Assembly (NCBI GenBank): GCA_021292105.1 | Contig: CM037861.1 | Coordinates: 27,614,545 to 27,678,544, forward strand | DNA length: 64,000 nt | Origin: Anadara kagoshimensis | Taxonomy: Eukaryota > Mollusca > Bivalvia > Arcoida > Arcidae | Direction: 5' to 3' | Shown here: positions 1 through 64,000 of the stretch, in pieces | How positions within the stretch are numbered: the first letter of the stretch is position 1 | Layout of the letters: each line of letters starts with the position of its first letter | Made by a program: the position numbers and the translations under genes | The notes under the pieces: model-generated | What the model saw: only the letters and a program-made list of their open reading frames with translations | Told to the model about the DNA's origin: nothing | Database searches by the model: none

Positions 1-445
1 CGAGATAATTAACCATTTCGGTATTGTTTCGCATCTGTGACCTTGACCTTTGAACCTATGACCTTTTTCTATACATCAAAATGATCGTTGTATCAATACC
101 TACAACATTCTAATATACATGCCTATACAAAAAGTTTATAGTTTTCGAGATAATTAACCATTTCGGTATTGTTTCACATCTGTGACCTTGACCTTTGAAC
201 CCATGACCTTTTTCTATTCATCAAAATGATCGTTGTATCAATACCTACAACATTCTAATATACATGCCTATACAAAATGTTTATAGTTTTCGAGATAATT
301 AACCATTTCCGTATTGTTTCGCATCTGTGACCTTGACCTTTGAACCCATGACCTTTTTCTATACATCAAAATGATCGTTGTATCAGTACCTACAACATTC
401 TAATATACATGCCTATACAAAAAGTTTATAGTTTTCGAGATAATA
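1..445. repeat. 145-bp tandem repeat, three copies plus part of a fourth
   Basis: The unit starts 'cgagataattaaccatttc' at 1, 146, 291 and 436. It contains 'gtgaccttgacctttgaac'. The reverse complement of one unit occurs at 34980-35190, so it belongs to a dispersed family. Confidence 0.92.
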
Positions 446-970
446 ATTATAATCAGAGGTAAAAAAAATTAGGTCACGACCTTCACAATTGACCTTGACC
501 TCATTTTGAAGATACTAACAAGAAGATGTCAAAACTGAAAACCCCATGTCATTATCTGGTCAAATAGTCAAGTTATAACAATTTGAAGCTATTTTACGAT
601 TTTTTCAAAATTTGACGCAAAAACGCGTAACCTATTTTTTATCCGAATTTTACAAAATGAACAAACTATAGGCTTAAGACCCTAGAGAAGTCAAATATCA
701 CATCAGATTTTTTCTCCAATCAGTACTTTCGGAGAAGAAGATTTTTTAAGATTTTTGCACCCCTAGGTCACCTTGACCTAGTTATGGTAGCCATGGCAAC
801 GCCACGAACAAATCTGAATTGCACCGGCCCATATATACTTCTGACAAAGTTTCATTAAAAACTGTCCGGTAGTTTCAGAGGAGAAGTCGAAAATAGGTGT
901 TAACGACGCACACACGCACACACGCACACACGCACACACGCACACACGCACGCTGCGCTATGCCATAAGT
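446..970. repeat. Interspersed repeat ending in a (CACACACG)n microsatellite
   Basis: No gene is visible. 'ggtcaccttgacctagttat', 'cagaggagaagtcgaaaat' and the microsatellite at 907-952 followed by 'cgctgcgctatgccataag' form the end of a repeat of bivalve type; the 145-bp tandem to its left is probably part of the same element. Confidence 0.6.
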
Positions 971-2695
971 TTACTGAACTTTAACACTAAAGAAGGGTTT
1001 TACTGAACTTTAACATTAAAACAAGGGTTTTACTGAACTTTAACACTAAAGAAGGGTTTTACTGAACTTTAACATTAAAACAAGGGTTTTACTGAACTTT
1101 AACATTAAAACAAGGGTTTTACTGAACTTTAACATTAAAACAAGGGTTTTACTGAACTTTAACATTAAAACAGGGTTTTACTGAACTTTAACATTAAACA
1201 AGGGTTTTACTGAACTTTAACATTAGAACAATTACTGCTTTAAAACAAGGGTTTTACTGAACTTTAACATTAAAACAAGGGTTTTACTGAACTTTCGGGT
1301 TTTACTGAACTTTAACATTAAAACAAGGGTTTTACTGAACTTTAACATTAAAACACGGGTTTTACTGAACTTTAACATTAAAACAAGGGTTTTACTGAAC
1401 TTTAACACTAAAACAAGGGTTTTACTGAACTTTTAACACTAAAACAAGGGTTTTACTGAACTTTAACATTAAAACAAGGGTTTTACTGAACTTTAACATT
1501 AAAACAAGGGTTTTACTGAACTTTAACATTAAAACGAGGGTTTTACTGAACTTTAACATTAAAACACGGGTTTTACTTAACTTTTACATTAAAACAAGGG
1601 TTTTACTGAACTTTAACACTAAAACAAGGGTTTTACTGAACTTTTAACACTAAAACAAGGGTTTTACTGAACTTTAACATTAAAACAAGGGTTTTACTGA
1701 ACTTTAACATTAAAACACGGGTTTTACTTAACTTTTACATTAAAACAAGGGTTTTACTGAACTTTAACACTAAAACAAGGGTTTTACTGAACTTTTAACA
1801 CTAAAACAAGGGTTTTACTGAACTTTAACACTAAAACAAGGGTTTTACTGAACTTTTAACACTAAAACAAGGGTTTTACTTAACTTTAACATTAAAACAA
1901 GGGTTTTACTGAACTTTAACATTAAAACAAGGGTTTTACTGAACTTTAACATTAGAACACGGGTTTTAATGAACTTTAACATTAAAACAAGGGTTTTACT
2001 GAACTTTAACATTAAAACAAGGGTTTTACTGAACTTTAACATTAAAAGAAGGGTTTTACTGAACTTTAACATTAGAACACGGGTTTTACTGAACTTTAAC
2101 ATTAAAACAAGGGTTTCAATGAACTTTAACATTAAAACACGGGTTTTACTGAACTTCAACATTAAAACAAGGGTTTTAATGAACTTTAACATTAAAACAA
2201 GGGTTTTACTGAACTTTAACATTAAAACAAGGGTTTTACTGAACTTTAACATTAAAACAAGGGTTTTACTGAACTTTAACATTAAAACAAGAGTTTTACT
2301 TAACTTTAACATTAAAACAAGGGTTTTACTGAACTTTAACATTAAAACAAGGGTTTTACTGAACTTTAACATTAAAACAAGGGTTTCAATGAACTTTAAC
2401 ATTAAAACACGGGTTTTACTGAACTTTAACATTAAAACAAGGGTTTTACTGAACTTTAACATTAAAACAAGGGTTTTACTGAACTTTAACATTAAAACAA
2501 GGGTTTTACTGAACTTTAACATTAAAACAAGGGTTTTACTGAACTTTAACATTAAAACAAGAGTTTTACTGAACTTTAACATTAAAACACGGGTTTTACT
2601 GAACTTTAACATTAAAACAAGGGTTTTACTGAACTTTAACATTAAAACAAGGGTTTTACTGAACTTTGACATTAAAACAAGGGTTTTTATGAATT
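971..2695. repeat. 30-bp satellite array (about 57 copies)
   Basis: Unit 'gggttttactgaactttaac' + 'attaaaacaa' (30 bp), with a few indels left of 1660 and near-perfect phasing to the right. It lies in the intron after helicase exon 6. The period is a multiple of three and most units lack stops in one frame per strand, so long spurious ORFs appear on both strands. Confidence 0.95.
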
Positions 2696-2928
2696 TTGTT
2701 GGCAACTAAAATGCCAAAAAGTTGTGATCATATTGTGACCTTTTTAGTGTTTTTACAAAATAGCTTAAAGGAAACTTTTTAAACAAACTCAAAAAGCATG
2801 AATCAAAATTATTAATCTAGTAATTGTGACCAAGACATGTAGAATTTATCCTACATAGTTTTAAGTATTACAGATGATAAATTTAGTCCAGTTAATTTCT
2901 TTCAATTCTTCATTTTTAACCCTCTTAC

Positions 2929-3046
2929 CTTGAGGTGCATAGGGAGTTCCACCATAAATACAAAATACAGATATATTTTCACCAATGGAAAGAAAATCAT
3001 CACTAACTTGTTTTGCCAACTCTCTTGTTGGTGCCATAACCAGTAC
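2929..3046 (-). CDS. DDX21: DDX21-like coding exon 6 (motif Ia)
   Basis: A 118-nt exon with acceptor ATTATAG and donor CAAG|GTAAGA. It encodes [19 protein letters not shown] then [26 protein letters not shown] is motif Ia and YGG the GG motif of DEAD-box proteins. It ends in phase 1. The following intron runs left through the 30-bp satellite to the window edge. Confidence 0.92.
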
Positions 3047-6000
3047 CTATAATGATAATTGTAATGCATAGATTATTATTATGGATCTACAAAAACTGCA
3101 AAGCAATTTGTGATAGAATTGCCACTTCCAAAATCATATTGAAACCACAACAACAAATTGAAAATTCTTTATTATATTTACAATATTCATCATTAGAATT
3201 TGAAAAAGGCCAGTCTATTCAGTATTTATAAAATATTTGTTTTCATTTCTCATCTACTGTTTTGTCAGTGAAAGTAACAGCACCATTCATTTTCTTCCAC
3301 AGCATTTATTCCTGCCTCCAACATCATTTCATCACTTCAAGGGATTTAGCACTGCCATTTTTTGCCATTACAATAAACTCAGTCCAAAATCAGACTTGAA
3401 GAGAGGCTGACAGGCCATGCTAGTTTACTGAATTGTAAACTTTTTTCTTGTCAATTACAGTTAAACCTGTCTATTAAGACCACCCAAGAGAACCAATCAA
3501 AGTGGCTTTTATGGTCAGGTGGCCTTTATATACAGGTTCAAATAGTATGAATAAAGAACAATTTGGATACACCTATACTTGCCTTTATAAGCAGGTGGCC
3601 CTTATATAGAGGTGGCCTTTAAGGCTAGTTGGACTGTAGTTTATTTAAGAGAAAATCAGTGATTGTAAATATAAGATATTAATCAACAAACCTTAGGCAT
3701 CCTTCCCCATTTCTTGTTTTTTTCTTCATGTAGTTTTTCTATCAATGGTAACGCAAATGACAGCTAAAAGATAAGAAACTGAGAGTTATGAAAAATAGAT
3801 GGCTCACTGATTTATATCAGTTAAATCTAAGACTAACAAGAATTCTGTGAGCTACTGCTCAATTAGTTTACGTCTGGTTTTAACTTCAACCATTGACCGT
3901 ACATGTCAAAAAATAAACTAAGGTGGTAAATAGGAAGTAGATGTCTGGCAGATTTAAAATCGGTACTTGCGACATAGAACCTTATACTGAACTGGTATTA
4001 AAAATTTGAAGTGGCTGTGTTTAGTAGTTGCTGAGAAAACTGTTATGAAAACTTTTATTTCGGATGGACAGACTGATGGAAGGCCAGAGGTAAACCAGTA
4101 TACCCTCCTCTTCTTCGAAGCCCAGATGAGGTTATAATACCTTCAACTGACAGCATTGTCAAGCAATTATTAAATCTACATGTATATATATATATATACC
4201 GGCAATAGAACAATATTTTTCTAACATTTTTGATGAATTTAATAGATAATATTTCCACTTGATTTGATTTGATTATTTTGGTTTACTAGTTACCAATCAA
4301 TAAATAGATACTGGTATTACAATAAGCAACTAAATTTTGTGAATTAGGATCTGCCACCAGCAGGTTTTATTTGTCTTATGCTCAAAGGGCAACAACTCCA
4401 ATGAAAATGAGCAAACCAACTCCAAATAACAATTTGTGTATCTTTTATTAATGTTGATGCTGTGCACCAAGTTTCATGAAATAGTGCTTCATAGATTTGA
4501 GGAATTTGCACAGATTAGAATTTTGGATGGAAGGGCAGAAACTCGAATTTAAATATCCCCTTCATTCTTGGGAAAATGCAGGATAATTATGTACTTACTG
4601 TTTTCCCTGTTCCAGTTCCTGAAATAGTAAATAATAAATCATAAAACTAGATACAAGTAATCAGGGGTTTAAAATTCCCTGGGTCCTAGGTCTGGGACCT
4701 AGTGACTTTACATTGGGACTCTTGAAAAATTAAACTGTAAAAGTCCGATTGACCTGCTATTTTTAACCAGGATAATGAGAATTCTTACATTTTCTAAATG
4801 ATAACATGGACCTAATTTTAATGTTGATATTGGACTTTCAAAACGTTATGTGGAACTTGCCAAAATAAAAGGAAAAAGGTCCTGGACCTTCCTTTATAAA
4901 ACATAATTTTGAACCCCCTGGAAATGTATCTGACCGACAGCTATACCATTGGGATTATCTTGCATATTTCTAAAATTGATACTGCTTTTTCTATAACTGC
5001 ATTATTATTTACCAGAAAATGTAGAATTTCCACGAATTTGTATAAATTATAAAATCATAAATTTCTCCACAAATTGGACACTAACAGACCTTTTATGATT
5101 ATTTTATACTGAGGACAATTTAGAATAAAAGTAAACATGTTTATATACAATATAAACTGAGATTTATATACAATATAAACTGAGATTTATATACAATATA
5201 AACTGAGATTTATATACAATATAAACTGAGGTTTATATACAATATAAACTGAGGTTTATATACAACATAAACTGAGGTTTATATACAATATAAACTGAGG
5301 TTTATATACAACATAAACTGAGATTAAGACCGAGTTATTCTTTAAAGTTTGAAACGACAAATCCAATGTGAAATGCTAGTGGGCAGAATATAGGTTTCAT
5401 TTACAATGAGAGAAAAAAAAGAACTCCAAAATAAATTAAGTAATACAAAGTTTTGTTGATGCGGTTGTGCTTGACCATAAATCGGTGATACAGCAACACC
5501 TGTATAAAAAGACCATCCATGGAAATGAATAAATATTGATCTCATACACATGTGCTCTAAATGTATTGAAGTCATTTTAGGTTGCAATATGAAGCAAAAA
5601 GACATAAAAAAGCAGTCCTTCCAAAGAGGTTGTTGCTAGCAGGTTTTACTGCAATGTTGTTCAAAGCTGAGATGATAACCCAAGAATGCTTGATTTCTAT
5701 ATTTAAATGCAACTGTAAACTCTTTAATTAAATGTTTTTCACTTTACCCCTCCTCCCTTTCAGTTTGTCTTAAAAATCTTTTTTCCCCCAAAAAATTGTA
5801 AACATAGTCTTTTCCCAAAATACCACCAAATATCCTTGCAACCTTCACGGCAATTGTTAGTGCAAAGCTAAGTTATCATCTAATTTATTTCAATAAATTG
5901 AGTGTCCATGGGTTTTATTATTTATTCATTTCAATTGAAAATGTGTCCATAAAACTATCAATAAAATGAACTTAAAATATACTGACCTAGCCAAATAATA

Positions 6001-7321
6001 TTTTTAAATGAAAACCATAATTTAGTTCTCCTGTGCATTGAGAAATTTTGCAAAAATTTTGGAAACTTGATCAAGTTTATATACCAATTGGGCCTCATTC
6101 AAAGCTACATCAGGGTATTTAGGGTCAGGTTGGTTATTGCTGTTAGGTTTTTTCCAGGTGTGATCATCAAGAATATTCCAATTAAATTACATCACATTTG
6201 AAGTTGTCCCGAGTACAGAAGGGATAATTTTGACATAGTTATATTTGTTGTGTTGTTATAAACTTCAAAAATTGCTCTATGTACAGAATTCAATTCACTT
6301 TTGGATGAATGAAAAATATTTTTTCTATTACGTCAGTAGATTTTGTATCAAGTTTTGACAATTTGTTGTGAATTAGTTTGAAAGTATGACTTTATTCTTG
6401 CGTTTTCCATGTGCATTCAATATGTAAATATACAGTAAACCTATCTTCTTTTTCAGAATTTAACTTACTGGCTTGACCAATGACATCTTCTCCATTATAT
6501 ATATCATCAAATGTCTGCGCTTGGATTGGAAACAAATAGTTGACACCACGAGCTGTAAGAAACAAAACTGTACATCTTACACAAGATATCGTAATTGTTA
6601 AAAAACTAAACAGTATTTATCTGTAAATTACCACACTTCAAACTAGAGTAGGTAGAAAAGATTAAGGTAGCTTGCTTGACTGTATATCTAGAATAGAGTA
6701 ACAATGTTTTATGCCCAATTCAAGATTCTTTTACCTATATAGAGGCAGCTAGCTTGTGGATGATGGGGTAAATTTTGTGTGTCCAGAATAAACCAGCGAC
6801 CTTCAGAAAGTGAACTGACCAACTTTCTCATACTAGGCTCTCAGTAATTTTGTTTGCCTAAAATTACTACCAAATAAAGGTAGTTTCCCCCAAGGTAATG
6901 ACTAAATTTTCCCAATTCAACCACTAAAATTCCCAAAGCAACAGTGATATACTAGAAAATTAAATCTAACTGTCCTTGCCTGCAAAATGTTAAATATTGT
7001 CACAATATAACATCTTTGCATTGAGGATCCTAAGCTATTGCAGAAATGCCATAATGCAGTTTGCTGTATTTTCAGAACTTCAAATTTTCCCAAATTTAAA
7101 AGGCAGAAGGTAGTTTTAAATAAATACAACAAAATCACTGTCGCTGTCTGGATCTGGAATAGAATTCGAACATGGGCAGTGAGAGGCATTATAATCCATA
7201 AACACACTCTTTAGATTACTTGACCATGGAAGACCTTGACTGTACACTGACATTCATACTCTGACATCTAGGGGTATGATACAAAGACTCTTCTACACTT
7301 CATTTAGTTATAAGCTAATTG

Positions 7322-7363
<42 letters not shown>

Positions 7364-10300
7364 GTTACCAAATAGCACCCCCTTTTTTTAAACAAATAGC
7401 AACTTAACTTACCTTTCAGTTTTTCAACTGTTGATGGAGAAATTTTAAAGTTTTTCAAAGCTCCAGCTTTTTGTTCAGGTGTTAGTTCAATCTCTGTGTC
7501 CCCATTTTCTTGTTCCTCTGTTCCATTTGATTCAGGTGTTTTATCAACAGTCTCTTCCTCTTCCGTATTGTTGTCATGGCCATTTTCATCACTGGTTTTT
7601 TCCTTTTTAGATTTCTTCTGAAATAAATATTAAATTAAAAGAAATTCATCATTTATGAAGAAATTGTTACAAGTAAAAGAACACCTGAAGTTGCCTACAT
7701 CCTTCATATATTTATTAATATATTAATATACTCTCAATTATGAGTCAATAAAGATTATAATAACTAGAACTGTCTCTTGAGAGCAAAATACCCCTGTCCC
7801 CAACATGTAATGTTTTCCCACGATGTTGACCTTTCCAATCTCATGACACACCTTTGCACCATGAAGATTATTCATGTGAAGTATCCAGACAGTAGTCCAA
7901 AGCAATTATGAGATAGATGGATAGATGGACAGGTGAACAGACAGACATAGCGATTCGTATATACCCCCTTCAAACTAGTTTGCAAGGAGTATAATAAGTT
8001 TTTCTGTATTTTTGAGCAAAATATATAAACATGAAATTTTCAACAATATGTGCAAAGTTCAACATTTTACCATGTATTGTAAAGTCCTTGGTACAAAAAT
8101 ATCCCCGGGTTTAAATATCAAAACCACTAAGAAGACTGAAATTAAGGGAAACAAAGGTGTTTTAGTACTTTTCAAGCAAGATTCTTTCACTAATCTTAAT
8201 GCAATTGATTCCGTGGAGTGGCGATGAAAACAGGGTTCCTACAGACATTTGGACTTCAAATTAAAGGACTTTTTAGGGTCTTATTTGCAAATTAAAGGCC
8301 TAATCAGAGGGACAACTTTAGCAAAAGATGTTGGTGAAAAGGCAATTAAATCAATAAAACAATTACTTACGTGTCAATAGTAATAACAATTGAAGTGGAT
8401 GTTTGAAGTAAGGCGTTCAGGAGGGTCAGGTAACTTTAAATTGCTCATTTGAACGAAAGTTATTAATAAATTTATTTATTTATTTATTTATATCATTTTA
8501 TTTGCAACCATTTAATATCAAAATACAGACATCAACTGACCAAATTCAAGGGCTTTTAGGGCCTTCAGGATAAATTCAAGGGCTTTTTAGGCTCAGACTT
8601 GTTTTTAGGGTCTTTTTAGGGCAAACCTCAAAATTTAAGGACTTTTCCAGGCCTGTACGAACCCTGGAAAAACAGTTACCCCAGACAAAAACACTGATCT
8701 TCTACAACCAGATAGAAAATGTTGATCTTCTATAGTCCGATCACATTATTAGTGATGAAAAAACATGTTTTGAATAGGTGGTGTGATTCAAACTTAGATA
8801 TCTCACTTGATGTAACTTCAGTAGACTTAAAATTTCACATGTGTTATTAGAACATATATTTTCATATTTTGAATATTTTCTTCAAATATTTTCAGCTTTT
8901 TCAATTTTTTGCTTTTAATTTATATGAATAAATTTTAATAAACTTTTTAGATAAAAGTTTGTTGAGAAAGTAATACTTGTTCGTTTGCAGTCTTGTTTTA
9001 AAGATAAGTATATAAAAATACTATTTTTCTATCTGCATGGTTAAATTTTTAATATTCACTGTAGTTTTTGAGTATTTGGTAGTCAAAATTTAGCCATTAA
9101 TTGAAAGGTAGCTGTTGTTCCTCTGATATTTTGATATGGCATATTCGACAGTTTCATTCATGTAAGTCTTTCATAATTTGGTTCTGATTGGCTAATACGT
9201 ATTCACGCGATACGGGTTTATACAGGTGTTTCTATTCCTAACTAGTATACGTCACGGACTAACCCATTATACTTGATTATGAATGGACAACAGGTAACAC
9301 AGCACATACATCAAAATAATGAATAATATTTATTTATTACACATGTTTGGCCAAGAACGACAAAAATTTTTAATATAATGTTTTAAAACTACAAAACCTT
9401 CAAGCTTATCTAACAAAGCCGCGATTTTTATCTCAAAACATGTAGTTTTTGGCGAGAATGCATTTTACTACGTGATACGCATCGTCTGAATTCGGATGCG
9501 CGTCTGATTAAAACGGGTTTTATTTTATTTTTAGACTTAATATGAGAAATTTAATCAAATTGTTTAAACATATGTTATAAAAATAACAGATCTACATATA
9601 GCATTAATGAAAGCTGAGGTAAGTAATCCACGATCTTTTTTAAACCACATCGGTTTTCATCACTGAATAAGTGATCGGACTATAGTTCTGTGACTAAACA
9701 GACTTTCTCACTTTATGATTTGCCAGAGTGGGATTGGAAACTAAGTGGCCACTCAGTCCCTCAGATTTATGTGTTAATATCTGCATTTCACTTTCTACTC
9801 TGTACTTTAATTACATGCTCAGGGAATAAATTAAGCCCAGGGAAATTTCTTTGCATAGTCATACAGATAGGTTGATTATTGCCTTGCTCTTAGCCAACAG
9901 GAGACTGTAATTTAATATTATTTGTTTTTTGATAGATTTTAACTGCAGCCATATAAAAACCAACAAATACAGACAGTCAGACACACCATTTTTACTGGTC
10001 TCCCTTCAATCTTTTTTTATATCTGAATCAATGTTTTCTACCTCGAAGTTATTATTTCCAAAAGCGTAATTGAATTCTACAATGTACCATCCCAATTTCA
10101 TTGGCTTATTTCTCCAGCAAACTCAAAATTTGCTATTAACTTACAAAGATGACATAAACATGGTTTGTACCAAAATGTATTCAGAGGTTTCATATCATAA
10201 GAATATGATTCTATAAATTGATTGGGTATTTGGCCATAGCTTGTCAGTATATTATATGTAACAATATCCATTTTGTGTTTGTGTAAAAGGAAAGGGAAAA

Positions 10301-10910
10301 TATGCAGCTGCCAATCCGAGACTCACACCTGTGTCCTCCCCAATACTAACGGGACGCTCTACCCACTGAGCTACCTGGCCACATAAAAATCCAGCCTGTC
10401 ACATATGAATCCTCCGAGCACACTTCCTGATTATGTCATATTCGACAGTTAATAAATTTTGGCATGCCCGGAGATGTATGTTAGCTTTCTTCTGTAGTGA
10501 AAGCAAACATGGCCTGTTATTTTCTATATGACTGTACTTAGGACCAGTAACAAATTACAAACTCCTGTGCTTACATCTACAAATATTAGTGTTTCTACCT
10601 GAATATTATCTGATTATGGTACAGGTTTTAAAAAATTTAATACCATAAAATTAACGATTTTCATTTCACATAAAATTCCGTTACCTACCAAATTGTTCAA
10701 CAATGTTAGGTGGGAGTGACATTCATTTTAAAATTCGATATAACAAATGCAATCCCAGAACCTGTATAAGTAACAGGTGACAAATGACGTCCAACAAAAT
10801 ATTTGATTGACACAAAAATAATTGATTTAAAATACCTTTTCTTTCTTATCTTTTTTGCTTTTCTTCTTATCTTTTATTATTGGTACTTCTGTTTCTTCTT
10901 TTATTTTCAT
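2929..10910 (-). CDS. DDX21: DEAD-box RNA helicase, DDX21/DDX50-like (5' six coding exons; rest off left edge)
   Basis: Six exons on the minus strand join in frame (10836-10910, 7413-7617, 6469-6552, 4599-4618, 3692-3763, 2929-3046), all with GT/AG introns, giving 191 residues. The start is the ATG at 10910-10908, followed by a Lys-rich stretch ([13 protein letters not shown]) and an acidic Glu/Asp-rich stretch. Then come [17 protein letters not shown] (Q-motif region, about 92-108), the P-loop QARTGTGKT ending at residue 128, [11 protein letters not shown], and motif Ia [14 protein letters not shown] (153-166) with YGGTPY (183-188). The phrases LKARGV.FLFPIQ, ARTGTGKT and FYGGTPY are what I know from vertebrate DDX21/DDX50, nucleolar ATP-dependent RNA helicases in rRNA processing and transcription. 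DEAD and C-terminal domains must lie beyond the left edge. The basic/acidic N-terminus is shorter than in human DDX21. DDX21 and DDX50 are vertebrate duplicates, so the invertebrate gene is probably the pre-duplication orthologue (inference). Confidence 0.9.
3468..3640 (-). repeat. Dispersed 'aaggccaccttta' repeat in helicase intron 5
   Basis: Reverse-complement copy of 27515-27690: 'gtggcctttatatacaggtt', 'gaataaagaacaatttgg', 'aggtggcctttaaggct'. A family of short repeats built on GGCCTTTATA. Confidence 0.65.
3692..3763 (-). CDS. DDX21: DDX21-like coding exon 5
   Basis: A 72-nt, phase 0-0 exon encoding [19 protein letters not shown] then GRMPK, between acceptor TTTTAG and donor G|GTTTGT. 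LSFA.PLIEKL after the P-loop and a short basic loop before [10 protein letters not shown] is the DDX21/50 arrangement. Confidence 0.9.
4599..4618 (-). CDS. DDX21: DDX21-like coding exon 4: 20-nt microexon carrying the P-loop
   Basis: GAACTGGAACAGGGAAAACA sits between the acceptor TTTCAG and donor GTAAGTAC. Joined to exon 3 (…GCC A) and exon 5 it reads A-R-T-G-T-G-K-T-L-S-F-A exactly in frame, so the ATP-binding Walker A loop lies almost wholly in a 20-nt exon. Skipping it would remove the P-loop and shift the frame. The match to the family sequence on both sides makes the assignment firm despite its size. Confidence 0.9.
4662..4920. mobile_element. hAT-like MITE in helicase intron 3
   Basis: Ends are CAGGGGTTTAAAATTCC and its inverse AATTTTGAACCCCCTG, 259 bp apart; internal 'ggtcctaggtctgggacc'. 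No clear 8-bp target duplication seen. Confidence 0.5.
5139..5322. repeat. 23-bp tandem repeat, eight copies
   Basis: Unit 'gatttatatacaatataaac' + 'tga', exactly 8 x 23 bp. AT-rich and partly palindromic (tatataca/...tata). Located in helicase intron 3. Confidence 0.9.
6469..6552 (-). CDS. DDX21: DDX21-like coding exon 3 (Q-motif)
   Basis: An 84-nt exon with acceptor TTACAG and donor GTAAGT. It encodes [20 protein letters not shown] then EDVIGQA. The F.PIQ.Q signature of the DEAD-box Q-motif, which contacts adenine, is present. It joins exon 4 in phase 1 to form GQARTGTGKT. Confidence 0.92.
7327..7360. repeat. (CT)n microsatellite
   Basis: Uninterrupted CT dinucleotides beside helicase exon 2, on the 3' intronic side for the minus-strand gene. 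Confidence 0.9.
7413..7617 (-). CDS. DDX21: DDX21-like coding exon 2 (acidic linker to Q-motif)
   Basis: The acceptor is TTTATTTCAG and the donor G|GTAAGT. It encodes [13 protein letters not shown], then a Glu/Thr/Asn-rich low-complexity segment, then a more conserved end with [12 protein letters not shown] leading into the Q-motif. The exon is 205 nt and ends in phase 1; the split codon with the next exon gives Ala (LK-ARGV). Confidence 0.88.
8231..8666. mobile_element. hAT-like MITE in helicase intron 1
   Basis: Ends CAGGGTTCCTACAG and CTGTACGAACCCTG are inverted; the interior has repeats of 'aagggcttttagggcctt' type and a TTTA run near 8465-8490. Flanking GAAAA on both sides may be a degraded target duplication. 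Confidence 0.6.
8731..9684. mobile_element. 954-bp non-autonomous TIR element in helicase intron 1
   Basis: Left end TATAGTCCGATCACATTATT then AGTGATGAAAA; right end TTTTCATCACTGAATAAGTG then ATCGGACTATA. These are ~33-bp inverted ends. The interior is AT-rich with no transposase frame. Superfamily not determined; a TA target site is possible. Confidence 0.7.
10308..10384 (-). mobile_element. tRNA-derived SINE head (A-box TAGCTCAGTGGGTAGAGCG)
   Basis: On the minus strand 'aggtagctcagtgggtagag' is a Pol III A-box as in tRNAs, followed 40 bp on by a degraded B-box. There is no intact tRNA fold or anticodon arm, so it is a SINE or tRNA relic in helicase intron 1. Confidence 0.55.
10836..10910 (-). 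CDS. DDX21: DDX21-like coding exon 1 (start codon)
   Basis: This exon has 25 codons, from the ATG at 10910-10908 to the donor GTATTT at 10835. It encodes a very Lys-rich N-terminus. The next exon begins in phase 0 with KKSKKEK, continuing the same composition, which supports both the start and the splice. Upstream the minus-strand sequence is AT-rich with a CACGTG at 10955-10960. Confidence 0.82.
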
Positions 10911-10954
10911 TTTGTTGTTTATTTGGTTAAAAAGGAAGACTGTTGTGAAATCAC

Positions 10955-10960
10955 CACGTG
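10955..10960. promoter_or_regulatory. CACGTG E-box near the DDX21-like start
   Basis: A canonical palindromic E-box lies 45 bp upstream of the helicase ATG (minus strand). Myc/Max-type bHLH-Zip factors bind CACGTG and often control ribosome-biogenesis genes, so a role is plausible, but a 6-bp match can be chance. Confidence 0.3.
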
Positions 10961-11230
10961 TGATGAATCAATCAAGCGCTTAAAAGAATTTGATCACACG
11001 AATGTTTTGTAATGTTTATAATAATCAGATAGGAAAGCGACACACATTTATGTCCGGATTTCAACGCACCAATACTCCGAAAATAATTAATCAATTATAC
11101 ACTCAAAAAAGCGATTTTCTGGAATGGGGCTTCAATTGTGTTATATCTGAAGATATGATTCAATACGAAATTTATAATATTTTACAAAATAAATTATGCG
11201 CTTGATAAAAATATAACTACACTACATGGT

Positions 11231-11460
11231 CATAAAAATAAGTGAGCAAGTACTCGACATTACAAAATGAAAGTCACGGTTCTTTCGGATGGGAACTTAA
11301 AATAAACGAAGTCCTGTGTCACAATAAAGAACCCTGCTGTATTATGCCATTAGCGCGAAACGCAGACAAAATTTCTACACTTTTGGCATGCGACGTCTCG
11401 ATATAAGTTAAATATTTTTCACCGGGACGTTAAACAACATTATTCAACTCAAATCAAGTA
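11231..11460 (+). mobile_element. 5'-truncated SINE
   Basis: Body and tail of the SINE family seen intact at 37719-38053: 'aatgaaagtcacggttcttt', 'cgacgtctcgatataagtt', 'gggacgttaaacaacattat'. The tRNA head is missing. Lies just upstream of the helicase gene. Confidence 0.75.
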
Positions 11461-11730
11461 TAGCCTCTATAAGCAGGCTCCAGTTTCACAATCTTAATTA
11501 ACTAAGATTTTTTTTTTTTTTTACTTATTAAGTACTTAGAATAAATTGCGTTGATTTCTAAGATATTAAGGAATTTGAGGACTCGGTGGCATTTTTAAGA
11601 TAACTTTAAGTTTATAACATTTACATTTTTGTTTTGTCAAAAACGTTTGCTCGTTGTTCTAAAAATCATAATCAATTATTATTATTTTTAATATTTAAGG
11701 AAATTTCAGTTAAATGATTGTGAAGCCGTG
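11461..11730. repeat. Half of a 'ttcacaatc...ttagctaag' foldback repeat
   Basis: 'ccagtttcacaatcttaatt' then 'actaagat' and a T-run, resembling the left arm of the elements at 59160 and 59538. 'agttaaatgattgtgaag' near 11708 may be its right arm. Confidence 0.45.
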
Positions 11731-11740
11731 GCCTCGTGCT

Positions 11741-12592
11741 CCCCGAACGCCTACTCGCATAAAACAACACCTCATTAGAGATGGGGATTAAGGGGCCTTT
11801 CAAAGGTGCTTTACCTATAATTTTACCAATAATTTACCTGAATTTTAAGGTAAATATTAAAACTTATGACAATTTATTAAATGAAGTTTCTATGATGTTG
11901 TTCAGATACTCTTAAAGTATTAATTTTAACATGCATTATTTTATTGTAAATTATGATGTTGATTAGTTTCTTTAAACCGAAGTTAGTGTAAAACCATGAA
12001 ATACAACGTGCATTATAATTTGACTGTAAAGTCAAATCTTCATCTAATTCCAAGGAAATTATTTAAGAGACATTACTTAAATAATACTTTTAAATAAGCA
12101 AATTATCTTACTTAAAATAACATTAAAGGAAATTTGTTTAAAAGAATTATGTAAAATTTACGAGAAATTGTGTATTTTGGACTAAAATTAACACTTTCGG
12201 AAAAAAGTCAGTGTTATGGAGCATAAATTGTCAAATAAATGGTGAAAATAAAATTCCAACTATCATGTTGATTCAGAAGAAGCATTGAATTTTTAATTTT
12301 GTTACTTGTGTTTTGAATGCAAACTGTTTCGCAACTCAAAATTTTTACTCCAATTAACTATTTCATGAAATTGTATCATCCCAAGAACCGTAACTCTCAA
12401 GAAAGTAAGTCAATTAAAACAAAACCCAAACTTACCTGTATTGCCTCCTTCAAAGACAATATTTTATTGTTTTATTATAATACAAAAATGCTTTAAAAAT
12501 CAAAATTTGAATATGCTAAATTCAATGTTCAAGGTTTTCTCTCTAATTAACCAAATAAATAAATAAATAATAATAAATAAATAAATAAATAA

Positions 12593-12639
<47 letters not shown>

Positions 12640-12937
12640 ATTTTAATATATCTATTTCACTTTTTAATACACTTGATAATTTGTGCATAGTATGATGTTG
12701 ATTGTTTAAAATATGATACTGAATAAACTTTATTATTTATATTACTTATAGAGTTTTTGGTTGATTTTTATTAATAAAGTATATTCCATTTTGATATGAC
12801 AACTGAAATTTTTCTATTCTATGTTTTTAATTAATAAAATGTTTACAGGTAACCAACTTGATATTTAACTCCCCCAAGAAGGCCTCTTAATCCCTAAACT
12901 AATTACTTGTTTGTTTTAATCGAGTAGGCGTTCGGGG
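11741..12937. mobile_element. 1.2-kb non-autonomous TIR element
   Basis: Left CCCCGAACGCCTACTCG, right CGAGTAGGCGTTCGGGG are perfect 17-bp inverted ends. Subterminal 'gggattaaggggcctttc' also recurs inverted as 'ggcctcttaatccc'. The interior is AT-rich with a TAAA microsatellite (12552-12641) and no transposase. TSD not resolved. Confidence 0.78.
12552..12641. repeat. (AAAT)n microsatellite
   Basis: TAAA/AAAT tetranucleotide run of about 90 bp with two single-unit interruptions, inside the 1.2-kb TIR element. Confidence 0.92.
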
Positions 12938-13619
12938 AATAAACCTTTTAGACATCGGTATACAACTGAACATAGATCCAACTTTCTTGACTCGCAAATA
13001 CATGCGAACTTAACGGTTTTGTTTATCGCTGGATACTATGTTCACGTGTACGCATGCTTGCGTATATCTTGTGTGCAGGATGCATTTTATACCTTTGCAC
13101 TCATATATGTTGTATGAAAAATAAACTGAAACATATAATTTGTAATTAAAATAATAAAGCCACCATGATATTAGTGGAGCAGTTAAGCAGAAAAATCTTT
13201 CAAATCCGGATACAAGCATGAAACTTTGTATAAATGATGCAAATATGTTGTAATTTAGGAAAATTACGATGGCCATTGCGTATTCTAAAATGACCGCCAT
13301 TTTTCAAGATGGCGGCCGAAAAACCAAGAAAAATCAATATAATTCAAATAAAATGGAATGTAAACATTATTGCTTTCGTCAATAGGGTCAATAATGGCGC
13401 TGAACATGCAGTGCAGTGAGCAAAGAGTATTTGGGTATTTGTTATCTTAACTTGATTACCGAAAAAATACACCAAAATCTTGTTTTTGTGGTTAAAACTT
13501 TGTCATTTAGTCAAAACATTGTTATTTTCAAAATAAAAGTTTCCAGCTTAAACATACCAGATATGCGTCTGTAATATTATGGATTTATTACACAAATTAT
13601 ATAGTGAGACCAAAGTAAT
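12938..13619. other. No gene seen; AT-rich with a short NGCCGCCAT palindrome
   Basis: The only structure noted is the palindrome GACCGCCATTTTTCAAGATG+GCGGCC at 13291-13317, a motif common in dispersed animal repeats. No exon signature found. Confidence 0.5.
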
Positions 13620-14640
13620 TAATAAAGACATAACAGCTACATAATGCAGTGCATGGAAGACTAAAGCGGTAGCACTCAAGTTGCATATCTCACTACATTC
13701 ACTTTTGCATCCACATTTAATCAATTCCTGGCACGACGCAGCGATTGGTGATAAAGTTGCCCAACATATTTGCCATTTGTCCGTCTTAGTCCATCCTAAA
13801 TCAGCTAGATTATGTAGCTGATGACAGCTCATAATCGACTGCCCAAATACACCCTCGCGGCTTGAAAAACGGCACGTTAACAATATTGCAACTAAGTGCG
13901 TCCTGGGTTGGAGGTAAAGCATCATACGGTCTCTGTTTTCTTGCAAAAATTGCAAGTCTTGCCTCGTTTACATAAATAGTCAAACTTGATCTGTCATACA
14001 TCACAACAGATTTCTGAATTTTGCCAAAATCACCTTGATCTATTGATGGTGGATGACAACTAAACTTTGTAAAGACACCCGATACTTCACTGCAAACATT
14101 CCATGATTGCCAGGCGGACTTTTTCTCCTTTCCTCAAAAGCCCGAAACAGTATCACGACCAGTGAATGCATAAAAGAGAAGGACACCATTAGTTTTCTCG
14201 GGGCCTATTGTTGAACAAATTTCATGCACAGGTATCCATTTTGTTTTGGATTTTTGACCAAACAAGATCCACATATGTTGCAGACCTCTATGATCCAAGA
14301 ATGCGTATTAGGATACCGTTATAACTACATTATCAGTGTCATTTGCTTTTATTGTAATGTTTGTGTACCTCGTCATTTTTGCATTCAGTGCATGAACAAA
14401 AATTCGTGTATCGGCTTTTTCGTGGCTACATAGACTGAAATCATGAAGAGAAATATTGTGATTGCTCACTCAACATCTGATCCTCTTTTGTAACTAGAAC
14501 CGTCTTTACAGATTGTATTAAAGCTACTCTGTCTGCAACTAAATAAATCAACTCTGTTTTATTTTTGTCATCACGTAGAAAATTAAACCAATTAGTTGGT
14601 TTTTCCATTTTTTAATGTCAAGGGTTGTTAACAAACATTA
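13620..14640 (-). pseudogene. Relic of a multicopy metazoan ORF with HAFTG-DTVS and Cys-rich tail
   Basis: Reading the minus strand through several frameshifts and stops gives, in order, NWFNFLRDDKNKTELIYL, SHEKADTRIFVHALNAK, ANDTDNVVITV, HMWILFGQKSKTKWIPVHEI, LLFYAFTGRDTVSGF, KKSAWQSWNV, VNEARLAIFARKQRPYDALP then PTQDAL, LGWTKTDKW, and CQELIKCGCKSECSEIC. I know this order of blocks from a protein family repeated many times in cnidarian, mollusc and fish genomes. Its function is not known to me; multicopy status suggests a mobile-element link. At least three frame breaks plus stops make this a dead copy. Only the C-terminal half of the family's usual length is present. Confidence 0.75.
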
Positions 14641-14937
14641 TACATCATTCTTACAGATTTCAGGAACTTAAACATTGTTGTTACCGTATTGCAGTTTCAT
14701 AAACTTAGTAAATTGTATTTGCAAAAGCGGAACAGAAAGTCATACCGGACCATGACGTGTAAATCTAAATTATATCGGGTACTTTAAAAATATGTCGCAT
14801 AAAAATTTTGAAAGACATCTCCCAGCACATAAAACATAACCATATGCACAGAAATGTCTTAAAACGCACCAGACCGTCATATCAGAACACGTCAAAAGTT
14901 CAAAACGTACAAGACTATAACCAAAAACATATAGATC

Positions 14938-15073
14938 AGAGCTTTGTAACAACTCCTAATAAAGTCCAACGCCTAATGAAGTCACTTCATTAGGCGTTGA
15001 CAATTTCGACGCCTAATGGGGTTCGCGCATCATTAGGCGTCGGACTTCATTAGGAGTCGTTACAGAGCTTCAA
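14938..15073. mobile_element. Foldback MITE with nested hairpin
   Basis: 'gctttgtaacaactcctaat' at 14941 pairs with 'attaggagtcgttacagagc' at the right end. Inside, ACGCCTAATGAAGTCACTTC+ATTAGGCGT is itself a perfect hairpin, and 'cgcctaatg'/'cattaggcg' occur four times. Confidence 0.75.
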
Positions 15074-15493
15074 ATACAACAGATCGTACCAGAACTTTAA
15101 ATGAGCAAACCCCTCATTAGAACATCTAACTCACGAGGAACTCATGGCGACAACATCACTAAATACACTTTGTCCAATGACAACGACGTCATTCTATTTT
15201 TCTCACCTGTGGTGTATTTCCGATAACCCACACTTATTCCAGAAGCGTGTGTAGTTTATTACAAGAGGCGCGACTAGCGTATCAACATTATGACGTAAAA
15301 ATAAAACTGCATCGAAATTCGAGGAAGGCACTGGGCAAACTCCTTCAAACCAAGTTATATTTTCAGTCCAGGGTGGGAATCGAACCCACTACCCGAACCT
15401 CGATGCGAATCAAATCAATAAAAACAAAAATCGAAGAAAAAAAAATTACGGAAGCGCTAGGACATGACTGAAAAAAGTATTAGGCTTTAGTAT
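15074..15493. other. Spacer with partial tRNA-like B-box
   Basis: No gene seen. On the minus strand 'gtgggttcgattcccaccct' (15370-15389) is a Pol III B-box, probably from a truncated SINE. An A-rich stretch lies at 15420-15450. Confidence 0.4.
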
Positions 15494-15583
15494 TTATTCT
15501 GTCCTTGTCAACATCAAACCTGGGTGCCCATCTTCATCTGTAAATTCTTCTCCATCTACTATGGGGTCCTCTTCACCATCTAC
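15494..15583 (-). CDS. Possible terminal exon of the exon-array gene
   Basis: Acceptor GTCTTTGTCGCAG, then 29 codons VDGEEDPIVDGEEFTDEDGH-PGLMLTRTE and TAA at 15496-15494. An AATAAA overlaps the stop. It is the only copy without a donor and the only one where the two halves (VDGEEDPI and VDGEEFTDEDG) are in one frame, so it looks like the parent or last exon of the array. No upstream coding exon outside the array was found, so gene status is unproven. Confidence 0.4.
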   Translation of the reverse strand, partial: VDGEEDPIVDGEEFTDEDGHPGLMLTRTE

Positions 15584-15934
15584 CTGCGACAAAGACTAGA
15601 AATCAAAACAATTAGTGGCGCAAGCGCTTAAAAATATAACAATACCCTGGGCGCCCATCGTCATCTGTAAAGTCTTTGCCATCCACCACGGGGGTCCTCT
15701 TCACCATCCACCTGCAACAAAGACCAGAAACTAAAAAACAATTCGTGGCACAAGCGCTTAAAAACTTACCAATACCCTGGGCGCCCATCTTCATCTGTAA
15801 AGTCTTCGCTATCCTCCACCGGGGTCCTCTTCACCATCCACCTGAACAAAAAAAACAAAAAAACAATTAGTGACGCAAGCGCTTAAAAACTTACCAATAA
15901 CCTGGGCGCTCATCTTCATCTCTATAGTCTTCGC

Positions 15935-16012
15935 CTTTGAAAAAAACCGTCGCGTCGCGTAGCGCGCGAAACGCCCCGTCCACCCCTTTCGCCGGATTGA
16001 ATACTTACCAAT
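15935..16012 (-). repeat. Variant spacer in the exon-like array (GC-rich insert)
   Basis: Four places in the array (near 15935-16012, 16308-16372, 18385-18449 and 21706-21770) carry a GC-rich spacer containing 'aaaccgtcgcgtcgcg' instead of the usual intron-like tract. On the minus strand it ends in a T-run and CAAG before a shortened exon-like block GGCGAAGATTTTACAG. The copies mark larger-scale duplication of array segments. Confidence 0.6.
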
Positions 16013-19000
16013 ACCCTGGTCGCCAATCTTCGTCTGTAAAGACTTCGCCATCCACCACGGTGGTCTTCTTCGCCATCCACCTGAAACAAAGACCAGAAAT
16101 CAAAACAATTAGTGGCGCAAGCGCTTAAAAATATAACAATACCCTGGGCGCCGATCTTCATCTGTATAGTCTTTGCCATCCACCACGGTGGTCCTCTTCA
16201 CCATCGACCTGCAACAAAGACCAGAAAACGAAAAACAATTAGTGGCACAAGCGCTTAAAACTTACCAATACCATGGGCGCCGATCTTCATCTGTAAAATC
16301 TTCGCCCTTGAAAAAAACCGTCGCGTCGCGCACGAACCGTCCCGTTAACCACTTTCGCCGCGATTGAATACTTACCAATACCCTGGTCGCCAATCTTCAT
16401 TTGTAAAGTCTTCGCCATCCACCACGGTGGACCTCTTCACCATCCACCTGCAACAAAGACCAGAAACCAAAAAAAAAAAAAAAAAAAATTAGTAGCGCAA
16501 GCGTTTAAAAACTTACCTATACCCAGGGCGCCCATCTTTATCTGTATAGTTTTCGCCATCCACCACGGAGGTCCTCTTCACCATCCACCTGCAACAAACA
16601 CCGAAAACCAGAAAACAACTAGTGGCACAAGCGCTTAAAAACTTACCAATACCCTGGGTGCCCATCTTAATCTGTATAGTCTTCGCTATCCACCACGGGG
16701 GTCTTCTTCACCATCAACCTGCAACAAAGACCAGAAACAAAAAAAATTAGTAGCGCAAGGGCTTAAAAACTTACCAATACCCTGGGAGCCCATCTTCATC
16801 TGTAAAGTCTTAGCAATCCACAACGGGGGTTCTCTTCACCATCCACCTGCAACAAAGACCAGAAACCAAAAAACAATTAGTAGCGCAAGGGCTTAAAAAC
16901 TTACCAATACCCTGGGCGCCCTTCTTCATCTGTAAAGTCTTCGCCATCTACCACGGAGGTTCTCTTCACCATCCACCTGCAACAAAAACCAGAAACGAAA
17001 AAACAATTAGTGGCGCAAGCGCTTAAAAACTTACCAATACCCTGGTCGCCCATCTTCATCTGTAAAGTCTTAGCAATCCACAACGGGGGTTCTCTTCACC
17101 ATCCACCTACAACAAAGACCAGAAACCAAAACACAATTAGTGGTGCAAGCGCTTAAAAACTTACCAATACCCTGGCGCCCATCTTCATCTGTAAAGTCTT
17201 CGCCATCCACCACGGGGGTCCTCTTCACCATCCACTGCACAAGACCAGAAACCAAAACAAAAAACAATTAAAAAACAATTAGTGACGCAAGCACTTAATA
17301 CTTACCAATACCATTGGCGCCCATCTTCATCTGTAAAGTCTTCGTCATCCACCAGAGGGTTCTCTTCACCATCCAACTGCAACAAACACCAGAAACCAAA
17401 AAACAATTAATGGCACAAGAGCTTAAAAACTTACAAATACCCTGGGCGCCCATCTTCAACTGTATAGACTTCGCCATCCACCACGGGGGTCTTCTTCACC
17501 ATCCACATGCAACAAAGACCAGAAACCAAAAAACAATTAGTAGCGCAAGCGCTTAAAAACTTACCTACACCCAGGGCGCCCATCTTTATCTGTAAAGTCT
17601 TCGCCATTCACCACGGGGGGTCTCTTCAACATCCACCTGCAACAAAGACCAGAAACCAAAAAACAATTAGTAGCGCAAGCGCTTAAAAACGTAGAAATAC
17701 CCTGGGCGCCTATCTTCATCTGTATAGTCTTTGCCATCCACCACGGGGGTCCTCTTCAACATCCACCTGCAACAAAGACCAGAAACCAAAAAACAATTAG
17801 TAGCGCAAGCGCTTAAAACCTTACCTATACCCTGATCGCCAATTTTCACCTGTAAAGTCTTCGCCATCCACCACGGGGGTTCTCTTCACCATCCACCTGC
17901 AACAAACACCAGAAACCAAAAAACAATTAGTGGCGCAAGCGCTTAAAAACTTACCTATACCCTGGGCGCCTATCTTCATCTGTATAGTCTTTGCCATCCA
18001 CCACGGGGGTCCTCTTCCCCATCAACCTGCAACAAAGACCAAAAATCAAAACAATTAGTGGCGCAAGCGCTTAAAAATATAACAATACCCTGGGCGCCCA
18101 TCGTCATCTGTAAAGTGTTCGCCATCCACTACGGGGGTTCTCTTCACCATCCACCTGCAACAAAAAACAGAAACCAAAAAACAATTAGTTGCGCAAGCGC
18201 TTAAAAACTTAAGAATACCCTGGGCGCCGATCTTCATCTGTAAAGACTTCGCCATCCACCACGGTGGTCCTCTTCACCATCGACCTGCAACAAAGACCAG
18301 AAAACGAAAAACAATTAGTGGCACAAGCGCTTAAAACTTACCAATACCATGGGCGCCGATCTTCATCTGTAAAATCTTCGCCCTTGAAAAAAACCGTCGC
18401 GTCGCGCACGAACCGTCCCGTTAACCACTTTCGCCGCGATTGAATACTTACCAATACCCTGGTCGCCAATCTTCATTTGTAAAGTCTTCGCCATCCACCA
18501 CGGTGGACCTCTTCACCATCCACCTGCAACAAAGACCAGAAACCAAAAAAAAAAAAAAAAAATTAGTAGCGCAAGCGTTTAAAAACTTACCTATACCCAG
18601 GGCGCCCATCTTTATCTGTATAGTTTTCGCCATCCACCACGGAGGTCCTCTTCACCATCCACCTGCAACAAACACCGAAAACCAGAAAACAACTAGTGGC
18701 ACAAGCGCTTAAAAACTTACCAATACCCTGGGTGCCCATCTTAATCTGTATAGTCTTCGCTATCCACCACGGGGGTCTTCTTCACCATCCACCTGCAACA
18801 AAGACCAGAAACAAAAAAAATTAGTAGCGCAAGGGCTTAAAAACTTACCAATACCCTGGGAGCCCATCTTCATCTGTAAAGTCTTCGCCATCAACCACGG
18901 GGGTCCTCTTCCCCATCAACCTGCAACAAAGACCAGAAACCAAAAAACAATTAGTAGCGCAAGCGCTAAAAAACTTACCAATACCCTGGGCGCCCTTCTT

Positions 19001-21809
19001 CATCTGTAAAGTCTTCGCTATCCACCACGGGGGCTCTCTTCACCAACAACCTGCAACAAAGACCAAAAATGAAAAAACAATTAGTGCCGCAAGAGCTAAA
19101 AAACTTACCCTGGGCGCCCATCCTCATCTGTAAAGTCTTCGCCATTCACCACGGGGGGTTCTCTTCACCATCCACCTGCAACAAAGACCAGAAACCAAAA
19201 CACAATTAGTGGCGCAAGCGCTTAAAAACTTACCAATACCCTGGTCGCCCATCTTCATCTGTAAAGTCTTAGCAATCCACAACGGGGGTTCTCTTCACCA
19301 TCCACCTACAACAAAGACCAGAAACCAAAACACAATTAGTGGTGCAAGCGCTTAAAAACTTACCAATACCCTGGGCGCCCATCTTCATCTGTAAAGTCTT
19401 CGCCATCCACCATGGGGGTCCTCTTCACCATCCAACTGCAACAAAGACCAGAAACCAAAAAACAATTAAAAAACAATTAGTGACGCAAGCACTTAATACT
19501 TACCAATACCATTGGCGCCCATCTTCATCTGTAAAGTCTTCGTCATCCACCAGAGGGTTCTCTTCACCATCCAACTGCAACAAACACCAGAAACCAAAAA
19601 ACAATTAATGGCACAAGAGCTTAAAAACTTACAAATACCCTGGGCGCCCATCTTCAACTGTATAGACTTCGCCATCCACCACGGGGGTCTTCTTCACCAT
19701 CCACATGCAACAAAGACCAGAAACCAAAAAACAATTAGTAGCGCAAGCGCTTAAAAACTTACCTACACCCAGGGCGCCCATCTTTATCTGTAAAGTCTTC
19801 GCCATTCACCACGGGGGGTCCTCTTCAACATCCACCTGCAACAAAGACCAGAAACCAAAAAACAATTAGTAGCGCAAGCGCTTAAAAACGTAGAAATACC
19901 CTGGGCGCCTATCTTCATCTGTATAGTCTTTGCCATCCACCACGAGGGTCCTCTTCAACATCCACCTGCAACAAAGACCAGAAACCAAAAAACAATTAGT
20001 AGCGCAAGCGCTTAAAACCTTACCTATACCCTGATCGCCAATTTTCACCTGTAAAGTCTTCGCCATCCACCACGGGGGTTCTCTTCACCATCCACCTGCA
20101 ACAAACACCAGAAACCAAAAAACAATTAGTGGCGCAAGCGCTTAAAAACTTACCTATACCCTGGGCGCCTATCTTCATCTGTATAGTCTTTGCCATCCAC
20201 CACGGGAGTCCTCTTCCCCATCAACCTGCAACAAAGACCAGAAACCAAAAACAATTAGTAGCGCAAGCGCTTAAAAACTTACCAATACCCTGGTCGCCCA
20301 TCTTCATCTGTAAAGTCTTAGCAATCCACAACGGGGGTTCTCTTCACCATCCACCTGCAACAAAGACCAGAAACCAAAACACAATTAGTGGCGCAAGCGC
20401 TTAAAAACTTACCAATACCCTGGTCGCCCATCTTCATCTGTAAAGTCTTAGCAATCCACAACGGGGGTTCTCTTCACCATCCACCTACAACAAAGACCAG
20501 AAACCAAAACACAATTAGTGGTGCAAGCGCTTAAAAACTTACCAATACCCTGGGCGCCCATCTTCATCTGTAAAGTCTTCGCCATCCACCATGGGGGTCC
20601 TCTTCACCATCCAACTGCAACAAAGACCAGAAACCAAAAAACAATTAAAAAACAATTAGTGACGCAAGCACTTAATACTTACCAATACCATTGGCGCCCA
20701 TCTTCATCTGTAAAGTCTTCGTCATCCACCAGAGGGTTCTCTTCACCATCCAACTGCAACAAACACCAGAAACCAAAAAACAATTAATGGCACAAGAGCT
20801 TAAAAACTTACAAATACCCTGGGCGCCCATCTTCAACTGTATAGACTTCGCCATCCACCACGGGGTCTTCTTCACCATCCACATGCAACAAAGACCAGAA
20901 ACCAAAAAACAATTAGTAGCGCAAGCGCTTAAAAACTTACCTACACCCAGGGCGCCCATCTTTATCTGTAAAGTCTTCGCCATTCACCACGGGGGGTCCT
21001 CTTCAACATCCACCTGCAACAAAGACCAGAAACCAAAAAACAATTAGTAGCGCAAGCGCTTAAAAACGTAGAAATACCCTGGGCGCCTATCTTCATCTGT
21101 ATAGTCTTTGCCATCCACCACGAGGGTCCTCTTCAACATCCACCTGCAACAAAGACCAGAAACCAAAAAACAATTAGTAGCGCAAGCGCTTAAAACCTTA
21201 CCTATACCCTGATCGCCAATTTTCACCTGTAAAGTCTTCGCCATCCACCACGGGGGTTCTCTTCACCATCCACCTGCAACAAACACCAGAAACCAAAAAA
21301 CAATTAGTGGCGCAAGCGCTTAAAAACTTACCTATACCCTGGGCGCCTATCTTCATCTGTATAGTCTTTGCCATCCACCACGGGGGTCCTCTTCCCCATC
21401 AACCTGCAACAAAGACCAGAAACCAAAAACAATTAGTAGCGCAAGCGCTTAAAAACTTACCTATACGCAGGGCGCCAATTTTTATCTGTATAGTCTTCGC
21501 CATCTACCACGGAGGTTCTCTTCCCCATCCACCTGCAACAAACACCAGAAACCAGAAAACAACTAGTGGCGGAAGCGTTTTAAAACTTACCAATACCCTG
21601 GGCGCCCATCTTCATCTGTAAAGTCTTCGCCATCCACCACGGGGGTACTCTTCACCATCCACCTGCAACAAAGACCAGAAACCAAAAACAATTACTGGCG
21701 CTCATCTTCGCCCTTGAACAAAACCGTTTCGTCGCGCGCGAACCCCGTCCCCTCTTTCGTCGTGATTTATACTTACCAATACCCTTGGCGCCCATCTTCA
21801 TCTGTAGTA

Positions 21810-24388
21810 TGCCTCTTCTGGTCTTGTTTGGTGGTTGTGCCTTGGAGTTGTATTGTGTCGTGTTCTTGGTTGTCTGCCTGATGCTAAATATGTGTTGATG
21901 TTTGCCTCTCCTGGTCTTGTTTAGTGGTTGTGCCTTTGAGTTGTATTATGTCGTGTTCTTGGTTGTCTGCCTGATGCCAAATATGTGTTAATGTTTGCCT
22001 CTTCTGGTCTTGTTTGGTGGTTGTGCCTTTGTGCTGTATTATGTCGTGTTCTTGGATGTCTGCCTGATGCTAAATATGTGTTGATGTTTGCCTCTTCTGG
22101 TCTTGTTTGGTGGTTGTGTCTTGGAGTTGTATTATGTCGTGTTCTCGGTTGTCTGCCTGATGCTAAATATGTGTTGATGTTTGCCTCTTCTGGTCTTGTT
22201 TGGTGGTTGTGCCTTTGTGCTGTATTATGTCGTGTTCTTGGATGTCTGCCTGATGCTAAATATGTGTTGATGTTTGCCTCTTCTGGTCTTGTTTGGTGGT
22301 TGTGCCTTTGTGCTGTATTATGTCGTGTTCTTCGATGTCTGCCTGATGCTAAATATGTGTTGATGTTTGCCTCTTCTGGTCTTGTTTGGTGGTTGTGCCT
22401 TTGAGTTGTATTATGTCGTGTTCTTGGATGTCTGCCTGATGCTAAATATGTGTTGATGTTTGCCTCTTCTGGTCTTGTTTGGTGGTTGTGCCTTTGTGCT
22501 GTATTATGTCGTGTTCTTGGATGTCTGCCTGATGCTAAATATATGTTGATGTTTGTCTCCTCTGGTCTTGTTTAGTGGTTGTGCCTTTGTGTTGTATTAT
22601 ATCGTGTTCTTGGTTGTCTGCCTGATGCCAAATATGTGTTGATGTTTGCCTCCTCTTCTGGTCTTGTTTGGTGGTTGTGCCTTTGAGTTGTATTATGTCG
22701 TGTTCTTGGTTGTCTGCCTGATGCCAAATATGTGTTGATGTTTGCCTCTCCTGGTCTTGTTTGGTGGTTGTGCCTTTGAGTTGTATTATGTCGTGTTCTT
22801 GGTTGTCTGCCTGATGCCAAATATGTGTTGATGTTTGCCTCTTCTGGTCTTGTTTGGTGGTTGTGCCTTTGTGCTGTATTATGTCGTGTTCTTGGTTGTC
22901 TGCCTGATGCCAAATATGTGTTGATGTTTGCCTTTTCTGGTCTTGTTTGGTGGTTGTGCCTTTGAGTTGTATTATGTCGTGTTCTTGGTTGTCTGTCTGA
23001 TGCCAAATAAGTGTTGATGTTTGCCTCTCCTGGTCTTGTTTGGTGGTTGTGCCTTTGAGTTGTATTATGTCGTGTTCTTGGTTGTCTGTCTGATGCCAAA
23101 TAAGTGTTGATGTTTGCCTCTCCTGGTCTTGTTTGGTGGTTGTGCCTTTGAGTTGTATTATGTCGTGTTCTTGGTTGTCTGTCTGATGCCAAATATGTGT
23201 TGATGTTTGTCTCCTCTGTTCTTGTTTGGTGGTTGTGTCTTTGAGTTGTATTATGTCGTGTTCTTGGTTGTCTGTCTGATGCCAAATATATGTTGATGTT
23301 TGCCTCTCCTGGTCTTGTTTGGTGGTTGTGTCTTTGAGTTGTATTATATCGTGTTCTTGGTTGTCTGCCTGATGCTAAATATGTGTTGATGTTTGCCTCT
23401 TCTGGTCTTTTTTGGTGGTTGTGCCTTTGTGTTGTATTATGTTGTGTTCTTGGTTGTCTGCCTAATGCCAAATATGTGTTGATGTTTGCCTCTTCTGGTC
23501 TTGTTTGGTGGTTGTGTCTTTGAGTTGTATTATGTCGTGTTCTTGGTTGTCTGTCTGATGCTAAATATGTGTTGATGTTTGCATCTTCTGGTCTTGTTTG
23601 GTGGTTGTGTCTTTGTGTTGTATTATATCGTGTTCTTTGGTTGTCTGCCTGATGCTAAATATGTGTTGATGTTTGCATCTTCTGGTCTTGTTTAGTGGTT
23701 GTGCCTTTGAGTTGTATTATGTCATGTTCTTGGTTGTCTGCCTGATGCTAAATATGTGTTGATGTTTGTCTCCTCTGGTCTTGTTTAGTGGTTGTGCCTT
23801 TGAGTTGTATTATATCGTGTTCTTGGTTGTCTGCCTGATGCTAAATATGTGTTGATGTTTGCCTCTTCTGGTCTTGTTTGGTGGTTGTGCCTTTGAGTTG
23901 TATTATGTCGTGTTCTTGGCTGTCTGCGTGATGCCAAATATGTGTTGATGTTTGTCTCCTCTGGTCTTGTTTGGTGGTTGTGCCTTTGAGTTGTATTATG
24001 TCGTGTTCTTGGCTGTCTGCGTGATGTCAAATATGTGTTGATGTTTGCATCTTCTGGTCTTGTTTAGTGGTTGTGCCTTTGAGTTGTATTATGTCGTGTT
24101 CTTTGGTTGTCTGCCTGATGCCAAATATGTGTTGATGTTTGCATCTTCTGGTCTTGTTTAGTGGTTGTGCCTTTGAGTTGTATTATGCCGTGTATTTGGT
24201 TGTCTGCCTGATGCTAAATATTTGTTGATATTTGCATCTTCTGGTCTTGTTTGGTGGTTGTGCCTTTGAGTTGTATTATGTCGTGTTCTTAGTTGTCTGT
24301 CTGATGCTAAATATGTGTTGATGTTTGTCTCCTCTGGTCTTGTTTGGTGGTTGTGCCTTTGAGTTGTATTGTGTCGTGTTCTTGGTTG
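21810..24388. repeat. 93-bp satellite array (about 28 copies)
   Basis: Unit begins 'tgcctcttctggtcttgttt' and ends 'aaatatgtgttgatgttt'; period 93 bp (for example 22081 to 22174). It directly abuts the exon-like array at ~21807. As 93 = 31 codons, long frames appear on both strands (31-residue repeats such as HNTTQRHNHQTRPEEANIN on minus); the spread of differences does not suggest coding. Confidence 0.93.
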
Positions 24389-26021
24389 GCACCAAGTGCA
24401 AATTTCTTTCGTCTGTTTTATAAAATCTGAAATTCCTCCAAAAACATTAAGGTACATGTATACTCTCACATGCAAAGCATTACCTCAGCTAAACTTGGTA
24501 TAATATATTTTGGTCCTTAGGATATCTTTTTCAACATCTTGCAAAAAATGGATTTACAATTTTGTTCCTAGCTCTACCGATGAAAATTGCTGTAAAATTG
24601 AAGCTGGTATAATATGGAATTAGTACCATTTTACCGTATACAATAGGACCCGTAATTACAATCCGTTATCTTTTACTTATGAAGCAGAATTCAAAGAGTT
24701 GTTTGAAATGATATGACTAAATTAAGATACTGTAAACGTATTTATTTTCGCGGTGTATTATTTTTCGCTTATTTCGCGGTCGTTCGTTTTGCGCAATAAA
24801 TAAGTACTGAGCGAAAATGATATTATGCTTATTGTGTTATAGCGCATTTTTCAGAAACACTAAAATTAAACTTCGTAGAAATGTCTAAATTTCCAATACC
24901 GCGAAAATACATATACTCGAAATTAAATACGTGCACAGAACTCGGTAATTGACTGAAAATTTGTTTTTATATCGCCTTAAAGGGAAAAGCACAACGTTTC
25001 CCATCCCCTTCCTTTTTCGTTTCTACAGTACTGCATTTTGTTCTCTGGGGATTTCGCTGTTGTTACAACAACAGTTGTAAACTCTTACAAATTATATAGG
25101 CCTTCTAAAATATGGGTTTGTTTTTCAATACAATATCGTGATGAAAAGTTGATTCGCAATCTGATATTTACGATAATTACACCTTTATGCGTTATTTAAA
25201 CTCGCCCGTGCTTATAAACACTCCGCCATTAGATCGTGGACGAACTCCTATACATGAGTAGTGTTCGGATTCGTAGTTAATGCATAAACAATGCATGTTT
25301 CTCCATGATGTAGACGCAATTAACACCTGTATCCCCTATACATAAATGCACTGGTCCATAATGAAAGGTCAACCGGACAGGTCTATGTTGGCCTTTACAT
25401 GAGACTAGTCCGGAAAATGTGTCCCCTAATACATTAACATGTATTTTTATGTTGGTGATTTCCGACCGGATAAGAATCTAATTCTTTATTCTATCCAGTT
25501 TCGGTTCCAAGTCGGAGTTTTCGGTCTCAATACGCGGTTGTCTTGCATTGTCGTCTGTAGTATCGGGTATCGGACCATAGCCTTGCACAATGGGGTCAAC
25601 GCTTGGTAAAAACATGTTGTTACGCCAAACCTAAATCTGGTTTTTACCAAAAGTAATTATCATGGGACCACTTTAATGCTGGAAGATTCTAATATAATTT
25701 AATGTCATTTTACTTCAGCAACAATTACTTTAAAACTTGATTTGAACGTTTCCATAGTTTTCTAGTAAGACGTTCCATTTAATTAAGTTTTAAATTAATT
25801 ATACACATATTTCAACCCCTGATAATTTTGCACTTAATCGAAGTTTACATAATTAAATTTATAAATAACTAGATTAAATTGATTGGATAGAAACAAATTT
25901 AAAAATGTATAATATCCTGATGAAGTTAAAATTGTCTGGGGTTGTTCTGCACATACAAACCTCTCCCATTCCAAACAACGTTATGTCATGGGCTACTAGT
26001 AAACGAGCCCCCCCCCCCTCA
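24389..26021. other. Non-genic interval with one likely MITE
   Basis: 24729-24930 has loosely inverted ends ('aaacgtatttattttcgcgg' and 'ccgcgaaaatacatatactc'), a familiar kind of mollusc MITE. 25200-25600 is unique-looking but shows no exon I can support. A poly-C run lies at 26009-26017. Confidence 0.45.
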
Positions 26022-26290
26022 AAAGTTTAATGGTCGTCATCACAAAATTGTTGATAAGTATGATGTCCCTGTATCCAAACTCGCTCTGGATAAGTTTAAC
26101 CTTCCATAGTTCCATGTTCCTTTCATTCTAAGTTTTTTGTGGCAGGGTGTAGCTAGCTAAACAGGAGGTGCTTACCCTTCCGGAGCATCCGGTCTCACTT
26201 TCCTGGTGGAAATTCGCCTGTTTCAAAGTTTTTTCACTTTTGAATTGTGGGTTGGACATGGATTGACAAGTAGGCCTATAATTGTTTTTA
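26022..26290 (+). mobile_element. Truncated retroelement 3' end (RT C-terminus plus tail)
   Basis: FNGRHHKIVDKYDVPVSKLA-LDKFNLP then TAG at 26107-26109, followed by 'gtgtagctagctaaacaggaggtgcttacccttc' type tail (in pieces) and 'ggacatggattgac'. It is abruptly 5'-truncated at a poly-C run (26009-26017). Confidence 0.75.
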
Positions 26291-26410
26291 GTTTTGCGTC
26301 ATCTTTCACAAACTTTGCAGTATGTAATATCGTAAAACATTTGTTTGTTTGGCAATGGCTTTCAACAATTTGACTAGTGCCTTTCAAATGCGTTTTTTAT
26401 TATTGCTATT

Positions 26411-26510
26411 GTCATGTGCTACTTTTGAATTTTAATGAAATAATATAATTCAATCATGTGCTACTTTTGAATTATATTATTTCATTAAAATTCAAAAGTA
26501 GCACATGACA
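26411..26510. mobile_element. Compound palindrome of the GTCATGTGCT family
   Basis: Three arms: GTCATGTGCTACTTTTGAAT at 26411, the same again at 26453, and the inverse ending AGCACATGAC at 26509. The inner pair is a near-perfect 55-bp hairpin; the outer arm also pairs with the right arm over about 42 bp. Confidence 0.85.
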
Positions 26511-26778
26511 CTATTAATACACATACATGCATATATACATTTGTATTGGCAGCGTTGTAATAGTTTTTATAGTTGTACGTTTGGCAAAGTTATTGATAGC
26601 TTTGAATATTGTTGAGTTCATTGTGTTTCATTGTTCCTCTGGTTTTTCTTTTTCTTTTGTGTTGTTCGTCTATTTCTTTTTCACATTTCGTCAAGTTGCT
26701 AATAGCTTTGTCTATTGTTGAGTTTATTTTGTTGCATTGTTAGTCTATATTTATTCACGTATTGTCCCGTTGCTAATA

Positions 26779-26838
26779 GTGTCATGTGCTGATTTTGACT
26801 GCATTGTTTTAATAAACATAATAATCAGCACATGACAG
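26779..26838. mobile_element. Palindrome of the GTCATGTGCT family
   Basis: TGTCATGTGCTGATTTT ... AATCAGCACATGACA, ~58 bp with a short AT loop. Confidence 0.8.
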
Positions 26839-28659
26839 TATGACATGTATGTTCCAAGTCGTTTACAATGTTTCCCATTTTAACATTAATTCTAAAGGGA
26901 TTGAAAGTTTAAAATTGCAGATAATTGTGTAAACTCTCAAATTTGCTGAAACTATACCACTGAATATTATTCTCGTTAGTATATCGTGTTATTTTGATAC
27001 ATACCGGTATTACTTTCTAACCAATCAAATCGTTTAGATACAAGACAACTTCCTACGTGATTTCTGTGTAGACAATTTATCAATTTATTTCCAATTTAGT
27101 TTCTTTCTACAGCTAATTATACACGTCGTTTCTGGATCGGATGTTCGAGGATCAGATTTCCGACCGCTCTAACAAAGTTACATTAGATTTAGATATTCTC
27201 GGATTAGATGGATCTGGTGTTAAGGAATTAAAAATTGATAGTAATCAATGTCATCTATAACACTGTTTGGGCGTTTGACGTCACATTTAGCTCTGTGGTG
27301 AACTTGGACACCGAATTCTTCATCATCATCTTTATCTAATTCCTCTACATTAGAGATTAAATAAATATTACTATATTAACTATTATTACATATGTACATA
27401 ATATGGGTATTGGGTAGTACGGTTAGTGATATCACACAATGTTATGTCTAGTTGCCCAATCTAGGAGCAAGATGTTCGATGCTACCTAGGCATGTGATTA
27501 CACAGTTTACAGTCCAACCTGCCTTAAAGGCCACCTCTATGTAAGCGCCACCTGCTTATAAAGGCCACTAGAATTGTATCCCAATTGTTCTTTGTTCATA
27601 TTATTTGAACCTGTAAATAAAGGCCAACTGCCCATAAAGGCCACTTTTACATCCTTGGGTGGCCTTTATAGACATGTTTGACCGTATTATATGCCACTGT
27701 AGCACTGTTTTGGCGTTTGACGTCACATTTAGCTCTGTGGTGAACTTGGACATCGAATTCTCAAGTTACAAGACAGATTATTATAATCACTGTAAAAACT
27801 TTTCTTGATTTCAAGTCTTTTAAAAAGCAGGAATTCGCCATTTCAAACATTTATGATTTTGTCAGAAATGTATCTAGGATTTTCAAATGGCAAATTATTT
27901 TTTGACGAAATTTGAAATCCTCATTAATAGATATTCAATATAGTCAGATAGTTCATCGTTCGTGTTCTGTTATAATACGTGTATTATCTTTATTAAATCA
28001 TCACATTCCGATAACTTGCATATAAGCGTCTGAAAAGGATTACCATGTGTCACCAAAATTGAAACCACCCACACGGAAAGTCTAGTTTGTTGATTTCGTG
28101 TAACAAGATTCTTAAATAGCTTATTCCATTAAGTTGCAATCCTAGAAATAATTATACACAATTCTAAATCGGATTTTTAGTTGGGATTTCCGTCTTAGAT
28201 AACGGATTTCCAAACTGGATTAAACAGTTCTACAACAAAGACACTTCCTAATATAGATATTGATCCAATAATCAGATTTTATCACATCAGCTGATTTTCA
28301 TACTTGAATAATATAAAAAAAAAGATATAAAATATTTTATTATGATCATCAAAGACGGTAAAACATTCATTCTTTTAATATACTAGAAAATAAAACGGTG
28401 AAAACATGAATGTCGTGTTGTGTGTACGTTTTACACGTGTTTTAAATCTTTTATTGGTAAATTTGAACATTGATTTGCCTTAACGTGCAATATGTTCTTG
28501 TAAAGTGTCAAACCTATCACTGTGTAGCAACGTACAATTCGCATAGATTGTGGTGACAGATTTCCGGCTTGTAGGAACAGAAATTAACGTACAACCGGGG
28601 AGTCGACTAACGAAATTTTGATATAATATCTGTCCCGAATTTTTAAAAAGTTTTCAGTT
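26839..28659. other. Upstream region of the C16orf89-like gene; direct repeats
   Basis: 'ggcgtttgacgtcacatttagctctgtggtgaacttggac' type sequence occurs at ~27270 and ~27713 (direct, ~60 bp). A GGCCTTTATA repeat lies between. No exon seen. A GATATAATAT near 28619 could be TATA-like, about 40 bp before the ATG, but the transcription start is unknown. Confidence 0.45.
27515..27690 (+). repeat. Dispersed 'aaggccaccttta' repeat
   Basis: Plus-orientation partner of 3468-3640: 'ccttaaaggccacctctat', 'attgttctttgttcatatta', 'gggtggcctttatagacatg'. Roughly 75-80% alike by eye. Confidence 0.65.
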
Positions 28660-28858
28660 ATGAAGTTAAGTTATAAATTAGGAATAACGGTTTTGATCTC
28701 AATTTTCCAATTTGAAATCTGTAATTGTCAAAATGCTAACACAACTCTCCAGTATTTGGACAGGACATTTGATGCTCTTCAGAGAGCATTGCAGTTTTTT
28801 GACCGGGAACACCAAACAGTAAATGTGGACGGATGGATGACTACGAGAGCGATGCACG
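28660..28858 (+). CDS. C16orf89: C16orf89-like exon 1 (signal peptide)
   Basis: The ATG at 28660 is the first ATG after an AT-rich leader with in-frame stops. The exon ends CACG|GTAAGT in phase 1. Hydrophobic core LGITVLISIFQF, then mature TTLQYLDRTFDALQRALQFF, an amphipathic helix typical of this family's N-terminus, and VDGWMTTRAMHG. Confidence 0.9.
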
Positions 28859-31800
28859 GTAAGTGAGACTAGTCGCGTCTTTAACTTATTTTTTCCAGGT
28901 TTTTTGTTAAGTTTTCACTTTGCTTTGGTATTGTTATTTGGACATGAATTGGTATATTTTTGATTGTATTTTCTCCTGTAATTCAAAAATTTCAGAAAAA
29001 AATCATGCGAGAAATAGTTTATAAAACTGTCAATAAAATACACATGTCCGGATACCTAATAATAAGTAACATTATGGAGCAAGTAAATTCGACCTTCGTT
29101 TAAAATGGTTTAAGTCTTTTGAGTTTTGTTTGGGTTTCAAATTAAAAAAATCAGTTCTAAAGTATAATAAAGTCCATTTCATTCGTTACACACGTTGCGG
29201 GTGTACCTAACTAAACAGGAGATGCTTACCCTTCCAGAACAATCAGTCTCACTGTCCTAGTGGAAGTCACGTGTTTGACTTACTTTGTCAGTTTTTAAGT
29301 CTTTACTTTGCTTTGGTATTGTCATTTGGACATAGATTGGTCTTACTCTTCCAGACCATTCTCTGGTTAAAGTCACGTGTTTGGCCTTATTTGCATGTTT
29401 TCACATTGGTTTTACATTGTCATGTGTGCATGAATTGTTGTTTGTTTTTGACTGTACATTTATTCCGGTCTAAACAATATCAGTGTTAAGCTGTTAGCAT
29501 ACTGCATTATTTCTTCATGTTTGTGCTGTTTTGCTTGCTTTATATTTAAAACAAGTGTATGATTTTATTTTCATTGTTTCTACTGTATTATTTCAACTTT
29601 TTCGTTATGGAATTTTTACCCTTGCTATTGTAAGTGTCACGTACCATTTTTTAAAATTTAATTATAAAATGCGTTTAATTTAATTAAAAAGTCAGGTATA
29701 TGACATAAGCAACATGTTATTCAGTTTTAAATTCAATATGTTTTAGAAAGATTCGTTTTCCTCATGATTCATCTAAGAAAAACATTTGAGGAAATAAGTC
29801 GTTTTATCAAGAGTAACTCATCGGCCCACAAATGGATGTAATTTCATTCTTCATTCATTGATATTGATCATTATGACACCAAACGTGCCTTAAACCATCC
29901 CATACTAATAAAAAGTTGGTATTTCATTTCATTTGCACATATATTTACAGTCAGTACCGACCTGTTGAAAGTTTAACATTGCGCTGACGAGCATGACTTG
30001 AAATTCGGCTGCCGAGTGGACTACATGTGGATAGTTAGAGATGGGGAAGCTGGCGAGCGATAGATTTCAGCAGCTGCCGAAATATAGGGACCAAGATAAG
30101 CTATTGATTCGGCACCAATTCTTTGGCTCAGTGTTAAACTTTCGATAGGTCATTACTGTGAATCTACAGTACAGGCCTGTCGATTCGGCACCAATTCTTT
30201 GGCTCAGTGTTAAACTTTCGATAGGTCATTACTGTGAATCTACAGTACAGGCCTGTCGATTCGGCACCAATTCTTTGGCTCAGTGTTAAACTTTCGATAG
30301 GTCATTACTGTGAATCTACAGTACAGGCCTGTCGATTCGGCACCAATTCTTTGGCTCTGTGTTAAACTTTCGACAGGTCATTACTGTGAATCTACAGTAC
30401 AGGCCTGTCGATAGGTTAAAAGTAAGCCAACGAATTATTGTCGACTCGGTGCCTCATCTCGGTTTCTCGTTATCTATTTGTCGACAGCAGCTAAAATCTA
30501 TCGCTCGGCAGATTTTTGGTCATTAGCTATCCACATATCAGCCATTCGACAGTCGAGTTTCAACTCCTTTTCGTTACCTTAGTGTTAAACTTTTGACAGG
30601 TCTGTACTGTACTTCGCAATATGGGCTTTTTTCATATTTTATACCAGTTAATGGATAAACAAAGATATAAAGGATGGAGTTACTGAACATGAGAAGGTTT
30701 GAGAGTATCTTTGCCGTTATTACCGCCCATTATAAAAGCAAAATGGAAAGATAATACCACGGATTTTGTGTCGTGATTATCAATCAGCACAGACAAAAAC
30801 GTGTTCCATTATAACGGGGTGTCAGTTTTATGTATTCTGTATTGATCAAAGTATATTTTATATAATGTAATAAACTGAGTGTAATAAAATACAAGGATAT
30901 ATTCAATTGTCACGTGCTACTTTTGAATTTTTATGAAATAATATAATTCAAAAGTAGCACATGACACAATGATAAAAAAATATACTAATCCAATCATGTC
31001 CAAATCACAATCCCAAATCAATGTAAATCTTTGAAACTGAGCTTCCGCGAGGAGAGTTATGTCGGGTGCTCTGTTTGGCTAGCTACATTCGCCACGTGCT
31101 TATTCAAAATTGTGAGTTAAAGGAACATGGAACTATGAGACGTTAGATATATTCAGGGTAATCCTGGACACAGAGACATCATACTTATCAACAATCATGA
31201 GATGACGGCCACAAAACTTTTTTTCGGTGCCCTGATATACCTATGCTTGCAATATCCCTGGGTCGATAACTATTTGCAAGCAGCACAGTTTGTGCTCATT
31301 TGTATACCAATTGTTTGCTGGAAAATTACCAAAAACAACAAATATGTTTTCAATCAAAATCTCTTACATTTTGTTGATCTAGCTCGTATTCGAAGTTCAC
31401 CCTTTTTCCATTACGCCACTGGATACCATTTTATTATCATACGTGCACCCAAGCTCCGAAACAGCGCCCACCTCCTAGCTCCGTATGTCGCGAGGTAGAC
31501 GCTGCAGACAGCCCTCGACCAAATTTCAAGAATCTTGAAATTTCGGGAAATGTCTCGTTACCAATTATTGCAAAAAGTTAACTATTTCTGTATCTTACGC
31601 AATTGATAATTTTTTCGGGTTCATTTAACCTTCGAGTTTTAATGAACACCAAAAATTCTATTTAGTGATTTGAATTGTATGAAATTGGTTATGTTTTAAA
31701 GGGATTATTTTTTCTTCCGCAAATGCAGTGAAATAGTGAAATGCGAAACTAAACTGCAAAAGAAACTGCTATATAATGGATGCCATCAAGCAGTGCGCTG

Positions 31801-34800
31801 AACAAATTCGCCTTGAAATCGGAACACCTACAGACAATAAATGAAAATGGAGAAATCTAATCTTCCTGTTGGATAATGAACGAGTATGGCCTTTCAATAA
31901 TGCATGTTTTATATGGTATTTATAGTTTATACAACTGCCACGGTATTTGTTGCACTCCTTACGTAGACCGAATTATTACTGTAGTCAACGCACCTTTTAT
32001 CGTATCGATATGGGGCCGTGGGGTTCGGTCTATCCTCTATGAGCCTGCTATATCTTGCAACCCAGTCCCATTGGACTATCAATGTGCTCCCTCCATTAAA
32101 TTGCCCTCGGTTCATGGAACTGAAGGGGATTTAAAAGACTTTTTATTTGTAAAATAAATTTATATTTCCTACAAAACTTGATGTTTTGTCTAATGGAGGA
32201 CGGATTCATTACAGAATTAAAATAAAAAAATATCCATAGTATATATTATAGGTATTTTTTTTTAAATTTTATAATGAATCTGGTCCCTATGGATCATCTG
32301 CTGTATTCATACTGGCTCGTCAACATCTGCATAGACTTACAATGGCTATTCAAAGCTATGCTGTATTCATACTGGCCCGTCAACATTTGTGTAGACTTAC
32401 AATGGCTATTCAAAGCTATGCTGTATTCATACAGTCCCGTCAACATCTGTGTAGACTTACAATGGCCTTTCAAAGCTGTGCTGTATTTATACTGGCCATT
32501 CAAAGTTATACTGTATTCATACTGGCCTGCCAACACCTGCATAGTCTTACAATAACTATTCAAAGCTATGCTGTATTCATACTGGCCCGTCAACATCTGT
32601 GTAGGCTTACAATGGCCTTTAAAAGCTATGCTGTATTCATACTGGCCTGTCAACATCTGTGTAGGCTTACAATGGCCTTTAAAAGCTATGCTGTATTCAT
32701 ACTGGCCATTCAACATCTGTGTAGGCCAAATATGGCCATTCAAAGCTATACTGTATTCATATTGGCTGTCAACATCTGTGTAGACTTACAATGGTCTTTA
32801 AAAGCTATGCTGTATTCATACTGGCCATTCAACATCTGTGTAGGCCAAATATGGCCATTCAAAGCTATACTGTATTCATATTGGCTGTCAACATCTGTGT
32901 AGACTTACAATGGTCTTTAAAAGCTATGCTGTATTCATACTGGCCCCTCCACATCTGTGAAGACTTACAATGGCCTTTAAAAGCTATGTTGTATTCATAC
33001 TGGCCCATCAACATCTGTGTAGACTTACAATGGCCATTCAATGCTAAATTGTACACATACTTGTAGACTTAACTGGTTTGTCAAAGCCAAGGTATACTTG
33101 ATCTGTAATGACCATCAGTTTTTACATAGGCTTGCCAGCCATTTTTATGTAGACTTATACTGGACAGTTAATATCTACAACATGTATTACAGACTTTTTT
33201 GGTATGTCAGTATGTACATTACATAAAATGCACCCTTATTGGTACATACATGTACTTGTGCATAAAGATGTAAACATGTGTCAACTTTTCATGGTATTTA
33301 TATACTGTGTACATGTTTTATTACATGATGATGTCTGAACACTTGTGGTATTTGAACATTATATAAAATGAATAAAACTTAGCTGTGGAAGTAAAACATA
33401 CACCTGGTAATATTTTGCATGAAATTACCACTAGAGATAGTACAGTAGTTCCTTAGGCAGGGCATTTTCTCTGTAAATTGGTTATGGGTTTGAACACAGA
33501 GTGCAAGACCAGTTACTTTTGCCTGATACATGCATTGTGCATAAATCCAGATATGAAAATCCTGAAAAATGGTCTTGAGACTGCTGTTATAAAAATCCCA
33601 CACTTAGTTAAGATATACAGAATCCCCACTCAAATTAAAATTATTTGAAAAGCATGTTCATTTTAATTCAAATGGAAATTACTGGTTTCAGTGGTTTGGC
33701 TATGTGCAATGTAAAATTGTTGATCATAATATGGGATGCAGTAACTTTTACCATAGAATTATTGATGAAATGTCATTTCATTCCCTAAGTCTTTTTTTGT
33801 GTTTAGCATAATTCAGGTGTTGAATATGCTTGTAAAGACAAACTATTAGTGGATATGGGAACTGATAACTTCACAAATGTTTGCATGTATAACTATTGCA
33901 GTTGTAAGGTTTATTTTTTGAATGGTATTTTACACTCCTGTCAAGAATTTTTTAGTTAATTGAGACAGCAGGTTCAAAAATTATGGAAGAAGGTAGAGTG
34001 CTGTAACCAGCCCTGGGCAAGTGAACTGATAAACCCTCACACTAGACTGTTCTGCACACTATGGATATGTCCTGGGTTAAAACTTAGGTGGTTACAGGCC
34101 ACCAAGGCCCCAGGGAGGGGGGGGGGGGCTGTAATGTATGAAGTAAGAAAGTAGGTCACTGTGACCAATCTTTCATGTCTGTCTGTTTCTTTAAGCTTTA
34201 TGAATTTTGATCATAGAGTAAGACAGTTTAAATTTGGTTGGTATGTATAATTGTTGGAGTTGTAACACATGGAGTATGATAATAGGTCACAGTGACTTAC
34301 TTTGTCATGGTTGAATGAGTTTTCCTTTAATGTAGGGGCCAAAATGGGATAAAAGGGGAAATGGTTGGTATGTATAATTGTTGGAGTTGTAACACATGGA
34401 GTATGATAATAGGTCACAGTGACTTACTTTGTCATGGTTGAATGAGTTTTCCTTTAATGCCCTCATACATTGTATCTATATATAACTTTTAGAGCTTAAA
34501 GGTATGAAGTATTGAAGTAGGTCACTGTGATCTAAATTTCATCTTTTAATGAATGTTTTTATAACTTTTTGACTTTTTTACAAATAAGATTTCACACTTA
34601 AAATGTGTACAACAGGTGTGACCCATCTAAAGGTAATTTTTAGCTCATCTGTGGCTCAGATGAGCTATTGCCATGTATCTTCGTCCGTCGTGCATCGTGT
34701 GTAAACTTTTCACATTTCAATCAACTCCTCCAAAACTACTGAGCCAAATTGGATGATATTTGGCAGTAATGATGTCTAAGTGAGGGACTTTCAGATTTGC

Positions 34801-37800
34801 ACAAATAAAGCAATTGTGTCCCCTGGATGCCCTATTAAAAGGGTAAAACTGTAAAAATCTTTAAAAACCATCTCCTCTGAACTTAAAAGAGGTATAGCTT
34901 AGATATTTCATGTAAAACATACTTAGGACACCTGGTTTCAGATTTGCACAAATTGTAGCTGTAGGGGCCAAAATGGGATAAAAGGGGAAATTTCCTAATA
35001 ATGTATTTGTCATTATATCTTAAAAACTATAAACTTTTTGTATAGACATGGATATTAGAATATTGTAGGCATTTGCACAACAATCATTTTGATATACATG
35101 TATGAATGAAGGTCATAAGTTCAAAGGTCAAGGTCATAGATGCAAAACGAAGACAGAAAGGTTAATTATCTCAAAAACTATAACTTTTTGTATAGGCACA
35201 TAGGAATTCTCTTCAGTTAATGTCATTGACCATTGAACCTCTGCATGGGATATGTACTCGGCCTCAGGTGAGCATGAAAGATGGGCCTCTTTTTGATGAA
35301 ATTATGGGCTGTCGACTTAGAAAATTTCTTTGAAATGGCAGCTTTCTGGACTTTTCTAATTGCTGGCAAATACAGTGCTCAATCTAGAAGGGACCCTTGT
35401 GCCATTAGCCCTAAAATAACTTTGTTCTACAAAAATGCTCTTGTTGGGCCAACTCTGGTCCATCTTTTTAGTTTTAGGTGAGATTTCAATTAATCCACTT
35501 TAACCTCTTTCTTTGTTTTCATTTTCTTTGACTATACTGATCTTTACACCAAGTATGTTATAATGTTGACCCAATTTTATTTTTAAAATATGACCCTTGT
35601 TTTTAAAGACCTGGACCAGGATGACCCCAACAATAACATTACTAGATTGAACATTGCAGATATTAAACTTATATTTGGTATGTGAGTTTACCATCATCAG
35701 TAACAGATACTAGTAAAGTTTGAGTTTAATTCAGTTTTCTGGACTTCTAATTACTGCAGATATTGAATGTATATTTGGTATGCGAGTCTACCATCATGAG
35801 TTACATATAAAATTTGAGTTTCATTCTGGTTCAGTGATTTTGATGAAATTATGGGCTATGGACTTTTATTTATTTTGGATGTGAATCTTATATCTTATAA
35901 AATATGGAATTGCAATTTGACTTGTGCACCCTGGTGCCAATGCATCAATGTTGGATCTGCAAGTCTTGTTTAAAACCTTTGTACAACATGGATAAAAAGC
36001 TTGATGAAAGTAAACAAAAATATATATAAAACATCACTTATGTTTACTACAAGCCCAACTGTTCTGTGATGTCATTTATTAATGTAACAGTACGCTGACG
36101 CCAAGTTAACCTGTTAGTTGATGACTCGCCTTTAATCAACAAAGAGTACAGCAAGAAGTTTTGAATTTAAAAATGACCTAGTTTCAGTCACCACAATCTA
36201 TGATCACTTCAGTGGTTCAGTGGCAGTGTCCGTCTTGAGAAAGGGAGGTTGTGGATTTGAACCCTGGTCATGTCATACATAGGACTATCAAAATTGTATC
36301 TGCTTTCTTAATGGTGCTCGATATTAAGAGAACAGAGTATTGACTGGTCAACCTGTTGTCAGGATAATGTGACTAGGGGAGTGGAATGCTTGTCTGTGGT
36401 GTCCTGACTGTGATCTAGCACCTTATTTAAAGTTTCCCTGAGTGTGTACTAGCACAAGGCAGATCATAACATACACTTGCAGTCTTACACATCTCCACAT
36501 GCTTGAACTTGTTCTTAGATTAATCCTTAGACAAAAATAAACTTGCTTTGTTTGCAAATAGCAGAAAAAATGCCCATGCAACTTAATACAACATTACAAC
36601 ATCAGCAACCTGTGAGTTAAATTTATATGCAAATGTTTTAAAATGCCATATAGCATATCAGCACCAGTGTTGTTACAGTGGAGTAATAGAGTAAATTACA
36701 TCCCAGTCAAGATGTTTTCACTTATATTGAGACAACAAGTTCTGGAATGGTAGGGAAAACTGCAGTTCCTCTAGGGAAAACCATCAATACAGAAAAATGG
36801 GATTACCAAGAGAGCAGAGGTGTGTACGTAATCTGTATGCTAGTGTATTATATAACGCGACTGCCTAGACCACAAAATGACTTGAAAGTGAGTAGTGACT
36901 TTCGACAAGCACTCAGCATTACAAAATGAGTCACGGTTCTTTCAGATGGGAACTTAAAAGAAACGAGGGCCCGTGTCACGGTGGGCTTGGCTCGCTAAAG
37001 AACCCTGCTGTATAATGCCATCGGCGCAACGCACAGGCAAAATTTCTGCACTTTCGCCTATAGCTGGCGACGTCTCGATATAAGTGAAATATTCTTGACT
37101 GGGACGTTTATCATTACTTAACTCACTCTTTCGGTGATCCTAAGCGGGTTATAGCTTCAATTCAAAAATTATTTATTTTTTTAGTCCCTGACGAGTATTT
37201 ATCGTCCAAGGGAAAAAGGTAAAATAAACTGTTGGATCAGTTATCGAAATGTCTAAATTAATTGAAGATATAAATTTGGTTAACAGTATATTGGGTTTCG
37301 CCTCTATTTCTTATTTTTTGGTTATTTCTGATAAAATTTCAGATGCACCGTAACTGGCATAAGACAAAATTATGTAGCGATTCTCTCCGTTAAGCTATCT
37401 GTTGTTTCTATCTGCAATGCTACATTAATATCATATGGATTATATAATAGACGGGTTGGGATAATGGCAAACTGCTAGAAAAGTTAAGAAACTGTTTACT
37501 TTCTCTGCAATTTGGCTCCGGATAAATTTGAAGACGACCTTACAGGGCGCCGCCATTTTGTATCGAATGTACACAGGGTATCGCGTATTGATCTGTGAAA
37601 ATAGTACCGCAATCTAAACTTCAGAAATGTTCCGAAGGGCTGTCTGCAGCGGTCATAAAAGAGATACGAATGTTGGCCGCTGTTCGGAGCTTGACGTGCA
37701 CCAGATGCTCATCACGTCCATTGACCACTGTGGTAGCTCAGTTAGTAGAGTGCTTGCTCCGTAAGTGGGAGGTCGTGGGTTCGACCGGGTATGACCCAAG

Positions 37801-40800
37801 ACTTGAAAGCGAGTAGTGACTGGTCTTTCGCCGAGCACTCGGCATTACGAAATGAAAGTCATGGTTCTTTCGGATGGGAACTTTAAACGAGGTCCCGTGT
37901 CACGGTAGGCTTGGCACGATAAAGAACCCTGCTATATAATGCCATCAGCGCAACGCAGAGGCAAAATTTCTGCACCTTCGTCTATAGCTGGCGACGTCTC
38001 GATATAAGTGAAACATTCTTGACTTGTACGTTAAACACTATTACTCAACTCAACTCATCACGTCGATAATTTGTGGTCAGATGTTTTATTTCGTTTTGAA
38101 TTGTGAATTGTGTCGTTTTCTTATTTCGCTTGTTTGTTGGTGTGCTACGTATACCTTAGGAAATAAGTAACACGCGATAATACATTTGTGCCAGAATAAA
38201 AACTGCATTCGTAACAGTTTCTTATTCGGTCGTGGTAACCGAGAAAAAAATACATCACACACACAAAATTACAAAATGGTTTTGATTGAATTTAACACAT
38301 AGTTACATCCCGTTTTGAGCTCTTTTAATTTGATTTTATTTTGAATTACAAACATAAGTGTTGATTGTAATTAAATTTCTACATCACTTAAGTAAATTAA
38401 GCCATTCTTAATCGGTATTAAATGTCTCTGAGTGTATGAAAACGTTACAGGAATCTCATCTTAACCTATTTCAATGTATAAAAATGGTCCGATTTTTTAA
38501 AAGACGGATTGGTATTCCCCAATTGCTTTTCAAATAATACTTGCCTGAAAATATTACTTCAATAATATTACATAAACACGAATGTAACATTCTATTTATT
38601 AATATATACAACCATTGTCCAAGAACCAAAAACTTTTTTCTTGAATCTATATAAGAAGTCCTTAATCAGAGTGACAATCCATTGTGCGCGCGCTATGACG
38701 TCGATTGTTGTTTGTTTCAGACACATTCCTTTTAATCATTTTAATATTATAAATAAGATCTTGTATAAGTTGGAATGTTTTTATTTGTTCTATTGAAAAG
38801 TCAGTATTACATTTTTGTCATAATTATTCCTACAAAAATTTATCAGCACTCGTTGGCCGCTGTACATAAATGTTGATACAAACAACAGTCGACGTCATAG
38901 CTCGTGCACATTGGAATGTCGCGCGCTGGTTACCATGTTCGCGAAAATGATTTTACATGTGTGTAATATGGTTTTTAATACATAAATTTATTATATGGAT
39001 TATTGAAAAGAGTATATAATGAATTATGATATCATGTTGTAAACATAATTAAATCGATCATGAAAAAGTATTTAAATACGCCTCTCTTTAATTACACGAT
39101 GCCCGTCCATAGTCGGGAGTTTGAATTACACCAATTGTGTAATTGTCATCTTTCCATTTGTACATTTCCACGTTTTATTGTGGGATGTTTATGTCGCCCC
39201 AGAATTGTGTATTACGTCAATTGTCGCGTCATCTTTTTATTTCCGTGTTTTATTGTGAAGCGTCTATGTTTTCCCTAATGTTGTGTATTACGTCAATTGT
39301 CACGCCATTTCCACGTTTTATTGTGTAGCTTTTGTGTTGTTCTATATATTGTCGCATTTTATGGCTCACATACAAGTGTTATCGTGTTCCTATTTGTGTT
39401 TGTGGAACATTATATAGTTTTTATTGTTGGTTACTGACCTTCGTTGTTTTTTATTATGTATGTATCTACCTGTTGTTTTATCTACTATGACACACTTTAT
39501 AGTAATTTGTTATTGCGTTTAAGGCACGTAAATATTGTAAATACTTACAAATTGACATTTATTACTAACGTATTTCAGTGTTTTTAATTTTAATGTTTTT
39601 CTGTAATACGGTTTAAGAGTTAATATATTAAAATTGTAAAGTTATTTCTCATATCCGAATATCTGCCAATATTTCGCCAATCAAAAAAGAAACAAAGTTT
39701 CGTCATGGCTCTTATAGTTGAGTAATGATGTTTAACGTCCCAGTCAAGGATAGTTCACATATATCACCAGTTATAGGCGAAGTTGCGGAAATTATGTTTG
39801 TGCGTTGCGTTGATGGCATTATACAGAAGGATTCTTTATCGTACCACGCCTACTGTGACACGGGACCTCGCTCATTTTGAGTTTCCATCCAAAAGAACCT
39901 CTAATGCTGAGTGCTTGGCGAAAGAACAGTCACTCTCCACTTTCAAGTCTTGGGTAAGAACCGGTCGTGGTTCGAACTTACGATCTTCTACTTACAGAGC
40001 AAGCACTATGAGCAACTGAGCTACCGCAGTGGTCATGACTCTAGGAGGTATCTGCGTCACATTGACAATACTTTGCAAGATTTAAACTGACTTTGTATCA
40101 CCGCTTTATTTATTTATTTATTTATTTTTATTTTTATTTATTTTTTTTATTTTTTTTTTGTATTTTACATGTAAAAATCCAGGTTTAATCACGAGGACAG
40201 AACGCCGTTTTCTTTATCAATTTTGTACTCGTGGCACGATTAAAAATCTCAATATAAATCTAATACAAACCGCAGTACGACCATTGGAAAGTTTAACACT
40301 AATATAACGGAAAGAAGTCAAACCTCGGCTACCAAGTGGCCGATATGTGGATAATTTGTCAACAAAAAGGTGCCGAAATAGATAGATAATAGCTACCGAG
40401 ATATTGGGAACCAGGGGCAAAACTGAGCTGCCAATTTGGTACTTATTCGCAAGCCCAGTGTTAAACTTTCGACAGACCTGAACTGCATCGTAGGCTCAGT
40501 GTTAAACTTTCGGCAGGCCTGAACTGTATTGTACAGTGTAATTTCAGTGTTAAACTTTCGACAGGCCTGAAATGTATCGTAAGCTCAGTGTTAAACTTTC
40601 GGCAGGCCTGAACTGTATTGTACAGTGTAATTTCAGTGTTAAACTTTCGACAGGCCTGAAATGTATCGTAGGCTCAGTGTTAAACTTCCGACAGGCCTGA
40701 ACTGTATCGTAAGCTTAATGTTAAACTTTCGGCAGGCCTGAACTGTATTGTACAGTGTAATTTCAGTGTTAAACTTTCGACAGGCCTGAAATGTATCGTA

Positions 40801-43800
40801 AGCTTAATGTTAAACTTTCGGCAGGCCTGAACTGTATTGTACAGTGTAATTTCAGGGTTAAACTTTCGACAGGCCTGAACTGTATCGTAAGCTCAGTGTT
40901 AAACTTTCGACAGGCCTGAAATGTATCGTAAGCTCAGTGTTAAACTTTCGGCAGGCCTGAACTGTATTGTACAGTGTAATTTCAGGGTTAAACTTTCGAC
41001 AGGCCTGAACTGTATCGTAAGCTCAGTGTTAAACTTTCGACGGGCCTGAACTGTATCGTAAGCTCAGTGTTAAACTTTCGACGGGCCTGAACTGTATCGT
41101 CGACCGTCCTAAAATCGAGAGCGTCCTAAGATTCGAGGCCATTTTTGTTTTCAGTAATTATACGCGAATATCGTCTCTGCAGTGACGATTTCATGCATTA
41201 AAGACAAAATTTAGGTATTTACTGTGAAACTATCCAGAAAAATCTGTTGTCTATTTTTCAGCTCTCAAATTCTTGTTGCGTTAGCAAATTTAGTTCGTTT
41301 TCTATTAGAGTCTCGAATCACGGACGGTCGAGGATATCGTAAGCTCAGTGTTAAACTTTCGACAGGCCTGAACTGTATCGTAAGCTCAGTGTTAAACTTT
41401 CGACGGGCATGTACTGTATCGTAAGCTCAATGCTAAACTTTCGACGGGCCTGAACTGTATCGTAAGCTCAGTGTTAAACTTTCGACAGGCCTGAACTGTA
41501 TCGTAAGCTCAGTGTTAAACTTTCGACGGGCCTGAACTGTATCGTAAGCTCAGTGTTAAACTTTCGACGGGCCTAAACTGTATCGTTAGCTCAGTGTTAA
41601 ACTTTCGACGGGCCTGAACTGTATCGTAAGCTCAGTGTTAAACTTTCGACGGGCCTGAACTGTATCGTAAGCTCAGTGTTAAACTTTCGACGGGCCTGAA
41701 CTGTATCGTAAGCTCAGTGTTAAACTTTCGACAGGCCTGAACTGTATCGTAAGCTCAGTGTTAAACTTTCGACAGGCCTGAACTGTATCGTAAGCTCAGT
41801 GTTAAACTTTCGACGGGCCTGAACTGTATCGTAAGCTCAGTGTTAAACTTTCGACGGGCCTGAACTGTATCGTAAGCTCAGTGTTAAACTTTCGACGGGC
41901 CTGAACTGTATTGTAATTTCAGTGTTAAACTTTCGACAGGCCTAAACTGTATCGTAAGCTCAGTGTTAAACTTTCGACGGGCCTGAACTGTATCGTAAGC
42001 TCAGTGTTAAACTTTCGACGGGCCTGAACTGTATCGTAAGCTCAGTGTTAAACTTTCGACGGGCCTGAACTGTATCGTAAGCTCAGTGTTAAACTTTCGA
42101 CAGGCCTGAACTGTATCGTAAGCTCAATGCTAAACTTTCGACAGGCCTGAACTGTATCGTAAGCTCAGTGTTAAACTTTCGACAGGCCTGAACTGTATCG
42201 TAAGCTCAGTGTTAAACTTTCGACGGGCCTGAACTGTATCGTAAGCTCAGTGTTAAACTTTCGACAGGCCTGAACTGTATCGTAAGCTCAGTGTTAAACT
42301 TTCGACGGGCCTGAACTGTATCGTAAGCTCAGTGTTAAACTTTCGACAGGCCTGAACTGTATCGTAAGCTCAGTGTTAAACTTTCGACGGGCCTGAACTG
42401 TATCGTAAGCTCAGTGTTAAACTTTCGACGGGCATGTACTGTATCGTAAGCTCAATGCTAAACTTTCGACAGGCCTGAACTGTATCGTAAGCTCAGTGTT
42501 AAACTTTCGACAGGCCTGAACTGTATCGTAAGCTCAATGCTAAACTTTCGACAGGCCTGAACTGTATCGTAAGCTCAATGCTAAACTTTCGACGGGCCTG
42601 AACTGTATCGTAAGCTCAGTGTTAAACTTTCGACAGGCCTGAACTGTATCGTAAGCTCAGTGTTAAACTTTCGACAGGCCTGAACTGTATCGTAAGCTCA
42701 GTGTTAAACTTTCGACGGGCCTGAACTGTATCGTAAGCTCAGTGTTAAACTTTCGACAGGCCTGAACTGTATCGTAAGCTCAGTGTTAAACTTTCGACGG
42801 GCCTGAACTGTATCGTAAGCTCAGTGTTAAACTTTCGACAGGCCTGAACTGTATCGTAAGCTCAGTGTTAAACTTTCGACGGGCCTGAACTGTATCGTAA
42901 GCTCAGTGTTAAACTTTCGACGGGCATGTACTGTATCGTAAGCTCAATGCTAAACTTTCGACAGGCCTGAACTGTATCGTAAGCTCAGTGTTAAACTTTC
43001 GACAGGCCTGAACTGTATCGTAAGCTCAATGCTAAACTTTCGACAGGCCTGAACTGTATCGTAAGCTCAATGCTAAACTTTCGACGGGCCTGAACTGTAT
43101 CGTAAGCTCAGTGTTAAACTTTCGACGGGCCTGAACTGTATCGTAAGCTCAGTGTTAAACTTTCGACAGGCCTGAACTGTATCGTAAGCTCAGTGTTAAA
43201 CTTTCGACAGGCCTGAACTGTATCGTAAGCTCAGTGTTAAACTTTCGACAGGCATGTACAGAACTGTATAAACTTGGATTTCAATTCTTTTAATCTTATT
43301 TTATTTTCAATAACAAACATCAGTCTTGGTTTTAATTAAATACATTGTATGGTTGAATTAAGTTTTAGTCGGCATTAATCGGTATTTATGTCTTTTGGAG
43401 TGTATGTAGACGACGTTGTAAGGATTTCATCTGAATTTTATTCCAATTTTAATAACAATTCTAAATTGAAACAAATCACTTGCTTCTACAAAATAAAAAT
43501 ATTTAAAAATATTTGAAATTAATCAACATGTGCTTATAATGTTTTTCTGTTATGTCTGTCAGGGGCGTAGCTGGGGTGTTTATGATGTGGACGCCTAAAG
43601 AGGGTAGTGGGTTTGGGGGCCGCCCTGATGCGAATTTTCGGCCCTCCAGGGCGCTATTTATCAGAATTTTTCTTATAATTTTATGCTATGCTGTGGTAGT
43701 TTTTGTCGTTCTTTTGAGGACTGGATTATTCTTAAACCTGAAGACGAGGTACAAGGGGATCTGATGTTGTATGGCATAAGCACTACGAAAACAACACAGT

Positions 43801-46800
43801 CAATAATTGAGAAAGTCAAGTTAAAATGGGAGTTCAATTAATATAGTGGTGAGGTTAAACGGAGGAGAGGAAATATATTTGTAAATATATTGCGTTAATA
43901 CATAATGAAACGATGAAACGTGACGAATGGCTAGTAGAAGTTCTTTAATGTAATCAAATCAGATAGTTTCAATTGTTTTGCCATGCCGGCAAAGTCAAGA
44001 CAACACCGGAACCACACCTCAGAGGCTATCGAAGTCAGGTATAAACCGAATTCGTATATAACATTTCCGGTGAAGACCAACGGTTTGGTATAGGAAATAT
44101 ATTATATTCTCTCTCTCTCTCTCTTTTTTTTCTTTTTTTTTTTTTTTTTTGCGAAAACGAAGTGGACGTTTTTGCGTACAAACGTACGCCTGGCTACGCC
44201 CCTGTCTGTTTACGGAGATGAGCATGACATGTATATAATTATTCCTACTTTTTCTACCATGTCTGGGGGCGTGCAATTGGTAACTTTGAAATGCACTTAA
44301 ATACACTAAAGATATTTATCCATTAGACGGTCTAGAAACTGTGTTTAAAGTCCTATGTAGCAAAGAAAACTGAATAACGCTATAAATGCCATTTCTAGAG
44401 CGTACACTGGTTGTTATTTTTACATTAAATTTTCTTTAAAACCTTTTTTCATATATTTTTTAATCCCGACTGAATGGTTTTTTTTTAAAATCCGGCATTA
44501 ATTCCATTTGGTTTCAGAAAGAGTTTTGTAGAAAGTAATCGTTACAAATCTAAATATTTCTTAGTGGGGACAATAAACAGTAGGGTACGCTTTTGGCCAG
44601 TTTACATTGGGGTTTGTTACGCCGTGTTGTATGATAAATTCCAAGTAATGTAATACCCATATTGTAGTGTAATAAATTTTTTGTGTAGTGTAATAACCCC
44701 TTGTAATGTAATAAAAGACGACGGGTAATGTTATAAAACAAGGTTTCGCGTTATGTAATAAAATGTGCGTGTAATGTAAACATGAAATTGTGCGATTTAA
44801 AGGTTGGCGTAAAGAAACGGAAACGTCACTTGATATTTTAGTTCAGGGCAATTTTAGGTCAGTAATGTCTTTCTTCTGTTATGTCTGGAGCCCTCTCAGT
44901 CCATGTCATTCAAATACAGATAATATTGAGTGACAATGACCTCCAACTGCGGCCAAATTTAGTCTACACCTATCCTTAACCATTGAACAAGTCATGGTCA
45001 AGGTCAAGGTCAGTGGTTGGAACAAATTCGTCGGCCCTTAGTTTGCCTAATTTCATTTTTACATTGCACGCAAATTTTATTACATAACACAAAACCTTGT
45101 ATTATTACATTATACGTCGTTTTTTTATTACATAACAAGGTGTTATAACATTATACAAGGAAAATCATTACAATACAAGGTGGGTATAACATTACTTGGC
45201 ATTTATTACATAACACGGCGTAACAGGCTTTGCCAGCCTATCACGCCATATTCCATAATGAAACAATTGTTTTTCTAGTGGTTAGGGAATATGTTAACGC
45301 CTAATTTCTCTATTCTCGCAATAACGTCATTTTTGCGTCTTTCCGCGAATATCACGTACGGATCACGAGCTACCGCGTTAGAGGAATCCCATTCGATATA
45401 TGGTTACCGCCTATCACAATACTATTAAGAACCATTTTATTTCACAATTTGAATAATAAAATTGTTTTTATTTACATGTATAATTTAGGTCAGCTACGTG
45501 TATTATATCGCAAAATATTAGGTGCCCCAAACTTGTGGAATGTGAATGCCGAGACAATGAACAGGATACAACAACTAAGTGAATACGCCGGAATGGTCAC
45601 AGAAAAGGGGATACCATACAGAATGGCATTTAATCCAATATATTTTCAAAGTAAGTGACACTTTCAAACAACACTTCGGATTTCAGAAGATATATAGAGA
45701 CGTGCAAGAAGAATTCGGACACTTTGTAAAATCCTTCTTTATTTCATATAAAACCATATATTTTTTTTAAATCTAGAAAATTATTTCTTTGTCAATTTTC
45801 ATGAATTTTGCACTGTTAAATGTAAAATTTGTTGAAGTTTTCCTTAAAAATAATTTGAAAAGGGAATTTCGTTGGGTTGTATAGATAAACATTTCAAATT
45901 CAGCGGAAACTTTCTAGAACTGAAATCTACTATAATCATGCTTCACATGGCTGTTAAAATATATCTTGCCGTCCACCTTATGATTCCTTGACTGTTATAA
46001 GACTGCACTTGTGTTTGTGCAATGTGCAATTTTGAGAATTCCCATTAAGTTTTGCTAACATGGTATCAGTTTAACAATGTAATTGCAAAAATATTTAGTT
46101 GGTCCGGTTGTTGCAATCTAGACAATAAAAATGAATCCGGCTGTTCCTTGTATACGTCAATATAAATTATCTATTTATGCCTTTAAAAATGTGACGTTTA
46201 ATTGAATCTAAAGAACACTCTTTACTAAAAGTTCCCTTGCGTCTTTACATTGGTGGTTAAAAAGTGTTAGTTTTGTGTAGTTCCCGAACATGTGTGTCAC
46301 CACATTTATCCAAAGCCTTAAACTGAACGGTGGCATATATCCCGATATGAATGCGAACATGGTATTATTTATGACATTTTTGGCGTACTTCAAAGCCTAA
46401 TGAATCTTAACCATATTTGGTAGTGACGTGTATTTGGTAGTGACGTGTTTCATATCATTTCAAGTCATTCTTGTCAAAGGATGTCAAAAACAGAGTTTGC
46501 TTTTTTATACAATGTATTTGCGAATGTTGAAATAGTAGCCAACTTCAAATATAGTGTTTAAATAGCATTGCTTCCGTTTTGACGTATCTGAAGGTAAACA
46601 TTTATCCATCATAATAACCTTTTAATTAATTGAACAAATTAGAAATGAAGTAATTTTCCTAGTATCTTCCAAAATTTCATTAAAACTGGCTTGAATGACC
46701 TTGTATTTGCAATTGGTCTTACCATTTCTATGGCAACAGCTTAGACGTCAATTTTCATGTATTTCAAATACATAATTATTGACATGTTATGGTAACGAAC

Positions 46801-49800
46801 TTGATACTCATTTTTCATTATTTTCAAAAGTCTACAGTGCACCGATCCAAAGTGGATTCTGGGAACTTGAGTACGGAAGTCGGGACTTTCCCAGAACAAA
46901 TAGGATATTCCCCTACCGGGAGGATCAAGCAGTTTCCCCCGATACATCAAATTTTTGCATGGGCGAAATTCTCGGAACGCTGTAAGTATACACTAACTAT
47001 ATATGCATCTTGCCTTTGTAAACGAACCACTGCGGTAGCCCAGTTGGTATAGTGCTCGCTCCGTAAGTGGGAGGTTGTGGTTCGATCCCTTGCCTTGTAT
47101 GATCCAAGACCTAAAAGTGGGTAATGAATGTTCTTTAACCAAGCACTCGGTGCTCGAGGTCCGGTGTCACGGTAAGCGTGGAACGATAAAGAATCGTGTT
47201 GTTTAATGACATCAGCGCAACGCACAGGCAAAGTTTCTGCGTTTTCGCCTACAGCTGGGGACGTCTGGATATAAGTACAATATTCTTGACTGGGGCGTTA
47301 ATCACCATTACTCAACTTCTTTGTTATCGTAATCGTATTATTTAAGATTTGCGGCTAAATAGCATGCACTTTGCTCTACAAACACTAGTGGGCGAGATAA
47401 GCAATACAGACACATAATGACCACTGATTATATAAACTTTTGGTCATCAAACATATTGACAAATTAATCATTACTAACATTTCTAAATCTCTATAAATCT
47501 ACCCACAAAAGGCTACATTTCAAGCTGTATGACAAACATGATGACTTCAATTTTTTTCTATTGTCGACTTTCTTTTTTCTTTGCAGCAATATACCTCCTT
47601 CTGCTTATCACAGTTACTACGCTATGGTAGAACCTGTTCCCACTACGGGAACTTCATACAACGAAACAAGTTGCTTTCAAATAAATTGTTGGCTTATCAA
47701 GGTCCTTGAAAATTTATTGGGCCGTCATCACAGTATTGTTGATAAATATAATGTCTGTATACAAAATTACCCCAAAATATATTTGACGTCCCGTAGTTTT
47801 CTTGATTTCGATTACACGCGTAGGCATGCGGGTGTACCTAGCTAAAAAGCAGGTGCTTTACCCTTCTGGAGCACCCGGTCTCACTTCCCTGGTGGAAGTT
47901 CTTAATTTTCCAGTTTCAGAGTTTTTATTTTTGTTTGAAATAGTGATCTGGATTGACCATGGATCGGTATGTTTGTTTGTTTTTAATTTGATCACATTTC
48001 TTATAATTATGTCAATGCTATGTCAAATAACGCTGTTCTGTTTTGATATTAGAATCAGTTACTAGTATATTGTTATTCATTATATATATATATATTAACA
48101 GTGGCAGGCCACCATGTGATATATCACCAACATGCTGGAGAGCTATGACGGGAACTGGATACTATGGATATTCGCTGTCACACAATGTTCTCTACTTAAT
48201 GTGGGGACTGATGGTTAGTACTTACATATATACTGTATGTAATCAGAATTAAATCAGAAAGGATTTACAGGACCCAATTGCTCAAAGGTTGATTAGTTTA
48301 ATCAATTGATTAGTCAAGACTAGAATTCAGCATAATTTCAGATCTGTTGTGAAATTAAAGTTGAAAATGTTGAAGTTAAATAGAAATCCATTAAACTTAA
48401 CCATACCTACCTATACCTATCCTCTTCGTCCCTGGTGGGGCATAAGGCCACCAAACTTAACCATGTCTACCTATACCTATCCTGGCGGGACATAAGGCCA
48501 CCAAACTTAACCATACCTACCTATACCTATCCTCTTCGTCCCTGGTGGGACATAAGGCCTCCAAACTTAACCATACCTACCTATACCTATCCTGGTGGGA
48601 CATAAGGCCTCCAAACTTAACCATACCTACCTATACCTATCCTGGTGGGACATAAGGCCTCCAAACTTAACCATACCTACCTATACCTATCCTGGTGGGA
48701 CATAAGGCCACCAAACTTAACCATACCTACCTATACCTATCCTGGCGGGACATAAGGCCACCAAACTTAACCATGTCTACCTATACCTATCCTCTTCGTC
48801 CCTGGTGGGACATAAGGCCACCAAACTTAACCATATCTACCTATACCTATCCTCTTCGTCCCTGGTGGGACATAAGGCCACCAAACTTAACCATATCTAC
48901 CTATACCTATCCTCTTCGTCCCTGGTGGGACATAAGGCCACCAAACTTAACCATATCTACCTATACCTATCCTCTTCGTCCCTGGTGGGGCATAAGGCCA
49001 CCAAACTTGACCATATCTACCTATACCTATCCTCTTCGTCCCTGGTGGGACATAAGGCCACCAAACTTAACCATACCTACCTATACCTATCCTGGTGGGA
49101 CATAAGGCCACCAAACTTAACCATACCTACCTATACCTATCCTCTTCGTCCCTGGTGGGACATAAGGCCACCAAACTTAACCATGTCTACCTATACCTAT
49201 CCTCTTCGTCCCTGGTGGGACATAAGGCCACCAAACTTAACCATATCTACCTATACCTATCCTCTTCGTCCCTGGTGGGACATAAGGCCACCAAACTTAA
49301 CCATATCTACCTATACCTATCCTGGCGGGACATAAGGCCACCAAACTTAACCATACCAACCTATACCTATCCTGGCGGGACATAAGGCCACCAAACTTAA
49401 CCATACCTACCTATACCTATCCTGGTGGGACATAAGGCCACCAAACTTAACCATACCAACCTATACCTATCCTGGCGGGACATAAGGCCACCAAACTTAA
49501 CCATACCTACCTATACCTATCCTGGTGGGACATAAGGCCACCAAACTTAACCATACCTACCTATACCTATCCTGGTGGGACATAAGGCCACCAAACTTAA
49601 CCATACCTACCTATACCTATCCTGGTGGGACATAAGGCCACCAAACTTAACCATACCTACATATACCTATCCTCTTCGTCCCTGGTGGGACATAATGCCA
49701 CCAAACTTAACCATACCTACCTATACCTATCCTGGCGGGACATAAGGCCACCAAACTTAACCATGTCTACCTATACCTATCCTCTTCGTCCCTGGTGGGA

Positions 49801-52800
49801 CATAAGGCCACCAAACTTAACCATATCTACCTATACCTATCCTCTTCGTCCCTGGTGGGACATAAGGCCACCAAACTTAACCATATCTACCTATACCTAT
49901 CCTCTTCGTCCCTGGTGGGACATAAGGCCACCAAACTTAACCATATCTACCTATACCTATCCTCTTCGTCCCTGGTGGGACATAAGGCCACCAAACTTAA
50001 CCATACCTACATATACCTATCCTCTTCGTCCCTGGTGGGACATAAGGCCACCAAACTTAACCATATCTACCTATACCTATCCTCTTCGTCCCCGGTGGGA
50101 CTTAAGGCCATCAAACTTAACCATACCTACCTATACCTATCCTCTTCGTCCCTGGTGGGACTTAAGGCCATCAAACTTAACCATACCTACCTATACCTAT
50201 CCTCTTCGTCCCTGGTGGGACATAAGGCCACCAAACTTAACCATATCTACCTATACCTATCCTCTTCGTCCCCGGTGGGACTTAAGGCCATCAAACTTAA
50301 CCATACCTACCTATACCTATCCTCTTCGTCCCTGGTGGGACTTAAGGCCATCAAACTTAACCATACCTACCTATACCTATCCTCTTCGTCCCTGGTGGGA
50401 CATAAGGCCACCAAACTTAACCATATCTACCTATACCTATCCTCTTCGTCCCCGGTGGGACTTAAGGCCATCAAACTTAACCATACCTACCTATACCTAT
50501 CCTCTTCGTCCCTGGTGGGACTTAAGGCCATCAAACTTAACCATACCTACCTATACCTATCCTCTTCGTCCCTGGTGGGACATAAGGCCACCAAACTTAA
50601 CCATATCTACCTATACCTATCCTCTTCGTCCCCGGTGGGACTTAAGGCCATCAAACTTAACCATACCTACCTATACCTATCCTCTTCGTCCCTGGTGGGA
50701 CATAAGGCCACCAAACTTAACCATACCTACATATACCTATCCTCTTCGTCCCTGGTGGGACATAAGGCCACCAAACTTAACCATATCTACCTATACCTAT
50801 CCTCTTCGTCCCTGGTGGGACATAAGGCCACCAAACTTAACCATATCTACCTATACCTATCCTCTTCGTCCCTGGTGGGACATAAGGCCACCAAACTTAA
50901 CCATGTCTACCTATACCTATCCTGGTGGGACATAAGGCCACCAAACTTAACCATACCTACCTATACCTATCCTGGTGGGACATAAGGCCACCAAACTTAA
51001 CCATATCTACCTATACCTATCCTGGTGGGACATAAGGCCACCAAACTTAACCATACCTACCTATACCTATCCTGGTGGGACATAAGGCCACCAAACTTAA
51101 CCATATCTACCTATACCTATCCTGGTGGGACATAAGGCCACCAAACTTAACCATATCATTATAAAACTATCAATTTCATAATTTCATTTTGATGCTTATT
51201 GTCTTTTTAAATTTTTGTTAATCATTGGTTAAACTAATCAGGCTTCGAACAACTGGGTCCAGATATTTTGGGTCCCATTTTCTACACCGTCTAGCTGTGT
51301 TAAAAATTCCACTATACCCAGGCCAGATTAATGTCGGTTACAATTATTTCTAATTAAGGATTACAAATAGTTTAATTTTGTGGGGGGAAACAGTTTTTTT
51401 GCAACAGGCAACAGTTAAACCCCTATTCTTTTGTTAGTGCCTCTCACAATCGTGAATGTATTCGCTTCTATGGAAAAGTTAAAATTTTGTATTTACAATT
51501 AAAAGTATTTGCAGTTGTTTAATATGCCCATTGTACCCTTTGCTTAAAGAGCCTGGGAAGCTGATTGTAGTCTGTGTGGGGTTGTTCCACAAGCATGTCG
51601 TGCTTCGGAAGAAGTTGAGCTGAAAAGACTCTTTATCGCTTTCTGAACAACCAATTTGCAAAGATACATGTGTACAAAATTATATGTTCCTCTTTCTTAT
51701 ATTAACAGAGTGGCTGTGATAGAGACATGGACCAAATGCGCCTCGTGCTTGGACAGACACCAGTTGACGAACAGAACACTGAATTTTGTGCCAACATGAT
51801 GGCAGAATCCAGACACATCACAAACAACAGTTTTATTTGGGCAGGTGTCGATGGAAGGGATTTGTTTATGGAAGATGGTGAAAATCTTAAAATATTAAAA
51901 TATTGTTAAAAATGTTTCGTGTTTTGTGGGGCAAAAAATCTACTTTTATGAAAAAGAAGTATCACACGCTTTCGACTTACACTAACATTAAAATAAAAAC
52001 AACCATCACTCTTCATGCACATGTATATGTATATTTTATTTGTGTAACTCGGAATTTACATTTGCATTATCTGATAATGCTTCTCTAAAAACTTTGTAAC
52101 ATGGAATAGCCTTGTTTTCATTTCATTACTATACCTGTAATTAAATTTGATAAATTCCTTGAATTATGTTTAACATTGAATTCAACATGTACTTTTTATA
52201 ACATGAACCTCATCCATGCAGTTTAAAAGTATTTGCCAAATCCCTATAATAGAAATCGGATCCAACGCTTAAGTAATCTGAATGGCCACTTTCGAGATTC
52301 GCGAATAATTCCGGTAATTTTTCAATGACCATAATGAAAATAGAAATAGGATTTTCAGTGCTTAAATAAACTAAACTGTACGTGCATAATTTATTTCGCG
52401 AATAATCCAGGTCATGTCTCAATTCAGTATACGAAATAAAAAACATTTTAAGTGATATAGAATAATATGTTTTATGTTTATTCACAGCCTTCTTCTGTGG
52501 GATATTTGGATTCCGTCAGTTTTTTCAGATTTGATTGGTTGGAGAATATATGAACTTGCATAATTCTCTTCGACGGTGAGAAATCATGCATGCCATATCT
52601 CAATCTCCGGAATAAAAAAAACATCTTAAAGTGATACGGTATAGAATAATATTTCTGTTTTATATTTATTCACAGCCTTCTTCTGTGGGATACTTGGATT
52701 CCGTCAGTTTTTCAGATTTGATTGGTTGGAGAATATACTAAACTGGCAACATCCTGTACACGGTTGCTATTCCTTACAACGAAACTTCCCGAGACCACTA

Positions 52801-53871
52801 AACCGTACGTACAATTTTCCTTTCCATGAAGAAATCTAACATGCTTTGTGCTAAGACGCAGTAACCGGATTTTTCATATCACCGACTTCATGTTCATGTT
52901 CTTATGTTGCTCAGTCTGTTTCTATTGCTTCTTATTGTAAGCGTCCTCTGTAGCTGCCACAAATGGTATTCTCTTTTACGAAATGTACAGAGGTGTCTTT
53001 AGCGTGTACTGAAATACGAGACTTCGGTTTTGAGTCTCATCCGGAAGACTACTCCAGTAATGGGCTTTTTACATCTCTAGTATGTGCAGGAGATGAAAAT
53101 AATCTCAGACATTTTCCAAGTCTCGAGTGAGGTTCGAACCCACAACCCTCGTCTTCGAAAGCCAGTGACAGTACCACCAGGCCATATCCGTCCATGTCAT
53201 GCCATGGGTCGAGTGGAGTAATATTTATGTGTTTTACGTTCCATTCATGGGTTTTTTCCACTTATATCGAGAAGGACAGTATTGAAACACTGGAGGCAAC
53301 CGTAGAGCCCAGAGAAAACCACTTTTGGCAAACAAATTTTCTTACATTAGAATCAGTAGGATTCAAAACCAGATGGTGTGGGCGATGTAATCTCTTAAGT
53401 CTATTCTTTAGACCACTCTCCCACCAAGGCCTTCCGACTTTATGGAGTGGCATAAAATTGGACTAATTCCGACTTGTTTAAAACGAAAGGCAAATTAGAC
53501 GAATATCCCAATTATTTTCTTAATTAGCATATAACATTTTACGTTTCTTTGGGATTAGAGGTATTTTGTAAATTCGTATTTTCTTACTTAATTTTACATC
53601 TTTTTGTTATACAATGTATATAAAACTAGAATTCCTGAATAAGGATTAAAGTCTATAATTAGCAGCTTACCTCATATATCTTACTCAATAACGCCATTAA
53701 TCTATTTTACTTCTAGGACTAGGAACATTGTCCAGAAAGAAGAGATCAGAACGTGTATTAAGGTTCGGCTGTCTGTCTCATCTAACAGGGATGGCGATTG
53801 GCTCTCTGACGCAATATGTCAGATATTTATTAGAGTATTACACACTGCAGACGACAGGCGTTGTCATCTGA
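28660..53871 (+). CDS. C16orf89: Secreted C16orf89/UPF0764-family protein, complete, seven exons
   Basis: Exons 28660-28858, 45489-45650, 46831-46981, 48102-48213, 51709-51877, 52676-52804 and 53717-53871 join in frame to 1077 nt (358 residues plus stop); every intron is GT..AG. Residues 1-23 form a signal peptide (MKLSYKLGITVLISIFQFEICNC cut by a Cys-rich end), followed by N-A-N-T-T, an N-glycosylation sequon. Conserved blocks in order are VDGWMTTRAMHGQLRVLYR, SGFWELE, NFCMGEILGT, PCDISPTCWRAMTG-GYYGYSLSHN, EFCANMMAES, RDLFMEDAFFCGILGFRQF, RFDWLENILNWQ, HGCY, and SRKKRSERVLRFGCLSHLTG. These match, in the same order and with the same Cys spacing, what I know of human C16orf89 (C..SD.C..LMT..GC.GY.LSHQLL; FCANMM; RDIFMEN..FCG..GF..F; WLEAIL.WQ; SR..KR). 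The family is DUF4735 as I recall. Molecular function is not established; the human protein is secreted, notably from thyroid. Length agrees with the short human isoform. Confidence 0.93.
29195..29480 (+). mobile_element. Truncated retroelement 3' tail
   Basis: Contains the tail motif 'aactaaacaggagatgctta' and 'ggaagtcacgtgtttg' seen in the other copies, with a diverged internal repeat of the last ~90 bp ('agtcacgtgtttg' at both 29264 and 29371). Confidence 0.6.
29634..29705. mobile_element. Diverged palindrome of the GTCATGTGCT family
   Basis: GTGTCACGTACCATTTTTTA ... GTATATGACAT with imperfect arms; weaker member of the family, in C16orf89-like intron 1. Confidence 0.5.
29948..30612. mobile_element. 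Foldback MITE with internal 76-bp tandem expansion
   Basis: Left 'ttgaaagtttaacattgcgc' and right 'gtgttaaacttttgacaggt' are inverted ends; further inside 'ggctgccgagtggactacat' pairs with 'tagctatccacatatcagcc'. Between them 'gattcggcaccaattctttg' repeats at 30106, 30182, 30258 and 30334 (76-bp period), each unit containing 'gttaaactttcgataggt', an end of the element. Confidence 0.8.
30907..30969. mobile_element. Palindrome of the GTCATGTGCT family
   Basis: TTGTCACGTGCTACTTTTGA ... TCAAAAGTAGCACATGACAC. The loop 'atgaaataatata' is shared with 26411-26510. Confidence 0.82.
30970..31285 (-). mobile_element. Truncated retroelement 3' end, minus strand
   Basis: Matches the 3' end of the RT copy at 55085-55500 in the same orientation: tail 'ggctagctacattcgccacgtg', then 'ggaacatggaactatgagac', then a damaged RT C-terminus (revcomp of 'acaaagtttt...gccgtcat'). 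Confidence 0.65.
31286..32300. other. C16orf89-like intron 1 segment, no feature supported
   Basis: 31876-32157 has overlapping open frames on both strands and looks more complex than its surroundings, but I recognise no protein, and there is no supporting splice or repeat context. Confidence 0.4.
32301..33064. repeat. 60-bp tandem repeat (about 13 copies) in C16orf89-like intron 1
   Basis: Unit 'ctgtattcatactggcccgt' + 'caacatctgtgtagacttac' + 'aatggcctttaaaagctatg', with shorter variants near 32490 and 32705. Period is a multiple of three, so frames stay open on both strands. Confidence 0.93.
34235..34460. repeat. 127-bp direct duplication
   Basis: 'tggttggtatgtataattgt' through 'gaatgagttttcctttaatg' occurs at 34235 and 34362, almost identical; recent tandem duplication. 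Confidence 0.85.
34640..35280. repeat. Dispersed bivalve-type repeat ('tagctcatctgtggctcaga')
   Basis: Starts 'ttagctcatctgtggctcag', contains 'ctgagccaaattggatgata' and, at 34980-35190, the reverse complement of the 145-bp unit at 1-445. 'caggtgagcatgaaagatgg' at the end. No gene. Confidence 0.7.
35281..36190. other. Intron 1 segment with a loose internal duplication
   Basis: 'tttggtatgtgagtttacca' at 35676 and 35772 and 'gatgaaattatgggct' at 35295 and 35841 suggest an old duplication. No exon supported. Confidence 0.35.
36205..36540 (+). mobile_element. tRNA-derived SINE of another family
   Basis: A-box 'agtggttcagtggcagtgtc' and B-box 'ggatttgaaccctgg' 45 bp apart, no cloverleaf. The body continues to about 36540, ill-defined. 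Confidence 0.55.
36870..37135 (+). mobile_element. 5'-truncated SINE
   Basis: Body 'gacttgaaagtgagtagtga', 'gtcacggttctttcagatgg', 'cgacgtctcgatataagtga', tail 'ttgactgggacgttt'. The tRNA head is absent. Confidence 0.8.
37719..38053 (+). mobile_element. Full-length tRNA-derived SINE with target duplication
   Basis: A-box 'tggtagctcagttagtagag', B-box 'gtgggttcgaccgggt', body, and tail 'acgttaaacactattactca'. It is flanked by the 11-bp direct repeat CTCATCACGTC at 37708-37718 and 38054-38064, as expected for LINE-assisted insertion. Transcribed by Pol III if active. Confidence 0.88.
38673..38920. mobile_element. 248-bp MITE with ~45-bp TIRs
   Basis: Left GACAATCCATTGTGCGCGCG then CTATGACGTCGATTGTTGTTTGT; right ACAAACAACAGTCGACGTCA then TAGCTCGTGCACATTGGAATGTC. 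AT-rich interior. In C16orf89-like intron 1. Confidence 0.78.
39110..39345. repeat. Diverged ~80-bp tandem repeat (three copies)
   Basis: 'gtgtattacgtcaattgtcg' and 'cgttttattgtg' recur at ~39135/39207/39282 and ~39171/39248/39316 with drift. No gene. Confidence 0.55.
39718..40037 (-). mobile_element. Full-length SINE, minus strand
   Basis: Reverse orientation of the 37719 family: tail 'gttgagtaatgatgtttaac' first, then the body, B-box 'gtggttcgaacttac' and A-box end 'gagctaccgcagtgg'. Confidence 0.82.
40270..43264. repeat. 41-bp satellite grown from a MITE end
   Basis: Starts like the MITE at 29948 and 57201 ('ggaaagtttaacactaat', 'ggctaccaagtggccgatat'), then its right end expands into units of 41 bp ('cgtaagctcagtgttaaact' + 'ttcgacaggcctgaactgtat'). 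The left part (40440-40990) has longer variant units with 'gtacagtgtaatttcag'. A 235-bp unrelated insert is at 41100-41335. Blocks recur, e.g. 'cgacgggcatgtactgtatc' at 42428 and 42920, 492 bp = 12 units apart. Confidence 0.9.
43265..43559. other. AT-rich intron sequence, nothing recognised
   Basis: Resembles 38310-38460 ('ttgattttattttgaattac' versus 'cttattttattttcaataac'; 'cggtattaaatgtctctgag' versus 'cggtatttatgtcttttgga'), so possibly another old dispersed repeat. Confidence 0.4.
43560..44204. mobile_element. hAT-like non-autonomous element, 645 bp
   Basis: Ends CAGGGGCGTAGC and GCTACGCCCCTG are perfect inverted 12-mers of hAT type. Inside are TC and T runs (44107-44150). GTCTGT flanks both sides but not as a clean 8-bp duplication. 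No transposase frame. Confidence 0.75.
44615..45225. mobile_element. Foldback element with ~170-bp inverted arms
   Basis: Left TGTTACGCCGTGTTGTATGA ... right TTATTACATAACACGGCGTA+ACA. The arms are packed with TAATGTAATAA/TTATTACATTA motifs; a ~270-bp unique core (with 'ggtcaaggtcaaggtcag') separates them. No coding capacity. Confidence 0.82.
45489..45650 (+). CDS. C16orf89: C16orf89-like exon 2
   Basis: Acceptor TAATTTAG, donor AAA|GTAAGT, 162 nt. Encodes QLRVLYRKILGAPNLWNVNA, then ETMNRIQQLSEYAGMVTEKG, then IPYRMAFNPIYFQ. The phase-1 entry completes the Gly codon from exon 1 across a 16.6-kb intron, and the phase matches. Confidence 0.88.
46831..46981 (+). CDS. C16orf89: C16orf89-like exon 3
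   Basis: Acceptor TTTTCAAAAG then TCTACAGTGC; donor CT|GTAAGT. The acceptor after CAAAAG was chosen over the nearer CTACAG because only it keeps the frame. Encodes YSAPIQSGFWELEYGSRDFP then NRIFPYREDQAVSPDTSNFC and MGEILGT; the SGFWEL and C..E.LGT blocks are family landmarks. Confidence 0.88.
47027..47318 (+). mobile_element. SINE in C16orf89-like intron 3
   Basis: 'ccactgcggtagcccagttg' A-box, 'gtggttcgatcccttg' B-box, body with a deletion, tail 'ggggcgttaatcaccattac'. It begins 45 bp after the exon 3 donor. Confidence 0.85.
47455..47990 (+). mobile_element. Truncated retroelement 3' end in C16orf89-like intron 3
   Basis: Plus strand RT C-terminal pieces HFKLYDKHDDFNFF, LCSNIPPSAY, then LLGRHHSIVDKYNVCIQNYP, followed by 'gtgtacctagctaaaaagca' and 'ggtctcacttccctggtgga'. 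Several small frameshifts. It sits between exons 3 and 4. Confidence 0.75.
48102..48213 (+). CDS. C16orf89: C16orf89-like exon 4
   Basis: Acceptor TTAACAG, donor ATG|GTTAGT, 112 nt. Encodes GRPPCDISPTCWRAMTGTGY then YGYSLSHNVLYLMWGLM. It carries two of the conserved cysteines and the GY.LSH block. The following intron holds the 2.8-kb satellite. Confidence 0.92.
48392..51156. repeat. 50/60-bp satellite array (about 48 copies) in C16orf89-like intron 4
   Basis: Core unit 'cataaggccaccaaacttaa' + 'ccatacctacctatacctat' + 'cctggtggga' (50 bp), or 60 bp with the extra 'ctcttcgtcc'. 50090-50690 shows a 180-bp higher-order unit (three 60-mers, two with 'cttaaggccatcaaac'). All three forward frames can stay open, giving frames up to 436 codons that are not genes. 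It fills most of the intron between exons 4 and 5. Confidence 0.95.
51709..51877 (+). CDS. C16orf89: C16orf89-like exon 5
   Basis: Acceptor ATTAACAG, donor GATG|GTGAAA, 169 nt. Encodes SGCDRDMDQMRLVLGQTPVD, then EFCANMMAES, an NNS sequon, and GVDGRDLFMED. Without splicing the frame would end in KILKYC-stop at 51909; splicing at 51877 gives MED-AFFCG, which matches the family, so the weak GTGAAA donor is preferred. Confidence 0.88.
52488..52552 (+). pseudogene. Decayed tandem copy of C16orf89-like exon 6 (5' half)
   Basis: From about 52438 to 52552 the sequence repeats 52622-52738, including the intronic run-up, the acceptor TTTATTCACAG and the first ~62 nt of the exon. It has six Ts instead of five after CCGTCAG, shifting the frame so it reads FFCGIFGFRQFFQI then stop. 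Similarity stops after GGAGAATATA. If spliced in place of exon 6 it would truncate the protein before the final blocks. Confidence 0.82.
52676..52804 (+). CDS. C16orf89: C16orf89-like exon 6
   Basis: Acceptor TTTATTCACAG, donor AACC|GTACGT, 129 nt. Encodes FFCGILGFRQFFRFDWLENI then LNWQHPVHGCYSLQRNFPRP-LN. A damaged tandem copy of its 5' half sits 188 bp upstream at 52488. Confidence 0.9.
53010..53200 (-). mobile_element. tRNA-derived SINE in C16orf89-like intron 6
   Basis: Minus strand A-box 'tggcctggtggtactgtcac' and B-box 'gtgggttcgaacctcactcg', followed by a body reaching about 53010. A different head from the 37719 family. Confidence 0.6.
53717..53871 (+). CDS. C16orf89: C16orf89-like exon 7 (stop)
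   Basis: Acceptor TACTTCTAG; TGA at 53869-53871. Encodes LGTLSRKKRSERVLRFGCLS, then HLTGMAIGSLTQYVRYLLEY and a short tail. The basic SRKKRSERV followed by GC.SH corresponds to the C-terminal block of the human protein. KKRSER could be a dibasic processing site (speculative). Confidence 0.88.
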
Positions 53872-53885
53872 TTGTCTTCTTTGGG

Positions 53886-53891
53886 AATAAA
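53886..53891 (+). terminator. Polyadenylation signal AATAAA of the C16orf89-like gene
   Basis: AATAAA lies 15 nt after the stop codon. It is very close, implying a short 3' UTR; another signal further on is possible. Confidence 0.55.
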
Positions 53892-54129
53892 AATCCGCGA
53901 AGCCAACTTGTTCACACTGTCTTTTTATTCACATTTGCTATTGGAAAGCAACTCATTGATTGATTGATTGAATAGGGTTTTGTGTCACAGGCACTATTAT
54001 TTCCCTTATGTCGAGTCGTCTCCAGCTTTACACAAAATTCATGGCAATCATTGTGATGACAATAAACATTTTAGAATTTTGTTTGAAAACAAAACGTATA
54101 CATGTCTGGTTTAATTTGGAGCATATCCA

Positions 54130-54420
54130 TGAAGTTATTGCCAATCAAAAACAAACATACTAATCCATGTTCGAATCACAATCCAGACGCAAAAATTAAA
54201 CTTTGAAACTGACAAGTTAAGTTAAACACGTGAACTTTCACCAGGGAAGTGAGCCAGGGTGCTCCGAAAGGGCAAGACCTCCTATTTGGCTAGCTACATC
54301 CGTCACGTGTGTAATGAATATTGAGTGAAAGGGACATGGGATGCCAATATATCCAGGGCAATCCTGGACAGGGAGACTACTACAAATGTACCCCTTGTCC
54401 TTCAAGTGTGCCTGCCTCAA
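54130..54420 (-). mobile_element. Truncated retroelement 3' end, minus strand
   Basis: Tail sequences 'acgtgaactttcaccaggga' and 'ttggctagctacatccgtca' then 'gggacatgggatgcc', parallel to 55195-55340. RT coding is almost entirely missing. Confidence 0.65.
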
Positions 54421-54839
54421 ATTTTAAAATTGGAAGGTTTTTGCGTATATTTTCATTTGATTTGTTTTGTGTTTGTTTGTCCTTTTGATGCGTAGATTTA
54501 CCCATGTATATAGTATTGTGTTATACCTTTTTTATTATTTGGGGTTTTTTTTTATTTAATATTCAGCTTTAACATTGTACATGACATAATAAAGTTAATT
54601 TACAAAAATATTTCCCCGTTTGATTCCAAGTCCTCGGGATCCTGTCTTACTAGACAATATTAATCCGTTAACCGGCGTGACTGTTATCTTGAACTAAATG
54701 GTCGATGATTGAAAAAATATGCTGTTTATCACATGCAATAATGATACAGTGTATAGTCCGTCAGTGACAATGTGACAGAGCGCGTCGTGTTTGACCTTAT
54801 TAAGCTTCCAACATCTTTCTTGTTTATAAATAAGATAAG

Positions 54840-55070
54840 ATATGCTGCCTTGAATTTCTTATTAATGAGCTTGGTTTGGAAAGTATATATGAGAATCCTA
54901 CTTATAGCAGAACCAATTTTACCAAAAATAAAATTCTTTTCTATCACACATTTCGGTAACAATCTAAAAGAGAAAGAACTTGAACTTTCTTACTTGTATT
55001 GGATTCCTAAACTTCACAAAATCCCATTCAAGAAAGGGTATATAGCAAGCTCTTCTAGTATAGTGTGACA
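54840..55070 (+). pseudogene. Inverted fragment of the same RT (fingers region)
   Basis: Plus strand: EKELELSYLYWIPKLHKIPF then KKGYIASSSS, the block that precedes motif A in this RT group. It faces the minus-strand RT at 55085-56310, so the locus contains an inversion or two head-to-head insertions. Confidence 0.65.
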
Positions 55071-55084
55071 GTCGTCAAAGTAAA

Positions 55085-56310
55085 AAACAAACATGTATAT
55101 TAATCCATGTCCGAATCACAGTAATAATCAAAAACAAACATACTAATCCATTTCCGAATCGCAATACTGAAGCAAAGTAAAAACTTTGGAACCGACAAGT
55201 TAGGTTAGACACGTGAACTTCCACCAGGGAAGTGAGGCCGGGTGCTCCGGAAGGGTAAGCACCTCCTGTTTAGCTAGCTACACCCGCCACGTGTGTAATC
55301 AAAATTGTGTGAAAGGAACATGGAACTATGAGATGTCAAATATATCCAAGGCAATCCTGGACACAGAGACATCAAACTTATCAACAATACTGTGATGACG
55401 GCCATAAAACTTTTTGAGGGCCTTGATACCGGTAAGCCTAGGCTTGCAATATCCCCGAGTCAACAATTTATTTGCAAGCAGCCTACTTCGTTGTACAAAG
55501 TCCCCGTAGTGGGAACAAGCTCTACCATAGCGTATTAATTGGGAAACAAATACACCATAAGCAGGAGATACAGGTATATTGCTGCATAAAAAAGGAAAGT
55601 TGACAATAGAAAAATTGAAGTCATCACGTTTGTCATAAAGTTTCAAATGTAGCCTTTCGTGTGCGTCATAATTCAGGTATAAGTCTAAATATGAAGCAGA
55701 ACATGAGGAATCGGTCGTGTCTTTTATTTCAAGCTCACTAGGATAGATGACATTTACATAGTCTCCAAATTTAGGATTGTTAAGAGACAGAACGTCATCT
55801 ATATATCTGTATGTTGAGTTGAATGATTTGGCGACAGTTTTCTCTCCAGATTTAACTAGGTTCTGCATAAATTCTGCTTCGTAAGAATAAAGAAACAAAT
55901 CAGCAAGCAATGGTGCACAGTTTGTACCCATTGGTATACCGATTCTTTGCTGAAAAACTATATTTATCTATCAAAAGCTCCAACATTTTGTTGATGGTAT
56001 CTTCAGTATATTTTTGTTTGGAATCTGTATGGTGCTTGACAAAATAACCAGAATCCCTGTTCAGCACCAGATATTTGTATTTTGGCTTACCGTTTTTGTA
56101 GAAGAAAGACAAGTGAATAATTTCTTTAAGACGTTCTTTCAATTTAGAATGAGGGATTGTGATGTATAGTGTAGAAAAATCAAATGTTTTTATACTTTTT
56201 ACATGAGATAAAGTATTAGAAGCAAGATGTTCAAGTAATTTTAAATAACTTTGAAAATGACAAGGTAGATTAAACATGTGAACTTCCAACAGGGAACTGA
56301 GGCCGGGAAG
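55085..56310 (-). pseudogene. Reverse-transcriptase retroelement 3' half, frameshifted (Penelope-like?)
   Basis: Minus strand. 56289-55900 reads KTFDFSTLYITIPHSKLKER (motif A), FFYKNGKPKYKYLVLNRDSG and KMLELLIDKYSF; after a 1-nt frameshift near 55930 the frame 55931-55326 continues GIPMGTNCAPLLADLFLYSY, TYRYIDDVLSLNNPKFGDYV (catalytic YIDD), SYLDLYLNYDAHERLHLKLY, NIPVSPAYGVFVSQLIRYGR and FYGRHHSIVDKFDVSVSRIA to a stop. A non-coding 3' tail with 'gtagctagctaaacaggagg' and '…cacgtg' follows toward 55085. It resembles a widespread metazoan RT group I think is Penelope-like; no GIY-YIG domain is visible, so the class is not certain. Upstream parts of the RT are missing or inverted nearby. Confidence 0.8.
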
Positions 56311-56363
56311 ATGATATTCAGTTTAATTCAGATAAACACTATTCAACATCTGGCATTACCAAA

Positions 56364-56515
56364 ATGAGGATTCTAAAAACTTTGAAAGAATTACTTGAAC
56401 ATCTTAGTTCCAATATTTATCTCGTAAAAAGTGTTAAAAATTGTTTCTTTCACAAAAACGGTAAGCCAAGCTATAAATATCTATTGCTGCACAGCATTCT
56501 GGTTATTACGTCGAA
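56364..56515 (+). pseudogene. Second plus-strand fragment of the same RT
   Basis: Plus strand: LLEHLSSNIYLVKSVKN then FFHKNGKPSYKYLLLHS, corresponding to the LLEHLASN...VKSIK and FFYKNGKPKYKYL blocks of the minus-strand copy next door, with motif A deleted. It is broken by the TIR element at 56522. Confidence 0.6.
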
Positions 56516-56521
56516 CACTGT

Positions 56522-57163
56522 TACGTCACATAGCGGTGTTGCCACATACGTCTATGCGAGCAATTTCAACGCATAAAGAGGACGCTTTTATGCGACAAAA
56601 AGGCTACCTTCCGTCGCATAAAGAAAACATTTACTATCATCACCTACACCCCCATCATCGTTACCACCTTCACTACAAACACCAACATCGTCACTATCAT
56701 CGCGTTGATTATCATTATATTATTATTATTATTAAAAGCAAAAGTCGAAATTCTGCCAAAATTACAATTTAACGACCATCAACATTACAGTCACCATCGC
56801 AACCGCCGTAGGCACGACGACGGTAAATCGTCGTCGCGCTCTCATCATCCCCGTCCCCCATCCTCCACCTCCTCCTTACAATTATTATTGCCATTATCAA
56901 CAATTAACAACATAAATTCTCAATTGTTACCGTCGTCGTCATAATTCATGTCACAACCATCGTTTTTGTCGAGCTATAAGCTCTTTTTAAGATTCATACT
57001 AAGTCGTTAAAATTAGTTCTCTTTATGCGTCAAAAAGGCAGCCTTGTCCCGCATATAAGCAACATATCTTTATGCGTTGAACGCCGCCGCATAACCGTGA
57101 CCGACTTAAATTCCCCGCATATACGTGTCGGGTGCGTTTATGCGACAACACCGCTATGTGGCG
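56522..57163. mobile_element. ~640-bp TIR element with CTTTATGCG subterminal motifs
   Basis: Left ACGTCACATAGCGGTGTTG, right CAACACCGCTATGTGGCGT. Subterminal 'tatgcgacaaaaaggc' / 'tatgcgtcaaaaaggc' and 'gcataaag' occur several times at both ends. The core (56640-56950) is a CAY/CAN trinucleotide-rich low-complexity tract that opens spurious His/Ser-rich frames. It interrupts an RT fragment. Confidence 0.72.
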
Positions 57164-57200
57164 TACAGAGCATCATACGGACTGCAAACAAATACATATA

Positions 57201-57418
57201 TACAGTACAGACCTGTCGAAAGTTTCACTCTGGGCTAACGAAAAAGAGTCGAAACTAGGCTACCGAATGACCGATATTATAGAAAGCTAGCGGCCAAAAA
57301 GCTTCTTATGAAAAGACAACAACCATGGAAATACAGAAAGCTGGGAAACCAGTTGAACTGTCTATTCGGCAATAATTCGTTAGCTTGGTGTTAAACTCTC
57401 GACAGGCCTGCATTGTAC
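57201..57418. mobile_element. Intact-looking 218-bp MITE (same family as 29948 and 40270)
   Basis: Left TACAGTACAGACCTGTCGAA then AGTTTCACTCTGGGCTAACGA; right TCGTTAGCTTGGTGTTAAAC then TCTCGACAGGCCTGCATTGTA. About 40-bp inverted ends without tandem expansion. Confidence 0.82.
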
Positions 57419-57425
57419 TTTAAAT

Positions 57426-57488
57426 ATTGTCATATACCACTTTTTGATTGCATTTTATGATTAATTCAAAAAGTGCTATATTACAATA
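57426..57488. mobile_element. Diverged palindrome of the GTCATGTGCT family
   Basis: TTGTCATATACCACTTTTTG ... CAAAAAGTGCTATATTACAA, arms about 20 bp. Confidence 0.55.
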
Positions 57489-57754
57489 TCATCAACAGAA
57501 TGTTAGAGTTTTAATAGACAAACTATTTTTTGTATTTGGCAATATAATTTCCCAGCAAACAGTCAGTATAATGTGCACCGTTGTCTGCTGATTTGTTTCT
57601 TTATTCATATGAAGCAGAATCTATGCACAACCTTATTAAATCTGAAGATTATAGGCAAATCATTTAATTCTAACTTCCAGATAGGTGCCATGTAATGTAT
57701 GTACTGTTGCAATACTAAATATAATTGTTATATTTATATTATACCAATAAGTTA

Positions 57755-58200
57755 AGTGGCGTGTGTAGCTAGCTAAACAGGAGGTGCTTACCCTTCCAGA
57801 GCAACCAATTAAGAGAATGTTGCGTACAAATAAATGGTTGGCCCAGGTATATTCAGCGCAAGCATATGCTTACCAAGGCACTCAATAAGTTTTATGACCG
57901 GAATCAAAATATTGTTGATAAATATATATGATGCCTCTGCATTCAAAATTTTCCTGGATATATTTGACATCCCACTGTTCCATGTTCAGTCTCAATTTTG
58001 AATCCACACGTGATGGGTGTAGTTAGCTAGACAGCAGGCGCTTACCTTTTTTGAGCATACGGTCCCACATACCTGCTAGAAGTCCACGTGTTTAAATTAA
58101 CTTTCCAGTTTATAAAGTTGTTGCTCTGCATTTTTGGTTGTAGTTTGGACATGACCGATACGTTTGTGCTTGATTTGAACTTTTTTATGGTCAAACTCTT
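57755..58200 (+). mobile_element. Two adjoining truncated retroelement 3' ends
   Basis: A tail start 'gtgtagctagctaaacagga' at ~57762 is followed by another damaged RT C-terminus (KFYDRNQNIVDKY-like, 57885-57930) and a second tail 'gtgtagttagctagacagca' at 58018 with 'agtccacgtgtttaaatt' at 58080. This is one insertion after another of the same family. Confidence 0.65.
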
Positions 58201-59158
58201 GGTAATATTGCGACGGCCTTGGTGTTCTACACTGGGCCTTTATCTCCAACCTTGTCTGTAATCGTTTCGCAGTAAAACTTATAGTTTTATAGTTTCTACT
58301 ATGAACTTACAATACGGATATGTTTGGTTCAAACTAGGCTGAAGCTTTATTCAATAACATAGATGGGCTCAGCTATTCAAATCCGGATTAGAATATACTT
58401 TAAGCAAACCGATTAGCCTTTTTGGTTCTTGAATTTTATCAAACCTTTCTGAAATTTCTGCCATATCTTCAGGTGAGCATTTAGGTTCAATTGCCTCTTG
58501 GATTATTTATTTTATTTAGAGAACATGTGACGTCAGTCAGTTGCTGAATGTTGTTGTCATATGTTTAATTTAACTACGGTGAACGTGGTAAATATGGTAG
58601 TGTGTAGCTTATCCCTTAATTCATCATCAGATAACATTACACAACTCTTTTAGAATTTAAACATTTAAATGGTCATCCATTATTACTCCTCGTTAATGCT
58701 GTAGGTTTTCACAACATTTTACACAAATCCAGATGTCAATGGCAGTTGTCATTATAGAAACAGGTGTTTTACTCAGGTGTGTAAAACTAATTAGTATCAC
58801 CTAATTTCCGGTCATTAAATAGGTGTCAAAAATATCAGGTAATGACATGCATTCATAATTTGGGAAAGAGGAAATATAATCCATCGCTATAGTATAGCAA
58901 TCACGAGGAAATTTAACCTTTTTGTATAATATTTCAGTGAAGTTTTAACAACAATATAAACCCATAAAAAACATTATTTCTTAACAAAACTCATGTGTAG
59001 CTTGTAGATGTCATTGAAGTAATATATAATTGATTTGTTGTAGTTTCGGATCAGAAAGGGAGATTGGCTACCAATTGCTAAAATCAAAAATATCAGAAGT
59101 TCGTTAGACTCAATATGATTAAAGGACTTTTGAAAATATTCAAACACGGAAAGATCTG
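58201..59158. other. Intergenic, no gene seen
   Basis: AT-rich single-copy-looking sequence between the retroelement cluster and the foldback repeats; small ORFs only. Confidence 0.4.
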
Positions 59159-59418
59159 GCCCCGGTTTCACAATCATTCCTTAGCTAAGATTTTCCTTAA
59201 CTTAAATTTAGCAAATTTTGATACTCTCTTTTTGGAACTATTGATAAATATTTTTGTCAAAACTAAATGAAAATATTTTAATCTTGAAGTCATCTTAAAA
59301 ATAACACCTTAAATTCCTGAATATCTTGAAAACTAACAAAATTATGAAGATTTGAAATTTTGCATGATTTTAGTTAAGGAAAAATCTTAGCTAAGGAATG
59401 ATTGTGAAACTGGGCCCT
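59159..59418. mobile_element. Foldback repeat ('ggtttcacaatcattcctta')
   Basis: Left CCCCGGTTTCACAATCATTC then CTTAGCTAAGATTTTCC pairs with right GGAAAAATCTTAGCTAAGGA then ATGATTGTGAAACTGGG. About 35-bp arms, 260 bp overall. Confidence 0.85.
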
Positions 59419-59537
59419 GTTCTCAGTTTCACATGCAATCGTCCTTTTACCATTAAAATCTGTCGAATTTGATATCTAAAATGTTATCTGATCTCAACTA
59501 AGAATTATCTTTTTGTGAAAAATGGATGGGCCTGGCT

Positions 59538-59797
59538 CCTGTTTCACAGTCAATTCTTCACTCGGATTTTTCTTAACTTAAATTGGGGGCAAATTTGAAA
59601 TCTGAATAATTTTGTTACTTTTCTCAAGATATCAAGTTAATAATTTAAGATGTCGTTTTTTAAAACCATCGTCTAATCTTAATACATCTATATTTTAATT
59701 TTGTCAAATTCTTCTATTTGAATTACCATAAAATATCATTTACAATATTAAGGTTGTGTAAATCTTAGTTAAGGGATTGATTGTGAAACTGGAGCCA
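59538..59797. mobile_element. Second copy of the same foldback repeat
   Basis: Left CTCCTGTTTCACAGTCAATT, right ATTGATTGTGAAACTGGAGC; interior alike to 59159-59418. The two copies lie 120 bp apart. Confidence 0.8.
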
Positions 59798-60084
59798 GGT
59801 ACTGTGGTGGGTGTCTGACACGAAAGGTGCTTGTCGACCACGGAATTTACATTTTTATTTACATGTATTTTAATTGTTTTGTTATAATCATTTTTTAATG
59901 TAAATTAATTCAAACACAGTACATGACAGTGATTTTGGCGTCACACTGTAAATTTCTGAACCCGCTGGTTTACTCTACTCAGTATTACCTATAATGGTCC
60001 AAATTTATCCGTCCATTCTTTCTCTTTATTGTTGGAAATGAAAAGTTCTTGTAATTATGGATTGCTTGATAATTAATTAATGCC

Positions 60085-60339
60085 ATGAGTAATCAAGTTG
60101 TCGCTGGTCAGTTTACCCTCAGTGATGATGCTGTACAGCACTGGTGTCAGACCAGCGGGAGATGTTCTGTATCGTGCCAACTTGAAGACGGCAAGTCCAC
60201 TTACACAATGTCCGTACAGACCATGCAACCTGTTCTCAAATTATTCCGCCCTACAGTGAGTTGTAAATTTGAAACATGCAGCAAAGATACCGACCAAACG
60301 GTTAAGTTGGGTTCATTGGACAGGCTTTTATTCAGATGA
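60085..60339 (+). CDS. Hypothetical 84-residue ORF, Cys-containing, unrecognised
   Basis: Open from ATG to TGA: begins MSNQVVAGQFTLSDDAVQHW, then C-rich CQTSGRCSVSCQ and CKFETCSKD. Base composition is more GC-rich and codon-like than the AT-rich surroundings, but there is no recognised family, clear poly-A signal or splice context. It could be an exon, a repeat fragment or chance. Confidence 0.2.
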   Translation: MSNQVVAGQFTLSDDAVQHWCQTSGRCSVSCQLEDGKSTYTMSVQTMQPVLKLFRPTVSCKFETCSKDTDQTVKLGSLDRLLFR

Positions 60340-60964
60340 CACCAATGTTTATGGATTTGAAAGGGGGAAGAAACAGACCTAAAATTTTGGGTTTAATAAT
60401 TAAAATTAAAAAAATGAATAAATAAATAAAAATTTCAAAAACATTTTAAAAAACTTTGTAAAGTAAATAAAAACCACGTTGAGTTCTTGTTTGGGTCTCA
60501 CAAAATGCCAGATTGCTTAGTTAAAGTATGGTTCTTCACTGGTCCATCAAATATATGTGTTAAATCTTAAGCTGAAAGGAATATCGTAAATATGCCGCCT
60601 TATAATTAAAATAAAAAGAAAAATTCCATTGTTTTTTAAGTTTTAGGAAGGTGTTATAAACAAGAGAATTTTCAGCTTTCGGGCATTTAGAAGTTGGTTA
60701 GAGGCATCTCAGTAAATTAGGTTTCCCGTTGATTTTGATGAGGTCACGCATTCTCATTACAGATTAGCGGTTTACTTTTGTTATAAGTGATATACGATAT
60801 CTGATCTTAATCTGTTAATATCTGATTAAGACGGAACCGTAAATCCGTCAAACAGAATGTTAACAGATCAAACAAGCGTCTATTTTGACACATTTATTTT
60901 TGGTATATTGAAATGAAAACCGTTACCGAAAACTTTTGTACTCCTTCAAGGTCGGTGCCATCGA

Positions 60965-61085
60965 GCTGAGTTGAGTTATGGTGTTTACCGTGCCTGGGCG
61001 CCCATTAAAAAAAATTTCACTTATATCGAGACGTTGCCATTAATAGGCAAAGATGCAGTTGAAATTATGCAACATTAAAATTTTG
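60965..61085 (-). mobile_element. SINE fragment, minus strand
   Basis: 'gttgagttatggtgtttacc', then 'cacttatatcgagacgttgc' and 'aggcaaagatgcagttgaaa' match the tail half of the 37719 family. Confidence 0.65.
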
Positions 61086-61399
61086 ACAAATCAATTGATT
61101 AAATTAATCAAACTTCGAATAACTGGGTTCAGAACCTTGATACTGAAATACGCGGTTTTAATTTGGTAATAAAAGGAAAGAATCAAGTCTTTGTTTAAAA
61201 ATTAACTCTGAATTCTTGTCACTTTTAGAACATTTATTTAGTTTAGGACAAGGAAATAGGGCTTTCAAGTGATTTTTTTTATCTTATAGATCTAGTTAGC
61301 TTTCTCAAAACTGAATGTATATACAAACAGGGAATGGATATTTTGAATTCTAAATCCAAATTGGTGCAGATTCATTATTATAAATTAAGAAAACTTGAA

Positions 61400-61456
61400 T
61401 TGTCATGTGCTGATTTTGAATTTTTATTGAATGCATTCAAAATCAGCACATGACAG
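61400..61456. mobile_element. Palindrome of the GTCATGTGCT family
   Basis: TTGTCATGTGCTGATTTTGA ... TCAAAATCAGCACATGACAG, near-perfect 22-bp arms. Confidence 0.82.
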
Positions 61457-61628
61457 TATATAAAAGTACATCTTTTTTTAAAATGAAGAATCTGAATCTA
61501 AGGCAAATTTAATGAATTTTTATCACCAAAAACCAATTAATTGAATTTTTTTATCATCATCATTATCATGATTATGAATCACTATGAAAACTGAAACTAA
61601 GACACCATTCACGAATCTGCGGTCGTTT

Positions 61629-61675
61629 ATAAATAAATAAATGAATAAATAAATAAATAAATAAATAAATAATAA

Positions 61676-61723
<48 letters not shown>

Positions 61724-61724
61724 G
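61629..61724. repeat. (AAAT)n microsatellite upstream of STOX1-like exon
   Basis: About 95 bp of AAAT/TAAA, ~290 bp before the STOX1-like ATG; one 'gaa' and one 'ataat' interruption. Confidence 0.92.
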
Positions 61725-62015
61725 TTTAATGCACATGGGCCAAATGCATTCTGAATTTAAAAAAAATAATAATATGGTAGTGTTTCTAACGAATGAAGGG
61801 AGTGAACCGCGATTGGTTTAAATATGGCACGAGTTAACTGTTCTTGACATCGTAAGTCACCGCTAGTCAGATAATTTGAATCTGGCCAGGTGACAGGTGA
61901 TCGATGCCAGTTAGCGTGCGTGAACTATTTATAGGTATATGTATATACTGTGATATATTGTATACAAAGGTTTAAATGAGTGGCGGTTAGTTAAGTGGGA
62001 GACTTAAAACTAACC

Positions 62016-62370
62016 ATGTCCTCCAGGCGAGAGGATCGCGGAAAAATGAACCAAAATCTCTCCGTCATCAGTAAATGTGTTGCTGTCGTTCTATCTCCAG
62101 TTGAAAACACAACAACTAAAAAAGATCCAAGTGAAAATCGGAGTCAAGTTATAAATGGAAAAGAAATATTAGAGGATTTCAAACTCAGAAACAAAACATG
62201 TTACTGGAACCCTGCTTTAATGGAAAGTATTAGCACTTTACAATATTTTGGATTTGTGGAGCCATGTACTTTGTTGGTTGGAGGAAAAGATCTTCATTTA
62301 CAGAATTTACGAATGGCATGGGGCAGACGAGTTCTGAATGATCCGGCTGGTTACAGGATCAGAAGGATAG
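62016..62370 (+). CDS. STOX1: Storkhead-box protein (STOX1-like), first coding exon; continues off right edge
   Basis: The ATG at 62016 has A at -3. There are 118 codons, then donor ATAG|GTAAGA (phase 1). The first half is Ser/Lys/Asn-rich. The second half, EDFKLRNKTCYWNPALMES then FGFVEPCTLLVGGKDLHLQN then LRMAWGRRVLNDPAGYRIRR, aligns with the N-terminus of human STOX1 (F.RAN..C.WN..L, LLV.AP...LQ.LR.AW.RR.L..P.G.RIR..G). The human first exon ends at about the same place. STOX1 is a winged-helix transcription regulator, and the winged-helix domain would be in the next exon, beyond the window. An in-frame GTG at 61995 extends the frame but is not used as a start here. Invertebrates usually have one STOX gene (the fly gene is knockout); orthology to STOX1 versus STOX2 rests on this N-terminal module. 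Confidence 0.85.
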
Positions 62371-64000
62371 GTAAGAGTTGATGTTGATACCTTGTCTGTT
62401 TGACATTTGTTTATACATGTATTTCACATGAAAGCCTCAGGCTCAACATAAAGATCAGATGTACAATATACTTATATTTTATTACATCGTACAGGTGTTT
62501 GAACAACAACCAACCATCTCTCTCCATTCAAGATTCATGACTCGAATGTGTGTTGTAATGCACCTATTATCCCAATACACTAACAAATCTCATATGTGGG
62601 CAGGTGTCGTACAAAGTTTTGGTCTCTTATAAACAGATAATATATCAAAATCCTCAGTTATAAGTTAACTTGCATAAACACCTCCATTTGCAGGTGAACA
62701 CAGCAACTGCAAAGATTTGCAGTGCAAGGTGATTTTATACATTGCAGTATTGTATATTGTACATACATTTATATTATTACATTGTATAATTCAGTTTTCA
62801 TACATTGTATACTTTTAATTTTTGTATACACGTGTTTACAGTGTAGCAATTTTTTTAAATACTTTTTATCACTCACTAACACTAAAAATTACAGTTCAAA
62901 TTTTAATGTTTATAAAAATAACTTCGAGCTTATTCGAAATATTGGAATTTTTAAAAATGTTATTTAGCCAGATATTATGTTTCCGTTTTTTTCAAAATTG
63001 TACTTATATGCTTCATAATTTGAAAAAAACCTTGAATTTCTATAAAAAATTACAATTATTTCGAAAAAGGGAAGTGTCAATGTTAATGAGTTGTGTATAT
63101 TTATGTTTGAGATTTTGTTAGACACAGTATAACACCTTTATTAAACTGCTATTGATTTATCTGATTTCTGGTATAAAGCTATTATCTCAATATCTGAGTG
63201 ATTTAACATCTGATTATATTGATTGCTGTCATACCTGGTTTTTACCTGTGATTTATGTTACCTGTATATTACCTAACATGGGTAACACTTGTAGTAAAGT
63301 TGTAATGTGTCAACAGCCAGAAAGTGCTTGTTTTAACAACTCACTGAAAACTCGTTTTTCTTACCACTTATTGTGTTAATAAATATTATTTTTTATTAAT
63401 TGTTGAGTTAGATTACTTATGATGCATATGTTTAGATATGTACTTGTGAATGATCATGTCAGTTCCTGTATTGAATCGGTCATTCTTTGTGTTGTGTGAT
63501 AGAATTTTGTTTAGAATTTTAATGACAAAAGTGTCCCAAGGTTGACACTTGTGACTTATTAGTGTTTTTATATCAATAATGAGGATTTGGCAGATTGATT
63601 GAGAAAATATTGGACTGAATTATAATTAATATGTAATCTAACAGGGGAAAAGATAACAAATTCATTTTTAAAAGATTTTAAAAGTATTGCAGTAATCAAT
63701 CAGTTGTAAATTGAGAAGACTTGTCAGAGGTGAAATATTGGTTAAATATTTAAAATCTAGTTGAGTCATCATGGACTCTATTGAAAGAAAGTGGTTTAAG
63801 TCTCTGAAGAAAATCTTCCAGGTTTAATGAAGAAATAAATCTTAATATTTTGTATTTAAAATCAGGGTTTAAGAAGAAAATCATTAGGTAATCATACAGG
63901 ATTACTGATTCTTGCCAAAGGTAAAATGAAAAAAAAGTGCTATCAATCTTGTTTTCACAAATCATTATAATTTTGCGAAAGGTTATCATCTATCTATCTT
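62371..64000 (+). other. STOX1-like intron 1 (start), no further exon seen
   Basis: AT-rich from the GTAAGA donor to the window end. No match to the expected winged-helix exon. Small ORFs (for example 62722-63379) are AT-driven and unrecognised. Confidence 0.6.

Follow-up and report, generated by a model that had tools for sequence, protein, structure and literature searches.

Tandem exon-like and intron-like units on chromosome C5 of Anadara kagoshimensis and related arrays on C13 and C17

Short sequence units repeated in tandem are known from several systems that resemble the locus described here. In Crassostrea gigas, satellite-like arrays are described as dispersed and carried by mobile elements (PMC7492417, PMC8268682). 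In Firre, a local repeat lying within exons can function in a non-coding RNA (PMC4820808). Moreover, in protein genes with tandem exon duplication an exon is duplicated head-to-tail together with its adjoining intron, the exon being a multiple of three (PMC9741552).

The array found in the window, that is, the whole 64,000-nucleotide stretch analyzed, shares with the C. gigas arrays the head-to-tail units, homogenization in blocks, neutral drift, and occurrence as several short genomic arrays. However, its unit comprises a complete intron layout beside an exon-like core, and its close relatives lie on a single chromosome with flanks partly in common, whereas those of C. gigas are described as dispersed. 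If the units were spliced, the repeat would supply the successive exons of a single RNA, with several copies in one place, as in Firre; unlike Firre, whose exons are transcribed and whose repeat has a tested RNA function, the present arrays are known from DNA alone and lie on three chromosomes. The tandem exons of protein genes are also resembled in the duplication of exon and adjoining intron and in an exon length divisible by three, but here the reading frame is not preserved, nor was a host gene identified. The window array shows what is typical of a satellite (related units head-to-tail, no coding constraint, and block duplication), and neither purifying selection on one frame nor a frame continuing into the terminal exon, as expected of a tandem-exon protein gene, is found. 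Among the papers listed on satellites derived from exons, molluscan tandem exons, RNAs with repeated exons, and splice sites within satellites, no description of this family was recognized.

Anatomy and growth of the array

The array extends over positions 15494 to 21808 of the window on the minus strand (C5:27630038-27636352), as delimited by TRF, unit cutting, and alignment. TRF reports 47.8 copies of period 130 with 80% matches (15519-21701), and cutting at the 49 conserved cores yields 48 units measuring about 130 bp, besides a partial first exon; 20 of the units are exactly 130 bp long and 37 are distinct in sequence. This agrees with an earlier note on this DNA, which had counted about 48 tandem modules on the minus strand. 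The same note ascribed the full module to every unit. The anatomy is real and recurs in diverged relatives, but in the unit alignment the exon block has 72 nt in only 36/48 units, and the 58-nt stretch with GT, CACTAAT, pyrimidine tract, and AG is present in 28/48. An acceptor ending in AG is found in 41/48 units and a donor starting with GT in 39/48. Inspection by eye attributes some of the failures to the placement of alignment boundaries, namely four of the seven for AG (the unit at 17235 and three with CpG-rich introns) and one of the nine for GT (19175); the donorless terminal unit accounts for another GT failure. The exon length is divisible by three in 37/48 units, the frame WMVKRTPVVDGEDFTDEDGRPGY is open in 34/48, and all four integrity tests are passed by 20/48. 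For example, a 72-nt exon block passing the four tests lies at 21591-21662 (minus strand), and a 58-nt intron block at 21533-21590 (minus strand) carries GTAAGT, a CACTAGT branch-like site, a pyrimidine tract, and TTGCAG.

On the same strand, the array is entered in the middle of an exon, out of a 93-bp minisatellite, the partial first exon being located at 21777-21808 and followed by a first intron of 114 nt (21663-21776) that is of the CpG-rich type at its start and of the standard type at its end. CpG-rich introns are also seen on the minus strand at 18386-18451, 16310-16375, and 15939-16008, all with approximate 3' boundaries, and the two intron types bound the same exon core at common positions. 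The array ends in a unit without donor (15583-15494, minus strand), consisting of 29 codons and a stop (VDGEEDPIVDGEEFTDEDGHPGLMLTRTE-stop) overlapped by AATAAA. Reading and alignment confirm this end as it had been described, including that its frame differs from that of the array, which meets an immediate stop when carried into the terminal exon.

The array grew by block duplication, with blocks repeated at 97% or above at offsets of 9, 16, 17, and 26 in runs of five to seven units, and broken donors and acceptors were carried along in the duplicated blocks. The 3' flank is common to three related loci (L022, L023, and L024), of which L024 shares the stretch 15063-15493 (minus strand) and L022 shares it down to 15302; the terminal-exon end is absent from three related arrays that were read. 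The flank blocks collinear with L023 were considered as exons of a spliced copy and rejected, their edges showing no splice pattern by eye, and they are read as a segmental duplication that would have received later insertions in the window copy. Upstream, the minisatellite (21810-24388, minus strand, 27.7 copies) runs into the first unit and its changes are neutral; by eye, neither a start exon nor a promoter is seen within 21810-32300, although a start exon may lie farther away.

Related arrays on C5, C13, and C17

The genome searched comprises 1.115 Gb, of which C5 makes up 6.6%. All matches of a 25-mer (54), of the 33-mer core (71), and of a 53-residue peptide (84) fall on C5, where seven array sites are found, two of them with a 123-bp unit. 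The intron layout is kept in this 123-bp subfamily and in the array L053. Between subfamilies, differences are fewer at the donor, branch, and acceptor sites than in the body of the intron, with 14/14 for GTAAGT/CTAAT/CAG against 31/44 for the other intron positions (p = 0.016), a contrast that changes to p = 0.13 without one 7-nt deletion and to p = 0.08 or 0.29 when the sites are chosen more strictly. In L053, the splice sites give 58/63 against 261/343 (p = 0.002, but 0.06 when set against exon positions), the copies being non-independent. These contrasts suggest a past constraint on the splice sites but are modest.

More distant arrays were located on C13 (22.880-22.892 Mb, known from search hits alone) and C17 (two arrays, near 16.104-16.137 and 17.236-17.257 Mb) by a search in which 40 of the 163 candidates were scored. 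In the C17 array that was read, the donor, branch, and acceptor layout is kept, with 25 introns of 53 to 54 nt in 5.4 kb; beyond the CpG-rich and standard types, this array provides two more introns with this layout, and a block of two introns is matched over its full length at least 46 times on C17. In this case, the exon length modulo 3 varies and the frame is not constant. A comparison with the window array shows 43/44 aligned bases in the exon core, whereas the introns give 41 to 45 of 52 to 53 aligned bases with 6 to 8 gapped positions. This contrast depends on the alignment (p = 1e-5 and 2e-4, becoming 0.003-0.05 after re-alignment) and is biased because it was the exon that led to the C17 array. 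A tandem repeat borne by a transposon would be dispersed over many chromosomes without common flanks; close relatives are here seen only on C5, partly with common flanks, and the distant ones on C13 and C17 come from the candidates scored. The arrays of the three chromosomes probably belong to one wider satellite family.

Origin of the unit and alternative explanations

The explanation that we favor, with a probability of roughly 0.56, is a non-coding satellite array derived from a unit of an exon and a short intron, which was multiplied and spread along C5 and now drifts neutrally. The founder unit would have contained donor, branch site, pyrimidine tract, and acceptor, and we infer that it was truly spliced. 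Tandem and block duplication would then have raised its copy number, and larger duplicated segments would have carried it to other sites of this chromosome, the window copies now drifting neutrally. Within the array, exon, intron, and splice-site blocks are about equally variable, with 0.97 distinct alternative bases per site in the exon and 1.03 in the intron, and the splice sites show no protection relative to their surroundings; on the other side, nonconsensus bases are slightly fewer in the acceptor (0.042) and the pyrimidine tract (0.051) than in the exon (0.073). The earlier note had named changes evenly distributed among codon positions and splice sites as the sequence part of the evidence that would refute its proposal, and this pattern is what the array shows. 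If the minus strand were transcribed, many units could splice and yield an RNA of repeated 72-nt exons. If instead the units are relics, they would document plainly how a spliced module became satellite DNA, and they would caution against taking arrays of this kind for giant genes of repeat proteins.

A first alternative is that the cassette is fortuitous, an ordinary satellite whose unit would carry GT, a CTAAY site, a tract rich in T, and AG by chance and was never spliced. The neutral variation agrees with it, and a loose version of the cassette arises in 56/3000 dinucleotide shuffles of the consensus unit; however, the strict order of donor, branch, pyrimidine tract, and acceptor appears in only 1/3000, both counts coming from a test for which the motif was already known at the time of design. 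Moreover, chance would have to place the CpG-rich and the standard introns at identical boundaries of one exon core, and to provide the two further introns on C17 with the same layout. We regard this possibility as unlikely. A simple chance origin may nevertheless account for the cassette, and no single-copy parent gene was found in the genome searches, which speaks for a fortuitous cassette and against derivation from a spliced unit.

Also unlikely, in our view, is continued transcription of the arrays and their splicing into non-coding RNAs with repeated exons, selection acting on splicing and exon motifs and not on a protein. The complete set of donor, branch, pyrimidine tract, and acceptor in many units, the persistence of this layout in the diverged C17 array, the exon core matched there at 43/44 aligned bases, and the smaller differences of the splice sites between subfamilies point in this direction, and Firre offers a precedent (PMC4820808). 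Nonetheless, the splice sites are unprotected within the window array, broken donors and acceptors were copied in blocks, and the exon core contrast carries the bias of its discovery. A more specific form, in which the long C5 and C17 arrays would be transcribed into such RNAs and the exon with its minimal intron would be kept by selection on the branch site, the acceptor, and the exon core, is about as unlikely; its exon-core motifs GAAGA and GATGAAGATG resemble splicing-enhancer motifs. Neither Rfam nor a tRNA scan yielded a hit in the window. Splicing of the units would mean that satellites can carry and disseminate entire introns, and it would make the arrays a natural set of nearly identical splice units for measuring the choice of splice sites, with 48 units in the window and at least 46 matches to the two-intron block on C17.

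By comparison with the neutral satellite that we favor, a working protein gene of some 48 duplicated symmetrical exons is very improbable. The earlier note had proposed that the exons build an acidic repeat protein, and their 72-nt length with equal entry and exit phase would suit it, as would the 16/27 donor-bearing modules of the 123-bp subfamily that also have 72 nt. The frame neutrality that it assigned to 24-codon exons holds for the length of most of them, but exons that are truncated or whose length is off by 1 or 4 nt interrupt the frames in the unit alignment, and 1-nt slips broke the frame in units that later duplicated. The coding reading is not upheld because an excess of silent changes is found in no frame, these slips occur, the terminal exon is out of frame, and none of 7994 candidate proteins scored has an E value of 10 or less; neither a start exon nor a parent gene was seen, and nothing in the frames, relatives, or terminal exon examined points to a protein. 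For the terminal peptide alone, there is no Pfam family and no PDB match.

Two Pfam matches were set aside because both queries are internally repeated and the family names are mutually inconsistent. The tandem consensus peptide matches Asp5 (9.9e-6, 26.1 bits, cut-off 25), with further families weaker, and a frame of the 93-bp minisatellite matches Complex1_30kDa (8.4e-5, 23.6 bits, cut-off 22.5); in neither does a single stretch pass alone. Among viral contigs there are no 31-mer matches, and the single matches to seven contigs with a 16-mer and to four with a degenerate pattern are taken as chance.

Finally, the comparison of silent and amino-acid-changing variants that the earlier note had suggested, run among the copies, gives a ratio close to neutral in all three frames. 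In the proposed frame, 53 nonsynonymous, 14 synonymous, and 3 stop variants are observed, the expected values being 52.1, 14.9, and 3.0. Between subfamilies, the seven exon differences change five codons, and one is silent.

Anatomy of the array and its sequence change

The minus-strand stretch 15494-21808 is a tandem array of period 130 with 47.8 copies (TRF), which was divided at its conserved core into 48 units, 37 of them distinct. In the unit consensus, GTAAGTTTTTAAGCGCTTGCGCCACTAATTGTTTTTTGGTTTCTGGTCTTTGTTGCAG precedes a 72-nt block. The exon-plus-intron module described in the earlier note is real, with high confidence, and only its attribution to every unit is overstated: in the unit alignment, the 72-nt exon block is found in 36 of 48 units, the 58-nt intron in 28, AG in 41, GT in 39, a 3n exon in 37 and an open frame in 34, all four of these last tests being passed by 20 (alignment-boundary effects explain four AG failures and one GT failure). 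The other exon lengths are 71 nt (five units), 73 nt (two), 68 nt (one), 44 nt (three, of the CpG-rich type) and 90 nt in the terminal unit. Shuffling the consensus unit yielded a strict splice cassette in 1/3000 cases and a loose one in 56/3000, for a pattern that was picked after being seen.

Neighbouring units are no more alike than any pair (adjacent mean of 0.796 versus 0.793 for all pairs), and runs of units at ≥97% identity recur at offsets of 9 (seven units), 16, 17 and 26 (five units each). Also, broken donors are repeated among units (CTACGT and TTATAT, at three places each), and the broken acceptor TTGCAT appears at three places in the unit list. Because duplicated blocks would otherwise be counted repeatedly, each distinct alternative base was scored once per site. 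The array in the window varies as neutral satellite DNA would, with 0.97 alternatives per site in the exon versus 1.03 in the intron, and 1.0, 1.0 and 1.33 for the donor, acceptor and branch segments. The share of non-consensus bases is slightly lower in the acceptor (0.042) and the Y-tract (0.051) than in the exon (0.073), and higher in the branch segment (0.113).

Relatives on C5, C13 and C17

In the whole assembly (1.115 Gb in 36 contigs, contig C5 being 6.6% of it), a 25-mer with ≤2 mismatches gave at least 54 matches and a 33-mer core with ≤3 mismatches at least 71, all on C5. A 53-residue peptide gave at least 84, again all on C5, where only one solitary fragment, near 43.205 Mb, lies outside the arrays. 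Array sites on C5 are the window (C5:27614545-27678544), L053 (27.839 Mb), L020 (42.38 Mb), L021 (42.45 Mb), L022 (43.21 Mb), L023 (46.75 Mb) and L024 (48.09 Mb). A 3' flank is common to the window, L022, L023 and L024, and long flanks are common to L020 and L021, which points to segmental duplication as the way in which the C5 arrays would have spread. At L022:2713-2753, some 2 kb outside the L022 array, there is a lone 41-base exon-core piece without intron.

The unit of L020 and L021 is 123 bp. Among their 27 donor-bearing modules, the exon is 72 nt in 16 and the intron 50 or 51 nt in 22; all tests are passed by 5/16 and 9/11 modules, and four more modules lack a donor. Compared with the window consensus, 7 of 72 exon sites differ, altering five codons, with one change silent. 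GTAAGT/CTAAT/CAG are the same at 14/14 positions versus 31/44 in the remaining intron (p = 0.016, becoming 0.13 once a 7-nt deletion is omitted, and 0.08 and 0.29 when restricted to GT, AG and CTAAT). Each of these arrays is broken by a different insertion (L020:5850-6180 and L021:3715-4260), and therefore the insertions would postdate the array duplication. In L053, a decayed array where standard and CpG-rich introns alternate, seven aligned copies keep 58/63 GT/CTAAT/AG positions, 261/343 other intron positions and 363/432 exon positions (p = 0.002 versus introns and 0.06 versus exons, the copies not being independent).

The 130-bp unit (at least 152 matches; 40 of 163 candidates scored) also matches arrays on contigs C13 and C17, through the exon core alone. 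Over 5.4 kb of C17, 25 introns (23 of 54 nt and two of 53 nt) carry GTAGGT, CACTAAT, and TTTGTAG or TTTTGCAG. These alternate with a short exon (12 complete cases: 11 of 44 nt, one of 40 nt) and with a 241-351-nt block that bears GGTGGACGT repeats and varies in its length modulo 3. The longest C17 frame has 315 codons in the 4053-nt predicted spliced product versus 150 in the unspliced stretch. Between C17 and the window, the exon core is the same at 43/44 aligned bases with three gapped positions, and the introns at 41-45 of 52-53 with 6-8 gapped positions, varying with gap cost; this contrast (p from 0.003 to 0.05) is biased because the array was located via its exon. A 219-bp block of this C17 array gave at least 54 matches (40 of 161 candidates scored), all those listed being on C17, in two arrays separated by more than 1 Mb; among the matches listed, 46 are full length, and 41 of these reach the full identical score. 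The array at C17:16107500-16112900 (L054, L055) is very uniform, with two 54-nt intron-like stretches plus GGTGGACGT repeats and more than one open frame, and further copies lie near 17.236-17.257 Mb.

Origin and present state of the module

Recurrence of the full intron layout in several diverged families suggests past splicing of the module. A satellite derived from such a module is the reading that we slightly favor, with a probability of about 0.56. That the units would still be spliced into a repeated-exon RNA seems unlikely. Such an RNA would have its closest working analogue in Firre, where the exons of a non-coding RNA hold a local repeat (PMC4820808). The units look spliceable; that they are spliced is an inference.

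The weakest reading is that of the earlier note, in which the exons build a protein; with high confidence, the array is not a working protein gene. Per-frame silent and replacement changes across units are close to expectation in all three frames: non-synonymous/synonymous/stop alternatives are 53/14/3 (expected 52.1/14.9/3.0) in the proposed frame, 43/18/7 (46.1/16.8/4.6) in the second and 48/16/4 (48.5/13.8/5.2) in the third, with two stop losses in each of the latter two. Also, the terminal exon lies in another frame and, when read in that of the array, meets an immediate stop, and the last units of L022, L023 and L024 end otherwise than that of the window, so the stop and AATAAA are no common gene end. 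No start exon was seen by eye upstream, in 21810-32300. That no family read keeps a frame argues likewise against a protein.

Neighboring repeats and other features

A 93-bp minisatellite with strong strand asymmetry (minus strand, 21810-24388, 27.7 copies) adjoins the array and enters its first unit in mid-exon. It has long open frames, yet its changes equal the neutral expectation in three frames (24 of 27 units, the three of other length being left out). The 3' flank of the array holds an imperfect palindrome at 14940-15069, about 130 bp long and 78% identical to its own reverse complement. A minus-strand frame at 7315-7629, which we take to resemble the beginning of a DDX21-like DEAD-box helicase, gave only one weak and unrelated Pfam match. 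At 55326-55967, also on the minus strand, lies a reverse transcriptase frame fragment (Pfam RVT_1, E = 0.018, under the family cut-off). TRF further reports large minisatellites of period 30 (970-2687, 57 copies), 41 (40447-43253, 68 copies) and 60 (48481-51123, 47 copies).
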